Source of the DNA: a bacterium
GTDB taxonomy: Bacteria > Actinomycetota > Acidimicrobiia > Acidimicrobiales > CATQHL01
DNA length: 37,067 nucleotides
Reading direction: 5' to 3'
Assembly (NCBI GenBank): GCA_028824415.1
Contig: JAPPDX010000078.1
Location: forward strand, 1 to 37,067
In this document: piece after piece, positions 1-37,067 of the stretch
Layout: every line of letters starts with the position of its first letter
Numbering within the stretch: the stretch's first letter is position 1
Notes under the pieces: model-generated
Database searches by the model: none
Seen by the model: the letters and a program-made list of their open reading frames with translations, nothing else
Told to the model about the DNA's origin: nothing
Position numbers and translations under genes: made by a program

Positions 1-78
1 CACGAACTAGACCAAGCCGCATAAACCACGTGTCAACCCAACGGGGGGAAGCTCACACTGCCGCGACTGATTGGGGCT

Positions 79-432
79 TTGCGTGTCGCGCCGGCGGGTC
101 CAGCAAAGAGCTACTGCCCCTGGTGCGGGTGGGCAGGACAGATACACGACAATCCGGACTCCTGCATCGACCACGCGCTGCGCCTCGCCCCCGACCTGCC
201 TACGCCCATCGAACGGTCCTACGTCCGCCTCGTGGCCGTGCGACGCCACCCCGACGGCGAACGATGGACCGCGACGTGCCTCAGCTGCGGCGCCATAACC
301 CACGGCCCCTCGCGGCGCAAAGCACAGGCCGCGACGCTGGCCCATGTCATCGAGTCCTGCGCCGCCGCGTCGCCGCAGCACCGCGACGACGCTCGGCTCC
401 GCCTGGCGCTACGAAAATTCCAGCGCCACTAG
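79..432 (+). CDS. small protein with two Cys/His zinc-finger-like motifs
   Basis: A 117-residue hypothetical protein. Two metal-binding patterns are visible: CPWC followed 12 residues later by CIDH near the N-terminus, and CLSC followed by HVIESC in the C-terminal half. That is two CxxC...(C/H) zinc knuckles in a short basic protein, which suggests binding to nucleic acid or a protein partner. The only plausible start in frame is a TTG at 79, because an in-frame stop lies at 22-24. The upstream 28-60 stretch resembles an insertion-sequence end, so the original 5' end may be lost. Overlapping longer frames lack this cysteine order and look like shadows. No family is recognised and the function is unknown. 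Confidence 0.5.
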   Translation: MRVAPAGPAKSYCPWCGWAGQIHDNPDSCIDHALRLAPDLPTPIERSYVRLVAVRRHPDGERWTATCLSCGAITHGPSRRKAQAATLAHVIESCAAASPQHRDDARLRLALRKFQRH

Positions 433-626
433 CAGACCCCACGCCCGCGTCCACCGCCAACGCGACGCGCACCGCCCGGCACCCAGATCTGCATCCGCTC
501 CCGCGACCCAGGCCGACACCGACACCGACGACCCACGCCAGCGCGCTAACCCCCGAAAGCTCTCGCGCGCACCTCGCCCTAGCCTCCCCAACACCCGAGC
601 ACCCCTACCTGACCGGCCACGCGAAA

Positions 627-734
627 GCCCTCGTGATCGCCCTTGCTGCCGCCCTCGTGGCCGCCCTCGCGGTCACCCTTGCTGCCGCCCTCGTGATCGC
701 CCTCGCGGTCACCCTTGCTGCCGCCCTCGTGGCC
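627..734. repeat. 36-bp tandem repeat (18-bp half-units)
   Basis: Two full 36-bp units (645-680 and 681-716) differ at only a few bases, and partial units flank them on both sides. Each unit is two related 18-mers. Read on the minus strand the array encodes a Gly-rich, charged GGSKGDREG-like repeat; read on the plus strand it encodes Ala/Val/Leu-rich sequence. The period is a multiple of 3, so open frames here are not evidence of coding. No gene could be assigned between 433 and about 945. Confidence 0.7.
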
Positions 735-949
735 CTGCCGTGCCGGAAGTGTGGCACTGCCGACGCGGGGGCGCTGTGGGCCTCCGACTCGATTGCTGCA
801 CCTCCGCAGCCTCCAGCTCGCTGGATCCCTAGCAGGTCGCTCGGGAACTGTCACTGTGCCCGCGACCGTCGGGCGGTGACCGCCGTGGACGGGCAGTGTC
901 CCGCCGAGTGATGGGCCCCTCTGTCAGGTGAGAGCCGTGTTTGTGCTTC

Positions 950-1500
950 GGAGGTCGCTGTGAGGTGCGTCCGAACGCGGTCTGAGATGCGTCGTTCGAG
1001 GACCCGGATGGCTTCTCGTTCGACCTTGCCACGGCTCAGACAGCGCTTGTAGAAGGCGTGGCCCTCGATGCCGGTGCTTCGGATCTAGGAGAGGTGGATG
1101 GCCTTGTTCAGTTGACGGTCACCACCGCGGTTGAGGCGTGAGAGGCGATTCGTCCGCTGCTGGCCTCGACGGGGCAACGCCATAGGCCATCGCGAAGCGG
1201 CCGGGGGCGACGATCTCGGTGAGGATGTCCGCGGCGACGAGGGGACCGCCGCCGTCGATGTCGGTCATCGTCGCGCCCCAGTCGGCGATGGCTCGGGCGA
1301 TGCGGTCGGTGAGCGCGTCGTTGTGTCGGTTGAGCCGGCGTCTGTGGGCGATTCGGCGTCGGGCAACCTCCGCTGGTGTGCAGCGGTCGCCGCCCAAGAG
1401 TCCCGACGCGGTATCGAGATCCTCGCGGCTGGTGAGCGCGCCGACGCGTACGTGGTATCCGCAGCGGATCTTCTCCAGGTCCCCACGGAGTCGGTTGATA
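950..1500 (-). pseudogene. IS110-family transposase remnant (C-terminal part)
   Basis: Reading the minus strand from about 1500 gives the middle and C-terminal region typical of IS110/IS116/IS902 transposases: a NRLRGDLEKIRCGYH-like segment, then GPLVAADILTEI followed by RFAMAYGVAP. After a frameshift near 1155-1190 the frame continues with RGGDRQLNKAIH, an in-frame stop near 1085, and then YKRCLSRGKVEREAIRVL and ISDRVRTHL, the usual end of the family. The N-terminal DEDD catalytic domain is absent because the 1500 boundary abuts an IS21 fragment on the other strand. It cannot encode an active enzyme. Confidence 0.8.
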
Positions 1501-1608
1501 ATCGCACACCGCCTCCTGCACCACGCCCATGTCGTCCTCACCGCCGGTGACAGCATCCGCCTCACCCAAGCCACCGCCGGAAAGGGGCTGACGCCACTGA
1601 CCAACTGA
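1500..1608 (+). pseudogene. IstB (IS21 helper ATPase) C-terminal fragment
   Basis: The plus strand reads HRLLHHAHVVLTAGDS, then IRLTQATAGKGLTPLTN and a stop at 1608. I recognise this as the C-terminal tail of IstB-type AAA+ helper proteins of IS21 elements. Only about 36 codons remain. The fragment joins IS110 sequence at about 1500, so one element was truncated by the other or by a later deletion. The downstream 1609-1690 sequence is the corresponding IS21 end. Confidence 0.6.
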
Positions 1609-1690
1609 ACCGCGGGCAGAACACCTGGCCGCCACCGGGCAGTTCTACTGTCCGCCACCGGGCAGAACCCACTGGCCATTGACAAGGGGG
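1609..1690. repeat. IS21-like terminal sequence, inverted copy at 3661-3750
   Basis: This stretch contains short repeats of a CCACCGGGCAG-type motif. Its reverse complement closely matches 3661-3750, including the shared core TGTCAA(T/C)GGCCAGTGGG and the GTTCAGTTGGTCAG segment adjoining the IstB stop. Multiple short terminal repeats are characteristic of IS21-family ends. The two copies lie in opposite orientation, about 2 kb apart, around the AbiEi-type gene. Confidence 0.6.
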
Positions 1691-1755
1691 TCTGCGCCCA
1701 TCGGAGGCCCTCACCAACAGCGGCGCCGCGGCGCGCGCGGAGCGATGACGAGCCC

Positions 1756-1775
1756 GGTGTAAACGCGTTTACACC
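1756..1775. promoter_or_regulatory. 20-bp perfect palindrome, LacI-type operator candidate
   Basis: The core TGTAAACGCGTTTACA is extended by two base pairs each side to a perfect 20-bp palindrome. The half-site TGTAAACG resembles operators of the LacI/GalR regulator family. No LacI regulator or clear downstream gene is present in this window, so the regulated gene is unknown and the site may be a relic. Confidence 0.4.
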
Positions 1776-1823
1776 CAGGGGCTGCGGAGCGACAAAGGCA
1801 CCCGAACACTGTCCGAAGCCACG

Positions 1824-1868
1824 CGTGTTAGGTCACTTACAGGTGACGTGTTAGGTCACTTACAGGTG
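1824..1868. repeat. 22-bp direct repeat, two copies
   Basis: The 22-mer beginning CGTGTTAGGTCACTTACAGG occurs at 1824-1845 and again at 1847-1868, separated by one base. It lies between the palindrome at 1756 and the hairpin at 1870. It could be a binding-site pair or a duplicated insertion-sequence end. Confidence 0.75.
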
Positions 1869-1869
1869 T

Positions 1870-1908
1870 CGCCCGGGGCCGCAGAGCGGCGCTCTGCGGC
1901 CCCGGGCG
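1870..1908. other. strong GC hairpin (18-bp stem, 3-nt loop)
   Basis: The arms 1870-1887 and 1891-1908 are perfectly complementary around a GGC loop. There is no T-run on either side, so a classical intrinsic terminator is not supported. It directly precedes the 42-bp tandem array. Confidence 0.75.
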
Positions 1909-1939
1909 AGCAATGATCATGATCGTAGGTGCTTCGGCC

Positions 1940-2083
1940 GAGCAACCCGCAGGAACGATATCTGTCGCAATATCCCCGGGCGAGCAATGCGCAGCAACGA
2001 TATCTGTCGCAAAATCCCCGAGCGAGCAATGCGCAGCAACGATATCTGTCGCAATATCCCCGAGCGAGCAATCCGCAAAAACG
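1940..2083. repeat. 42-bp tandem array (iteron-like), about 3.4 copies
   Basis: Units run 1940-1981, 1982-2023 and 2024-2065, with a partial unit at 2066-2083. Each contains a GAGCAATGCGCAGCAACG-like start and the AT-richer core GATATCTGTCGCAATATCC. Units are nearly identical and have no unique spacers, so this is not a CRISPR. All frames stay open because 42 is a multiple of 3. Local GC is lower than in the surroundings. An iteron or partition-site role is possible but unproven. Confidence 0.75.
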
Positions 2084-2219
2084 AAAAGCCGGCCTGGAAC
2101 GCTCAAAAACCGCGAAAGTCGCAAAGACAACACACCGGAATAACACAGAACATCTCGAAAGGCCGGTCCTCGCCGCTCCCCCACCGCGCCCCGCGAAACC
2201 GCCCCTACCAGGGAGAATG

Positions 2220-2250
2220 TGTGAGATGCCGCCGCAGGCGGCATCTCACA
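2220..2250. other. hairpin (14-bp stem, 3-nt loop)
   Basis: The arms 2220-2233 and 2237-2250 (TGTGAGATGCCGCC and its complement) flank a GCA loop. It lies downstream of the minus-strand AbiEi-type gene and could end or stabilise that transcript, though no T-run follows. Confidence 0.6.
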
Positions 2251-2501
2251 GATGTGTGGGGTGATCATCTACAGCCGCTAATCGGGCGAGGGTGTGACGG
2301 AGCATGGCGTCGCGTGGCTCGTGAGGGCGAGGGTGTGCGGGGGACTCGGGAGTCCTAGAGCCTGGATCCGTGGCTCGCGTGGGATGGTGGGTGTCATGTG
2401 GAGCTGGTCTGGGATCTGTGGATGGGGCTGGCTCTGGATGCGTGTCTCGGCATGGGTGACATGACCACCCATCGCCGGCGGTGCAGGTTGTTCTGGGCGG
2501 T

Positions 2502-3335
2502 TCATCCGGCGATCTGGTCGGCGAGCGCATCAGGCGTCGTCCACCAGGCCACCCGCCGAGCCTCATCGGACCATCCCCCTGGGTATCGTGCTGCGGCGCG
2601 GCTGGTCAGGTCGATCCACCGATCGCCGCGGCCCGGCGCTGCGTCCAACTCCAACCACTCCTCAGCGGGACGCACGAGCAGCTCCCCAGCCGGGGCGGTC
2701 CGGGCCAGGCCCGCAGCAACGGACGCGATGCGACGCAATCCCGCGCGCCAACCCAGCCGCGCCGCCAACTCCTGCACGCCGGCGGCAGCGAACGCGTCGC
2801 CGCCCCAACAGATCGCGTACCCGATGTACTCCTCGCAGCGGGGAGCGCTGGCGGGGTACTGAGCGCATTCCAGCAGCGCCCGGTCCGGGGTAGAGACCGC
2901 AGTCCGCTCCGTGAACCAGCGGGCGCCCACGCCGAAGACGTTCTCGCTCTCGCGCACGTGCAGCACGCCCGCCGAGCGGACCCGGGCACCGGGACGCGAC
3001 GTCGTGACCACCGTCAGCGGGAACGTCAGCGGGATCCCCGCCGCAGAGAGCCCGCTGAGATAGCCCAGGCGCCGCACCCCCGGCCCGAAGAGCCCATCCA
3101 ACAATCTCTCCACCTCCGGCACCCACAGCCCCGGCGGCGTGTCGCTGGTCGCCGGCGGCGGCGACGTAGAGGCCGGCTGCTGCCACCACCCATGTCCCAA
3201 ACGGCGCAGGTGGCCACGCTCCGCCAGCCGCCGCAGCGCCCTGGAGGCCGACGAGGGCGCGACACCAGCAGCCTCGCGGTACTGCGATGTCGCGAAGGTC
3301 GCCGGCAGCGCCCCAAGAACCGCTTCAGCATCCAT
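2502..3335 (-). CDS. AbiEi-type antitoxin / winged-helix transcriptional regulator (orphan)
   Basis: A 277-residue protein starting MDAEAVLGALPATFATSQYR. Residues about 8-50 form a winged helix-turn-helix-like segment (TSQYREAAGVAPSSASRALR, then LRRLGHGWW). The rest resembles the body of AbiEi-like type IV antitoxins: PTFPLTVVTTSRPGAR-like strands and a VSTPDRALLEC motif. In that family the protein represses its operon and neutralises an AbiEii nucleotidyltransferase toxin. The ATG at 3335 is preferred over the longer frame because it sits at the HTH boundary. The stop overlaps a downstream ATG (2505), but the 75-residue Pro-rich frame there does not look like AbiEii, so the toxin appears to be missing. 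IS21 debris flanks the gene on both sides. Confidence 0.6.
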   Translation of the reverse strand: MDAEAVLGALPATFATSQYREAAGVAPSSASRALRRLAERGHLRRLGHGWWQQPASTSPPPATSDTPPGLWVPEVERLLDGLFGPGVRRLGYLSGLSAAGIPLTFPLTVVTTSRPGARVRSAGVLHVRESENVFGVGARWFTERTAVSTPDRALLECAQYPASAPRCEEYIGYAICWGGDAFAAAGVQELAARLGWRAGLRRIASVAAGLARTAPAGELLVRPAEEWLELDAAPGRGDRWIDLTSRAAARYPGGWSDEARRVAWWTTPDALADQIAG

Positions 3336-3660
3336 ACCTGAAATGTACACCTCGGGCGAGTGAGCGGCTGTCCCCCACCCCAGTCCAGGGACACTCCCGG
3401 TCGTCACATGCCGCCCCCCTTCTCGCGTATTCCTCGCACTCTGCCCCTCTCGGCCCGCCCCCGGCCGGGAACCTTGACGAGCCGAACTCCTCCTCGACGT
3501 GATGGAAGACCGCCCGGTGGCCCCAGACGCCGCTCTCCAGCCGCTCGGGGCCGTTGTGCGACCCCGGCCGCCCGCGGCGCTCCTGAGCCGTGCTGGCTCG
3601 ACTCAGGGGATTCTCCAGAGCCGCTCGATCCCCCACCACGCCGCTCAACTCCGCCAAACC

Positions 3661-3840
3661 ATGTCAACGGCCAGTGGGATCTGCTCAGTGGCGGCCAGCA
3701 GAACTGCCCGCCAGCGGCCAGGTTTTCTGGCCGAGGTTCAGTTGGTCAGCTGCATCACTCCCCGTCGGCGTTGGCTTGGGGCAGGCGGGTGCTGGCGTCG
3801 GCGTGGCGAGGCCTCGCGATCTGCTCAACGTCATCTGGAC
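3661..3840 (-). pseudogene. degraded IS21 end with IstB C-terminal trace
   Basis: This is the second, inverted copy of the IS21 end at 1500-1690. The terminal part (3661-3750) matches well. Beyond it, the minus-strand frame matching the IstB tail is broken by substitutions, with only a trace of the terminal LTN-stop. The rest of 3336-3900 carries the upstream region of the AbiEi-type gene and no convincing gene. Confidence 0.5.
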
Positions 3841-3901
3841 GACCCCATGTGGACGGGGGTCTTCGGAGCGCTGCGACGTGTTGGCGTGTACTGTTCGCGG
3901 T

Positions 3902-4041
3902 GCCGTTGAACGTCGGGGTCTTGCCGGACTCCCACTAGTGCGACCGTCTGCGGGGAGGACCTTTCCCGGGGCTCCCTTTGGAGGGTCGCGTGGGCGTTGA
4001 ACGGCGGTTGAGGTCCGTTTCGCGCCGAGGGGAGCCGCTCC
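3902..4041 (+). promoter_or_regulatory. structured 5' leader RNA candidate, copy 1
   Basis: This 140-nt leader ends at the GTG start of the 14-repeat RCC1 gene and is clearly homologous to 13311-13450, which precedes the second RCC1 gene. Predicted elements are an outer stem (GCCGTTGAACG at 3902 with CGTTGAACGGC at 3994, one mismatch), an internal hairpin with a TTGCCG loop, a GCGACC/GGTCGC stem (3940-3945 with 3984-3989), and a GGGGAG/CTCCC hairpin. The 3' end carries a GGGGAG ribosome-binding site. One base pair in the TTGCCG hairpin changes from C-G to T-A between copies, which is compensatory. No known riboswitch class could be assigned. Confidence 0.55.
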
Positions 4042-6291
4042 GTGAGCACCGCCGATCCCGCCGAGCCCGCCCTTTCCGAGTTCGTTGCCCGCCGCCCGTC
4101 CGCGACCGCGCCGGTGGCACCGCGATCGCGGATTTGCCGCGCGCGTCCCCGCCGCGTAACGAGGAGCGGCCTCGCTGCGGCTGTGGCGGTGGTGGCGGTG
4201 CTCGCCGCGGTGGCGGTGTCGTCGCCTGTCGCGGCGCAGTCGGGGGATGATCGCTCCGATGAGGTGCGCATCGTGGCGCGTCGGCTCGCTGATGCACGTC
4301 TCGAGTTCGGCCTGCAACAGCGCGACGCTGGGGACTCCTGGGGCGAGCGGATGCTGCCCACTCAGCGTTTCTTTCCCGCCGACGCCGCGGTGGACCGGTG
4401 GTTGCGGAGTTCGCCGCTGACCGTCCGCGTCGCCGCGTCGGGCGATGAGGACGCCGTCGACGTGGCGGTGCGGATCGTGGCCCGCAAGGTCGCCGACGGG
4501 CGGGTGGAGTTCGGCCTGCGCAAGGTCCAAAGCGACGGCACTCTCAGTGGCACCCTCCTGCCGCGGTCGCGTTTCTTCCCCACCGACGCCGCCGTCGGGC
4601 GGTGGCTGCAGAGCACCCCCGTCTCGGTGACGACCACCCGGCCGGCCAGCGCGGCACCCACGACACCGACCGCGCCGGAGCCCGCGCCGGAGCCTGCGGC
4701 CCGGTACACCGGCGTTGCTGCGGGCTATGCGCACGCCTGTGCGATCGGCTCTGAGGGGTCGGTGGTCTGTTGGGGCGACAACTCCGCGGGCCAGGCGAGC
4801 CCCCCGCCGGGACGGTTCAGCGCCGTGACCGCCGGCGCCTGGTACTCCTGCGCCCTGCGCACCGACGGCGCCATCGCCTGCTGGGGAGAGTCCGACGCCG
4901 TGGCGGAGACGCCAACGAGCGGGCAGTTCGAAGCGGTCGCCGCGGGCTCCTCGCATGCCTGCGCGGTCCGGACAGGCCAGACACTCACATGCTGGGGCAA
5001 CAACGACGACGGCCAGGCCGACGCCCCCGGCGGGCAGTTCGCGGCGGTCGGCGGCGGCAACTTTCACTCCTGCGCCCTGAGCACCGGCGGCACCATCACG
5101 TGCTGGGGCACCGACCCCCACGGCATCTTCGGCCAGCTCGACGCGCCGAGCGGCCAGTTCACCACCCTGTCGGTCGGCAACGCACACTCGTGCGCCCTGC
5201 AGGCCGACGGGACCGCCGCCTGCTGGGGCAGCAACGACACCGGCGAAACCGATCTCCCGTCGGCGCAGTTCAGCGCCGTCGCCGCCGGCGCATCACACAC
5301 CTGCGCCATCCGCACCAGCGGGACGATCGCCTGCACCGGATGGAACTCCGACGGCCAGGCGGATCCCCCCGCCGGGCAGTTCAGCGCCGTCGCCGCCGGC
5401 GGACGCCTGTCGTGCGGACTGGGCACGGACAGCGGCATTCGCTGCTGGGGCCTCGACGTGGCGGGCCCATGGGGCGGGCAATTCACCGCCATCGACGCGG
5501 GAGACGCGCACCTCTGCGGCCTCGGCGCCGACGGCACCGTCTCCTGCGCCGGAGCAGCCGGTCTCTTCGGCCAGTCTGAGGTTCCCGAGGGGCGGTTCAT
5601 CGCGGTCGCCGCCGGTGACCGCCACTCGTGCGGGGTGCGCGCCGATGGTTCCATCGCCTGCTGGGGCAGCACGGCGTACGGCCTGTTGAACGCCCCCACC
5701 GGGGAGTTCAACACCATCGCCGCCGGCGGCTGGCACACCTGCGCGTTGCGCAGCAACGGGACCGCCACCTGCTGGGGTTCGGGTCGCTACGGCGAACTCA
5801 GCCCCCCGCCGGGTGCCTTCAGCGCGCTCGCCGTCGGCTGGTGGCACGTCTGCGGCCTGCGCAGCGACGCCAGCATCGCCTGCTGGGGATCCAACAGCGA
5901 AGCGCAGACGGCAGCACCGGAGGGGAACTTCCAGGCGATCGCCGCCGGCCGGTCGCACTCCTGCGCGCTCCGCAGCGACGGCACCGTCACCTGCTGGGGC
6001 AGCAACCGGTACGGCCAGACCGACGCCCCCAGCGGGGAATTCACCGACATCACCGTCAACGACTGGCACTCATGCGCGCTCCGCACCGACGGCACCGTCA
6101 CCTGCTGGGGAAACAACCCCGACGAAGACTTCGGCCAGGCCGACGCCCCCGAAGATCGGTTCACCGCCGTCACCGCCGGGAGGGGATTCACCTGCGGCCT
6201 GCACGAAGACGGCACCGCGCGTTGCTGGGGCCGGTCACCGTGGACCGCGATCCCCAGCGGCGCGGAGTTCGCCAGCGGCCGGCCTGCGTGA
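4042..6291 (+). CDS. secreted/anchored protein with 14 RCC1-type beta-propeller repeats
   Basis: A 749-residue protein with a long basic N-terminus and then a hydrophobic segment around residues 44-68 ending in VAAQS (signal peptide or anchor). Residues about 73-120 and 148-195 are two copies of a small domain with the pattern RIVAR..ADGRVEFGL...LP..RFFP.DAAV.RWL.S. After a Thr/Pro/Ala linker come fourteen units of about 38 residues of the type F.AVAAG..HSCALR.DGT..CWG, characteristic of RCC1/BLIP-II-like propellers. Fourteen units suit two seven-bladed propellers. Most blades carry two Cys (SCALR and CWG), possibly one disulfide per blade. The start is a GTG behind GGGGAG in the structured leader. 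The next small gene overlaps its stop. Likely role: extracellular binding or interaction; the ligand is unknown. Confidence 0.8.
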   Translation: MSTADPAEPALSEFVARRPSATAPVAPRSRICRARPRRVTRSGLAAAVAVVAVLAAVAVSSPVAAQSGDDRSDEVRIVARRLADARLEFGLQQRDAGDSWGERMLPTQRFFPADAAVDRWLRSSPLTVRVAASGDEDAVDVAVRIVARKVADGRVEFGLRKVQSDGTLSGTLLPRSRFFPTDAAVGRWLQSTPVSVTTTRPASAAPTTPTAPEPAPEPAARYTGVAAGYAHACAIGSEGSVVCWGDNSAGQASPPPGRFSAVTAGAWYSCALRTDGAIACWGESDAVAETPTSGQFEAVAAGSSHACAVRTGQTLTCWGNNDDGQADAPGGQFAAVGGGNFHSCALSTGGTITCWGTDPHGIFGQLDAPSGQFTTLSVGNAHSCALQADGTAACWGSNDTGETDLPSAQFSAVAAGASHTCAIRTSGTIACTGWNSDGQADPPAGQFSAVAAGGRLSCGLGTDSGIRCWGLDVAGPWGGQFTAIDAGDAHLCGLGADGTVSCAGAAGLFGQSEVPEGRFIAVAAGDRHSCGVRADGSIACWGSTAYGLLNAPTGEFNTIAAGGWHTCALRSNGTATCWGSGRYGELSPPPGAFSALAVGWWHVCGLRSDASIACWGSNSEAQTAAPEGNFQAIAAGRSHSCALRSDGTVTCWGSNRYGQTDAPSGEFTDITVNDWHSCALRTDGTVTCWGNNPDEDFGQADAPEDRFTAVTAGRGFTCGLHEDGTARCWGRSPWTAIPSGAEFASGRPA

Positions 6292-6548
6292 CCGCCGCCA
6301 GCGAGGTCGCACTCGAGGACCTCCGCCACGGCACCATCCTCGCCGCCCGCGCCGCAGGCGCCAGCTGGGCCGATGTGGCGAGCGCCCTGGGCATCGCCAC
6401 CGACGAGGCCCAGAAGGTCTACACACGGGTCGCATGGCGGCGCCTCGATGCGGCGGCCAACCTGAACCTCGACGTGTCCGACGCAGAGGCGAACGACCTC
6501 GCTGTACGTGTCATCAGCGAAGAGCGCCTCGGGCTGCCCCTCCCCTGA
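6288..6548 (+). CDS. small helix-turn-helix-like protein, coupled to the RCC1 gene
   Basis: An 86-residue protein beginning MTAASEVALEDLRHG. Its GTG start overlaps the RCC1 stop (GTGA at 6288-6291), so translation is probably coupled. The segment ILAARAAGASWADVASALG followed by IATDEAQKVYTRVAW has the spacing of a helix-turn-helix like those seen in sigma region 4 or small actinobacterial DNA-binding proteins. It is acidic and Ala-rich with no signal peptide, so it should be cytoplasmic although its partner is exported. It may regulate the locus. The HTH assignment rests on pattern only. Confidence 0.5.
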   Translation: MTAASEVALEDLRHGTILAARAAGASWADVASALGIATDEAQKVYTRVAWRRLDAAANLNLDVSDAEANDLAVRVISEERLGLPLP

Positions 6549-6786
6549 CGGCTACCACCCGCGTCGTCACGGACGCGGACACGTTCATCTCGGCGGGCGT
6601 CGAACCGCACGGTCCGCCCCCGGTGGGCACAGACCCCGCCCCGCGAAGGCCCGGCGTCGCGGAAGCTCAGCCGCCCCGGAAACCAACTCGGGACCGCCGA
6701 AGCGGTGCCGAGCCGACTTCTCGCCGCCGCGACATGGTTTGTACCTGGGTGGGGTGCCGCCGCGGTCGACCGCCTGGGGGTGTCGC

Positions 6787-7269
6787 TTACCGCCGCCGCC
6801 GGGCGGGTGGTCTGTTGATCTCTTCGGGCGAGAGGACGACGGCGACGCCGTCGACGAGCAGGTGGTCGGCGGGGAACGCGACGTTGCGCGCCGCGAACTG
6901 GGGCGGCGAGGTTGCGATGCGCCATTCGTGTTCGGCCTCGAAGGTGGGGCCCGGGATCCAGAGTTCGTCGAGTCGCCGCCGCGGGTTGTAGACCCAATCT
7001 GGGGGCGGGATGTCGGCGGCGTGGGCGAGGAATTCGCCGTAGGCGCCGACGAACGCGTCCCAGCGGGCGTCGATCACATCGGGCTCTTCGGCCAGCAGGA
7101 CGCGCCGCGCCTCCGGTGACGGCGCGTCGCGGAAGACCATGCCGAAGTCGTTGATGAGCAGTCGCTGGCACCACACGTCGTCGCCGCTGTGGGCGCCGCG
7201 CCGCAGGTGCGGGACGTAGTTGGCGAGCACGTTCGCGGTGATCGTGGCATCGAAGCCGGTGTCGGTCAC
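6787..7269 (-). CDS. conserved hypothetical protein (toxin-antitoxin-neighbourhood type)
   Basis: A protein of about 160 residues from a GTG at 7269 (MTDTGFDATITANVLANYVP). Recognisable blocks are DVWCQRLLINDFGMVF, RWDAFVGAYGEFLAHAADIP followed by PPDWV, and FAARNVAFPADHLLVDG near the end. The middle block (W-x6-LA...P-x-W) resembles small actinobacterial proteins often found next to nucleotidyltransferase-like or toxin-antitoxin genes; I cannot name the family with certainty. The start is placed 10 nt after the stop of the metallophosphoesterase remnant, suggesting an ancestral two-gene unit. Longer upstream frames consist of shadow sequence. There is no membrane or signal segment. Confidence 0.55.
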   Translation of the reverse strand: MTDTGFDATITANVLANYVPHLRRGAHSGDDVWCQRLLINDFGMVFRDAPSPEARRVLLAEEPDVIDARWDAFVGAYGEFLAHAADIPPPDWVYNPRRRLDELWIPGPTFEAEHEWRIATSPPQFAARNVAFPADHLLVDGVAVVLSPEEINRPPARRRR

Positions 7270-7279
7270 GGGCCGGTCG

Positions 7280-7440
7280 CTAGCGGGGGTGGTAGTCGCC
7301 GGCGAGTTCGCCGAGATCCAAGATGGCCATGCAGCCGTCCCGGCCGTCGTGCGCGAGGCCGAACACGTCGGCGCCGGCGAGGCGGTCGTGGTTGCGTTGG
7401 TTCCAGTGGCCGTGGAACACGAGGCGGGGTTCGCGTGGCG
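7280..7440 (-). pseudogene. calcineurin-like metallophosphoesterase, C-terminal stump
   Basis: The minus strand reads PREPRLVFHGHWNQRNHD, then DVFGLAHDGRDGCMAILDLG and a stop at 7280. The GHxxxR motif followed by a V.GL-type strand and an ILDL ending is the typical last part of calcineurin-like metallophosphoesterases. The upstream catalytic motifs (GDxHG, GNH) are missing: only low-complexity GC sequence (about 7440-7520) separates this from the next gene. The gene has therefore lost its N-terminal three quarters. Confidence 0.55.
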
Positions 7441-7523
7441 GCCGGCTTGGTGGGCTGGGGCGGGACGGGGAGCGCCGGGCGGGCACAGAAGGGGGTGTCT
7501 GGCCCGCCCGACCGGTGGGGGTT

Positions 7524-8621
7524 TCAACGGCGCAGTTCACAGGCGATCGCGTCGGCGCCATCGCGGGCAATCGCGGTGAGCGTCGCCGCGGGCAGCTCTT
7601 CGAGCGTCTCGCTGACGCCGAGGATCGCGGTCTCGTCGCTGTCGAGTTGTCGCTTGGTCAGCAGCCGCCCGAAGTAGGGGGTCCCGCAGATCCGGCAGCT
7701 CCGGCCGCCCTGGGAGAGGTACACACCGGGGCGGCCCCAAGCGTGGACCCTGATCGGCGCCGCCACGTCACCGGCTCCGATCTCGAATCCGCAGCAGATT
7801 CGTGTCTGGTCGGGCCAGATGAACTCGGTGGGACCGTCGCCGTAGTCCAGGACCATGCGGTACAGGGTCAGTGCGGCGTCGCCGGCCAGATACTGCTCAA
7901 CCAGTTCGGCAGGGGTGAGTTCCACGCGGGCCCGCAGCGGCCCCCATCCGTAGCGGCACACCGCGTAGGGGTCGCCGTCGACGCCGCCGACGGGGGTCCA
8001 GTCGTCCAGGGCGTCCCAGGCCGGGGGGCCCGACGCGATCGCCTCGGCGACCGCCGCCAAGTCGAGCTCGTACAGGTCGCTGTCGGAGCGGAACCGGTCC
8101 CACAGCGTCTGCGGAGCCTTGTCGCGGTCTCCGAACTCGTCGCCGACGTGCACGAAGTCGGCGCAGTCCCGCAGCAGCGCCGCGACGTCGCTGCGCAGGC
8201 CGGCGTTGAGGTGCGCCGCCAACTCGCCGAGGGTCGCGTCGGCGAGCGCTGCCTCGTCGCGCAGCTCGCTCACCGGTCGAGGCCACCCAGCGGCGTTGGT
8301 GTCGGTGAACGGGTCGAACCGGAAGTTCCACCTCGACCACCGCCACCCGTGCCGCCCGAAGCCTCGATCGTCGCGGCTCAGCGCGGCGCCAAGCACGCCG
8401 GGCCGCTGCTCGGCGACGGCCAGCACGGTGCGCTGCTTGCGCTCGTCGTCCTCGTTGTCGTCGCTGTCGACCGCGGCGTCGTCGGGATGCACGAAGTGCC
8501 AAAGGTGACGCAGGCCCTGAGCGAGCCGCTCCTCGGTCTTGGCGCTGAGCGCCAACACCGCCTCCTCCGGCGTAGACACCTCGACGCCAATTGAGCCTGT
8601 CCGGCCATCGATGATCCGCAT
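7524..8621 (-). CDS. hypothetical protein, 365 aa
   Basis: A soluble, acidic 365-residue protein starting MRIIDGRTGSIGVEVSTPEE. The start is supported by a strong GAGAGGAGATCAT ribosome-binding site immediately upstream. Visible features are a negatively charged stretch around residues 50-62 (DSDDNEDDE), an aromatic-rich WRWSRWNFRFDPF segment around 94-106, and a CRICGTPYFGR motif near residue 310. A second Cys pair (ICCGFE) lies about 40 residues upstream, so a metal site is possible. No signal peptide or membrane segment is seen. No family is recognised. It lies upstream of, and on the same strand as, the phosphoesterase remnant and the 160-residue protein, and may have shared an operon with them. 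Confidence 0.6.
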   Translation of the reverse strand: MRIIDGRTGSIGVEVSTPEEAVLALSAKTEERLAQGLRHLWHFVHPDDAAVDSDDNEDDERKQRTVLAVAEQRPGVLGAALSRDDRGFGRHGWRWSRWNFRFDPFTDTNAAGWPRPVSELRDEAALADATLGELAAHLNAGLRSDVAALLRDCADFVHVGDEFGDRDKAPQTLWDRFRSDSDLYELDLAAVAEAIASGPPAWDALDDWTPVGGVDGDPYAVCRYGWGPLRARVELTPAELVEQYLAGDAALTLYRMVLDYGDGPTEFIWPDQTRICCGFEIGAGDVAAPIRVHAWGRPGVYLSQGGRSCRICGTPYFGRLLTKRQLDSDETAILGVSETLEELPAATLTAIARDGADAIACELRR

Positions 8622-9086
8622 GATGATCTCCTCTCGAATTGGGGAACCGGGGCCCGCAAGCTACGAACCCCCACCCCGCCACAAGCGTCCCCCGAACCGT
8701 TCTCGAACCGTCGCGAACACCGCCCGACCCCGCCGACCTCGCGGCGCCCTCCCCCACCCCGCGCGCGGTCCCGAAGGGTCCTCCCATCATGAGGTCGGCG
8801 TGCGCCGCGGCGATCCCGGACCAGACAGCAACCAGAAACCGTCGCTGTCGGCGAATCGCCGACCCAACCCGGCGACACGGCCAGCGTCACCCGTCGGCGT
8901 GTCGCCCTCACCCGGCTCGCGGCGCCAGCCATGGACTGCTGGGTGGACCGTCCGAGTTCTCCCCAGCCGCGCGCTCCGCCGCGGCCTAGACGCGGCGACC
9001 ACGCAACCGCGGAGTCAAACCACGGCGGCCCTCAGCGTGGTGGCGCCCTGGAACCAGAACACGCCCCGGCGCTGGAGAACCGGCGG
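8622..9086. other. intergenic region, probable promoter of the 365-aa gene
   Basis: This 465-nt gap holds the ribosome-binding site and presumably the promoter of the minus-strand gene. It includes a direct repeat of CGAACCGT (near 8693 and 8705) that could be an operator. The remainder is GC-rich and open in several frames, but no frame shows a recognisable protein or start signal. Confidence 0.4.
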
Positions 9087-9863
9087 CTACGACGGGTTGT
9101 AGCTGCCGGGGAATCGCCGGTCGAAGGCGGCGGCGAGTTCAGCCTGACCCTCCGGCGGGGCGGCGATCGTCTGTGCCGCCTCGGCCTCTTCGGAGGTCCC
9201 GCTGGCGGCGGCTTCTTCGTCGAGGCGGGCGCTGCGGAGGAGTTTGTAGATGGTGCTGCGGTGCCAGCGCCCGCCGCGGGGGGTCTCTATTCCCTCCGCG
9301 GTGAGGTGGTCGGCGATCTGCTGGAACGTCTTGCCGGCGGTGCGCAACTCCCCCACGAGGCGACGCGCCTCAGCGGAGTGCTCGACTGGTCGACCAAGGC
9401 GTGTGCCGCCGGCTTGGGCGGCAGCGATTCCGGCACGGGCGCGGGTACTGCGCCAGCGGTGTTCCACCCGGGCGGCTTCGGCGAGCAGCGCCGCGGCAGT
9501 CTCGCCGCTGTCGGAGGGCAGTTCGAAGCCCTCTTCGACCACGACGATCACCCAGCGCTGTCGATAGCTGCGCTCGACCAGGTCGGCCCAGACCCGCACG
9601 CTGTGGCTAACCCGATCCAGTCGGGCGACCACGAGCGCGCCTGCGTCGCCACCGGCGAGATCCACAAGCGCAGCACCCAGCGCGGGCCGCTCGTCAGGAA
9701 CGACTGAGCCGTCGATACGCCTATCGAGTGCGGCCGCGTGTATGCGCCAGCCCCGCTCGGCGACGGCTGCGGCAAGGGTGTCGTACTGCGCCGCGAGCAT
9801 CAGAACGTCTCCGACCAGTTCCTCGCGAGAGGCGCGCGCATAGGCGATGGCGCCGACGCTCAT
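9087..9863 (-). CDS. serine recombinase (resolvase/invertase family)
   Basis: A 258-residue protein from the ATG at 9863 (MSVGAIAYARASREE). The YARAS motif holds the expected catalytic Ser and preceding Arg of resolvase/invertase enzymes. Further blocks are ERPALGAALVDL and VVARLDRVSHS (family consensus LDRLxR), followed by a helical arm around TRARAGIAAAQAGG. A C-terminal helix-turn-helix (FQQIADHLTAEGI, then TPRGGRWHRSTIYKLL) binds DNA. The second Arg of the LDRLxR motif (Arg71 in gamma-delta resolvase) is His here, which may reduce activity. The catalytic domain is N-terminal, unlike IS607 TnpA, where it follows a MerR-like HTH. The gene is divergent from the ParA operon across an AT-rich gap. 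Confidence 0.75.
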   Translation of the reverse strand: MSVGAIAYARASREELVGDVLMLAAQYDTLAAAVAERGWRIHAAALDRRIDGSVVPDERPALGAALVDLAGGDAGALVVARLDRVSHSVRVWADLVERSYRQRWVIVVVEEGFELPSDSGETAAALLAEAARVEHRWRSTRARAGIAAAQAGGTRLGRPVEHSAEARRLVGELRTAGKTFQQIADHLTAEGIETPRGGRWHRSTIYKLLRSARLDEEAAASGTSEEAEAAQTIAAPPEGQAELAAAFDRRFPGSYNPS

Positions 9864-10100
9864 GAGCCGCAATCTAGCGATGCCTCGAGAGGAGGTTGGA
9901 AGTCGTTGATGTTTACTATATATTTGTTTTATCACCAGTCAGCGAGCGCCGCGGCTCCCACGATCGAGCGACTCCGACCGCGCAGGCCATCCAGAGGACG
10001 CGCACGGCGGACACGCACCGCCCGTATCCCTCGCTTCCAACGAGGTAGGTGACGGCCGCTGGGCGGTCGCGCAGCGGGTCAGCGAACCAAGGGAGGACAT
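9864..10100. promoter_or_regulatory. divergent promoter/operator region with nested inverted repeats
   Basis: An AT-rich island at 9907-9934 stands out from the GC-rich surroundings and probably carries the recombinase promoter, and perhaps that of parA. Closer to parA are a hairpin CCTCG-7 nt-CGAGG (10029-10045) and an outer inverted repeat ACCGCCC (10017-10023) / GGGCGGT (10061-10067). ParA partners of the ribbon-helix-helix type usually bind sites just upstream of their operon, so this is the natural place for a centromere/operator. A GGGAGG ribosome-binding site is at 10091-10096. Confidence 0.45.
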
Positions 10101-10976
10101 GTGCCTAGAGTCGTCGCGTTCGTGAGCGCGAAGGGCGGTGTCGGCAAGACGACACTGTGCGCCAACTTCGCGGCTCAGGCGGTGGGGCGTGTGCACCCCG
10201 AGCGCGTGCTGGGCGTCGACCTGGATCCCTCCGGCGACCTGGCGTGGGACCTCGGCTACCGCGGCGAGCCACCCGACGACGAGGGCGCCGCGCTCGCAAA
10301 CGCGCTGTTGCGCGGCGCGACGCCTCCCCCGGCTCCGATCGGGCTCTGCGGTCTGGATGTCCTCGCCGGCGGGCCGCGTCTGCGCTTCGCGACAAACGTC
10401 AAGGCCTCTCTGGCTTCTGACGCCGTCGGCGCGCTCGCCGAGCTTCTGCGGAGTCTCTCCAGCGGCTATGGCCTCGTCGTCGTGGACTGCCCGCCGGGGC
10501 TTGGGGCGATGACCCGCTTGGCGCTCGCCGCCGCTGACGGCGTCGTCATCCCGACCCACGCGGATGACGCGTCGCTCGCTGCGATCGGAGCGCTCGCCCC
10601 GGTCTGGCGGGACATCAGAGCGCACCACAACGCCCGCCTGGCGCTGCTCGGTGTCGTACTGACGCAAGTGCCGAGCAAGTTGCGCCGCCTTGAGGTGCAA
10701 CTGCGCGACGACCTGCGCACCATCGGCGGGAGCCACCTGCGCGTGTTCCGGACCGTCGTTCGCGCCAATCTCGAGGCGGCTTGCGGGGCACGCCGGCTGG
10801 GTCTCACCGCCGACGAGTACGCCCACGGGGCCGCCCAGCACGCCGACGGCACCGACAGCGACGCGCGCATCCGCGCCGCTCGCGCCCTCGCCGACGACTA
10901 CCGGCACCTCACCGGCGAGATCCTCAACCGCCTCCACAGCCACCGCGCCTCGACCGCCGAGGGGGCCCGACCATGA
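10101..10976 (+). CDS. ParA/MinD-family partition ATPase
   Basis: A 291-residue ATPase. The deviant Walker A box KGGVGKTT (residues 11-18) with the signature Lys11 is intact. VLGVDLDPSGDLAWDLG gives the switch I/A' Asp, and LVVVDCPPGLG is the Walker B region. VPSKLRRLEVQL in the C-terminal half matches a typical ParA segment. ParA dimers bind DNA nonspecifically and position plasmids or chromosomal regions with a DNA-binding partner. There is no N-terminal HTH, so autoregulation probably depends on the next gene. The GTG at 10101 is preceded by GGGAGG. The stop overlaps the next start (ATGA). A stand-alone ParA of this length beside a recombinase suggests a mobile or plasmid-derived origin. 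Confidence 0.85.
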   Translation: MPRVVAFVSAKGGVGKTTLCANFAAQAVGRVHPERVLGVDLDPSGDLAWDLGYRGEPPDDEGAALANALLRGATPPPAPIGLCGLDVLAGGPRLRFATNVKASLASDAVGALAELLRSLSSGYGLVVVDCPPGLGAMTRLALAAADGVVIPTHADDASLAAIGALAPVWRDIRAHHNARLALLGVVLTQVPSKLRRLEVQLRDDLRTIGGSHLRVFRTVVRANLEAACGARRLGLTADEYAHGAAQHADGTDSDARIRAARALADDYRHLTGEILNRLHSHRASTAEGARP

Positions 10977-11431
10977 GCGTCCCGCACCGCCCCGGGCCGC
11001 CGCGCATCGACGCCGCCGCGTTCGCGCCGCCGCGCCCCAGCGACCCGCCGACAGCACCACCGCCGGGCTCGTCGCGCAAGAAATCCGTTGTCGTCTTGGT
11101 CGATGTGGACCTGCTTGTGAGGCTCCGGGCGCGTTGCGCCACGTGGCGGCGGTCCCCCAGCGAGGTGATCCTCACCGCCCATCTCGACCTCGCCGAGCGG
11201 CTCGGAGAGGAACTGAGACCAACTGCCGCCGATCAGCGGCGCGTCGCGTTGGGCCTGCCCCAGGCCGCCGCCAGAAGGCGCCTGGGCCCCGGCAAACCGC
11301 TGTCCCTGTGGCTGTCACCGGTGTCGCTCGCCGAACTCGACGCCGCCGCGGCGGCCGCCGACATCACCCGCCGCCGCTACATCACCGCGCTGGTCGAGGC
11401 TCTCCTCGCCCGGGCCGACGAACCGGCATGA
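10973..11431 (+). CDS. ParA partner protein, ribbon-helix-helix-like DNA-binding
   Basis: A 152-residue protein starting within the parA stop (ATGA, 10973-10976). After a disordered Pro-rich tail (residues 1-35), two similar segments follow. The first is SVVVLVDVDLLVRLRARCAT with PSEVILTAHLDLAERL; the second is LSLWLSPVSLAELDAAAAAA with RRRYITALVEALLA. Each has a short strand followed by two helices with the spacing of a ribbon-helix-helix or MetJ/Arc-like fold, so the protein may carry tandem DNA-binding modules. Small RHH proteins encoded directly after ParA (ParG, omega) act as centromere-binding and autorepressor proteins. I infer that role from position and pattern; the sequence match is weak. 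Confidence 0.55.
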   Translation: MSVPHRPGPPRIDAAAFAPPRPSDPPTAPPPGSSRKKSVVVLVDVDLLVRLRARCATWRRSPSEVILTAHLDLAERLGEELRPTAADQRRVALGLPQAAARRRLGPGKPLSLWLSPVSLAELDAAAAAADITRRRYITALVEALLARADEPA

Positions 11432-11523
11432 CCACACGTGACGCCAGCGCCGACGTGGCCGCAGCCCACCGCTTGGACCCAGCAGGCCGGGAGGCGCCCG
11501 GCGTGTCCCAGCAAGGAGCTGCC

Positions 11524-12993
11524 GTGAGCCCTTCGACGGTGCGGCGCATGGCCCCCGACCCGAGCGACGGGGCCAGGGGGGCCGCTGGTGGGCCTGTTGG
11601 GCTGGTGGCGTTCAAGTTCCGGCTGTATCCGTCGCCGGAGGCGGCGCGTCTCCTGGAGCGGTACGCGGCCACGGAGCGCGCGATCTACAACCGGGTCGTG
11701 GAGTACCAGTACGAGTTGCGCGCGCTGCAGCAGCGGCGGCGCCGACACGGCGGCCGCATGGGTTTGCCCCGAGCCGAGTTCGACTACAGCGACATCAACG
11801 CGTGGGCCAAAGCGGAGGCGCCGTGGCTGGGGGGGATCCCCGGAAGCGTGCGCTCCCAGGCCGAGCGGATCGCGTACCGCGCGCTCGTGGACTCCTTGCG
11901 CCTGCCGGGCCGACGACAGGCGAGGTTCCGCCGCCGCGGCGGCGGAACCGATGGGTTCTCCTGGCAGGCGGCGACCGCCTCCGGGGAGGTGCGCAAGATC
12001 AACAAGCGCTGGCACGAGGTGCGCCTGCCCCGAGCCCGCCGCGCGCCGGTGGTGTGGTGCCGGGTGCGCGTGGATACCGGCCGCGAGCCGCCCGCCGCCG
12101 CCTACCGCGCCGGCAAGGTGCTGCGCATCACCCGCGACGCGGCGGGCACGTGGTGGCTCACCATGACCGCGCCGGCGGCCCCTGAGCGGGCCGCGCCGGC
12201 CGGTTCGAGTTGTGGCCTGGACCTGGGCGTGATCCACACGCTGACCCTCGCCGACCACACCGGGCGGGTCCTGCACCTGAAGATGCCCCGACCGCGGTCC
12301 GACGCCAAGGCGCGGCGCCTCGTGGATCTGCAGCGCTCCCAGAGTCGCTCCCGCCTCGCCAACCCGTGCGAACAACCGCCGTGCCCCCACACAACGGGCG
12401 GCAGTTGTTGGCGGACCTCGCGCCGCTACCAGCAGCGCCGCCGGGAGATCGCGGTGCTGCGCCGTAAGGCGCGGCGCCGCGCCCGCAACTGGATCGAGAA
12501 GGTCACCACCCACATCGCCGACCGCTACCGCCTCGTCGGCGTGGAGGACCTGTCGGTGCGCGCCCTCACCGCGTCCGCGGCGGGCACCCTCGCAGCGCCG
12601 GGACGCAACGTCGCCGCCAAACGGAGCCTGAACCGGGGAATCCGCGAACAGCGGTGGGCGACGATCCTGCGCCGCCTCGACGACAAGATCACCGCCCGGG
12701 GCGGACAACTCGTGCGCGTCCCCGCCGCCAACACCTCCCGGCGCTGCCACCGCTGCGGCCACACCGCCGCCGCCAACCGCACCACCCGAGCGCTGTTCTG
12801 CTGCGTGGCGTGTGGCCACCGCGACGGCGCCGACGCCAACGCCGCACAGAACATCCACGACCTCGCCCTGCAAGGGCATCCCCCAGCGCGTGGGGGAACG
12901 GCCACGGCGCCCACAGGCGCCACGCCGGCCGAAACGGACGCCGAGGCCCGCCCCGAGGCGGCCGACGACGCGTCAATCACCCCCGCCGCCTAA
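11524..12993 (+). CDS. tnpB: TnpB, IS605/IS607-type RNA-guided nuclease
   Basis: A 489-residue TnpB from the GTG at 11524, preceded at good spacing by AAGGAG (11513-11518). An in-frame ATG at 11428 overlaps the previous stop and would add 32 residues. The canonical TnpB start (VAFKFRLYPSPEAARLLERY) lies about 28 residues in. All three RuvC acidic residues are present: D233 (GLDLG), E341 (GVEDL) and D437 (DGADANAAQN). The zinc ribbon (C408xxC411...C427xxC430) is intact. Between RuvC-I and RuvC-II an extra Cys-rich insert (PCEQPPCPHTTGGSC) is seen. TnpB uses an RNA from the element's 3' end to cut matching DNA, favouring element retention. No TnpA transposase of the Y1 type is adjacent; the gene instead follows ParA and its partner in one operon. 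Confidence 0.88.
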   Translation: MSPSTVRRMAPDPSDGARGAAGGPVGLVAFKFRLYPSPEAARLLERYAATERAIYNRVVEYQYELRALQQRRRRHGGRMGLPRAEFDYSDINAWAKAEAPWLGGIPGSVRSQAERIAYRALVDSLRLPGRRQARFRRRGGGTDGFSWQAATASGEVRKINKRWHEVRLPRARRAPVVWCRVRVDTGREPPAAAYRAGKVLRITRDAAGTWWLTMTAPAAPERAAPAGSSCGLDLGVIHTLTLADHTGRVLHLKMPRPRSDAKARRLVDLQRSQSRSRLANPCEQPPCPHTTGGSCWRTSRRYQQRRREIAVLRRKARRRARNWIEKVTTHIADRYRLVGVEDLSVRALTASAAGTLAAPGRNVAAKRSLNRGIREQRWATILRRLDDKITARGGQLVRVPAANTSRRCHRCGHTAAANRTTRALFCCVACGHRDGADANAAQNIHDLALQGHPPARGGTATAPTGATPAETDAEARPEAADDASITPAA

Positions 12994-13080
12994 CCACCCG
13001 GCGGCGAGGAACCCGACGACAACCCGAGACACACAACGACGCCGCGCACAGCCGCGGCAGCTGTCTCGGCGACCGTCGGC
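12870..13080 (+). ncRNA. possible omega/reRNA region at the tnpB 3' end
   Basis: TnpB guide RNAs normally derive from the 3' end of tnpB and the adjoining element end. Here the 3' coding end, which encodes a non-conserved tail after the RuvC-III motif, folds into at least two hairpins: CCCCCA-GCGCG-TGGGGG (12880-12896) and GGCGCC-CACA-GGCGCC (12906-12921). The 310 nt from the stop to the structured leader at 13311 contain no gene. The RNA and its guide boundary are inferred only from family knowledge and position; no element end could be fixed. Confidence 0.3.
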
Positions 13081-13310
13081 GAACGCGAGATGTGGGGATT
13101 CGGTTAGCAACTCCCCCACCAACCCCCCTCGCGGGGCCGGACACACCGCCGGCGCCAAGCTCTCCGCGCCGAGGAGGCTCAACGGCGCCGACAGAACCAC
13201 GAGGCGCCGCGCCGGCGCTAGCCGGGGCGCGCCCAATTCGACGGGCGATCCCCTCCTCGGGCGATTGCGGCTCTCAGTGGCCCCCACCGGCGGCGTGTAA
13301 TCTCTCGGTT

Positions 13311-13450
13311 GCCGTTGAACGCCGGAGCCTTGCCGGGCTCCGCGGAAGCGACCTGTTTGCGGGGAGGACCTTTACCGGGGCTCCCTTCGGAGGGTCGCGT
13401 GGGCGTTCAACGGCAATTGAAGTCCGATCCGCCCCGAAGGGAGCCACCCC
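13311..13450 (+). promoter_or_regulatory. structured 5' leader RNA candidate, copy 2
   Basis: Homologous to 3902-4041. A perfect 13-bp outer stem pairs 13311-13323 with 13402-13414. Inside lie a GGAGCC-TTGCCG-GGCTCC hairpin (13324-13341), a GCGACC/GGTCGC stem (13348-13353 with 13393-13398) and a GGGAG/CTCCC hairpin. The 3' end carries an AAGGGAG ribosome-binding site before the GTG at 13451. The leader sits upstream of another secreted RCC1-repeat gene, so the pairing of leader and gene type is conserved within the window. It could be a riboswitch, a protein-binding leader or a translation-control element. Confidence 0.6.
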
Positions 13451-13582
13451 GTGAGCACCACCGAACCTCCCGAGGTCGCCCGCGCTGACAGCCACGCTCG
13501 GCGCCCGACACCCACCGCGGCCACGCCGACCGCGCCCGCCCGCGCATCACTCGCCGCGCGCCTGGACGAGGCCCGGCGATGA
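13451..13582 (+). CDS. 43-aa leader ORF upstream of the RCC1 lipoprotein
   Basis: Starts at a GTG with AAGGGAG upstream and reads MSTTEPPEVARADSHARRPT, ending ARLDEARR. Its stop overlaps the ATG of the lipoprotein gene (ATGA, 13579-13582). The start context and first residues match the N-terminus of the 14-repeat RCC1 protein (MSTADPAEPA...ARRPS) encoded after leader copy 1. It is therefore either a conserved translated leader whose end feeds ribosomes to the next gene, or the detached N-terminus of a once-continuous gene. It has no signal peptide. Confidence 0.5.
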   Translation: MSTTEPPEVARADSHARRPTPTAATPTAPARASLAARLDEARR

Positions 13583-14679
13583 GCGACGACAGCGCCGCTC
13601 CCGGAGACGGGGCGAAGATCGATTTCGAGGCGATGGGCGACTGCCCATCGATGTCGAATGCGCGTCGGCTTCGCCACGTCGTCGTGCTGCTGGTGCTGGT
13701 GCTGTTGGGATCGGCGTGCGGCGGCGAGCCTGAGCCTGAGTCCGGCGCCGAAGCTGGCGCGCAGACCAACGCGTCGCGGGTCGGCTCGGGGTCCGAAGAT
13801 GCGGGCGATCAGGGGCCGAACTCCGACGCCGGGACCTCGCCCAGGGCCACAAGCTCCGAACCACCACCCCCACCCACGACCATCGACGTCGCCTTCAGCC
13901 CTCTCAGCGTCGGCGGGGGCCACTCATGCTGGTTGCCTGGTGACGGCACCATCACCTGCTGGGGCGACAACCGCCACGGCCAGCTCGAGGCGCCCGACGG
14001 CCAGTTCACCGCCGTCAGCGCCGGCGCGGCTCATTCGTGCGGCGTGCGCGGCGACGGCACCGTCACCTGCTGGGGAGGCAACGACGACGGGCAGACCGAT
14101 GCGCCCGACGGCGTGTTCCGCGCCGTCAGCGCCGGCTGGGGCCACTCGTGCGGCGTGCGCGGCGGCGGCACCATCACCTGCTGGGGCGACGGCCGGCAGG
14201 GCAAGCTCGAGGCCCCCGACGGCCAGTTCACCGCCGTCAGCGCCGGCGACCGTTTCTCCTGTGGGCTGCGCACCGACGGCACCGTCACCTGCTGGGGAGG
14301 CAGCGGGTTCTGGGGGCCGCCTACTCCGCCCGACGGCGTCTTCACCGCCATCAGCGCCGGCACAGAGCATTTCTGCGGGGTGCGCGGCGACGGCACCATC
14401 ACCTGCTGGGGCCACGACTCCTCCGCGAAGACTCGTGCGCCCGACGGCGCATTCACCGCCGTCAGCGCCGGCGACAACCATTCCTGCGGGGTGCGCTCAG
14501 ATGACACCATCACCTGCTGGGGCGGCTACATGGGCAGAAGGACTGTCGCACCCGACGGACAGTTCACCGCCGTCAGCGCCGGCGACGACTATTCCTGCGG
14601 GGTGCGCCCCGATGGCACCATTGCGTGCTGGGGCGAAAACATCAACTACCGGAACGCCGATACGCCCGGGCAAGGCTAA
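13579..14679 (+). CDS. lipoprotein with a 7-repeat RCC1-type propeller
   Basis: A 366-residue protein. Residues about 30-52 form a signal segment (RHVVVLLVLVLLGSACGG) with a lipobox-like Cys, so it is probably lipid-anchored outside the membrane. An acidic, Ser/Pro-rich linker follows to about residue 97. Exactly seven units of the type F.AVSAG..HSCGVRGDGTITCWG then fit one complete seven-bladed propeller, with two Cys per blade. The start ATG overlaps the stop of the 43-aa ORF, indicating translational coupling under the structured leader. The next gene begins 42 nt downstream and may be co-transcribed. Function: probably extracellular binding; unknown partner. Confidence 0.8.
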   Translation: MSDDSAAPGDGAKIDFEAMGDCPSMSNARRLRHVVVLLVLVLLGSACGGEPEPESGAEAGAQTNASRVGSGSEDAGDQGPNSDAGTSPRATSSEPPPPPTTIDVAFSPLSVGGGHSCWLPGDGTITCWGDNRHGQLEAPDGQFTAVSAGAAHSCGVRGDGTVTCWGGNDDGQTDAPDGVFRAVSAGWGHSCGVRGGGTITCWGDGRQGKLEAPDGQFTAVSAGDRFSCGLRTDGTVTCWGGSGFWGPPTPPDGVFTAISAGTEHFCGVRGDGTITCWGHDSSAKTRAPDGAFTAVSAGDNHSCGVRSDDTITCWGGYMGRRTVAPDGQFTAVSAGDDYSCGVRPDGTIACWGENINYRNADTPGQG

Positions 14680-14721
14680 AGCACCCACAGCGCCAACCAG
14701 ACCCATCGGAGAGCAGCGACG

Positions 14722-15657
14722 ATGATCCGACGAGGGGCCATGGCGGCCCTCGCAGCAGTCACAGCCGGGGTGCTGGCATTCGCCGCGCCGTCGGTGGCCC
14801 ACAACGGCGAGAACCCCGCGGCGGCGTCGACGCTGCGGATCCAAGCCCGCCTCCTGGAATCCGGCAAGGTGGAATTCGGCTTACAACTCGACGGCGAGCG
14901 GACCTGGCTACCCCGCGCGCGCCTGTTCCCCTACCCCACCGCCGAAGCGGGACGCTGGCTGTTCTCCTCGCCCTACACGCTCAGCGACGGAACCGTCGCG
15001 CGCATCCAGGCCCGCCTGGTCGCCTCCGGCAAGGTGGAGTTCGGCCTGCAACTCGACGGCGACGAGGTGTGGCTGCCCCGAGCGCGGCTGTTCCCCTACC
15101 CCACCGCCGAAGCGGGACGCTGGCTGTTCTCCTCGCCCTACACGGTCCCGGTCAACGACGAGAGCACCGTGGATTCATGTGCAGATGCCGACGATCGAGA
15201 CTGCGCTCCCCCGCCGGTCGGCGACGCGATCGTCCTGTACGCATACCGCAGCTACGGCGACGCGAGGGCCTTCGACAACGACGACTTCGAGCCCTACGTC
15301 GACAGCGGGCTCGCTCATGACCCCGACGAGTACGGCTCCGCGCGCTCCAAGCCGATCCCCCTCGAGGTGGGCACGCGCATAGTCGTCCACTACCTCGACG
15401 AGCCGGACGACTGGGTGTACGCGTGGACCGAGTACGTCATCACAGGGTTCCCCGACAACGTCGAGCGATTCTCGGCCTGGCAGGACGAGGTGCACTACGT
15501 GGCGCTGTGCGCGACGCGGGATGCCGTCTACTACGGCGGCGAGGTCCTGCCGCCCGAGCCTGTGGGCCGCGAGGGCTACGCACTGGCGTACCGGGACGAC
15601 GACGGCCGTTACCGCCTCGACCTATGGAGAGGTGGCCGCTACGTGGGGGCGTGTTGA
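14722..15657 (+). CDS. secreted protein with two VEFGLQ-type repeats and unknown C-terminal domain
   Basis: A 311-residue exported protein with a clear signal peptide (residues 1-27, ending APSVAHN) and a GGAGA ribosome-binding site. Residues about 37-87 and 92-144 are two near-identical units: LRIQARLLESGKVEFGLQLD, WLPRARLFPYPTAEAGRWLF and SSPYT. The same module occurs twice near the N-terminus of the 14-repeat RCC1 protein. The remaining 165 residues are acidic and aromatic, with Cys at positions suited to disulfides (SCADADDRDC, ALCATRD and a C-terminal GAC), and match no family I recognise. Its position after the RCC1 lipoprotein suggests a shared surface function. Confidence 0.65.
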   Translation: MIRRGAMAALAAVTAGVLAFAAPSVAHNGENPAAASTLRIQARLLESGKVEFGLQLDGERTWLPRARLFPYPTAEAGRWLFSSPYTLSDGTVARIQARLVASGKVEFGLQLDGDEVWLPRARLFPYPTAEAGRWLFSSPYTVPVNDESTVDSCADADDRDCAPPPVGDAIVLYAYRSYGDARAFDNDDFEPYVDSGLAHDPDEYGSARSKPIPLEVGTRIVVHYLDEPDDWVYAWTEYVITGFPDNVERFSAWQDEVHYVALCATRDAVYYGGEVLPPEPVGREGYALAYRDDDGRYRLDLWRGGRYVGAC

Positions 15658-16182
15658 TACTCCGAACCCACCGCGCCGCCCGAATCGCCCCGGGTTCGGC
15701 ATGCCCCGGACCTCGCCCGGTCAGATCGATTGACCCCGAGCCGTGACTGCGCTAACGACCTAGTCGCGGCAATCGCTGGGCCTTCGGGGGTCTACTTGAT
15801 CCGTCATCGCCGAAACTTGCCCGCGCCCTTCGCATATCGAGCGCAATAACCGAACTTGAGGATCTCACCGTTTCCCCTGGTCAGAGCCATACGCTGGCGA
15901 CTCATCTGTACCCCGAGGGGGTACGAGGCAGGCAGGCACAATCCCTGGCCAGGACGACTGGGGAATGACGCATCGTCGCGTCGGCGCCGCCAGGCTCGAT
16001 CCTTCTAACGGATCTCTTGTCGACCGCACCCTCCGGTTCAGGGGGGCATCTTGGCCGACGCACCACGAAGAGCGCGAGGCTCCGGCCACTGCGTCCTCGG
16101 GGCTACCGGACCCATTCGATCCTGCGAGAGCCCATGATCAGACGGCCCACACCGGAGGCACCCAACCGGATCAGATCGAGCC
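15658..16182. other. intergenic region with dispersed repeat A and duplicated segment
   Basis: This region holds dispersed repeat copy A (15831-15925) and the CTAACGGATCT(C/T)TTGTCG-like stretch at 16005-16022 that recurs at 24558-24575. A short inverted pair GTACCCC/GGGGTAC (15908-15923) lies at the end of repeat A. No convincing gene was found. If a HigB toxin once preceded the antitoxin gene, nothing recognisable of it remains. Confidence 0.45.
15831..15925. repeat. dispersed intergenic repeat, copy A
   Basis: About 95 bp containing CGCATATCG, AATAACCG and CCCCTGGTCAGAGCCATA, followed by GCTGGCGA and a GTACCCC...GGGG tract. Related copies occur at 24374-24477 (divergent) and 36203-36305 (close). 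All three are in the same orientation. Confidence 0.7.
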
Positions 16183-16527
16183 TTGACCCCGGGATGCGAC
16201 CGCGGTAGACCAGATCGTCGAGATAGACGCTGGACGTCGACGTTCAAGCGGGCCGTACATCCCGGAGAGATCCTCAAGGAGGAACTGGTGGAGTTGGGGG
16301 TGTCCCCAACCGAGTTCGCGCTCCAGATCGACGTGCCGCCCAACCGCGTCGGGCAGATCATCGCCGGCAAGCGATCCGTGACCGCGGACGCTTCTCTGCG
16401 GTTCGGGCACTGGTTCGGCGTCGAGGCCCAGTTCTGGCTGAATCTCCAGACCCAGTTCGACCTCACCATCGCCGAACAAGCCAACGGCGCGGCCATCCAG
16501 AAGCTCCCCTCAGCTGCACGCGCTTAA
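16183..16527 (+). CDS. higA: HigA-type XRE antitoxin (addiction module), start uncertain
   Basis: 114 residues. From residue 19 the sequence is a typical HigA: TSTFKRAVHPGEILKEELVE, VSPTEFALQIDVPPNRVGQI and AGKRSVTADASLRFGHWFG, then FWLNLQTQFDL. That is an XRE helix-turn-helix with the VHPGEIL hallmark; in HigBA it represses the operon and neutralises the HigB RNase. Family members normally begin just before TSTFKR. Here that position reads TGG rather than ATG, so the frame depends on the ATG at 16183 with a basic 18-residue extension. No HigB toxin is visible upstream. It may be an orphan or a decaying gene. A truncated second copy lies at 24572-24751. Confidence 0.65.
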   Translation: MTPGCDRGRPDRRDRRWTSTFKRAVHPGEILKEELVELGVSPTEFALQIDVPPNRVGQIIAGKRSVTADASLRFGHWFGVEAQFWLNLQTQFDLTIAEQANGAAIQKLPSAARA

Positions 16528-16597
16528 CCCCGCGCGCACGGCACACACCACCGCCCGGAGTCAACTAACCCGACCGCAAGAACCCACGGCAGACCTC

Positions 16598-16621
16598 CCT
16601 GCGCAATACCCAGGAGGTTCA
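16598..16621. repeat. inverted repeat, left copy (mate at 24231-24255)
   Basis: The stretch CCTGCGCAATACCCA followed by GGAGGTTCA matches the reverse complement of 24231-24255, with a single one-base length difference. The pair brackets the block that holds the sugar-transport operon. Downstream bases (GGGGGAAGCTCA...) resemble an insertion-sequence end. Confidence 0.65.
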
Positions 16622-16647
16622 GGGGGAAGCTCAAACTCGTTCGTGAA

Positions 16648-16674
16648 CCGCCGCCGAGTCCTCTCCGGCGGCGG
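16648..16674 (+). terminator. hairpin, possible terminator after higA
   Basis: CCGCCGCCG (16648-16656) pairs with CGGCGGCGG (16666-16674) across a 9-nt loop, followed by GGTGCTTTC. The stem is strong but the T-tract is short, so termination is only possible. Confidence 0.4.
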
Positions 16675-16799
16675 GGTGCTTTCATGCATCACCGACATGA
16701 CTACCTCCTAGTCGAGGTGTCGAGCCAACAGGGGGAACCTCACACCATGGCGCCGCCCCATCACCTCGAGGGCTTCGAACTGGGCAACGCCGCGGACAC

Positions 16800-17010
16800 G
16801 ACCGCCCCCTACCGTGCCGCGGCCGGAGCAGAGGTGGTCGAGGTGAACCGGCCGAACCGTCAGGTGTGCCGGCGCAGAGGAAAGACCGACACTGCCGACG
16901 CGGAGGCCGCGCCGAGCGCCTCGCCAGACGACACCGTGGTGTGCGCGCCCAAGTCCGCCGACGGGGCCGTGGAGGCGGTCCGTGTCGAGCACGACCACCA
17001 CATCCTGCTC
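16800..17010 (+). pseudogene. IS110-family transposase fragment (N-terminal/middle part)
   Basis: The plus strand reads AGAEVVEVNRPNRQ, then RRRGKTDTADAEAA and KSADGAVEAVRV. This is the conserved region of IS110-family DEDD transposases (consensus VEVNRP.RQ.RRRRGK.D..DAEAAAR...PK..DGAVEA). It begins and ends abruptly and shifts frame around 16900. Together with the piece at 950-1500 it shows this IS subgroup was once active here. The remaining 17011-17203 shows no gene. Confidence 0.7.
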
Positions 17011-17203
17011 AGGGAAGGGCCTACATGAGCCCCTGGACATCAGAGCACCAACGCCACACCGCCTACAGCTGCTCCATCCACTTCTACCGCCGTGCTTGAC
17101 TCTGGGCCGGCAGCACCGGCGGGGATGGCTCAACCTATGCAGCTCCACCTCATGGCGGTGGCGCCTGACGAGGACGCCGCCGAGTTGTCACCTGCCGATG
17201 CGC

Positions 17204-18274
17204 TCAATTTGCGCGTCGGGGCATCCGGTGGCGCGCCGCGCGGCGCTCGGGGGCGCTTTGCAGGATCCTCTGGAAGGCGACCGCTGTCAGCAGGAATATT
17301 CCCGACACGAGTTGCTGCCAGAAGGCGCTGAGACCCATCCGGTTGATGCAGACCTGGATGACGAACAGCAGCAGCGTTCCGAAGAGGCTTCCCAACATCG
17401 AGCCGCGGCCACCGGTGAGCAGCGTGCCACCCACGACGACGGCGCCGATGGCGAACAACTCGTAGGTTTCCGCGGCGAACGGCCTCCCCAGCGTCTGGCG
17501 GTAGGCCAGGAGAACGCCGGCCAGTGCCGCCAGAGCGGCACACACGGCGTACGCCCGGATCTTGACGCTCACCACCCGCACGCCAAGCAGCCGCGCGGAC
17601 TTCTCGTCACCCCCGATGGCATACAGCGAACGCCCGAACACCGTCCTTCGCAGCACGACGCTGCCGAGCAGGAACGTGACGAGCATGATCGCCGCCGGCG
17701 ACGTCAGTTGATACTCGCCGACGGACACCACCGTGCCGGTCCCGATCGTGCGCGCCAAGCCTTCGTTGGGCAGCGCCACGTTCTGCTCGTCGGACAGCAG
17801 TAGCGCCAGTCCCCGCACCGACAGCAACCCTGCCAGGGTCACGATGAACGGCTCCAGATTGCCGCGGGCGATGGCGACCCCCTGGGCCAGGCCGATGAGG
17901 GCGCCGACGGCCATGGTGGCCAGCAACGCAGCCAGAGGGTTGATCCCGGCCTCCACCAACTTCGCCACGACCACCCCGGCGAGAGCCGCAACCGAGCCCA
18001 CCGAGAGGTCGATCCCACCGGCGATGATCAGGTAGGTCATTCCGACGACGATGATCCCGACGAAGGCCGATCGCTCCAGCACGCTCGAGAGGTTGGGCCC
18101 GCTCAGGAATCCGTCGAAGGCGATGCCGGCGGCGACCAGGCTCACCGCCAGGGCGAGGGGTGGACCGAGGACCTGGCCCGGTTGGGATCCGGCGCGGAAT
18201 CGCGGCAGCACCACCGGCAACGGGCGCCGCGGGCCGGTGCGCCTTCTGGCGGCGCCGCTCGGCATGCCGGTCAC
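17204..18274 (-). CDS. ABC sugar importer permease 2 (YjfF-like)
   Basis: A 356-residue inner-membrane permease with about nine to ten hydrophobic helices. The family core is clear: GIIVVGMTYLIIAGGIDLSV, GNLEPFIVTLAGLLSVRGLA, YAIGGDEKSARLLGV and VVVGGTLLTGGRGS. It resembles YjfF, the second permease of the galactofuranose importer, and more broadly RbsC/AraH permeases. It starts at a GTG overlapping the stop of the preceding permease by 4 nt. It is the last gene of the operon dehydratase-binding protein-ATPase-permease-permease. Confidence 0.85.
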   Translation of the reverse strand: MTGMPSGAARRRTGPRRPLPVVLPRFRAGSQPGQVLGPPLALAVSLVAAGIAFDGFLSGPNLSSVLERSAFVGIIVVGMTYLIIAGGIDLSVGSVAALAGVVVAKLVEAGINPLAALLATMAVGALIGLAQGVAIARGNLEPFIVTLAGLLSVRGLALLLSDEQNVALPNEGLARTIGTGTVVSVGEYQLTSPAAIMLVTFLLGSVVLRRTVFGRSLYAIGGDEKSARLLGVRVVSVKIRAYAVCAALAALAGVLLAYRQTLGRPFAAETYELFAIGAVVVGGTLLTGGRGSMLGSLFGTLLLFVIQVCINRMGLSAFWQQLVSGIFLLTAVAFQRILQSAPERRAARHRMPRRAN

Positions 18275-19272
18275 ATCCGCTCGCTGCGGCGAGAGATCCG
18301 GGCCGCCACGAAGACGGCGGCGAGGATGATGAGGCCCGAGATCAGCTGCGTCAAGGCCGTGTCGACGTTGTTGCGGAGCAGCGTCGTCTCCGTGAGCAGG
18401 ACGAAGTTCGCGCCGGCGACGGTGCGCGGCACCGAGAGTTCACCGCCCTGCAGGGTGGTGCCACCCACCACAACGGCGGCGATGGCGTCGAGTTCCATCA
18501 GCAATCCCACCTGGGTGGCGTCGCTGTTAGCGGCGAGAGCGGTGACGTACATCCCGGCGATCCCGGCGAGCACGCCACTGATGACGTAGACGCTGACGGT
18601 CGTCCGGCGCACCCGCTGCCCGCTGAGACCCGCAGCCACCGGGTTGGCGCCGGCAGCTCGGACGAGGAATCCGAAACGCGTGGACCGCACGAGCCACCAG
18701 ATGGCCAGGCTCAGCGCCACCCACACGACTGCGGCGAGGGGCACGCTGGCGCCGAAGGGCAATTCGAAGTACCGCCGCCCGAAGCTGATGAACGTGTCGT
18801 CGTAGAGCGACTTGGACTTGCCGTCGACGATCACCGATGCCAAGCCGCGCCCGGCCACGAGGAACCCGAGAGTCGCCACGATCGGCTGGATGCGCAGGAA
18901 GGCGACGAGCGACCCGTTCAGCAGCCCGCACGCGGCAGCCGAGCCCAGTGCCAGGAGCACCGCGACCGGCCAACCCAGCGGCCCGATCGCCAGGGCGGCG
19001 ACCACCGAGGCCACCGCCATCACCGCCCCCACCGATATGTCGATCCCCTTGGTCGCCACGACGAACGCCATGCCCAGCGAAGTGAAGACCAGCGGGGTCA
19101 CCTGCTGGAGTTGCAGGCGCAATGTCGTCCACGCCCAGAAGTGCGGGGTGATGATGACGTTGAGGACCACGAGGCATCCGAGTCCCACGAAGATCCCGTG
19201 CCGGCGCAGCAGTTCGGAGACCTGGCGCGGCGCCGGCGCGGCCGTCGGACGATCCACCCGCTGCGCTTCCAT
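18271..19272 (-). CDS. ABC sugar importer permease 1 (YtfT-like)
   Basis: A 333-residue permease of the ribose/galactofuranose class, with hydrophobic helices throughout. Key blocks are SLGMAFVVATKGIDISVGAV, LRIQPIVATLGFLVAGRGLA, AAGANPVAAGLSGQRVRRTT and DAIAAVVVGGTTLQGG. The start ATG overlaps the ATPase stop (TGATG near 19272). With the following permease it should form the heterodimeric channel; importers with two distinct permeases, like YtfT/YjfF, are the closest match in gene order. Substrate specificity cannot be read from the sequence. Confidence 0.85.
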   Translation of the reverse strand: MEAQRVDRPTAAPAPRQVSELLRRHGIFVGLGCLVVLNVIITPHFWAWTTLRLQLQQVTPLVFTSLGMAFVVATKGIDISVGAVMAVASVVAALAIGPLGWPVAVLLALGSAAACGLLNGSLVAFLRIQPIVATLGFLVAGRGLASVIVDGKSKSLYDDTFISFGRRYFELPFGASVPLAAVVWVALSLAIWWLVRSTRFGFLVRAAGANPVAAGLSGQRVRRTTVSVYVISGVLAGIAGMYVTALAANSDATQVGLLMELDAIAAVVVGGTTLQGGELSVPRTVAGANFVLLTETTLLRNNVDTALTQLISGLIILAAVFVAARISRRSERM

Positions 19273-20795
19273 CAGTCCACCTCGGCACCGGCCGACATCA
19301 GGGCAACGAGGTTGTCCTCGCGCAGATCCTCGCCGCTGAGGGTCGCCACCGTCCGGCCGTCGCGCATGACCACTGTGCGCCGGGTTCCCTCGAGCACTTC
19401 CTCGAGTTCGGAGGAGATGATCACGATCGCCATCCCCGTCGCCGCCAGGTCGCTGAGGCGGGATTGGATCTCGAACTTGGCGCCGACGTCGATGCCGCGG
19501 GTGGGCTCGTCGGTGATCAGCACCCGCGGCGAGCAGAGAAGGCTGCGCGCCAGGATCACCTTCTGCTGGTTACCCCCCGACAGCTGCTCGATCGGCTGGT
19601 CGAGTGAGGCCAGCCTGATGTCGAGCATCTCGACGAGCCGCTGAACCGCCGCCTCGACGGCGGAGTGGTCGATCAGCCCGCGCCGGATGAGGCTCGGCAA
19701 GGCGGCGGCCACGATGTTCTCCCGCACGGACTGCCCGGGGAAGATGCCCTGAGACCGTCGATCCTCGGGCACCAGTGCCATTCCGTTGGCGAGCGCCTCA
19801 CCCGGCGAGTCCGGTAGGCGGCCGCTGTCGCCGACGGAACCCTGCCCGCCGGTTCGCCGGGCCACTCCGAACAGGATCTCTGCGAGTTCGGTCCGGCCGG
19901 CGCCGAGCAGACCGGCGAGGCCGACGATCTCTCCCGCACCGACGCGCAGCGAGGCTTCGTGCACGGCGACGCTGCTCACGCTGTCGGCCTCCAGCACCGT
20001 CGGCGGGTCCTCGACTGCGATCGGGCGGAACCCGGTACTGCGGCGTCCCGAACCCCCCTGGCGGCGACCGATCATGGCCACCACGAGGTCCTCGCGGTCG
20101 AGGTCGCCCAGCGGCCCGTCGTAGGCGACCCGCCCGTCGCGCAGCACCGTCGCCGTCTCGCACACCTCGTAGAGCTCCTCGAGCCGATGGCTGACGAACA
20201 GCACCGCGCGCTGATCCGCCAGCAGCCGCCCGATGATGCCGAACAGCCGGTCGACCTCGGCGACCTCCAGCGACGAGGTCGGCTCGTCCATGATGACGAG
20301 CCGGGCGTCCTGGGACACCGCCCGCACGATGGCGACCATCTGGCGGACAGCGATGCTCAACCTCCCGACCTCGGCGTCGGGATCCACGCTCTCGAGGCCG
20401 TAGTTGGCGAGGATCTCCTCGCTGTCGCGAACCAGCCGGCGCTGGTCGATGAACGGCCCCCGCTTCGGCTCCCGCGCCAGGAAGAGGTTCTCGGCGACGG
20501 AGCGGAACGGGATCAGGTTGACCTCCTGGTGGATGGTGCTGATCCCGGCGGCCACCGCCTCCGGCGGGGAGCGGAAGTCGACAGGGACGCCGCTCACCCT
20601 CACGGTGCCGGCGTCGGGGCGGTACACACCGGCGACGATCTTGATCAGCGTCGACTTGCCGGACCCGTTCTGACCTGCGAGAGCGCGCGCCTCACCCGGG
20701 CACAACGCCATACCGACGTCGTCGACGGCGAGCACGCCGGGGAATCTCTTGCTCACCCCCAATACCTCCACACTGGGAGTGAGCGCTCCGTCCAT
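19272..20795 (-). CDS. sugar ABC importer ATPase with two ABC domains (YtfR/RbsA-like)
   Basis: A 507-residue double ATPase. The first domain has Walker A GQNGSGKST (about residues 40-48), Q-loop HQEVNLIP and Walker B LVIMDEPTSSL. Its signature region (RLSIAVRQMVAI) is degenerate, as is usual in this family. The second domain has a degenerate Walker A (GLLGAGRTEL), a canonical LSGGNQQKV signature and ITDEPTRGID. This asymmetry is typical of RbsA/MglA/YtfR. The ATG at 20795 (MDGALTPSVEVLGVSKRFPG) is chosen because upstream residues are not family-like. The gap of 134 nt to the binding-protein gene contains a long hairpin. Confidence 0.88.
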   Translation of the reverse strand: MDGALTPSVEVLGVSKRFPGVLAVDDVGMALCPGEARALAGQNGSGKSTLIKIVAGVYRPDAGTVRVSGVPVDFRSPPEAVAAGISTIHQEVNLIPFRSVAENLFLAREPKRGPFIDQRRLVRDSEEILANYGLESVDPDAEVGRLSIAVRQMVAIVRAVSQDARLVIMDEPTSSLEVAEVDRLFGIIGRLLADQRAVLFVSHRLEELYEVCETATVLRDGRVAYDGPLGDLDREDLVVAMIGRRQGGSGRRSTGFRPIAVEDPPTVLEADSVSSVAVHEASLRVGAGEIVGLAGLLGAGRTELAEILFGVARRTGGQGSVGDSGRLPDSPGEALANGMALVPEDRRSQGIFPGQSVRENIVAAALPSLIRRGLIDHSAVEAAVQRLVEMLDIRLASLDQPIEQLSGGNQQKVILARSLLCSPRVLITDEPTRGIDVGAKFEIQSRLSDLAATGMAIVIISSELEEVLEGTRRTVVMRDGRTVATLSGEDLREDNLVALMSAGAEVD

Positions 20796-20843
20796 CCAGC
20801 TACCTCGCCGTTGCGCGGCCGAGGGAATCAGCGACGATCGCAG

Positions 20844-20901
20844 CGTAGTCCCGCCGTGCCCTGACTCCGGGGGGGCGGGAGCCGGACATGGCGGGACTAC
20901 G
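20844..20901 (-). other. intra-operon hairpin between binding-protein and ATPase genes
   Basis: The 18-nt arms 20844-20861 and 20884-20901 pair almost perfectly (12 uninterrupted bp starting CGTAGTCCCGCC, then G-U-compatible positions), with a further GC hairpin inside. It follows the stop of the highly expressed type of gene (binding protein) and precedes the ATPase gene, a classical place for an RNA-stabilising or partially terminating structure. No T-run is present. Confidence 0.6.
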
Positions 20902-20929
20902 GGCCGTCGCACACAGCGGCGCTCGGCGT

Positions 20930-22093
20930 TCAGTACCCCAAGTCGTAGAACTGGTCGACGTTGGAGGCGTCGTAGACGCGATCCTCGATGACGATCCGGT
21001 CAGGGACCGACCGTCCGAGAGTCATCTGCTCGACGGTATCGAAGGCCATGGTGCCGAAACGCGGGTTCGACTCGACGGTAACCAGCATCTTGCCCGCAAT
21101 GATGGCGTCGAAGGCGTCGCGGATGCCATCGATGGAGACCACGAGCACATCCTCGCCCGGTGACATTCCGGCTGCCTCCAGCGCGGCGATCGCCCCGAGC
21201 GCCATCTCGTCGTTGTGGGCGTAGATGGCCGTCACATCGGGATGCGACTGCAAGAGCTGGCTTGCAACGTTCTGGCCCTGGGCGCGGTTGAAGTCGGCCG
21301 TCTGGGAGGCCAGCAGTTCCATGCCCGGGTTCTCGTCGACGATCTCGTCGAAACCGTCCTTGCGGTCGCGAGCCACATCGGATCCCGCGGTTCCCTCAAG
21401 CTGGATGATCTTGGCCGTGCCGCCGGTTGCCTCCGCCAGGCGGCGGGCGGCGATGCGCCCCTGCTCGACGAAGTCCGACGACATGAACGTCACGTAGTCC
21501 TCGCACGGCGAGCCCTCGTGCGAGCGGTCGACGAACAGGACCGGGATTCCCGCTTCCCGGGCCGCGTCGAGCCCCTCGTCAAGGCCGTCGGCCTCGCGAG
21601 GTGCCAGCAGGATGACGTCCACCCCCTGGTTCACGAGATCCTGGATGTCCGATATCTGCTTCGCCAGGTCGCCCTGCGCGTCGGTGATGATCACGTCCGC
21701 CACGCGGCCCTCCTGATCCTCCATCGATTGGGTCTCGGCAATGCGCCACGCACCCTCGGACTCCATCTGGCTGAACCCCACCACGAGTTCGGTCATTCCC
21801 TTGTCGAGTGTCGACTCGCAGAGATTGTCCGAGGTTCGCAGCACGTTCGACAGAACCGCCGCCTCAGCTGCCTGCGGGGCGGGTGCGGGTGCCGGCGGCT
21901 CCGGTGCGGGCGCCGGCGGCTCCGGTGCAGGCGGGGGCGGCTCCGGTGCAGGCGCCGGCGGCTCCGGTGCAGGCGGGGGCGCGGCCGATCCGGCCTCATC
22001 GTCTCCTCCGCAGGCGGCGGCGACCAGCGCCAGCGCCAGCACTGCACCCAGCCACACTGTCGCTGCCCTTCCTGATCTTCTTCCTCTACTCAT
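20930..22093 (-). CDS. sugar-binding lipoprotein of the ABC importer (YtfQ-like)
   Basis: A 387-residue substrate-binding protein. Residues 1-28 are a lipoprotein signal (LALALVAAACGG lipobox). A Pro/Ala/Glu spacer of PAPEPP repeats (about residues 37-74) lifts the domain off the membrane. The body is a type I periplasmic-binding fold: ELVVGFSQMESEGAWRIAET, then DVILLAPREADGLDEGLDAA, GIPVLFVDRS, AIYAHNDEMALGAI and VVSIDGIRDAFDAI. GFSQ...WR and the SPCEDYVTFMSSD segment with its Cys pair resemble YtfQ. It lies 6 nt after the dehydratase stop, so both are co-transcribed. Confidence 0.87.
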   Translation of the reverse strand: MSRGRRSGRAATVWLGAVLALALVAAACGGDDEAGSAAPPPAPEPPAPAPEPPPPAPEPPAPAPEPPAPAPAPQAAEAAVLSNVLRTSDNLCESTLDKGMTELVVGFSQMESEGAWRIAETQSMEDQEGRVADVIITDAQGDLAKQISDIQDLVNQGVDVILLAPREADGLDEGLDAAREAGIPVLFVDRSHEGSPCEDYVTFMSSDFVEQGRIAARRLAEATGGTAKIIQLEGTAGSDVARDRKDGFDEIVDENPGMELLASQTADFNRAQGQNVASQLLQSHPDVTAIYAHNDEMALGAIAALEAAGMSPGEDVLVVSIDGIRDAFDAIIAGKMLVTVESNPRFGTMAFDTVEQMTLGRSVPDRIVIEDRVYDASNVDQFYDLGY

Positions 22094-22099
22094 GCTTCC

Positions 22100-23347
22100 C
22101 TACCTTTCATCGTCGGGTCTGCTCGACCCGGTGACGACCGGTCGCCGCCGACCGGCGCTCACCGAACTCGACTCATCGGCGCCGCGGCTCTCCGGCGGTG
22201 GCTCCGCGCCGCGCAACTCCCAGCCCGGGGAGAACAACTCCAGGGAGCGACGCCCGCTGTCGGCGTGGCTCGCGGCGCGATCCCAGTCGACCTCGATCCC
22301 CAGCCCCGGCCCCGTTGGGACCTCGATCCAGCCGTCGACCACGGCGATCGGCGGATCGACGAGATCGCGGGTCCAGGCCTCGTTGAAGCTGTCGAAGGAT
22401 TCCTGGACGTAGAAATTCGGCACGCAGGCTCCGAGCTGCGCGCTGACCGCCGAGCAGATTGGCCCCTGGGCGTTGTGGGGCGCCACCACGGCGCGGCAGG
22501 CGTCGGCCAGTGACGCCACCTGCCGCGCGCGCCAGAGCCCCCCGAGGTGAACCGGCTCGGGCTGCACGATTCCCACCGCTCCCGTGGCGAGCAATTCGGC
22601 GAACTGCTGCAGGCTCGAGAACGACTCGCCCGCGGCGATGGGGACGGGAGATCGCCGCGCCACCTCGGTCAGCAGCGGGATGTTGTGATGGGACACCGGC
22701 TCCTCGAACCAGGCCGGGCGGAACGGAGCGAGCCGTTCGGCAATACGCACCGCGGCCGACGTGCCGAAGCGGCCATGAGCCTCGACCATCAGGTCCACAG
22801 CGGTGCCGACCTCCTCGCGCACCGCCTCCACCAGGGCGACGGACAAGTCCTCCTCGTAGCCGCTCTGCACTTGCCAGGAGTCGCCGAAGGGGTCGAACTT
22901 CATGGCCGTGAAACCCCGCTCGATGACACGGCGCGCCGCGCCGGCGAACTCCTCCGGCGTGCGATCGACGGTGTACCAGCCGTTGGCATAGGCCCTGACC
23001 CGGTCGCGGAGCTGCCCGCCGAGCAGTCTGTGCACCGGCGTGTCCAACGCCTTGCCGACGATGTCCCAGCACGCCATCTCGATCGCGGCGACGGCAGCGC
23101 CATGAATCTGTCCGCCGTCGGTGTAGACATCGCGCTGGGTCGTAACGAGTAACGCCTCGATGTCGAACGGGTCGTGACCCTTGACTCGCTCCTCGAGTTC
23201 GCGAATGGCCGTCTCGACCGTGCCGGAGAAGGCATTGACGGTCCCCTCGCCAACCCCCGAGATCCCCTCGTCGGTGGCGACTCGAACCCAGAGCCAGTCC
23301 TTCCAGCTGTTGGCGATGGTGTGGACAGTGATCCCGGTGATCTTCAT
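22100..23347 (-). CDS. enolase-superfamily sugar-acid dehydratase (galactonate dehydratase-like)
   Basis: A 415-residue member of the mandelate racemase/muconate lactonising enzyme group, starting MKITGITVHTIANSWKDW. Visible active-site elements are AMKFDPFG, LMVEAHGRF (metal ligand Glu and acid His near residues 187-189), WFEEP, IAAGES, VQPEPVHLGG and APHN (His base). The HGR motif and APHN suggest acid-sugar dehydratases of the D-galactonate type rather than racemases. The reaction would be Mg-dependent dehydration of an aldonate to a 2-keto-3-deoxy acid. The last 45 residues are a Ser/Arg-rich tail unlike the family. It is the first gene of the transporter operon, divergent from the GntR gene. 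Confidence 0.82.
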   Translation of the reverse strand: MKITGITVHTIANSWKDWLWVRVATDEGISGVGEGTVNAFSGTVETAIRELEERVKGHDPFDIEALLVTTQRDVYTDGGQIHGAAVAAIEMACWDIVGKALDTPVHRLLGGQLRDRVRAYANGWYTVDRTPEEFAGAARRVIERGFTAMKFDPFGDSWQVQSGYEEDLSVALVEAVREEVGTAVDLMVEAHGRFGTSAAVRIAERLAPFRPAWFEEPVSHHNIPLLTEVARRSPVPIAAGESFSSLQQFAELLATGAVGIVQPEPVHLGGLWRARQVASLADACRAVVAPHNAQGPICSAVSAQLGACVPNFYVQESFDSFNEAWTRDLVDPPIAVVDGWIEVPTGPGLGIEVDWDRAASHADSGRRSLELFSPGWELRGAEPPPESRGADESSSVSAGRRRPVVTGSSRPDDER

Positions 23348-23380
23348 GAAGCGCCCCGATTGCGTGCCGTATATCAATAG

Positions 23381-23395
23381 TATCATATTATGATA
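23381..23395. promoter_or_regulatory. 15-bp palindromic operator for the GntR regulator
   Basis: TATCATATTATGATA is a perfect odd palindrome centred on 23388, in the only AT-rich part of the 83-nt gap between the divergent dehydratase and regulator genes. FadR/GntR-FCD regulators bind short palindromes in such positions and are often released by the pathway sugar acid. It could cover the promoters of both transcripts. Confidence 0.6.
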
Positions 23396-23430
23396 TGTAC
23401 GCACAAGGGCCTCCCGGTAGACTGTCCCCG

Positions 23431-24189
23431 ATGGACTTCGAGACCCGCACCGGGGCAGGCCTACGCCAGCAAACCGTCGAGCGAATCGGCTATGGAATCG
23501 TTGACAGCACCTTCCCGACCGGGCACCGGTTCGCCAGCCAGGACGACCTGTCCGTGGAACTCGGCGTCTCGCGCACCGTGCTCCGCGAGGCCCTGGGTCT
23601 CCTCCGGGACAAGGGGCTGATCGAGTCCCGTCCGAAGGTGGGCACTGTCGTGGCAAGCCCCCGCTCGTGGAACCTGCTGGATCCGGATGTCCTGCGTTGG
23701 AGCATCGCCGCCCGATCAGCACCGACCACACTCGGCCACGTTGCCGAGGTGCGTCTGCTGATCGAACCGGAAGCGGCCCGACTGGCCGCCCGCCGGCGCA
23801 GCGACGAGGCAGCGGACGAACTCGTCGACCTGCATCAGGCGATGGCCGAGACGGTCGCCGACTTCCCGCGGTACATCGAAGCCGACCTGGCCTTTCACGA
23901 TGCGGTGTTCCGGGCGGCGGCGAACCCCGTACTCGCCCACATGGCGGGAACGATCCGGGTCGCCCTCGAAGGGAGCCGGGTACTCACGGTCCAAGTGCCC
24001 GGAGGGCCGGCCACGACCCTCGATCTACACCTCGACGTCGCCCACGCCATCCGCCGGCAGGATGAAGACGAAGCCGCCAAGGTCATGACCGAACTGATCG
24101 AGGTTTCGGCCGACGACCTCCTGCGCATGCTGCAGGCGCCCGCGCCGCAGCGGCCGCCCGGCGCACCGTTGGGCGGCGCTAGGTCATGA
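23431..24189 (+). CDS. GntR-family transcriptional regulator, FCD (FadR) type
   Basis: A 252-residue regulator starting MDFETRTGAGLRQQTVERIG. The N-terminal winged helix is clear: DDLSVELGVSRTVLREALGL, then LRDKGLIESRPKVGTVV. The C-terminal FCD ligand domain has the metal-binding pattern ADLAFHDAVFRAAANP, with further His in LDLHLDVAHAI. An in-frame ATG at 23395 would start inside the operator and has no ribosome-binding site, so 23431 is preferred, although its own site is weak. It probably represses the divergent dehydratase-importer operon until the sugar acid appears. Confidence 0.83.
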   Translation: MDFETRTGAGLRQQTVERIGYGIVDSTFPTGHRFASQDDLSVELGVSRTVLREALGLLRDKGLIESRPKVGTVVASPRSWNLLDPDVLRWSIAARSAPTTLGHVAEVRLLIEPEAARLAARRRSDEAADELVDLHQAMAETVADFPRYIEADLAFHDAVFRAAANPVLAHMAGTIRVALEGSRVLTVQVPGGPATTLDLHLDVAHAIRRQDEDEAAKVMTELIEVSADDLLRMLQAPAPQRPPGAPLGGARS

Positions 24190-24230
24190 GAAGCGTCCCT
24201 GTCGCCGCTCGCTATTGTCAAGTTCCGGCG

Positions 24231-24255
24231 TGAACCTCCCTGGGTATTGCGCAGG
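24231..24255. repeat. inverted repeat, right copy (mate at 16598-16621)
   Basis: TGAACCTCCCTGGGTATTGC followed by GCAGG, inverted relative to the left copy with a one-base length difference. It lies 41 nt after the GntR stop. The flanking TTGTCAAGTTCCGG resembles an insertion-sequence end. Confidence 0.65.
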
Positions 24256-24373
24256 CTCAGGTGTGCCCTGTGTTTCGCGCGATCACTGGTGTGCGGTGGA
24301 GGTCGCGACAACTGGTCGCGCTCAGCCTCTGGATTCTGTGGGTTGAATCAATCAGCCATGCCCCCAAACATGA

Positions 24374-24477
24374 CCCGGAGCTACCGCATAACGATTGTCA
24401 TAACGAGACTCGCCGATCTCACTATCTCCGCAGGTCAGAGGCCATTTGAGGCCACATTGGTCGTACCCAGGGGAGGT
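24374..24477. repeat. dispersed intergenic repeat, copy B (divergent)
   Basis: Matches copies A and C in order and spacing: CCCGGAGCTACCGCATAACG, ATAACGAG, GATCTCACTATCTCCGC, GGTCAGAGGCCAT and TCGTACCCAGGGG. It is more diverged than A and C. Between it and the antitoxin remnant (24478-24557) no gene is seen. Confidence 0.55.
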
Positions 24478-24571
24478 ATGAGGGCTACAAAAGGCCTGTT
24501 CAGAGAGATTTGGTGGCACGGCCAAGTGTCTTGTCTGCGTTGTTTGGCTCGCTACTACTAACGGATCTTCT

Positions 24572-24751
24572 GTCGGGCAGATCATCGCCGGCAAGCGATC
24601 CGTGAGCACCGACACCGCTTTGCGATTCGAGCACTGGTTCGGCGTCGAGGTCCAGTTCTGGTTGAACCTCCAGACCCAAGTCGACCTCATCATCGCCGAA
24701 GAGAACGTCGGCGAAGCGGTGCAGAACCTGCCCTCAGCAGCACGCGCCTAG
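24572..24751 (+). pseudogene. truncated HigA antitoxin, second copy
   Basis: Nucleotides from GTCGGGCAGATCATCGCCGG to the stop at 24751 align with 16348-16527, and the encoded C-terminus ends NLPSAARA like the first copy. The N-terminal half, including VHPGEIL, is missing. The upstream CTAACGGATCT stretch is joined directly to the middle of the gene across a shared GTCG, relative to the first copy. The remnant has no start and cannot be a functional antitoxin. Confidence 0.75.
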
Positions 24752-24875
24752 CCACCCGCGCGCCGCCCACACCATCATCCGAGTCAAACAAACCGACCGC
24801 GAATAGCACGGGGCAGACCACCACGATCTCGGGGGATCCAGGGTGAGGAATCTCACTGATCAGAAGTGAGGAATC

Positions 24876-25660
24876 TCAGTAGTCGCCATCACAGGCCTTC
24901 ACGGGCTGATCGGCCACACCGGCGCGGCGAGCGGCGTCGGCCACCGACACCTCGCCGCGCAGCAGCGGTGATTTCCTGCTGATCAGTCTGCTGCCGGGAT
25001 TCGTCGGCGTGCTCACGCCGGGGAGTCGTGTTTGGCAGTCGGTGCACCCCCTGGGTCCCGATCGCTGCGCGGCGCGCACGCGCGGCGCCTTCGCCTCGAC
25101 CTGGGTTGCCCTGTCGGTGTTCTCGATCGTGCACGCGGGGCAGACGCCGGCCGAGCTCCCGCCAGAGCATGGACCCGCGGAAGGACTCCATCTCTGCGCG
25201 CCTGCCCCGTGATGCATAATCTGCAATACTCCTGACGTGAATCTGAGCAAACCGCAGAGAGCGGCCTCAGAGTATTGCAGAATTGTGGCCGCCCGGCGCG
25301 GCGTCGCCGACCGGTTCGAGGACCTGTTCCTTGACCGCGCCGGACACTCGCCCACGCAGGGGACCGACCAGGCCCCGCTGACATTTTGCCGCGACGGCGC
25401 CGACTCGATGGCCTGCGCCTTGGCCGCCTCGGTCGACTGTTCTAGCTCTTCCAGCGCGGCCTCCGGTTGCCGGTGCCGCTCCCCGGCGGGCCGGTCCCGC
25501 CGGACCACCAAAGCAGCGAGCGCCGAGTCCTTGACGCTGCGGCGAATCCCGGTAACGGTCGACACGTCCACCTGCGGCTTCCGGGCCGCCTCCGCTTGGG
25601 CCATCTCCCGGGACGTCACCTGCAGGAGAAATCCCCACTTCGCCTCCGGCGACAGCTCAT
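24876..25660 (-). pseudogene. degraded transposase gene(s), helix-turn-helix type
   Basis: Near the 5' end the minus strand reads QVDVSTVTGIRRSVKDSALA and ALEELEQSTEAAKAQAIE, typical of the HTH and coiled-coil start of small IS transposase subunits. At the other end it reads SRKSPLLRGEVSVADAARRA, a second transposase-like HTH. The middle is not family-like, and continuation peptides are spread over other frames. The long open frame in this interval is therefore a mosaic of decayed insertion-sequence pieces, not a gene. A doubled GTGAGGAATCTCA motif (24844, 24867) lies beside it. Confidence 0.55.
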
Positions 25661-25817
25661 GCCCTCGCCGCCGAGTCTGGTTCCTTCCCGTCTCTGACGA
25701 TTCCTTTCAGAGCAACCCGAGAGCCCGCCCAAGTCGGGAAGTTGCTCACCACCTCCGCGGCGGACTCAGACACGGAACGTTGCGGCGAGACGGTTGGTCG
25801 AAGATTCCGGGGGAGTG

Positions 25818-28800
25818 ATGACGGCACTATGCCGGCGCGGCACTTACGCATTGTGTGTTCTAGCGGTCTTCATGGTGATTTCCACGAGTCTGGTGAGCGC
25901 GCAGGACGTGGAATCCCCGGTGGTGAGCGAAACTCTGGAGGATGTCTCTCTGACTGTTGGCGACGACGCCTTGAGCGTGGACGTGGCGAGCGGTTTTGGT
26001 GGCGTGGTCGATTCGTATGAGGCCTCATCGGATGACGATGGTGTGGTGAGCGTCTCGGCCGTGGGCTCGGTGGTGTCGCTGACGCCGGTGACGGCGGGAT
26101 CAGCGACCGTGACAGTGTCTGCTGTGAACACCGCGGGGAGTGCGTCGCAGTCCTTCGCGGTGACCGTACGTCCGGCTGTGCCGGTGAGCGCGGAGGAGAT
26201 TTCCGATCAGGAGTTGACTGTTGGCGACGACGCCTTGAGCGTGGACGTGGCGAGCGGTTTCGGCGGTGTGGTCGATTCGTATGAGGCCTCATCGGATGAC
26301 GATGGCGTGGTGAGCGTCTCGGCCGTGGGCTCGGTGGTGTCGCTGACGCCAGTGGCGGCGGGATCAGCGACCGTCACCGTGTCTGCTGTGAACACCGCGG
26401 GCACTGCGTCGCAGTCCTTCGCGGTGACCGTGCGCCCGGCGGTGCCGGTGATCGCCGAGGAGATTCCCGATCAGGAGTTCACCGTCGGCGACGACGCCTC
26501 GAGCGTGGACGTGGCGAGCGGTTTCGGCGGTGTGGTCGATTCGTATGAGGCCTCATCGGATGACGATGGCGTGGTGAGCGTCTCGGCCGTGGGCTCGGTG
26601 GTGTCGCTGACGCCAGTGGCGGCGGGATCAGCGACCGTCACCGTGTCTGCTGTGAACACCGCGGGCACTGCGTCGCAGTCCTTCGCGGTGACCGTGCGCC
26701 CGGCGGTGCCGGTGATCGCCGAGGAGATTCCCGATCAGGAGTTCACCGTCGGCGACGACGCCTCGAGCGTGGACGTGGCGAGCGGTTTCGGCGGTGTGGT
26801 CGATTCGTATGAGGCCTCATCGGATGACGATGGCGTGGTGAGCGTCTCGGCCGTGGGCTCGGTGGTGTCGCTGACGCCAGTGGCGGCGGGAGCAGCGACC
26901 GTCACGATTTCCGCGACCAACGCAACCGGAAGCGTGTCTCAGACCGTGTTCGTCGTTGTCTTGCCGGCTGGTTGTGTTGTGCCGTGGGGGGTTGTGGACG
27001 GGTCGGAGTCTGTTTCTCGTGAGGGCCGCTGGCGCCGGGGCGATATGTGTCGTTCCGTGAATGCCCCCGAGGATCGTGATCGGCGTCACTATGCGCGCTA
27101 CTACTCGCTCGATCTGGCGGAGGCGATGCATGTGCGGATTGGTTTGTCCGGCGCGGACATCCTCACCGATGAGCACTTGTTCCTGTTGGCGGGAACGGGC
27201 ACGACAGGGGCGGTGGTCGCCAGCGACGTCGAGACCGCCGATGCGGCGACTGATCGAGCGTATCTGGAACTCGTCGTCGAGCCCGGCGCGTACACGATCG
27301 AAGCCGCCAGCGGCCACCTCGTCGATGGCTCCTACGAACGCGAGGACGACTTCACGCTGACGATTGACGCGTTCCCGACGTCCCCGTCGGAAGTGCCGGC
27401 TGGTTGTGTTGTGCCGTGGGGGGTTGTGGACGGGTCGGAGTCTGTTTCTCGTGAGGGCCGCTGGCGCCGGGGCGATATGTGTCGTTCCGTGAATGCCCCC
27501 GAGGATCGTGATCGGCGTCACTATGCGCGCTACTACTCGCTCGATCTGGCGGAGGCGATGCATGTGCGGATTGGTTTGTCCGGCGCGGACATCCTCACCG
27601 ATGAGCACTTGTTCCTGTTGGCGGGAACGGGCACGACAGGGGCGGTGGTCGCCAGCGACGTCGAGACCGCCGATGCGGCGACTGATCGAGCGTATCTGGA
27701 ACTCGTCGTCGAGCCCGGCGCGTACACGATCGAAGCCGCCAGCGGCCACCTCGTCGATGGCTCCTACGAACGCGAGGACGACTTCACCCTGACGATTGAC
27801 GCGTTCCCGACGTCCCCGTCGGAAGTGCCGGCTGGTTGTCTCAGGTCAGTCGGGACCGTCGGTGGGCAGTTGGTCGCGGCTCGTGATGGTCGGTGGAGCC
27901 GCGGCGATCTGTGTCGTTCCGTGAATGCCCCCGAGGATCGTGATCGGCGTCATTACGCGCGCTATTTCTCGTTCAGTGTGCCCGAGGCGATGCATGTGCG
28001 GATTGGTCTGAACGGGGCGCAGACGAGGAGCGACGAGTACTTGTACGTGCTGGCGGGTGTCGGCACGACGGGTGCGGTTGTGGCCTCGAACGTCGAGCTT
28101 GAGGACGAGGTGGACGATCTGGCGTCCATCGGTCGGGTGTTCGAGCCGGGCGCCTACACGATCGAGACCACGACCACAGCCGACTTGGAGGACGACTTCA
28201 CGCTGACGATCGATGAGATTGCGGTCGCGTTGCCGAGAAACTGTGTCGAGGCTCCTGGGTCAGCTTGCCCGGTTCCCGTGCTCGCGGGTGCGGTGCTCAA
28301 CGACGGTGCCACGGTCGACTTGATCTATCAAGTGCCGCTCAACGAGTCCTCGATTCCGGAGCTCAGCGCGTTCAGCGTCAGCGTCGACGGCTCGGACCGC
28401 TCTGTCACCGCGGTCACCGTCCGCGACCGCGCGGTGTCTTTGACCTTGGCATCGCCCGTGTCGGCCCCCCAGAGCGTCACGGTCACCTACGCGGTGCCGA
28501 CCGCCGCAGGGCACCCACGCATCGAGAGCGCCGGGGGCCCCGCCGTGGGATTCTCCGACGAACCCGTGACGACCCCGCCGGACCCTCCGACGATCACCCG
28601 CGTCGAATCGACCACCGAGGGCCTAACGATCTCATGGACCCCGGTCGCAGGCATCAGCGGCTACGACGTCGAGTGGCGACGAGACGGCGAGACGGCGTGG
28701 CAACTGTCGAGAGTCGGGGCACAGCAGCAACACACGCTCGGGGGCCTCACGAGCCGCGCCCTGTACTGGGTGCGCATCCGAGCCATCAAGACCCACGAGG

Positions 28801-31800
28801 ACCTGGGCGGCCCGACGACCTACGCCACCGGCTGGTCGGCACTCGAGCCCGGCATCGCCGGCGACTGGGCGCCGCAGAACCTAACCGTCACGCCGGGCGA
28901 CCGAATCCTGACCGCCACATGGGACGACGTGGACGCCGCCACCGATGACTACGAGTTGCAGTGGCGGCCGAAGTCGGCTGCGTCGGCTTCGGCCGTGAGC
29001 GGTTCGCCGAGCACGCGGGGTCAGCGGCGAGGCGACTCAGCGACAGCGCGGAACGTGCTGGAGCCGCCACCGACAGTTCCCGCACCGGCGTGGTCGTCGG
29101 TGCCGGTGGAGTCTGTCGCGCAGGCGTGGAGCGGCACGGTCACGAATCTCCAGAACGGCGAGAACTACAGCGTGCGGGTGCAGTCACTTCGACGTGTCGT
29201 CGTCGACGCCGGAGAACCGACGCAGCGGATCAGGCTCCTTCGTTCTGGCTGGGTGGAGCGGGACGCCGCGCCGACCTTGTCGTTCTCTGTCGCGGAGATC
29301 ACACCTCTTGGTGTTGAGAGTTTCGCGAGAGGGGGCAACCCGGTCCGGCTGTTGCTGCGGTTCGTGCACGGCACCGAAGGCGACAACGCCAACGCCGAGA
29401 GCTTGGCTCAGACGCCGCTGGGCGCGCTGTTCGAGTCGGGACCGAGCCACGAAGCGGGTGTCGGCATTGAGTGCATCAGGTACACGGGGATCTTTCCGGG
29501 TGTGTCTGAAGTCATCGGCAGTGAATGCGTCACCAACAGCTTGGGCTATGTGCGGCTCACCTACACCGTCGGGGCGGTTGGTCGGGACGTGGAGGGCTGG
29601 TCGCGCGACACGGTTCGCATCTTTATCGATCAGAACGCGAACGGCGAGTACGACGAGTCGGAGTCCTACGCCGAGTTCACGGTGCCGATCGCCGAGCCGA
29701 TCGACTACGTCGCGCTGGGCGACTCGTACTCCGCCGGCGAGAACGGCGAGTACTACACCGTCGGCGGGTTCGGCACCGGATTCGCAGGGCAGTACTACTA
29801 CACCAACGGCGCATCCTCCGACTGCCACCGCTGGAACAAGGCATACCCGGTCCTTGTCGCCAACAGCGACCTGAATGTGAACCAACGTACTGGCTTCCCC
29901 GGTACGACACCCGGCGGTCCGCCACCGATCGGCTTCTACGCCTGCACCGGCGCGATCACCCGGAACATCTACCACCCGATGGACACCAACAACGACGGTG
30001 TCCCCGATCAACTTGGAACTGCTGAAGAAATCGCTGACTCAGCCAATCCTAAACTGATCGCAGAAGCTACCACGCTCGCTGCCACGCAAAAAACTGAGAT
30101 TACGAATAGGCCATCGTCGGTAGATCTGATAGAAGAATTCGATTGGCAACAACGCGGTAATCAACATTCGAACTGGGAGCCTCGTCAGGTGGTGTCACTT
30201 GGTGCGGCGAATGCGGTGAGGCCGGTTGATTTGGTGACGTTGACGGTTGGTGGGAATGATCTCGGATTCGCGGAGGGTTTGACTCGCTGTTTCTTTCCGG
30301 ATGTCCCGGTCGGGTATTTTCCTTTCTTCTTGAGCGACTTGGTGTTGGGTTCGGTGCGGTGTGCTCGGGACAGTGGTTTCGAGACAAGGCTGGGGGATCT
30401 CAGGGAGGGCCTTCGTGATGTGCTGGGGGAGCTTCTCGAAGCGACCTCCGACGCGCCTATTTTTGTGTTTGGTTATCCGAATCTTGTGCCGCATGATGAC
30501 AGGGCCTGTTCGGCGTTGACGGCTGAACCGATTCAAGCGGTTTGGAACTCCGACGGATTTGGGTCAATTCGACAATTTGTCTTGGGGCTTGTCGGTGATC
30601 ATGACGTGATTGAGGATGTATCGCTGAGCGCGACGGACCGTCAATTCATTCGGGAGGCGGCGATGGCGTTGAATGACGCAATTGGCGATGAGGTCACGTC
30701 CGCGAACAGCAAAGCCGTGCGGGAGGGTCTTGTTCCTCGCGTGCACTTTGTGGACGTGATGGGGCGATTTGAGGGTCATTCCGCGTGCGGGGACCGTGTG
30801 GCGGATGGCGACGAGTCCGCGGCGAGCAGGTCGAGTGCGGATGGGCTGTGGCTGAACGGCGTGGTCGGTGATGCCCGATCGAGTTCGGCATTTCCCATGT
30901 CGGGGCGGTCCTTCCATCCCACAGCGGCAGGCCATCAGGCGTACGCGTCGGCGCTGATCGACTACATCCGCCAGCGCATCGCGAGCGGCGCGAGGGTCAC
31001 CAGTGCGGGTCTTCCCGACGCCGGAGGCGCCCCGTCGGCGTCCGCTGGCGGGAGGGCGACGCGGACGGGTGAAGGCGGCGGAGGGATCCCGTCGGCGTCC
31101 GCTCGCGGGAAGGCCACGCGGACGGGCGATGGTGGCGGAGATCGCTTGGGGAGGTCGCAGAGCTCGCCGGACGCGACCTCGGAGTCAGAAAAAGAGGAGC
31201 AGCAGGTCATACGGCGGCGGATACTGTGGGCTCGTCCGGCGGAGGGCGCCGCTTCGGGGTGCGGTGTGTTGTGGTCACCCGCTGAGCGGGTGGAGTTCTC
31301 GACGGCGGGGTTCGCGGCGGACTCGACGGTGACGTTTTCGGTGACGGCGGGGACGTTGTCGCGCCGTGATGGGTCCGCGGCGGGGGCGTCGTTGGATCCG
31401 CCCGTGTTGGCGTCGGCGACGGCGGATGGCGAGGGCCGTTTGGCGGCGACTTGGACGCTGCCGACGGCGCCGCACGCCTCGACGCCGGCGTGGTACGCGG
31501 TGAAGGCCGAGGGCGACGCTGCGGGTGGTGGGCGGTTGGTGGCGCGCCTCGTCGCGCCGATTGTTGTGTATCCGGGTGCACAGCCGTGTTCGGCTGACGA
31601 TGTGGCGACGACGACGTTGGGTACCGCGGTCCGGGTGGCTGTGCTGGCCAACGACACGGCGCCCACCGGTGGCGCCTTGGATCCGGCGTCGGTGACCGTG
31701 GAGCCGGTGGGTGGTGTGGAGTTCGTCGTGAACCCGGCCGATGGGTCGGTGACCTTCACGCCCGAGCCCGGGTTCGCGGGCACCGCCACGACACGCTATG

Positions 31801-33308
31801 TGGCCTATGACACCTGGAACGTCGGCATTCGCGCCGAGGTGTCGGTGACCGTGGTGGCGGGCTGCACGATCACCGGTGGGGTTCCCGACGGGTCGGGTGC
31901 TGTGGTGGAGGTGATCGGCACCGACGGCGATGACGTGATCTGTGTGGGCGACCGGACCGACCGTCGGGCGCGCTATCGCGTCGACGCGAAGGCCGGCGAT
32001 GACGTGATCCTCGCGGGCGCGGGCGCGGATGTGGTGTTGGGCGGACCGGGCGTCGATGTGATCTACGGGCGCGGCGGCGACGACCGGCTCGACGGCGGCG
32101 CCGGCGTGGACACGATCCATGGCGGCGGGGGTTTCGACTCGATCTACAGCGCCGACCTGGCCGATGTGATCGTCGACGCCGACGACGGCTACGAGCTGGT
32201 GCTGACGCCGGTGCTGCTGTCGGCGAGCCCCGACGGAGCCGTGGCGCCGGTGGTGGGCGCTGATGCGGTGTTCGCCGAGCCGGGCGGGGTGGTCTTGGTG
32301 AACGTGTTGGACAACGATTTCGACGCCGACGGGAACCTGGACGCTCCCTCGCTGGCGGTCACCCGTGCGCCGCGGCTGGGTGACGCGTTGGTGTTCGCCT
32401 CGGTGCAGGCCGGGCTTGTGGTCCGCTACGCCGCCGGCGAGGCGCCCGGCGCCGATGATTTCGCCTATGAGATCTGTGACACGCTCGGTGCCTGTGCCAC
32501 CGGCGAGGTGACCGTCACCGTCGGAACCAGCAGTTGCACCATTGTGGGCACCGACGGCGACGATGTGCTGGCGGGCACACCGGGCGCGGACGTGATTTGC
32601 GGTCTCGGCGGCGACGACGTGATCAGGGGCCGCGGCGGTAATGACATACTCGTCGGCGGATCCGGCGACGATGAACTCCTCGGCGGCGACGGCGATGACG
32701 TCCTCCACGGCGGATCCGGCGACGACGACCTATACGGCGGCGCCGGCGCGGACGTGTTGTGGGGCGGCGCCGGTCGCGACGCCTTGGAGGGCAACGGTGG
32801 CGATGACGTCCTGCACGGGGGCCCGGGCGTGGACGGCCTGATCGGCGGCGGCGGCGCGGACGTGTTGTGGGGAGGCGACGGCGGCGACAGTCTCATCGGC
32901 CACGCCGGCAACGACACACTGCACGGCGGTCAGGGCAACGATATCCTCGTCGGCGGCAACGGCGACGACAGCCTCTGGGGCGATGCCGGAGACGACAGAC
33001 TCACCGGCAGCAGCGGCGCGGACACCCTCACCGGCGGCGACGGCAACGACACGCTGTGGGGCAACACCCAACACGACGCCCTCGTCGGCGGCAACGGCGA
33101 CGACACACTGCACGGCGGTGGCGGCAACGACGAACTCAACGGCGGCGCCGGCGACGACACGCTCGCCGGCAACGCCGGCGACGACCGCCTCTACGGATCA
33201 TGGGGCGACGACAACCTCACCGGAGGCAACGGCGCTGACTTCCTGCACGGAGGCGACGGCGCCGACACGTGCAGCCGGGGCCCGCTGGTCGCCCGTTGCG
33301 AGGACTAG
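25818..33308 (+). CDS. giant secreted multidomain protein: Ig-like repeats, SGNH hydrolase, RTX repeats
   Basis: About 2,496 residues from the ATG at 25818 (GGGGGAG upstream), with a signal peptide ending LVSAQD. Order, by approximate residue: 35-382, four 88-residue Ig/cadherin-like repeats; 383-805, three copies of an unknown 144-residue domain (CRSVNAPEDRDRRHYARYYS); 806-1130, Big/Fn3-like strands; 1295-1720, an SGNH/GDSL hydrolase with GDSYSAGE (Ser), GGNDLGF (Asn block) and SFHPTAAGHQAY (Asp/His block); 1790-2010, a cadherin-like module (VLANDTAP...GSVTFTPEPGF); 2031-2118 and 2241-2490, Ca-binding RTX nonapeptides (GGxGxD). Probably a large cell-surface or released esterase/lipase. RTX proteins usually use type I secretion, but here a Sec-type signal is present. 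A lipoprotein gene follows 35 nt downstream. Confidence 0.82.
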   Translation: MTALCRRGTYALCVLAVFMVISTSLVSAQDVESPVVSETLEDVSLTVGDDALSVDVASGFGGVVDSYEASSDDDGVVSVSAVGSVVSLTPVTAGSATVTVSAVNTAGSASQSFAVTVRPAVPVSAEEISDQELTVGDDALSVDVASGFGGVVDSYEASSDDDGVVSVSAVGSVVSLTPVAAGSATVTVSAVNTAGTASQSFAVTVRPAVPVIAEEIPDQEFTVGDDASSVDVASGFGGVVDSYEASSDDDGVVSVSAVGSVVSLTPVAAGSATVTVSAVNTAGTASQSFAVTVRPAVPVIAEEIPDQEFTVGDDASSVDVASGFGGVVDSYEASSDDDGVVSVSAVGSVVSLTPVAAGAATVTISATNATGSVSQTVFVVVLPAGCVVPWGVVDGSESVSREGRWRRGDMCRSVNAPEDRDRRHYARYYSLDLAEAMHVRIGLSGADILTDEHLFLLAGTGTTGAVVASDVETADAATDRAYLELVVEPGAYTIEAASGHLVDGSYEREDDFTLTIDAFPTSPSEVPAGCVVPWGVVDGSESVSREGRWRRGDMCRSVNAPEDRDRRHYARYYSLDLAEAMHVRIGLSGADILTDEHLFLLAGTGTTGAVVASDVETADAATDRAYLELVVEPGAYTIEAASGHLVDGSYEREDDFTLTIDAFPTSPSEVPAGCLRSVGTVGGQLVAARDGRWSRGDLCRSVNAPEDRDRRHYARYFSFSVPEAMHVRIGLNGAQTRSDEYLYVLAGVGTTGAVVASNVELEDEVDDLASIGRVFEPGAYTIETTTTADLEDDFTLTIDEIAVALPRNCVEAPGSACPVPVLAGAVLNDGATVDLIYQVPLNESSIPELSAFSVSVDGSDRSVTAVTVRDRAVSLTLASPVSAPQSVTVTYAVPTAAGHPRIESAGGPAVGFSDEPVTTPPDPPTITRVESTTEGLTISWTPVAGISGYDVEWRRDGETAWQLSRVGAQQQHTLGGLTSRALYWVRIRAIKTHEDLGGPTTYATGWSALEPGIAGDWAPQNLTVTPGDRILTATWDDVDAATDDYELQWRPKSAASASAVSGSPSTRGQRRGDSATARNVLEPPPTVPAPAWSSVPVESVAQAWSGTVTNLQNGENYSVRVQSLRRVVVDAGEPTQRIRLLRSGWVERDAAPTLSFSVAEITPLGVESFARGGNPVRLLLRFVHGTEGDNANAESLAQTPLGALFESGPSHEAGVGIECIRYTGIFPGVSEVIGSECVTNSLGYVRLTYTVGAVGRDVEGWSRDTVRIFIDQNANGEYDESESYAEFTVPIAEPIDYVALGDSYSAGENGEYYTVGGFGTGFAGQYYYTNGASSDCHRWNKAYPVLVANSDLNVNQRTGFPGTTPGGPPPIGFYACTGAITRNIYHPMDTNNDGVPDQLGTAEEIADSANPKLIAEATTLAATQKTEITNRPSSVDLIEEFDWQQRGNQHSNWEPRQVVSLGAANAVRPVDLVTLTVGGNDLGFAEGLTRCFFPDVPVGYFPFFLSDLVLGSVRCARDSGFETRLGDLREGLRDVLGELLEATSDAPIFVFGYPNLVPHDDRACSALTAEPIQAVWNSDGFGSIRQFVLGLVGDHDVIEDVSLSATDRQFIREAAMALNDAIGDEVTSANSKAVREGLVPRVHFVDVMGRFEGHSACGDRVADGDESAASRSSADGLWLNGVVGDARSSSAFPMSGRSFHPTAAGHQAYASALIDYIRQRIASGARVTSAGLPDAGGAPSASAGGRATRTGEGGGGIPSASARGKATRTGDGGGDRLGRSQSSPDATSESEKEEQQVIRRRILWARPAEGAASGCGVLWSPAERVEFSTAGFAADSTVTFSVTAGTLSRRDGSAAGASLDPPVLASATADGEGRLAATWTLPTAPHASTPAWYAVKAEGDAAGGGRLVARLVAPIVVYPGAQPCSADDVATTTLGTAVRVAVLANDTAPTGGALDPASVTVEPVGGVEFVVNPADGSVTFTPEPGFAGTATTRYVAYDTWNVGIRAEVSVTVVAGCTITGGVPDGSGAVVEVIGTDGDDVICVGDRTDRRARYRVDAKAGDDVILAGAGADVVLGGPGVDVIYGRGGDDRLDGGAGVDTIHGGGGFDSIYSADLADVIVDADDGYELVLTPVLLSASPDGAVAPVVGADAVFAEPGGVVLVNVLDNDFDADGNLDAPSLAVTRAPRLGDALVFASVQAGLVVRYAAGEAPGADDFAYEICDTLGACATGEVTVTVGTSSCTIVGTDGDDVLAGTPGADVICGLGGDDVIRGRGGNDILVGGSGDDELLGGDGDDVLHGGSGDDDLYGGAGADVLWGGAGRDALEGNGGDDVLHGGPGVDGLIGGGGADVLWGGDGGDSLIGHAGNDTLHGGQGNDILVGGNGDDSLWGDAGDDRLTGSSGADTLTGGDGNDTLWGNTQHDALVGGNGDDTLHGGGGNDELNGGAGDDTLAGNAGDDRLYGSWGDDNLTGGNGADFLHGGDGADTCSRGPLVARCED
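25950..26960. repeat. 264-bp coding repeats (four units) in the giant gene
   Basis: The VGDDA...RPAVPV unit recurs with periods of 267, 264 and 264 bp. Units 2-4 are nearly identical at nucleotide level over more than 200 bp, and the first is slightly diverged. This indicates recent expansion or gene conversion. Confidence 0.85.
26963..27826. repeat. 432-bp perfect-like tandem duplication in the giant gene
   Basis: 26963-27394 and 27395-27826 appear to differ at one silent base (27356 G versus 27788 C). A third, clearly diverged copy of the domain follows at 27827-28230. The duplication adds one 144-residue domain without breaking the frame. Confidence 0.88.
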
Positions 33309-33343
33309 ACACCGGCTATTACCTGCGCTGGCGGGGACGGCTC

Positions 33344-35830
33344 GTGGCGGCGCTGCGCTGGGTGCTCGCCGTGGCCCTCACGGCCGCCGCGTGCACCACC
33401 ACCGACAGCGAGACGAGCGACCCGCCGCCGGAGATGGAGCGGCCCGGCGTGAGCGGTCTGATCGAGGATCCCGCCGCCGTCGCCGCGCCCGGAGACCCCG
33501 TCGATGCTAATCGCCCGGCGCGGGCACGGCCGTCAGCGGGACCGGGCACCGACCTCGAGGGTGGCGGCGTCGACGGGACGTCCCCCACGGCGGGCCGACC
33601 CGACGTGCACGAAGCTCTGGAGGGGTTGGCGGAGGCGGTGGCGGAGGCCGCGGACTTGGCGGGGCTGCTCTCGTTGTCGAGCCGTTTTCCGGGGTTTTGT
33701 GGGGTGCGACCCGGTGGTGCGGTGGAGTGTTCGGATTTCTGGCGTCCCGAGGACATCCCGGCGGGCCGGTTCGGTGCGGTCAGTGCGGGATGGTTGACGG
33801 CGTGCGGTTTGCGTGTCGATGGGTCGGTGGAGTGCTGGGGTGGAGTTCGCGATTGGAGTGATCCAGCGGTTCCGGCGGGGGCGTTCGTGGCGGTTGGTTC
33901 GGGGGGCTTTCGGGCGTGCGGTTTGCGCCCCGGCGGCGGGTTGGAGTGCTGGACTCAACCGGTGCGCGGGTTGCGGGAGGAGGAGGCGCTGGCGTGGTCG
34001 GCGGCGCATCCTGGAGGCGCGTTCGATGCGGTGAGTGTGGGGTACGCGCACGTGTGCGGTCTGCGCCCGGGTGGGGCGGTGGAGTGTTGGGGCGAGGACT
34101 GGTTCGGCCAGTCCACCGCGCCGGGGGGCCGGTTCCTGGCGGTGGCCGCCGGGGTGAGCCATTCGTGCGGCCTGCGCCCCGACGGGTCGGTGGAATGTTG
34201 GGGCGAGGACTCGATCGATTCGGGCTTTTTCGGGTTCTCCGAGGATCGCTATGAGGAAGCCTACTCGGACCCGCTCGGTCCCCTCGAGGACGATGCGTTG
34301 TCGAAGCGGGAGCGTTTCGGTGTCTTGACCTTGGGGGCCGCGGCGCTGGGTGAGGAGACCCTCGGCGTGTTGGTCGAGCGGGCGGCGGGGTGGGAACCGC
34401 CGGGGGGCCCCTACAAGGCGATCAGCGCCGGTGCGGGTTTCACGTGCGGCCTGCGCTTGGACGGTGAGGTCGCGTGTTGGGGTTCTGTTGCCGGCGGGGA
34501 GCCCCGCATCCCGCTGGTGGTCTACGCCGAGGTCGCCGGCGAGCGGGTGCGGGAGCTGCACGCGGCGAAGCGGGCCGAGATACAACGCCACCCGGGCGAA
34601 GAAGACGCGTCGTCGCAGAACTCAGAGGGCGCAGGTCCCTCCCCCGACGGCTCATCCAGCAGCGAGCCCGATGTCGGCGGCGAGGTGGGAACGAGCTTGT
34701 TGGGTTTGCGCTTCGAACTCTACCTCTACAGTACAGTGGTCGGGCAGCTCATGGTTGTGGATCCTCCGGCGGGGCCGTTCGTGGCGATCGACGCCGGATT
34801 CTTGCGGGCGTGTGGTCTGCGCCCCGGCGGCGAGGTTGAATGCTGGGGCCCCGATGACCCCAAGGTGTCGTGGACGCCGTCGGGGCGGTTCGCTTCTGAG
34901 GCTTTGCCTGTGGTTGCGCCGCCGGGGGCGCTTGTCGGGGAGGTGCCTGCGGTGGCGGGTGTTGTGGGTGTTGGGGATCTGGCGGCGATTGGTGGTCTGG
35001 AGGCGCCGGGGGAGGCGGGCGTGGCGGCGCGGGTGGCGGTCGCCGCGGGTTTGCGCGCTGAGCAAGCGGGGCCGGCGCCGCCGGCGGCCGGCGAGGTGAC
35101 TTCGTGGTTCTTGCTGGCGTTGCCGCCGCAGTCGTGGGAGTCGGTTTGCGGGGGCGAGTTGTTGCCGGGCGGGCCCCTGGCGCCGCTGGTGGACCCGCGA
35201 GTCGCCGACGGCCGGGCGCGGCTCCCTCCGGGGCCCTTCGTGCCCGGCGAGGCAGTCGAGTTGCGGACCGCGCTGTTGCGGCCGAATTCGACGGTGCGCC
35301 TGTCGATGATCGGAGGGCCGGTTCCCCGCGGCGGCGAACCGCTGGGGGACGCCGCTTCGCCAGTGGCGCTGCCGCCCGCGGCGGCGGACCCCCAGGGCGA
35401 GTTGTCGCTGCCCTGGACGGTGCCCGCAGCGCCGGCGGGGCGCCTCGGCCCGATGTGGTATCTGGTGCGCGGCACCGGGGTGGCGCAGTTGACCCACCAC
35501 ACCCTGGACGTGCGACTGACCAGCCCGCTCATCGTCTATCCCGACGTGGCGCTGTGCGCCGTCGACGACGAAGCGACGACGACGGCCGGTGTGGCGGTGC
35601 GCGTCGACGTGTTGGCCAACGACATCGCACCGTCGGGCGGTACCTTGGATCCCACCTCGGTGAGCATCGTCCGCGCCGCGGGCGGCGAGTTCGTCGCCAA
35701 CGCCGACGGATCGGTGACCTTCACGCCCGAGGCGGACTTCACGGGCACCGCCCGAGCGCGCTACACCGTCTCAGACACCTGGAACATCAACGCCACCGCA
35801 AACGTCACAGTCACCGTTAAGGCGAACTGA
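33344..35830 (+). CDS. lipoprotein with 7 RCC1-type repeats and cadherin-like C-terminus
   Basis: About 828 residues from a GTG at 33344, giving the lipoprotein signal ALRWVLAVALTAAACTTT; a GTG at 33269 inside the upstream gene is an alternative. After a Pro/Gly-rich linker, seven RCC1-type units are recognisable, for example FDAVSVGYAHVCGLRPGG then AVECWG, each with two Cys. The units are unusually widely spaced, with acidic inserts between blades 5, 6 and 7. The C-terminal 250 residues contain a WYLVRG-type module and a cadherin-like domain (VDVLANDIAPSGGTLDP, GSVTFTPEADFTG, YTVSDTWN). Both resemble the region at 31200-31860 of the giant protein, so the two neighbours share modules and may be co-expressed 35 nt apart. 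Confidence 0.78.
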   Translation: MAALRWVLAVALTAAACTTTDSETSDPPPEMERPGVSGLIEDPAAVAAPGDPVDANRPARARPSAGPGTDLEGGGVDGTSPTAGRPDVHEALEGLAEAVAEAADLAGLLSLSSRFPGFCGVRPGGAVECSDFWRPEDIPAGRFGAVSAGWLTACGLRVDGSVECWGGVRDWSDPAVPAGAFVAVGSGGFRACGLRPGGGLECWTQPVRGLREEEALAWSAAHPGGAFDAVSVGYAHVCGLRPGGAVECWGEDWFGQSTAPGGRFLAVAAGVSHSCGLRPDGSVECWGEDSIDSGFFGFSEDRYEEAYSDPLGPLEDDALSKRERFGVLTLGAAALGEETLGVLVERAAGWEPPGGPYKAISAGAGFTCGLRLDGEVACWGSVAGGEPRIPLVVYAEVAGERVRELHAAKRAEIQRHPGEEDASSQNSEGAGPSPDGSSSSEPDVGGEVGTSLLGLRFELYLYSTVVGQLMVVDPPAGPFVAIDAGFLRACGLRPGGEVECWGPDDPKVSWTPSGRFASEALPVVAPPGALVGEVPAVAGVVGVGDLAAIGGLEAPGEAGVAARVAVAAGLRAEQAGPAPPAAGEVTSWFLLALPPQSWESVCGGELLPGGPLAPLVDPRVADGRARLPPGPFVPGEAVELRTALLRPNSTVRLSMIGGPVPRGGEPLGDAASPVALPPAAADPQGELSLPWTVPAAPAGRLGPMWYLVRGTGVAQLTHHTLDVRLTSPLIVYPDVALCAVDDEATTTAGVAVRVDVLANDIAPSGGTLDPTSVSIVRAAGGEFVANADGSVTFTPEADFTGTARARYTVSDTWNINATANVTVTVKAN

Positions 35831-35856
35831 ATGACCACCGACGCCGCCAAGTGCAC

Positions 35857-35876
35857 GGCACGGTACCGGCCGTGCC
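35857..35876 (+). other. short hairpin between lipoprotein gene and its broken paralogue
   Basis: GGCACGG (35857-35863) pairs with CCGTGCC (35870-35876). It lies 27 nt after the stop at 35830 and just before the GTG at 35881, so it could act as terminator or attenuator, although no T-run follows. Confidence 0.4.
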
Positions 35877-35880
35877 GCCG

Positions 35881-36225
35881 GTGAGCACCGACGGTGACGA
35901 TGTGCTGCCGGAACCGCCCGCTCTGACGCTTCGCTGGGTGATCGTCGTGGCCCTCACCGCTACCGCGTGTTCCATCACCGACTCTGCGGCGAGCGATCCG
36001 CCGCCGGTGGAGCGGCCCGGCGTGAGCGGTGAGACAGAAGATCCCGCCGCGGTCGGCGCGCCCGGAGACCCCGTCGACGTTGACCGCCCGGCGCGGCCAG
36101 GACCGGCAGTGGGACCGGGCACCGCCCTCGACGGCGGCGGCGTCGAGGGGACGCCCCCACGGCGCGCCGACCCGACGAGCACGGTGCTCCGACAGTCCCG
36201 GCCCCGAGCTATCGCATATCGGTAG
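35881..36225 (+). pseudogene. truncated paralogue of the RCC1 lipoprotein
   Basis: The frame starts MSTDGDDVLPEPPALTLRWV and continues VIVVALTATACSITDS, a lipobox, and then a linker (ERPGVSGETEDPAAVGAPGD) very similar to the first 90 residues of the 33344-35830 lipoprotein. Homology stops at about 36195, exactly where dispersed repeat copy C begins. The frame runs on about 10 codons into that repeat and ends at 36225. No repeat blades remain. At most a 114-residue lipoprotein stub could be made. Confidence 0.75.
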
Positions 36226-36305
36226 TAATAACCGGACTTGACGATCTCGCTGTTCCCCCTGGTCAGAGCCATATGCTGGCGATTTGCACGTACCCAGGGG
36301 GCAAC
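36203..36305. repeat. dispersed intergenic repeat, copy C
   Basis: Close match to copy A (15831-15925): CGCATATCG, AATAACCGGACTTGA, CCCCTGGTCAGAGCCATATG and CTGGCGA, then GTACCCAGGGGG. It abuts the broken lipoprotein paralogue. The remaining 36306-36599 contains no gene that I can support. Confidence 0.7.
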
Positions 36306-36599
36306 AACACCCACGGACAAACCAACCCACCAACTACCTGACGCCGAGCACGACCAGCACACGAATAGATCACGGTGTGATGGATCCAGATCGTAGAGAC
36401 GTGAGGTAGGAACGGTGCCCCGATACGTCTGGTCTCTAGCCCTGCGGTCTCCGTGGAGGGACTGGCCCACTGCAGACTGAGTGCAGCCGCGTGACTAGTC
36501 GCGTCCGCTACGACAACCGCCAAGCGCGAGGTGGGAGTCGCCCCGGGCTTGCGGCTCTAGGACGGCATCTCGATGTGCTCGATACCATTTGCCTCCGAG

Positions 36600-37067
36600 A
36601 TGTCGGGGCCTGACCCATGGCAGACCGGTCTGCCAGAACTGCCATTGGCGTACGAGCGTGGCTTCGCGGGCGCACGGGGCGGGCGCCTCGTGTGCAGCCA
36701 CTGCGTGAGCGACCCTGCCGTGCGCAAGGCCGTATTCGATATCACCTTCGAGGCTGTCTGCGACTATTGCGGCAGCTTGGCTCCGCCGTTCGCCCAAGCT
36801 GACGTCCTGTTCGAGTACGTCTATCGGTGCGTGAGCCAGGAGTACGGCGATCCGTGGCTTCACGCGATCTCGTGGGACAAGGAAGAAGGCGGTTGGATCG
36901 GCATCAGGGAACTCGACACCTACGACGTGCTTGACGCGGCGGACGGTCCTTTTTCTGACGACAGCCCTGTCATTGAACGGTTCGCTGAGTCGATCGAACA
37001 CGACTGGTACGAAATCGGCTCCGAAGCCGGATTGACCCAGGAGCGTCTCATCTGGGGATGGGACTCG
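36600..37067 (+). CDS. RES-type toxin candidate (HEPN/RES N-terminal domain), 5' part
   Basis: An open frame from the ATG at 36600 (MSGPDPWQTGLPELPLAYER) runs off the window end after 156 codons without a stop. It contains LVCSHCVSDPAVRKAVFD, then AVCDYCGSLAPPF, a CxxC...CxxC zinc pair, followed by RCVSQEYGDP and ISWDKEEGGW. This arrangement resembles the HEPN/RES N-terminal domain found ahead of RES-domain toxins, which degrade NAD. The RES domain itself would lie beyond the window, so the function is inferred. The codon pattern and lack of frame interruption favour this strand over the opposite-strand frame covering the same interval. Confidence 0.65.
   Translation, partial: MSGPDPWQTGLPELPLAYERGFAGARGGRLVCSHCVSDPAVRKAVFDITFEAVCDYCGSLAPPFAQADVLFEYVYRCVSQEYGDPWLHAISWDKEEGGWIGIRELDTYDVLDAADGPFSDDSPVIERFAESIEHDWYEIGSEAGLTQERLIWGWDS

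Follow-up and report, generated by a model that had tools for sequence, protein, structure and literature searches.

A gene-free array, hairpin and conserved motif that recur with a ParA module in Acidimicrobiia: a candidate maintenance site

Partition systems of type Ib join a ParA ATPase to a ribbon-helix-helix (RHH) protein, as in pSM19035 (delta/omega/parS), TP228 (ParFGH) and pCXC100, and the stability region of pSM19035 includes a serine recombinase as well. The pSM19035 centromere is made of contiguous 7-bp repeats (PMC9499535) and type Ib centromeres lie upstream of the par operon (PMC5016525), as described in these papers; within the parts of the literature examined, we found no type Ib centromere 8–11 kb from its operon. 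Others have described srpMRC of the SXT/R391 ICEs, an actin-type locus whose presumed centromere immediately precedes srpM (PMC4489591).

The locus studied here (on a contig stretch of 37,067 nucleotides, analyzed whole as window 1–37,067) shares part of this organization. As in type Ib systems, ParA is followed by a small gene for a probable RHH protein, and a direct-repeat array lies on the same contig. Unlike in those systems, however, the array has a period of ~42 bp, its unit varies between loci, a conserved hairpin is added, the operon is 8–11 kb off, and two RHH units appear to be combined in a single chain of the small protein. The likeness to srpMRC is that of a plasmid-type partition locus on a chromosome-resident element, provided that the present contigs are integrated, as we infer. 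Three loci were compared—the window, a second contig of the same genome (C72) and a contig of the sister species G003 (C9)—with the C72 copy met on a contig that had been examined because its DNA matches the end of the neighboring AbiEi-like gene. These loci share one architecture, in which an array with no coding signal precedes a hairpin with a covarying stem, and all three are linked to ParA (Table 1). We propose, with a probability of roughly 0.37, that the array, second hairpin and motif (~1939–2460) serve the ParA module as a cis-acting site of maintenance, resembling a centromere or an origin.

Table 1. Features of the window, with positions, strand and the observations behind each assignment.
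Feature	Position	Strand	Basis or remark
3' end of IS21-type istB and IS right end (remnant), left block border	1508–1684	+	blastn, plasmid istB
Perfect 20-bp palindrome GGTGTAAACGCGTTTACACC, operator-like	1756–1775		Private to this contig
Doubled 23-mer	1824–1869	+	Two copies 96% identical; private to this contig
First hairpin, 20-bp perfect stem	1869–1909		Right arm shares sequence with 42-bp unit
42-bp tandem array, 3.5 copies, gene-free	1939–2084	+	91% matches; codon-position GC flat
A/C-rich, GC-poor spacer, locally low duplex stability	2085–2216	+	AT skew +0.62, GC 0.52 at 2046–2145
Second hairpin, 13-bp stem, GCA (CGCAG) loop	2221–2249	+	Common to three loci; stem covaries
Conserved motif TCACAGATGTGTGGGG (pattern TCACAGATGTGTGGNG)	2246–2261	+	Overlaps 3' arm of second hairpin, extends past it
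G/T-rich flank, degenerate repeats GGGCGAGGGTGTG at 2284 and 2325	2262–2460	+	Composition, repeats
AbiEi-like gene, right neighbor	2502–3338	-	PF13338 E 0.00038, below curated cut-off; 90% paralogue on C72
Second IS21-type right end, inverted, right block border	3661–3803	-	Sequence comparison
Gene A, without functional assignment	7524–8621	-	On all three contigs; no Pfam family at cut-off
Serine recombinase (resolvase/invertase type), 258 aa from chosen start	9087–9863	-	PF00239 E 7e-20; PHROG DNA invertase
ParA-type partition ATPase, 291 aa	10101–10976	+	AAA_31 E 1e-20; PHROG and PDB matches
Small gene, 152 aa, probable tandem ribbon-helix-helix	10973–11431	+	Overlaps ParA stop
TnpB-like gene, ~521 aa, start inferred	11428–12993	+	Overlaps small-gene stop; PF07282, PF01385, PF12323 in frame

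An array precedes each copy of the motif, with a period of 42 bp in the window, 43 bp on C9 and 42 bp on C72; C9 also has a 39-bp array on the other side of the element, and in the C72 array the core GTCGCGCG recurs at 21 bp as well (read by eye). The units differ in sequence among the three loci: the best unit similarity, between the window and C9, is marginal (10/300 and 11/200 shuffles were as good), and the C72 unit has no similarity to those of the other two. Codon-position GC is flat throughout (0.66/0.55/0.57 and 0.63/0.56/0.63 for two + strand ORFs over the 42-bp array; 0.68/0.64/0.67 for the 304-codon open frame in which the C72 array sits), and coding repeats were rejected on that ground. 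A CRISPR array was likewise ruled out, since the whole 42-bp unit repeats (91% matches) and not constant repeats with differing spacers. The original observation of a 42-bp array in gene-free DNA of lower GC is borne out (GC is 0.58–0.59 at 1801–2250 vs 0.69 for the window, and codon-position GC carries no coding pattern); as to whether such arrays lie inside coding genes of relatives, an outcome that would speak against the original reading of the cluster as typical of replication or transfer origins and of partition sites, the flat profiles at all three loci point the other way.

In 566 kb of the two species, the three loci included, six arrays of period 38–46 were found, four of them at these loci and two that fall within open frames (390 and 419 codons); 379 kb of the sister species G007, G006 and G001, in which neither the motif nor this ParA was found, hold two, which also fall within open frames (321 and 534 codons). 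A 36-bp array at 627–734 of the window (3.0 copies, 90% matches) lacks the motif and lies within an open frame of 303 codons whose codon-position GC is flat. It too looks non-coding, so gene-free arrays are not confined to the element, and this lowers our confidence in a maintenance site. Within the arrays no clear signal of A/T periodicity near 10.5 bp emerged, in a run made without a shuffle control.

The predicted site, at 1756–2083, had also taken in three further features, and these fared differently from the array. The palindrome is present and perfect at 1756–1775; the duplication is real, with a 23-mer (1824–1869, 96% identical) in place of the 22-mer first given; and the hairpin is real, with a stem of 20 bp and not 18 bp (arms 1869–1888/1890–1909, 100% complementary). 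As single-stranded DNA this first hairpin folds with a z-score of -7.8, and none of 200 shuffles was equally stable. Its right arm consists of sequence from the 42-bp unit (CCCCGGGCGAGCAATG at 1900, 1974, 2016 and 2058, with 0–2 changes), so the four features are not independent. Neither palindrome nor 23-mer has a match on C72 or C9 at up to 3 mismatches, the 23-mer has none elsewhere among the loci compared, and near the motif on C72 or C9 nothing corresponds to the first hairpin. Its arm, at up to 3 mismatches, occurs at 8 places beyond this stretch among the loci compared, two of which, on C72 and C9 (L093, L096), are single arms away from the motif. A search for the cluster elsewhere in the genome found no other copy of 1750–2090, only the self-match and the hairpin's own inverted match, and when the DNA from 1500 to 2600 was compared with plasmids, the best 20 of 53 records matched the istB end alone. 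Judged by this sequence distribution, the palindrome, doubled 23-mer and first hairpin are probably incidental. What recurs, besides the type of array, is a hairpin (2221–2249) and a motif (2246–2261) that fall beyond the end of the predicted site.

This second hairpin, which is followed by AGATGTGTGGGG, combines an invariant core with a changing stem. Across the three loci the CGCAG loop and TCACAGATGTGTGG are invariant, as are 15 of the 16 bases of the motif directly 3' of the hairpin, while 4 of the 13 stem pairs are changed on both sides and one pair is G-U (three sequences). In the same three sequences 97.4% of cells are paired, a value reached by 8 of 500 shuffles, as against 26–55% in slid controls. 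The window and C9 hairpins are close to one another; that of C72 differs. The base composition changes here too, with G+T at 0.64, 0.72 and then 0.55 in 100-bp bins from 2246, and the G+T switch at the hairpin amounts to 0.33 in the window, 0.36 on C9 and 0.26 on C72. Composition was checked at five weak places (2 of the 12 near-motif places given below and 3 weak covariance-model places). The switch was dropped as a signature, since it reaches 0.34 at L104, 0.32 at L106, 0.32 at C72:6943 and 0.35 at L162.

A search of 397 genomes of the order returned the exact pattern of the motif at 3 places, all in one genus—on this contig, C72 and C9, once per contig—and its reversed control at none. With up to 2 mismatches allowed, the 8 genomes sampled from the genus contain 15 places, 12 beyond the three, with 10 for the reversed control; a 22-base pattern at up to 3 mismatches returned this contig, C9 and a third place, in G040, with 3 mismatches. 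A covariance model (150 candidates scored per genome) gave no further strong match in the 8 genus genomes, and at three inspected weak places (near-motif or covariance-model) Tandem Repeats Finder reported one 12-bp repeat and no array of the ~42-bp type. A search of 60 relatives yielded one convincing match outside this genome, covering 2220–2265, in G003, besides weak matches at E 0.004–0.01. The pattern CGCAG N8-11 CACAGATGTGTGGNG was found in 5 stretches of GTDB, of which one is the sister genome's own record; the other four, which do not form this stem at the corresponding place, were taken to be chance matches. Viral contigs held no match to the pattern without its final NG, and among the matches listed in a literature search no publication names an element of array, hairpin and motif.

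Within the genus, the ParA family has the same distribution. At E <= 1e-35 in the 397 genomes, with at most 6 candidates scored per genome, ParA was found within the genus only on the three contigs that carry the motif, and beyond it in three distant relatives at 39–43%. The distance from motif to ParA is 7.8, 8.0 or 11.4 kb and the element is always on the operon's upstream side, with the motif on the opposite strand relative to ParA on C72. That two independent loci should each lie within 12 kb of one gene in a 3.2-Mb genome has a chance of ~1e-4 or less by a rough estimate, which shared residence in accessory DNA weakens; moreover, other genes are common to the three contigs (the full set being the serine recombinase, ParA, the small gene, the TnpB-like gene, gene A and RCC1-repeat proteins), and mere co-residence may therefore account for the linkage. 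ParA is 74–97% identical across the contigs. Specifically, the window and C9 share 97% in ParA and 95% in the small protein, both stand at 74% vs C72, and the serine recombinases are 71–74% identical in every pair (74% for the window vs C9). The grouping of the second hairpins thus follows ParA and the small protein, not the recombinase. The idea that a ParA operon 8 kb away could act on the predicted site gains from this genomic association as far as the array is concerned; the palindrome, 23-mers and first hairpin, having no counterparts, gain nothing from it.

A ParA gene does lie at 10101–10976, as predicted, and its product is a Walker-type ParA ATPase (PHROG ParA-like partition protein of phage, E 1e-38; PDB Soj/ParA, E 3.5e-23). 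The gene after it was predicted to code for an RHH-like protein and may well do so: a reading by eye and an AF2 model of low confidence (mean pLDDT 58.8), with two beta-alpha-alpha units, make it probably a tandem RHH protein. It has weak matches to RHH antitoxins and repressors; Foldseek returned nothing significant, the top rows being F-plasmid relaxosome chains (E 2.5) with RHH antitoxins lower. At none of the three loci do the ~250 bp upstream of ParA contain a short-repeat family of three or more copies; the contiguous short repeats that adjoin a type Ib operon are thus lacking there, and the centromere could be elsewhere. The TnpB-like gene directly follows the ParA/small-gene pair, and a homologue follows on C72 and C9 also. 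Gene A occurs twice on C72 (L031 2946–4070 and 1–313), flanking an AbiEi-like gene.

These distributions point to a maintenance site, in that motif and ParA are confined within the genus to the same three contigs and a gene-free array of ~42 bp stands before each motif copy; the evidence comprises three instances, two of them with a nearly identical hairpin. We hypothesize that one gene-free cis-acting site at ~1939–2460 belongs to a plasmid-like module made up of the serine recombinase, ParA, the probable tandem RHH protein and the TnpB-like protein, in accessory and partly defence-rich DNA. Its role would be DNA maintenance, either as a centromere, on which the RHH protein would nucleate and ParA would act, or, in another form of the same role, as an origin used by the DNA when excised or in plasmid form. 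The hairpin and adjoining motif would be the recognized core and the ~42-bp array a set of phased loading sites; the RHH protein or a replication protein would then bind at the site, and the module would replicate or segregate now or have done so in the past. Several observations argue against this proposal. The array unit varies while the small protein is 95% identical between the window and C9, and the 8–11 kb to the operon is unlike the adjoining centromeres of type Ib, both of which count against a centromere in particular; the opposite motif strand on C72, the lack of a Rep or relaxase among the scanned proteins and the distant ParA loci without such an array also count against the proposal.

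Those distant loci include pBD2 (Rhodococcus), pTC1 (Paenarthrobacter) and D35 (Curtobacterium), whose ParA relatives (36–41% identity, among the best 15 of 3852 plasmid records) came from a plasmid-only collection, so that their location on plasmids says nothing on plasmid specificity. In pBD2 and pTC1 the gene after ParA also reads as a tandem RHH by eye. Unlike the present loci, pBD2, pTC1 and D35 have no array of period 38–46 within 10–13 kb on each side, and the ParA locus of G206 has none either, arrays alone having been sought at all four; two further distant ParA contigs are too short to show whether an array is present or absent.

The best placed of the other explanations, while unlikely, is that the element is functionless debris, that is, repeats grown by slippage between IS remnants and carried along with accessory DNA. 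The block 1685–3660 lies between two inverted IS21-type right ends and resembles a degraded composite element; the istB remnant at 1508–1684 matches a plasmid IS21 istB at 74.6% (blastn) and C9 43302–43126 at 91.5%, and 85 bp of it match C32 at 89%. A palindrome, 23-mers and a first hairpin private to this contig, an arm of that hairpin built from array sequence, and the motif-free array at 627–734 that also looks non-coding would all fit such an origin. Slippage, however, leaves unexplained why three unlike arrays of near-equal period, in different surroundings, each stand before the same conserved hairpin and motif, and it leaves unexplained the compensatory changes in the stem.

It is quite unlikely, too, that the element is a single-strand processing site (an oriT or rolling-circle origin), at which a relaxase or HUH protein would read the hairpin and nick the 3' motif, with the array as the site of an accessory protein. 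As in such origins, a hairpin is followed by an invariant motif and adjoined by direct repeats; the motif directly 3' of it is held at 15 of 16 bases while the stem changes, the hairpin folds strongly as single-stranded DNA at the three loci (z -6.6, -4.6 and -3.5), strand composition switches at it in all three, and the small protein has relaxosome chains as its top structural matches, at a value that is not significant. Against this, the composition switch is not unique to the three loci and, in contrast to known origins of these kinds, no replication initiator, relaxase or HUH Rep was found among the 30 window ORFs (Pfam) and 28 ORFs of C72 and C9, which are part of the genes.

A stand-alone structured RNA or transcription-ending structure, in place of a DNA site, is more doubtful again. 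Structured RNAs often have a conserved loop and 3' motif, and the compensatory stem changes, the one G-U pair and the invariant loop and 3' motif would suit one. Yet Rfam 15 gave no match in the window at gathering score, no sigma-70-type promoter was matched (by a model that leaves organisms with other promoter types outside it), and the one terminator-like match is at chance level and located elsewhere. No T tract follows the hairpin, and the predicted flanking genes differ in orientation at each of the three loci, an arrangement hard to square with the leader, 3' UTR or terminator of any one gene; on these two grounds a terminator or UTR was rejected.

That the element is a recombination site (res, hix-like or att) of the serine recombinase, its 29-bp palindrome (13 + 3 + 13 bp) serving as a dimer site in multimer resolution or integration, is improbable, for although that gene lies between element and ParA on all three contigs and a single exact motif per contig is what a resolution site would give, the recombinases of the window and C9 are only 74% identical while their hairpins are nearly identical, the element is 6.8–10.4 kb from the recombinase gene, and no tRNA-derived repeat was found on the three contigs, the C72 island included.

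If the site does serve the ParA module, defence-rich accessory DNA of Acidimicrobiia has plasmid-style segregation gear with a remote, hairpin-centered site. This would give a handle on how, in bacteria known here from assembled genomes alone, such islands persist and move, and would offer a test case for a centromere conserved in spacing rather than sequence; a nick site would instead mark the transfer or replication origin of the islands. A bolder claim, which we hold to be a long shot, is that the element represents a new type of segregation or transfer site for accessory islands, acting 8–11 kb from a ParA/tandem-RHH/serine-recombinase module, in which the covarying hairpin and invariant 3' motif are recognized and the array is kept in period (about four helical turns) and not in sequence.

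The surroundings look accessory in character. The first 39 kb of C72 look like a defence-rich island, being mostly lower in GC3 than the rest, adjoining a tRNA-Leu and carrying AIPR, GmrSD, Mrr/ResIII and AAA_15 genes; C9 has Mrr and ResIII genes. In G004 an orthologue (87%) of the gene downstream from the C9 element has dissimilar DNA upstream of it, and this orthologous site shows neither a tandem array nor a strong composition switch; the element is thus not fixed in that place. Positions 8868–15919 of the window match C9 26148–33342 over ~7 kb at 92–98% and positions 7424–8737 match at 82%. Because this ~7 kb stands against an 82% flank and recombinases 74% identical, a recent exchange between the window and C9, with a joint near 10 kb, is probable.

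Three further observations concern neighboring genes. Upstream of RCC1-repeat genes (window 3883–4072 and 13289–13481; C72 6661–6908; C9 30557–30805) lie conserved leaders of ~190–250 bp with inverted repeats TTGAACGCC ... GGCGTTCAA, 78–83% identical between most copies, possibly structured 5' leaders. A 2504-codon open frame at 25794–33308 of the window is internally repetitive at the nucleotide level, with units of 264 bp (x3.6) and 432 bp (x2.4), and has 27/54-bp glycine-aspartate-rich repeats near its end. On C9 (L014 8494–13644), a 1717-aa protein combining exonuclease (RNase_T), Helicase_C_2 and DEAD/Helicase_C parts is followed by a UvrD-like gene, and a broken partial copy lies at C9 72.0–73.8 kb.

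Follow-up and report, generated by a model that had tools for sequence, protein, structure and literature searches.

Translational riboswitches such as SAM-II, preQ1-II/III, and c-di-GMP-II are characterized by pseudoknots that mask the Shine-Dalgarno (SD) sequence and by strongly conserved binding-pocket bases. The c-di-AMP riboswitch ydaO-yuaA (RF00379) occurs in actinobacteria, and ribosomal protein leaders (e.g., rpsO) control translation through a pseudoknot near the start codon. A leader of approximately 140 nt from Acidimicrobiales resembled each of these systems in part. Like SAM-II, preQ1-II/III, and c-di-GMP-II, it is a structured 5' leader with a loop-tail pseudoknot and a predicted hidden SD sequence, but its helices vary and few of its unpaired bases are conserved, and the Rfam covariance models of these riboswitches did not match the leaders. 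Occurrence in actinobacteria and a GGAGGACC-like stretch are shared with RF00379, which nevertheless did not match either leader region even at an E value of 10. This stretch, likened to c-di-AMP leaders in the preliminary description, was not conserved among relatives and corresponds to one strand of pseudoknot P5, the sequence of which is free to vary between copies. The putatively translation-controlling pseudoknot near the start codon is also a feature of rpsO-type leaders, but those precede ribosomal genes, whereas the genes downstream here are predicted to encode exported or membrane proteins.

No Rfam version 15 family matched at or above the gathering threshold in the window (the whole stretch of DNA analyzed, 37,067 nt, from the forward strand of contig JAPPDX010000078.1, assembly GCA_028824415.1; Acidimicrobiales; CATQHL01). 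Searches of the regions of copies 1 and 2 at E ≤10 returned chance matches only, and searches of 35 loci from relatives at E ≤1 returned no match to a leader, with tRNAs outside the leaders at three loci and one weak chance match to a microRNA. The earlier statement that no known riboswitch matched thus extends to the window, both copies, and the relative loci. A literature search found no description of such an RNA in those parts of the sources that were accessible. Judged from sequence comparison, the leader represents a new RNA family, although its predicted function, translational switching, is of a known kind.

Four copies of the leader were found in its own genome, two in the window (3902 to 4038 and 13311 to 13447) and two on other contigs (copy 3, C72, 6739 to 6891, minus strand; copy 4, C108, 32237 to 32348, very divergent). 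The conserved stretch first reported at both window loci was reproduced, with 84% identity across about 150 nt, each copy ending at a GTG (4042 and 13451) and conservation extending a few codons beyond the start codon. That these leaders precede RCC1 genes held directly for copy 1, in which GTG 4042 starts a 749-amino-acid protein (4042 to 6291) with a hydrophobic N terminus, a VRIVARR-type domain, and 12 RCC1 repeat stretches. For copy 2 it required qualification, as GTG 13451 opens a 43-codon ORF (13451 to 13582), the stop of which overlaps ATG 13579 of the coupled RCC1 repeat protein (13579 to 14679; 366 amino acids, lipoprotein-like N terminus). The gene after copy 4 is a 92-codon ORF apparently shortened by a stop (L194:1516-1791), and a VRIVARR-type gene lies about 1 kb beyond it.

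The fold is a three-way junction of P1, a variable P2, and P3. On the plus strand, copy 1 (3902 to 4044, P1 to the GTG start, by alignment) begins with the 5' arm of P1 (3902 to 3914), which pairs with 3993 to 4005 around a central G.G mismatch, as supported by covariation. The P2 hairpin follows (3915 to 3932; alignment and folding), and then the 5' arm of P3 (3940 to 3945), which pairs with 3984 to 3989 (folding, helix score, and partner swap). The corresponding plus-strand elements of copy 2 (13311 to 13453, by alignment) are P1 (13311 to 13323 with 13402 to 13414; covariation), P2 (13324 to 13341; folding), and P3 (13348 to 13353 with 13393 to 13398; folding and partner swap). The P3 loop holds an anti-SD segment, 12 nt of which are complementary to the ribosome-binding site immediately preceding the start codon. 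A side-by-side reading of the copies revealed that GGCUCCCUUCGG, on the 3' side of the P3 hairpin in copy 2 (13379 to 13390), is the exact complement of the SD segment CCGAAGGGAGCC (13434 to 13445; pattern, sequence, and covariation). In copy 1, the pairing of GGCUCCCUUUGG (3970 to 3981; covariation and partner swap) with the SD segment CCGAGGGGAGCC (4025 to 4036; sequence and covariation) is maintained via G-U pairs. A second, G-rich segment of the P3 loop (G1) and the linker that immediately precedes the ribosome-binding site together form pseudoknot P5, which was missed by single-structure folding. Its 5' strand in copy 1 is GCGGGGAGGACC (3950 to 3961, pairing with the linker at 4012 to 4023; helix score and partner swap), and its strands in copy 2 lie at 13359 to 13370 and 13422 to 13432 (partner swap).

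Single-sequence folding separated the copies from shuffled sequences unevenly. The folding z-score was -2.82 for copy 2 and only -1.08 for copy 1, for which 31 of 200 shuffles folded at least as well and 48 of 500 shuffles matched its mismatched P1. All 13 P1 pairs changed on both sides in alignment A12, in which 97.0% of P1 cells were paired in register versus 33.5 to 41.4% when slid; this alignment was fitted to P1 and includes three opposite-strand rows. Both-side changes were already present at 7 of 13 P1 pairs in the first five-copy MAFFT alignment. Across 41 copies, the summed helix score was 307 for P3 (shuffles, 228; standard deviation, 6) and 331 for P5, scored between the linker and the 32 nt immediately 5' of the anti-SD (shuffles, 238; standard deviation, 7), versus 230 for the rest of the inner region (shuffles, 222). 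The anti-SD:SD helix scored 444.5 against a shuffle maximum of 210.5, with 27 both-side changes at 8 of its 12 positions in 39 of the 41 copies. Individually significant copies numbered 26 of 41 for P3 and only 22 of 41 for P5, which in copies 2 and 3 singly was no better than in shuffles; the best single examples of P5 were in SB0675 (TGCGGAC/GTCCGCA with GGGGTTC/GAACCCC) and G362d (AGCGGGC/GCCCGCT with GGATGC/GCATCC).

Because shuffles leave a shared consensus uncontrolled, partners were swapped among copies. In 31 nonredundant copies, between which relatedness is not fully removed, P1, P3, P5, and anti-SD:SD were each matched in 0 of 5,000 permutations, and a control region was matched in 2,033 of 5,000. 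The hairpin P4 (GGGGAG/CUCCC in P3, i.e., G1:anti-SD), obtained from energy folding, was rejected, with a weak helix score and 926 of 5,000 swaps as good; the supported partner of its 5' strand is the linker. The proposal that the same stems form in both window copies stands for the three-way junction, which folds in both, whereas this inner stem lacked comparative support. The compensatory change reported in the UUGCC hairpin (P2) was confirmed, a C-G pair of copy 2 being U3919-A3928 in copy 1, and the argument for RNA conservation was strengthened by the both-side changes throughout P1 and by the partner-swap results for four helices.

The 41 copies comprised 39 from covariance model R2 (44 matches less 3 on the opposite strand and 2 duplicates) together with L236 and L243. 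Base counts were made on 35 of them, omitting G155c, G226c, G400c, G379a, G204b, and G298, in which segments were poorly placed by the script, and the 31-copy swap test further omitted the near-identical G362a, G331a, G331b, and copy 2. A 99% copy of copy 2 in G002 was left out of the counts. Most copies were found by P1-bearing models, which biases the set towards P1, while the P3, P5, and anti-SD:SD pairings are absent from the search models as pairs.

Other Acidimicrobiales also carry the leader, though its sequence there differs greatly. Searched without P1, the anti-SD/SD pair pattern turned up in 5 of the family's 9 genomes, where the backwards-pattern control gave zero matches, and in 5 of 397 genomes of the order, all of one genus. 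In a collection of 84,980 genomes, it matched five stretches, four of them in acidimicrobial metagenome-assembled genomes (MAGs; SB0675_bin_16, SB0668_bin_6, COS4_bin_33 [G005], and RHO2_bin_76 [G008]); the fifth, from a member of the Planctomycetota (L071), was put aside as a probable chance match. P1 was present with different letters in G005/COS4 and SB0675. The genus relatives G006 and G008 (L066/L174 and L067/L074) lacked a convincing P1 but keep anti-SD:SD as an SD-masking hairpin that is perfect or nearly so, and they may carry a reduced form of the switch; the hairpin in G008 precedes an ORF that by eye resembles an exonuclease with a BRCT domain. Both genomes lie outside the 41 copies, with G008 still among the 12 genomes of R1 and the 19 rows from which R2 was built. 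No viral contig carried the exact pattern (0 contigs), which argues against a phage origin.

Covariance model R1, built from a five-copy seed, recovered SB0675, which was absent from the seed, at an E value of 1.4e-7. Among 397 genomes of the order, R1 matched 12 at E ≤0.005, and these belong to three genera, each from a different family; about 2 chance matches are expected at this threshold, and the matches outside the genus of the window were confined to two genera. In the family that includes G155, model R2 matched 16 of 22 genomes at E ≤0.001. Over 396 genomes sampled across the phylum, its sole match was the window's own genome; this search provides a false-positive control, although large searches filter more strictly. 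Genomes carried up to four copies, before different genes. At one locus (G397:C263 1822-3121; L227), two leaders were observed back to back, on opposite strands and separated by about 1 kb.

Promoter-like sequences preceded the leaders at regular distances. Relative to P1, 20 of the 41 copies had the motif TANNNT at exactly -13 and 28 had it at -14 to -11; in 20 of the 41, TTG was located at -36 to -38. In the window, these -10 boxes are TACTGT (3889 to 3894, plus strand, 13 nt before P1) and TAATCT (13298 to 13303, plus strand), assigned by sequence and family spacing. The usual spacing of sigma-70-type promoters puts the transcript start at P1; therefore, transcripts should begin there. At the other end, ACC directly followed the SD in nearly all of the 35 core copies, and a start codon was at most 16 nt away in 40 of 41. 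These arrangements bear on a very improbable alternative, in which the leader is a DNA element (an operator, a transposon end, or a cassette recombination site) with inverted repeats that resemble RNA stems. The P1 arms of copies 1 to 3 are near-palindromic (CGTTNAACG), as such an element would predict, and a TnpB/IS605 OrfB-like ORF lies just 5' of copy 3 on the same strand (L002:2049-3137, minus), with C-x2-C zinc-finger pairs recognized by eye in its translation. However, the -10 box, P1, SD, and start codon are in fixed order and spacing on one strand, the P5 pairing is crossing, and the P1 arms of copy 4, G005, and others are nonpalindromic. Integron attC sites have the core arms RYYYAAC and GTTRRRY, and the P1 arms of copies 1 to 3 did not fit these on comparison by eye only.

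Downstream ORFs (n = 40) included 28 with at least 90 codons within the available locus sequence and 12 with fewer than 50 codons, some of which were at contig ends or apparently broken. Hydrophobic N termini were predicted for 27 of these 40 ORFs versus 17 of 72 other ORFs at the same loci, and the downstream genes are accordingly enriched for putative exported proteins, of which RCC1 proteins, such as that after copy 1, are only part. A Pfam scan of 20 downstream proteins placed 4 above a family cutoff and left 16 without a family, returning RCC1, SLH, TM2, and little else. The specific association with RCC1 genes suggested originally was not borne out: most other RCC1 genes of the genome have no leader, so RCC1-specific control was rejected, and leaders across the family precede other putative exported proteins. 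A leader peptide or attenuator was rejected as well, with no conserved upstream ORF and with frames and starts that differed among the 8 copies examined, as was a generic SD reading of CGAAGGGAGCC, which occurred no more than 6 times in any genome, a low count near that of the backwards-pattern control. A domain of about 60 amino acids, VRIVARRLADGRVEFGL, was observed near the N termini of secreted proteins in the window (4240 to 4431) and at many loci, with up to 41 matches per genome in the genus and no Pfam match over the domain in the scanned proteins. The window also contains a 2,504-amino-acid ORF (25794 to 33308) with RTX calcium-binding repeats and with cadherin-like, fn3, and bacterial Ig domains; the next gene encodes an RCC1 and Ig protein (33269 to 35830).

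The distribution of conserved bases bears on what might act on the leader. Besides the anti-SD, SD, and ACC, only one linker position and one loop position among those examined exceeded 1 bit in the 35 copies, in which segments were placed by script. It is unlikely that the leader is a metabolite or ion riboswitch of a new class, with the P1-P2-P3-P5 pseudoknot as the aptamer and a ligand choosing between P5 and anti-SD:SD. The presence of up to four copies before different genes would suit such a riboswitch, as would the combination of a pseudoknotted junction with an SD-masking platform, which is the usual layout of translational riboswitches. Unlike in known aptamers, however, the examined positions outside the anti-SD, SD, and ACC were poorly conserved, and no metabolic genes were recognized among the 20 downstream proteins scanned. 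No conserved unpaired aptamer core emerged, linker and loop positions being low in information, and for this reason the leader was not filed as a riboswitch despite a predicted mode of working like that of translational riboswitches; with so little sequence conservation in the loops, a metabolite aptamer is a candidate only. Somewhat less likely again is a leader bound by a regulatory RNA-binding protein that reads the junction or the SD/anti-SD and coordinates exported proteins. Its appeal is that the downstream genes have export signals rather than a pathway in common and that conserved sequence is concentrated in the anti-SD, SD, and ACC. No candidate protein was identified, however, and the sequences of P1, P3, and P5 are free to vary, so that recognition would need to be of shape.

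The reading favored here, as the probable one, is that the leader acts in cis as an RNA switch of translation, with P5 (open) and anti-SD:SD (closed) in competition. In pseudoknot-free energies, the P1-P3 form and the SD-masked form were -78.2 and -80.6 kcal/mol in copy 2, -84.1 and -84.6 kcal/mol in copy 3, and -68.9 and -73.7 kcal/mol in SB0675, i.e., the SD-open and SD-masked forms were at most 5 kcal/mol apart. The open form was favored by about 8 to 20 kcal/mol in copies 1 and 4 and G005 (MFE, with pseudoknots outside the energies). Duplex strengths ranged from about -7 to -25 kcal/mol for P5 and from about -14 to -27 kcal/mol for anti-SD:SD, the duplex that would have to melt in the physiological range if the leader were an RNA thermometer. 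The two helices have no bases in common. Along the chain, G1 and the anti-SD come first and the linker and SD later, and the bridge from G1 to the anti-SD is 3 to 10 nt by eye; forming both helices at once would require these 3 to 10 nt to span the far ends of two long helices, and P5 and anti-SD:SD are therefore probably mutually exclusive. Both are supported by covariation and, given this inferred exclusion, would together constitute an expression platform with alternative structures.

Transcription of such a switch would start at P1, and P1 and P3 would make the three-way junction with the variable P2, so that the P3 loop would present its G-rich segment to the linker and its C-rich anti-SD to the ribosome-binding site. 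The ribosome-binding site would be open when P5 is formed and closed when anti-SD:SD is formed. Because the order of synthesis would let P5 form before the ribosome-binding site emerges, the default would be ON; the switch would turn OFF under a condition in which P5 or the junction is loosened. The four helices, the fixed spacing of promoter and start codon, and the link to putative exported proteins are supported by sequence comparison, while the mutual exclusion of the two pairings, the ON/OFF direction, and the action of some signal on the switch are what we infer.

In a more tentative reading, any signal, whether temperature, Mg2+, the state of translation, or a protein that reads shape, would act via fold stability and not via a conserved pocket, and sensing of this kind would explain why the helices change freely in sequence. 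We tentatively propose a new family of RNA switches in a group of Acidimicrobiales, including sponge symbionts, in which competition between two loop-tail pairings would tune the production of surface and exported proteins and sensing would be by fold stability. Several genomes of the lineage are presumably from marine sponges, judging by MAG names. The family would have been missed by sequence searches and Rfam because conservation is almost confined to the ribosome-binding site and the segment complementary to it, and similar covariation-rich switches may hide in other lineages. For an uncultured, little-known marine lineage, the leader would provide a switch, open to testing, that governs secreted and surface proteins, which are the likeliest to touch a host.

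What the first reader, a model, noticed from the sequence alone, without database searches (positions are those of the whole stretch)
9087..12993. Recombinase / ParA / RHH-like / TnpB cassette
Three genes (ParA ATPase, small RHH-like partner, TnpB) are packed with ATGA overlaps at both junctions, if the upstream TnpB ATG is counted. They are transcribed away from a serine recombinase. TnpB is known from IS605/IS607 elements next to TnpA, not as the last gene of a partition operon. A partition ATPase linked to an RNA-guided nuclease and a site-specific recombinase could be a new mobile element type, or a plasmid/ICE maintenance module in which TnpB destroys element-free sites. Gene identities come from motifs; the functional coupling is inference.
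Basis: partly seen in the sequence, partly recalled or inferred. Interest (0 to 1): 0.8.

Follow-up and report, generated by a model that had tools for sequence, protein, structure and literature searches.

The report
Plasmid-partition operon carrying an RNA-guided nuclease
In two species of one uncultured actinobacterial genus, genes that normally help plasmids share out their copies at cell division are joined in one apparent operon to a gene for an RNA-guided DNA-cutting enzyme with its guide RNA, a pairing not found in any of the other genomes searched.

Summary
A serine resolvase (-) faces a tight ParA – small protein – TnpB operon (+). The small protein is a tandem ribbon-helix-helix (RHH) DNA binder. 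ParA plus a tandem-RHH partner is the arrangement of actinobacterial plasmid partition operons; the closest ParA relatives lie on Arthrobacter and Rhodococcus plasmids. TnpB keeps its RuvC D/E/D and zinc cysteines. It is followed by an omegaRNA-like region ending at a sharp boundary (13090), after which paralogues differ (the guide).

The linkage is not a one-off. A paralogue on another contig of the same genome (ParA 75%, RHH 74%, TnpB 54% identical) and a near-copy in a sister species carry all four genes in the same order. Synonymous divergence is alike for all four genes, and the three TnpBs form one fully supported clade, so TnpB joined before the duplication. No IS605/IS607 left end was found between RHH and tnpB.

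Outside this genus the pairing was not found: 72 other TnpB loci lacked it, and genome, plasmid and viral scans gave no further case. The resolvase looks separable: between the species, identity jumps at the parA start codon.

Most likely this is a chromosomally lodged, plasmid-derived maintenance module in which TnpB favours module-bearing DNA. That function is inferred.

The parts
9087..9863 (-). serine resolvase/invertase-type recombinase: N-terminal catalytic domain plus C-terminal Recombinase/HTH part; not an IS607 TnpA layout (ORF could extend to GTG 9935)
   Evidence: Pfam Resolvase 9.6e-20 and Recombinase 2.4e-7; DNA invertase and Tn3 resolvase chains match; homologues in C72 and G003, 71-74% identical
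9896..9942 (.). overlapping divergent sigma70-like promoters for resolvase and parA
   Evidence: consensus scan, 2 found versus 0.0 in shuffles; not evidence of function
10101..10976 (+). ParA partition ATPase, deviant Walker A KGGVGKTT
   Evidence: Pfam AAA_31 1e-20; Soj/segregation protein chains in PDB 6.5e-21; nearest relatives outside the genus are actinobacterial plasmid ParAs
10973..11431 (+). tandem ribbon-helix-helix DNA-binding protein, probable centromere-binding partner of ParA, with a conserved flexible N-terminal tail
   Evidence: AF2 model strand-helix-helix twice; best matches are F-plasmid relaxosome chains Z 9.8 and single-chain Arc Z 7.4; proteins with two RHH-like segments follow plasmid parAs
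11524..12993 (+). TnpB RNA-guided nuclease; RuvC D265/E373/D469 and four zinc Cys intact (numbering from ATG 11428); the alternative start 11428 overlaps rhh
   Evidence: NCBIfam guided_TnpB 150.6 bits against cut-off 100; catalytic residues align with solved TnpB-type proteins
12972..13090 (+). omegaRNA-like scaffold: GTCAATCAC, hairpin, AACC-GA, hairpin, CG(T/A)CGGCGAACGCGAGA
   Evidence: fold z-scores -3.4, -4.1, -3.5 in three copies; conserved anchors and similar architecture with changed helix sequence
13091..13110 (+). putative guide segment; homology with the C72 paralogue stops at 13090
   Evidence: alignment; same sequence in G003, different in C72

Best explanation
A plasmid-type partition operon (ParA plus tandem-RHH centromere-binding protein) has acquired TnpB with its omegaRNA as last gene and now sits in chromosomal variable regions. 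Shown: gene identities, operon layout, recurrence in a diverged paralogue, intact RuvC residues, an omegaRNA-like 3' region. Inferred: one transcript from the promoter upstream of parA makes ParA, RHH and TnpB; TnpB trims the 3' end of that transcript into omegaRNA whose guide is the DNA just right of the module; ParA/RHH segregate the replicon that carries it; and TnpB cuts otherwise identical DNA that lacks the module, so module-bearing copies win. The nearby resolvase would resolve multimers or rearrange the region, but it evolves separately.
For: The same four-gene order occurs in C134, C72 and G003. dS is alike for resolvase, parA, rhh and tnpB between paralogues (0.70, 0.53, 0.51, 0.69) with dN/dS below 1. 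TnpBs form a 100/100 clade. Nearest ParAs are on actinobacterial plasmids with a small, often tandem-RHH-like, partner gene downstream. The RHH model is tandem RHH. RuvC residues are intact. omegaRNA-like region. Published: TnpB processes its own mRNA into omegaRNA (PMC10278001) and drives IS-bearing plasmids through a population (PMC11870625).
Against: The copies appear chromosomal and no replication gene was seen, so active partition of anything is unproven. No repeat array resembling a centromere was found beside parA. The guide finds no target besides its own locus in eight genomes of the genus, apart from one 2-mismatch site about as expected by chance. TnpB is under weaker constraint (dN/dS 0.62) than parA (0.31). 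The association is known from one genus only. No transcript data.
Confidence: 0.45

Rival explanations
1. Hitch-hiking: a TnpB-only insertion sequence landed once behind a plasmid par operon in an ancestor. Its short left end is hidden in the rhh 3' end, and duplication carried the neighbours along. TnpB acts for its own insertion only and has no functional link to ParA.
For: TnpB is common as a lone IS gene (general knowledge); tnpB diverges faster than parA and rhh at the protein level; a right-end/guide boundary at 13090 is what an IS would leave; only one acquisition event is needed.
Against: tnpB starts about 25 nt after the rhh stop in C72 (tight in the window too), leaving little room for a left end; it has stayed open and linked through divergence of dS about 0.7 in two paralogues; no further copies of this TnpB in the genome, and no other exact copy of its omegaRNA end.
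Confidence: 0.35
2. All four genes make one mobile element: the resolvase moves or integrates a resolvase-parA-rhh-tnpB unit, and TnpB protects against its loss.
For: Resolvase, parA, rhh and tnpB are together in all three copies; C72 lies in a chromosomal variable island.
Against: Between window and G003 the resolvase is 74% identical while parA is 97%, with the break at the parA start codon. The flanking 365-aa gene is shared too. No terminal repeats, att sites or empty sites were found.
Confidence: 0.12
3. Domesticated regulator: TnpB and its guide silence or cut a host site and are kept for regulation, as with TldR proteins.
For: Linked to a DNA-binding protein; intact ORF retained; one seed-matched near-target on C12.
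Against: RuvC triad is intact, unlike nuclease-dead TldR; the guide differs between paralogues; the single near-target is about what chance gives.
Confidence: 0.05

Closest known systems
[quoted passage not shown]
   Same: ParA with deviant Walker A; small RHH partner directly downstream with overlapping ATGA; nearest sequence relatives on Arthrobacter, Rhodococcus, Curtobacterium and Microbacterium plasmids
   Different: a third gene, tnpB, follows; no centromere repeats recognised; copies appear to sit in chromosomal contigs
TnpB/omegaRNA of IS200/IS605 and IS607 elements
   Same: TnpB domains, RuvC residues, zinc finger, omegaRNA-like region overlapping the tnpB 3' end, guide after the right boundary
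   Different: no TnpA (neither Y1 nor IS607-type serine) in the unit; no left end found; tnpB is the last gene of a partition operon
TnpB gene drive of insertion sequences in plasmids (PMC11870625)
   Same: the proposed logic: TnpB cuts copies lacking the element so that bearing copies fix
   Different: there an IS within a plasmid; here tnpB is joined to a partition operon and the effect is not shown
Plasmid resolvase modules
   Same: serine resolvase divergent from parA; weak relatives on Rhodococcus plasmids
   Different: resolvase separable by recombination history; res site not identified

Membership tests
Type-I RHH-ParB partition system | ParA-type Walker ATPase | tested here: met
   KGGVGKT motif in all three copies
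Type-I RHH-ParB partition system | RHH DNA-binding partner encoded directly downstream | tested here: met
   fold; ATGA overlap; model confidence moderate, pLDDT about 71-86 in the first RHH and 73-80 in the second
Type-I RHH-ParB partition system | centromere repeats near the operon | tested here: inconclusive
   no repeat array in 9860-10110 or in the equivalent stretches of the other copies; a site elsewhere is not excluded
Type-I RHH-ParB partition system | stabilises a replicon | not testable with these tools
   needs a plasmid-loss assay
TnpB RNA-guided nuclease | RuvC D/E/D and zinc-ribbon cysteines | tested here: met
   D265, E373, D469, C440, C443, C459, C462; guided_TnpB above cut-off
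TnpB RNA-guided nuclease | structured omegaRNA at the tnpB 3' end followed by a guide at a homology boundary | tested here: met
   three sequences only, two of them nearly identical; no Rfam match in the window
TnpB RNA-guided nuclease | RNA-guided cleavage | not testable with these tools
   needs biochemistry
IS200/IS605 element | Y1 TnpA or recognisable left end next to tnpB | tested here: not met
   rhh lies directly upstream; gap about 25 nt in C72, ATGA overlap or 92 nt in the window
IS607 element | TnpA serine recombinase with N-terminal HTH directly upstream of and co-directional with tnpB | tested here: not met
   recombinase is divergent, two genes away, with N-terminal catalytic and C-terminal Recombinase domain
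CRISPR type V-U | CRISPR array nearby | tested here: not met
   no repeats with CRISPR spacing, although the best PADLOC profile is Cas12u4
TldR (nuclease-dead TnpB regulator) | degenerate RuvC | tested here: not met
   triad intact

The most novel reading that the evidence does not exclude
A dedicated replicon-retention system in which partition (ParA with tandem-RHH protein) and RNA-guided counter-selection (TnpB/omegaRNA against copies lacking the module) are expressed from one operon: segregation plus guided clearing of copies that lack the module.
Probability: 0.25. Interest if true: 0.8.

Novelty: new variant of a known kind. Interest (0 to 1): 0.5.

Why it matters
TnpB is known as an IS accessory that protects its own insertion. 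A TnpB locked into a partition operon and kept there through a duplication would be a case of an RNA-guided nuclease recruited to the upkeep of a larger element. It would link two plasmid-stability strategies (active segregation and elimination of copies lacking the element) in one transcript, and it can be tested by expressing one operon in a laboratory host.

Tried and rejected
Element ends: three-way comparison of the flanks gave no inverted or direct terminal repeats and no empty site. Guide targets: one 2-mismatch hit on C12, about what chance predicts, and none for the C72 guide besides itself. Other copies of the omegaRNA end: the pattern hit all three known loci; the many other hits with 1-2 mismatches were not followed one by one. 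ParA next to TnpB elsewhere: one contig (L104) has both, but ParA there is the chromosomal ParAB pair and the TnpBs are fragments. RHH relatives in plasmids, viral contigs and a class sample: none. CRISPR array: none. The downstream palindrome 13309-13416 is not an element end: a homologous stretch precedes other RCC1-repeat genes too. SCP2-type ParT was considered as the partner class, but it has a ParB-like DNA-binding M domain (PMC12260392) whereas this protein is RHH. Published ParA-TnpB operons: none found in the paper searches.

Full report
Observation. Translation and profile searches confirm four intact genes: a serine recombinase on the minus strand (9087-9863/9935), and on the plus strand ParA (10101-10976), a 152-residue protein (10973-11431) and TnpB (to 12993). 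The ParA/RHH junction is a true ATGA overlap. The RHH/TnpB ATGA is present too, but GTG 11524 with AAGGAG five bases upstream is the better start, because the C72 paralogue starts at a similar place behind its own ribosome-binding site, about 25 nt after the rhh stop. Overlapping divergent promoter-like sites sit between recombinase and parA; none was found between rhh and tnpB, and no terminator before the end of tnpB.

What the parts are. ParA is a Soj/ParA ATPase. Its nearest relatives outside this genus are on actinobacterial plasmids. In the five plasmids opened, a small gene follows parA, twice with the same four-base overlap, and in at least three of them (Arthrobacter, Paenarthrobacter, Rhodococcus) its sequence shows two RHH-like segments (read by eye; Microbacterium looks similar). 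The window protein has no significant sequence-family match, but its AlphaFold model has two strand-helix-helix units (residues 37-79 and 108-148; pLDDT about 71-86 and 73-80, overall 66.8). The best structural matches are chains of the F-plasmid relaxosome (Z 9.8; from general knowledge these are TraY, itself a tandem RHH protein) and single-chain Arc (Z 7.4), with CopG and ParG matching the second unit. The three homologues share the tail MSxPxRPGPPRIDAAAFAPP; by analogy with known RHH-ParBs this could contact ParA (inference). ParA plus RHH is thus a type-I RHH-ParB partition pair in the nomenclature of PMC13245405.

TnpB. It passes the NCBIfam guided_TnpB cut-off and aligns with solved TnpB-type proteins, with the RuvC D265/E373/D469 and the four zinc cysteines intact. 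It reaches neither the IS200 nor the IS607 exception model's cut-off. Downstream, the window and the C72 paralogue share short anchors separated by hairpins whose sequences differ; all three copies fold better than shuffles (z -3.4, -4.1, -3.5). Homology ends at CGGCGAACGCGAGA (13090). The next bases are the same in the sister species and different in C72, which is what an omegaRNA scaffold followed by a guide looks like. Covariation support is limited (3 of 35 pairs with a two-sided change among three sequences, many pairs broken in C72).

Recurrence. The window's genome has a second full cassette on contig C72 in the same order. A sister-species MAG (VXXM01000020, Acidimicrobiia SB0668_bin_6) has a third, 95-97% identical in parA, rhh and tnpB. 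Between the two paralogues dS is 0.70 (recombinase), 0.53 (parA), 0.51 (rhh) and 0.69 (tnpB), with dN/dS 0.26, 0.31, 0.32 and 0.62. Similar synonymous depth, and a fully supported clade of the three TnpBs on a long stem, mean that tnpB was most likely in place before the duplication. It has been kept open since, under weaker constraint than its partners.

How far it reaches. RHH searches of 99 relatives and 395 class members found no other convincing case. The genome-contig scan, which reaches close relatives only, found only the sister species. In 72 other TnpB loci from relatives, a phylum sample and viral contigs, no cassette-like ParA or recombinase is adjacent; the one co-occurrence is the chromosomal ParAB next to TnpB fragments. 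Many of those loci carry only about 1.5 kb of flank. Plasmid and viral searches gave no RHH homologue.

The recombinase. It is a resolvase/invertase-type enzyme, not an IS607 TnpA by domain order. Identity between the window and G003 is about 50% in the recombinase-parA intergenic stretch and jumps to 94-100% from the parA start codon on, staying high to 15919, well beyond tnpB. The recombinase itself is 74% identical. The operon and the recombinase therefore do not share one history between species; recombination at a resolvase site in the intergenic stretch would explain the break, but that is inference.

Location. C72 carries the cassette in a variable island with DISARM-like and type IIG restriction genes, next to a backbone shared with another species of the genus. 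The window has ABC-transporter and enolase-like genes downstream (named from their sequence, not tested by profile). Neither looks like a complete plasmid. The module is therefore probably a plasmid relic or island component.

Mechanism. Most likely ParA/RHH act (or acted) in segregation, and TnpB, made from the same transcript and guided by the right flank, cuts copies of the locus that lack the module. TnpB self-processing of its mRNA (PMC10278001) and TnpB gene drive in plasmids (PMC11870625) make this plausible. No step of it is shown here. The main rival is a single IS-derived tnpB hitch-hiking behind a par operon; what I have does not exclude it, though the tight junction and long retention speak against a recent chance insertion.

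Noticed in passing
window 3883-4041 and 13309-13450: A strong imperfect palindrome (15-nt perfect arms TTGCCGTTGAACGCC/GGCGTTCAACGGCAA at 13309-13416, large hairpin) precedes the downstream RCC1-repeat gene; homologous stretches precede RCC1 genes at 3883 and on C72. Leader RNA or mobile repeat, unknown.
   Followed up: partly
window 4183-6291 and 13579-14679: Secreted-looking RCC1-repeat proteins; DNA matches to them are very numerous in all eight genomes of the genus.
   Followed up: no
window 7524-8621: A 365-aa family without any Pfam or NCBIfam match lies next to the recombinase in all three copies and has a further copy on C72 (L003:14945-16069).
   Followed up: partly
window 8737-8868: About 140 bp present in the window but absent in both other copies, between the 365-aa gene and the recombinase gene.
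   Followed up: no
L082:4985-18719 (G000 C72): Defence-gene cluster: DrmD-like helicase, UvrD-type helicase, type IIG restriction-methylase, DUF262-like protein, in the same island as the second cassette.
   Followed up: partly
L089:6284-8374 and L080:18541-19275: A Gp49-like toxin with an XRE-type antitoxin; in G007 it sits beside a tyrosine integrase, and DNA matches recur across the genus, also next to the G003 cassette block.
   Followed up: partly
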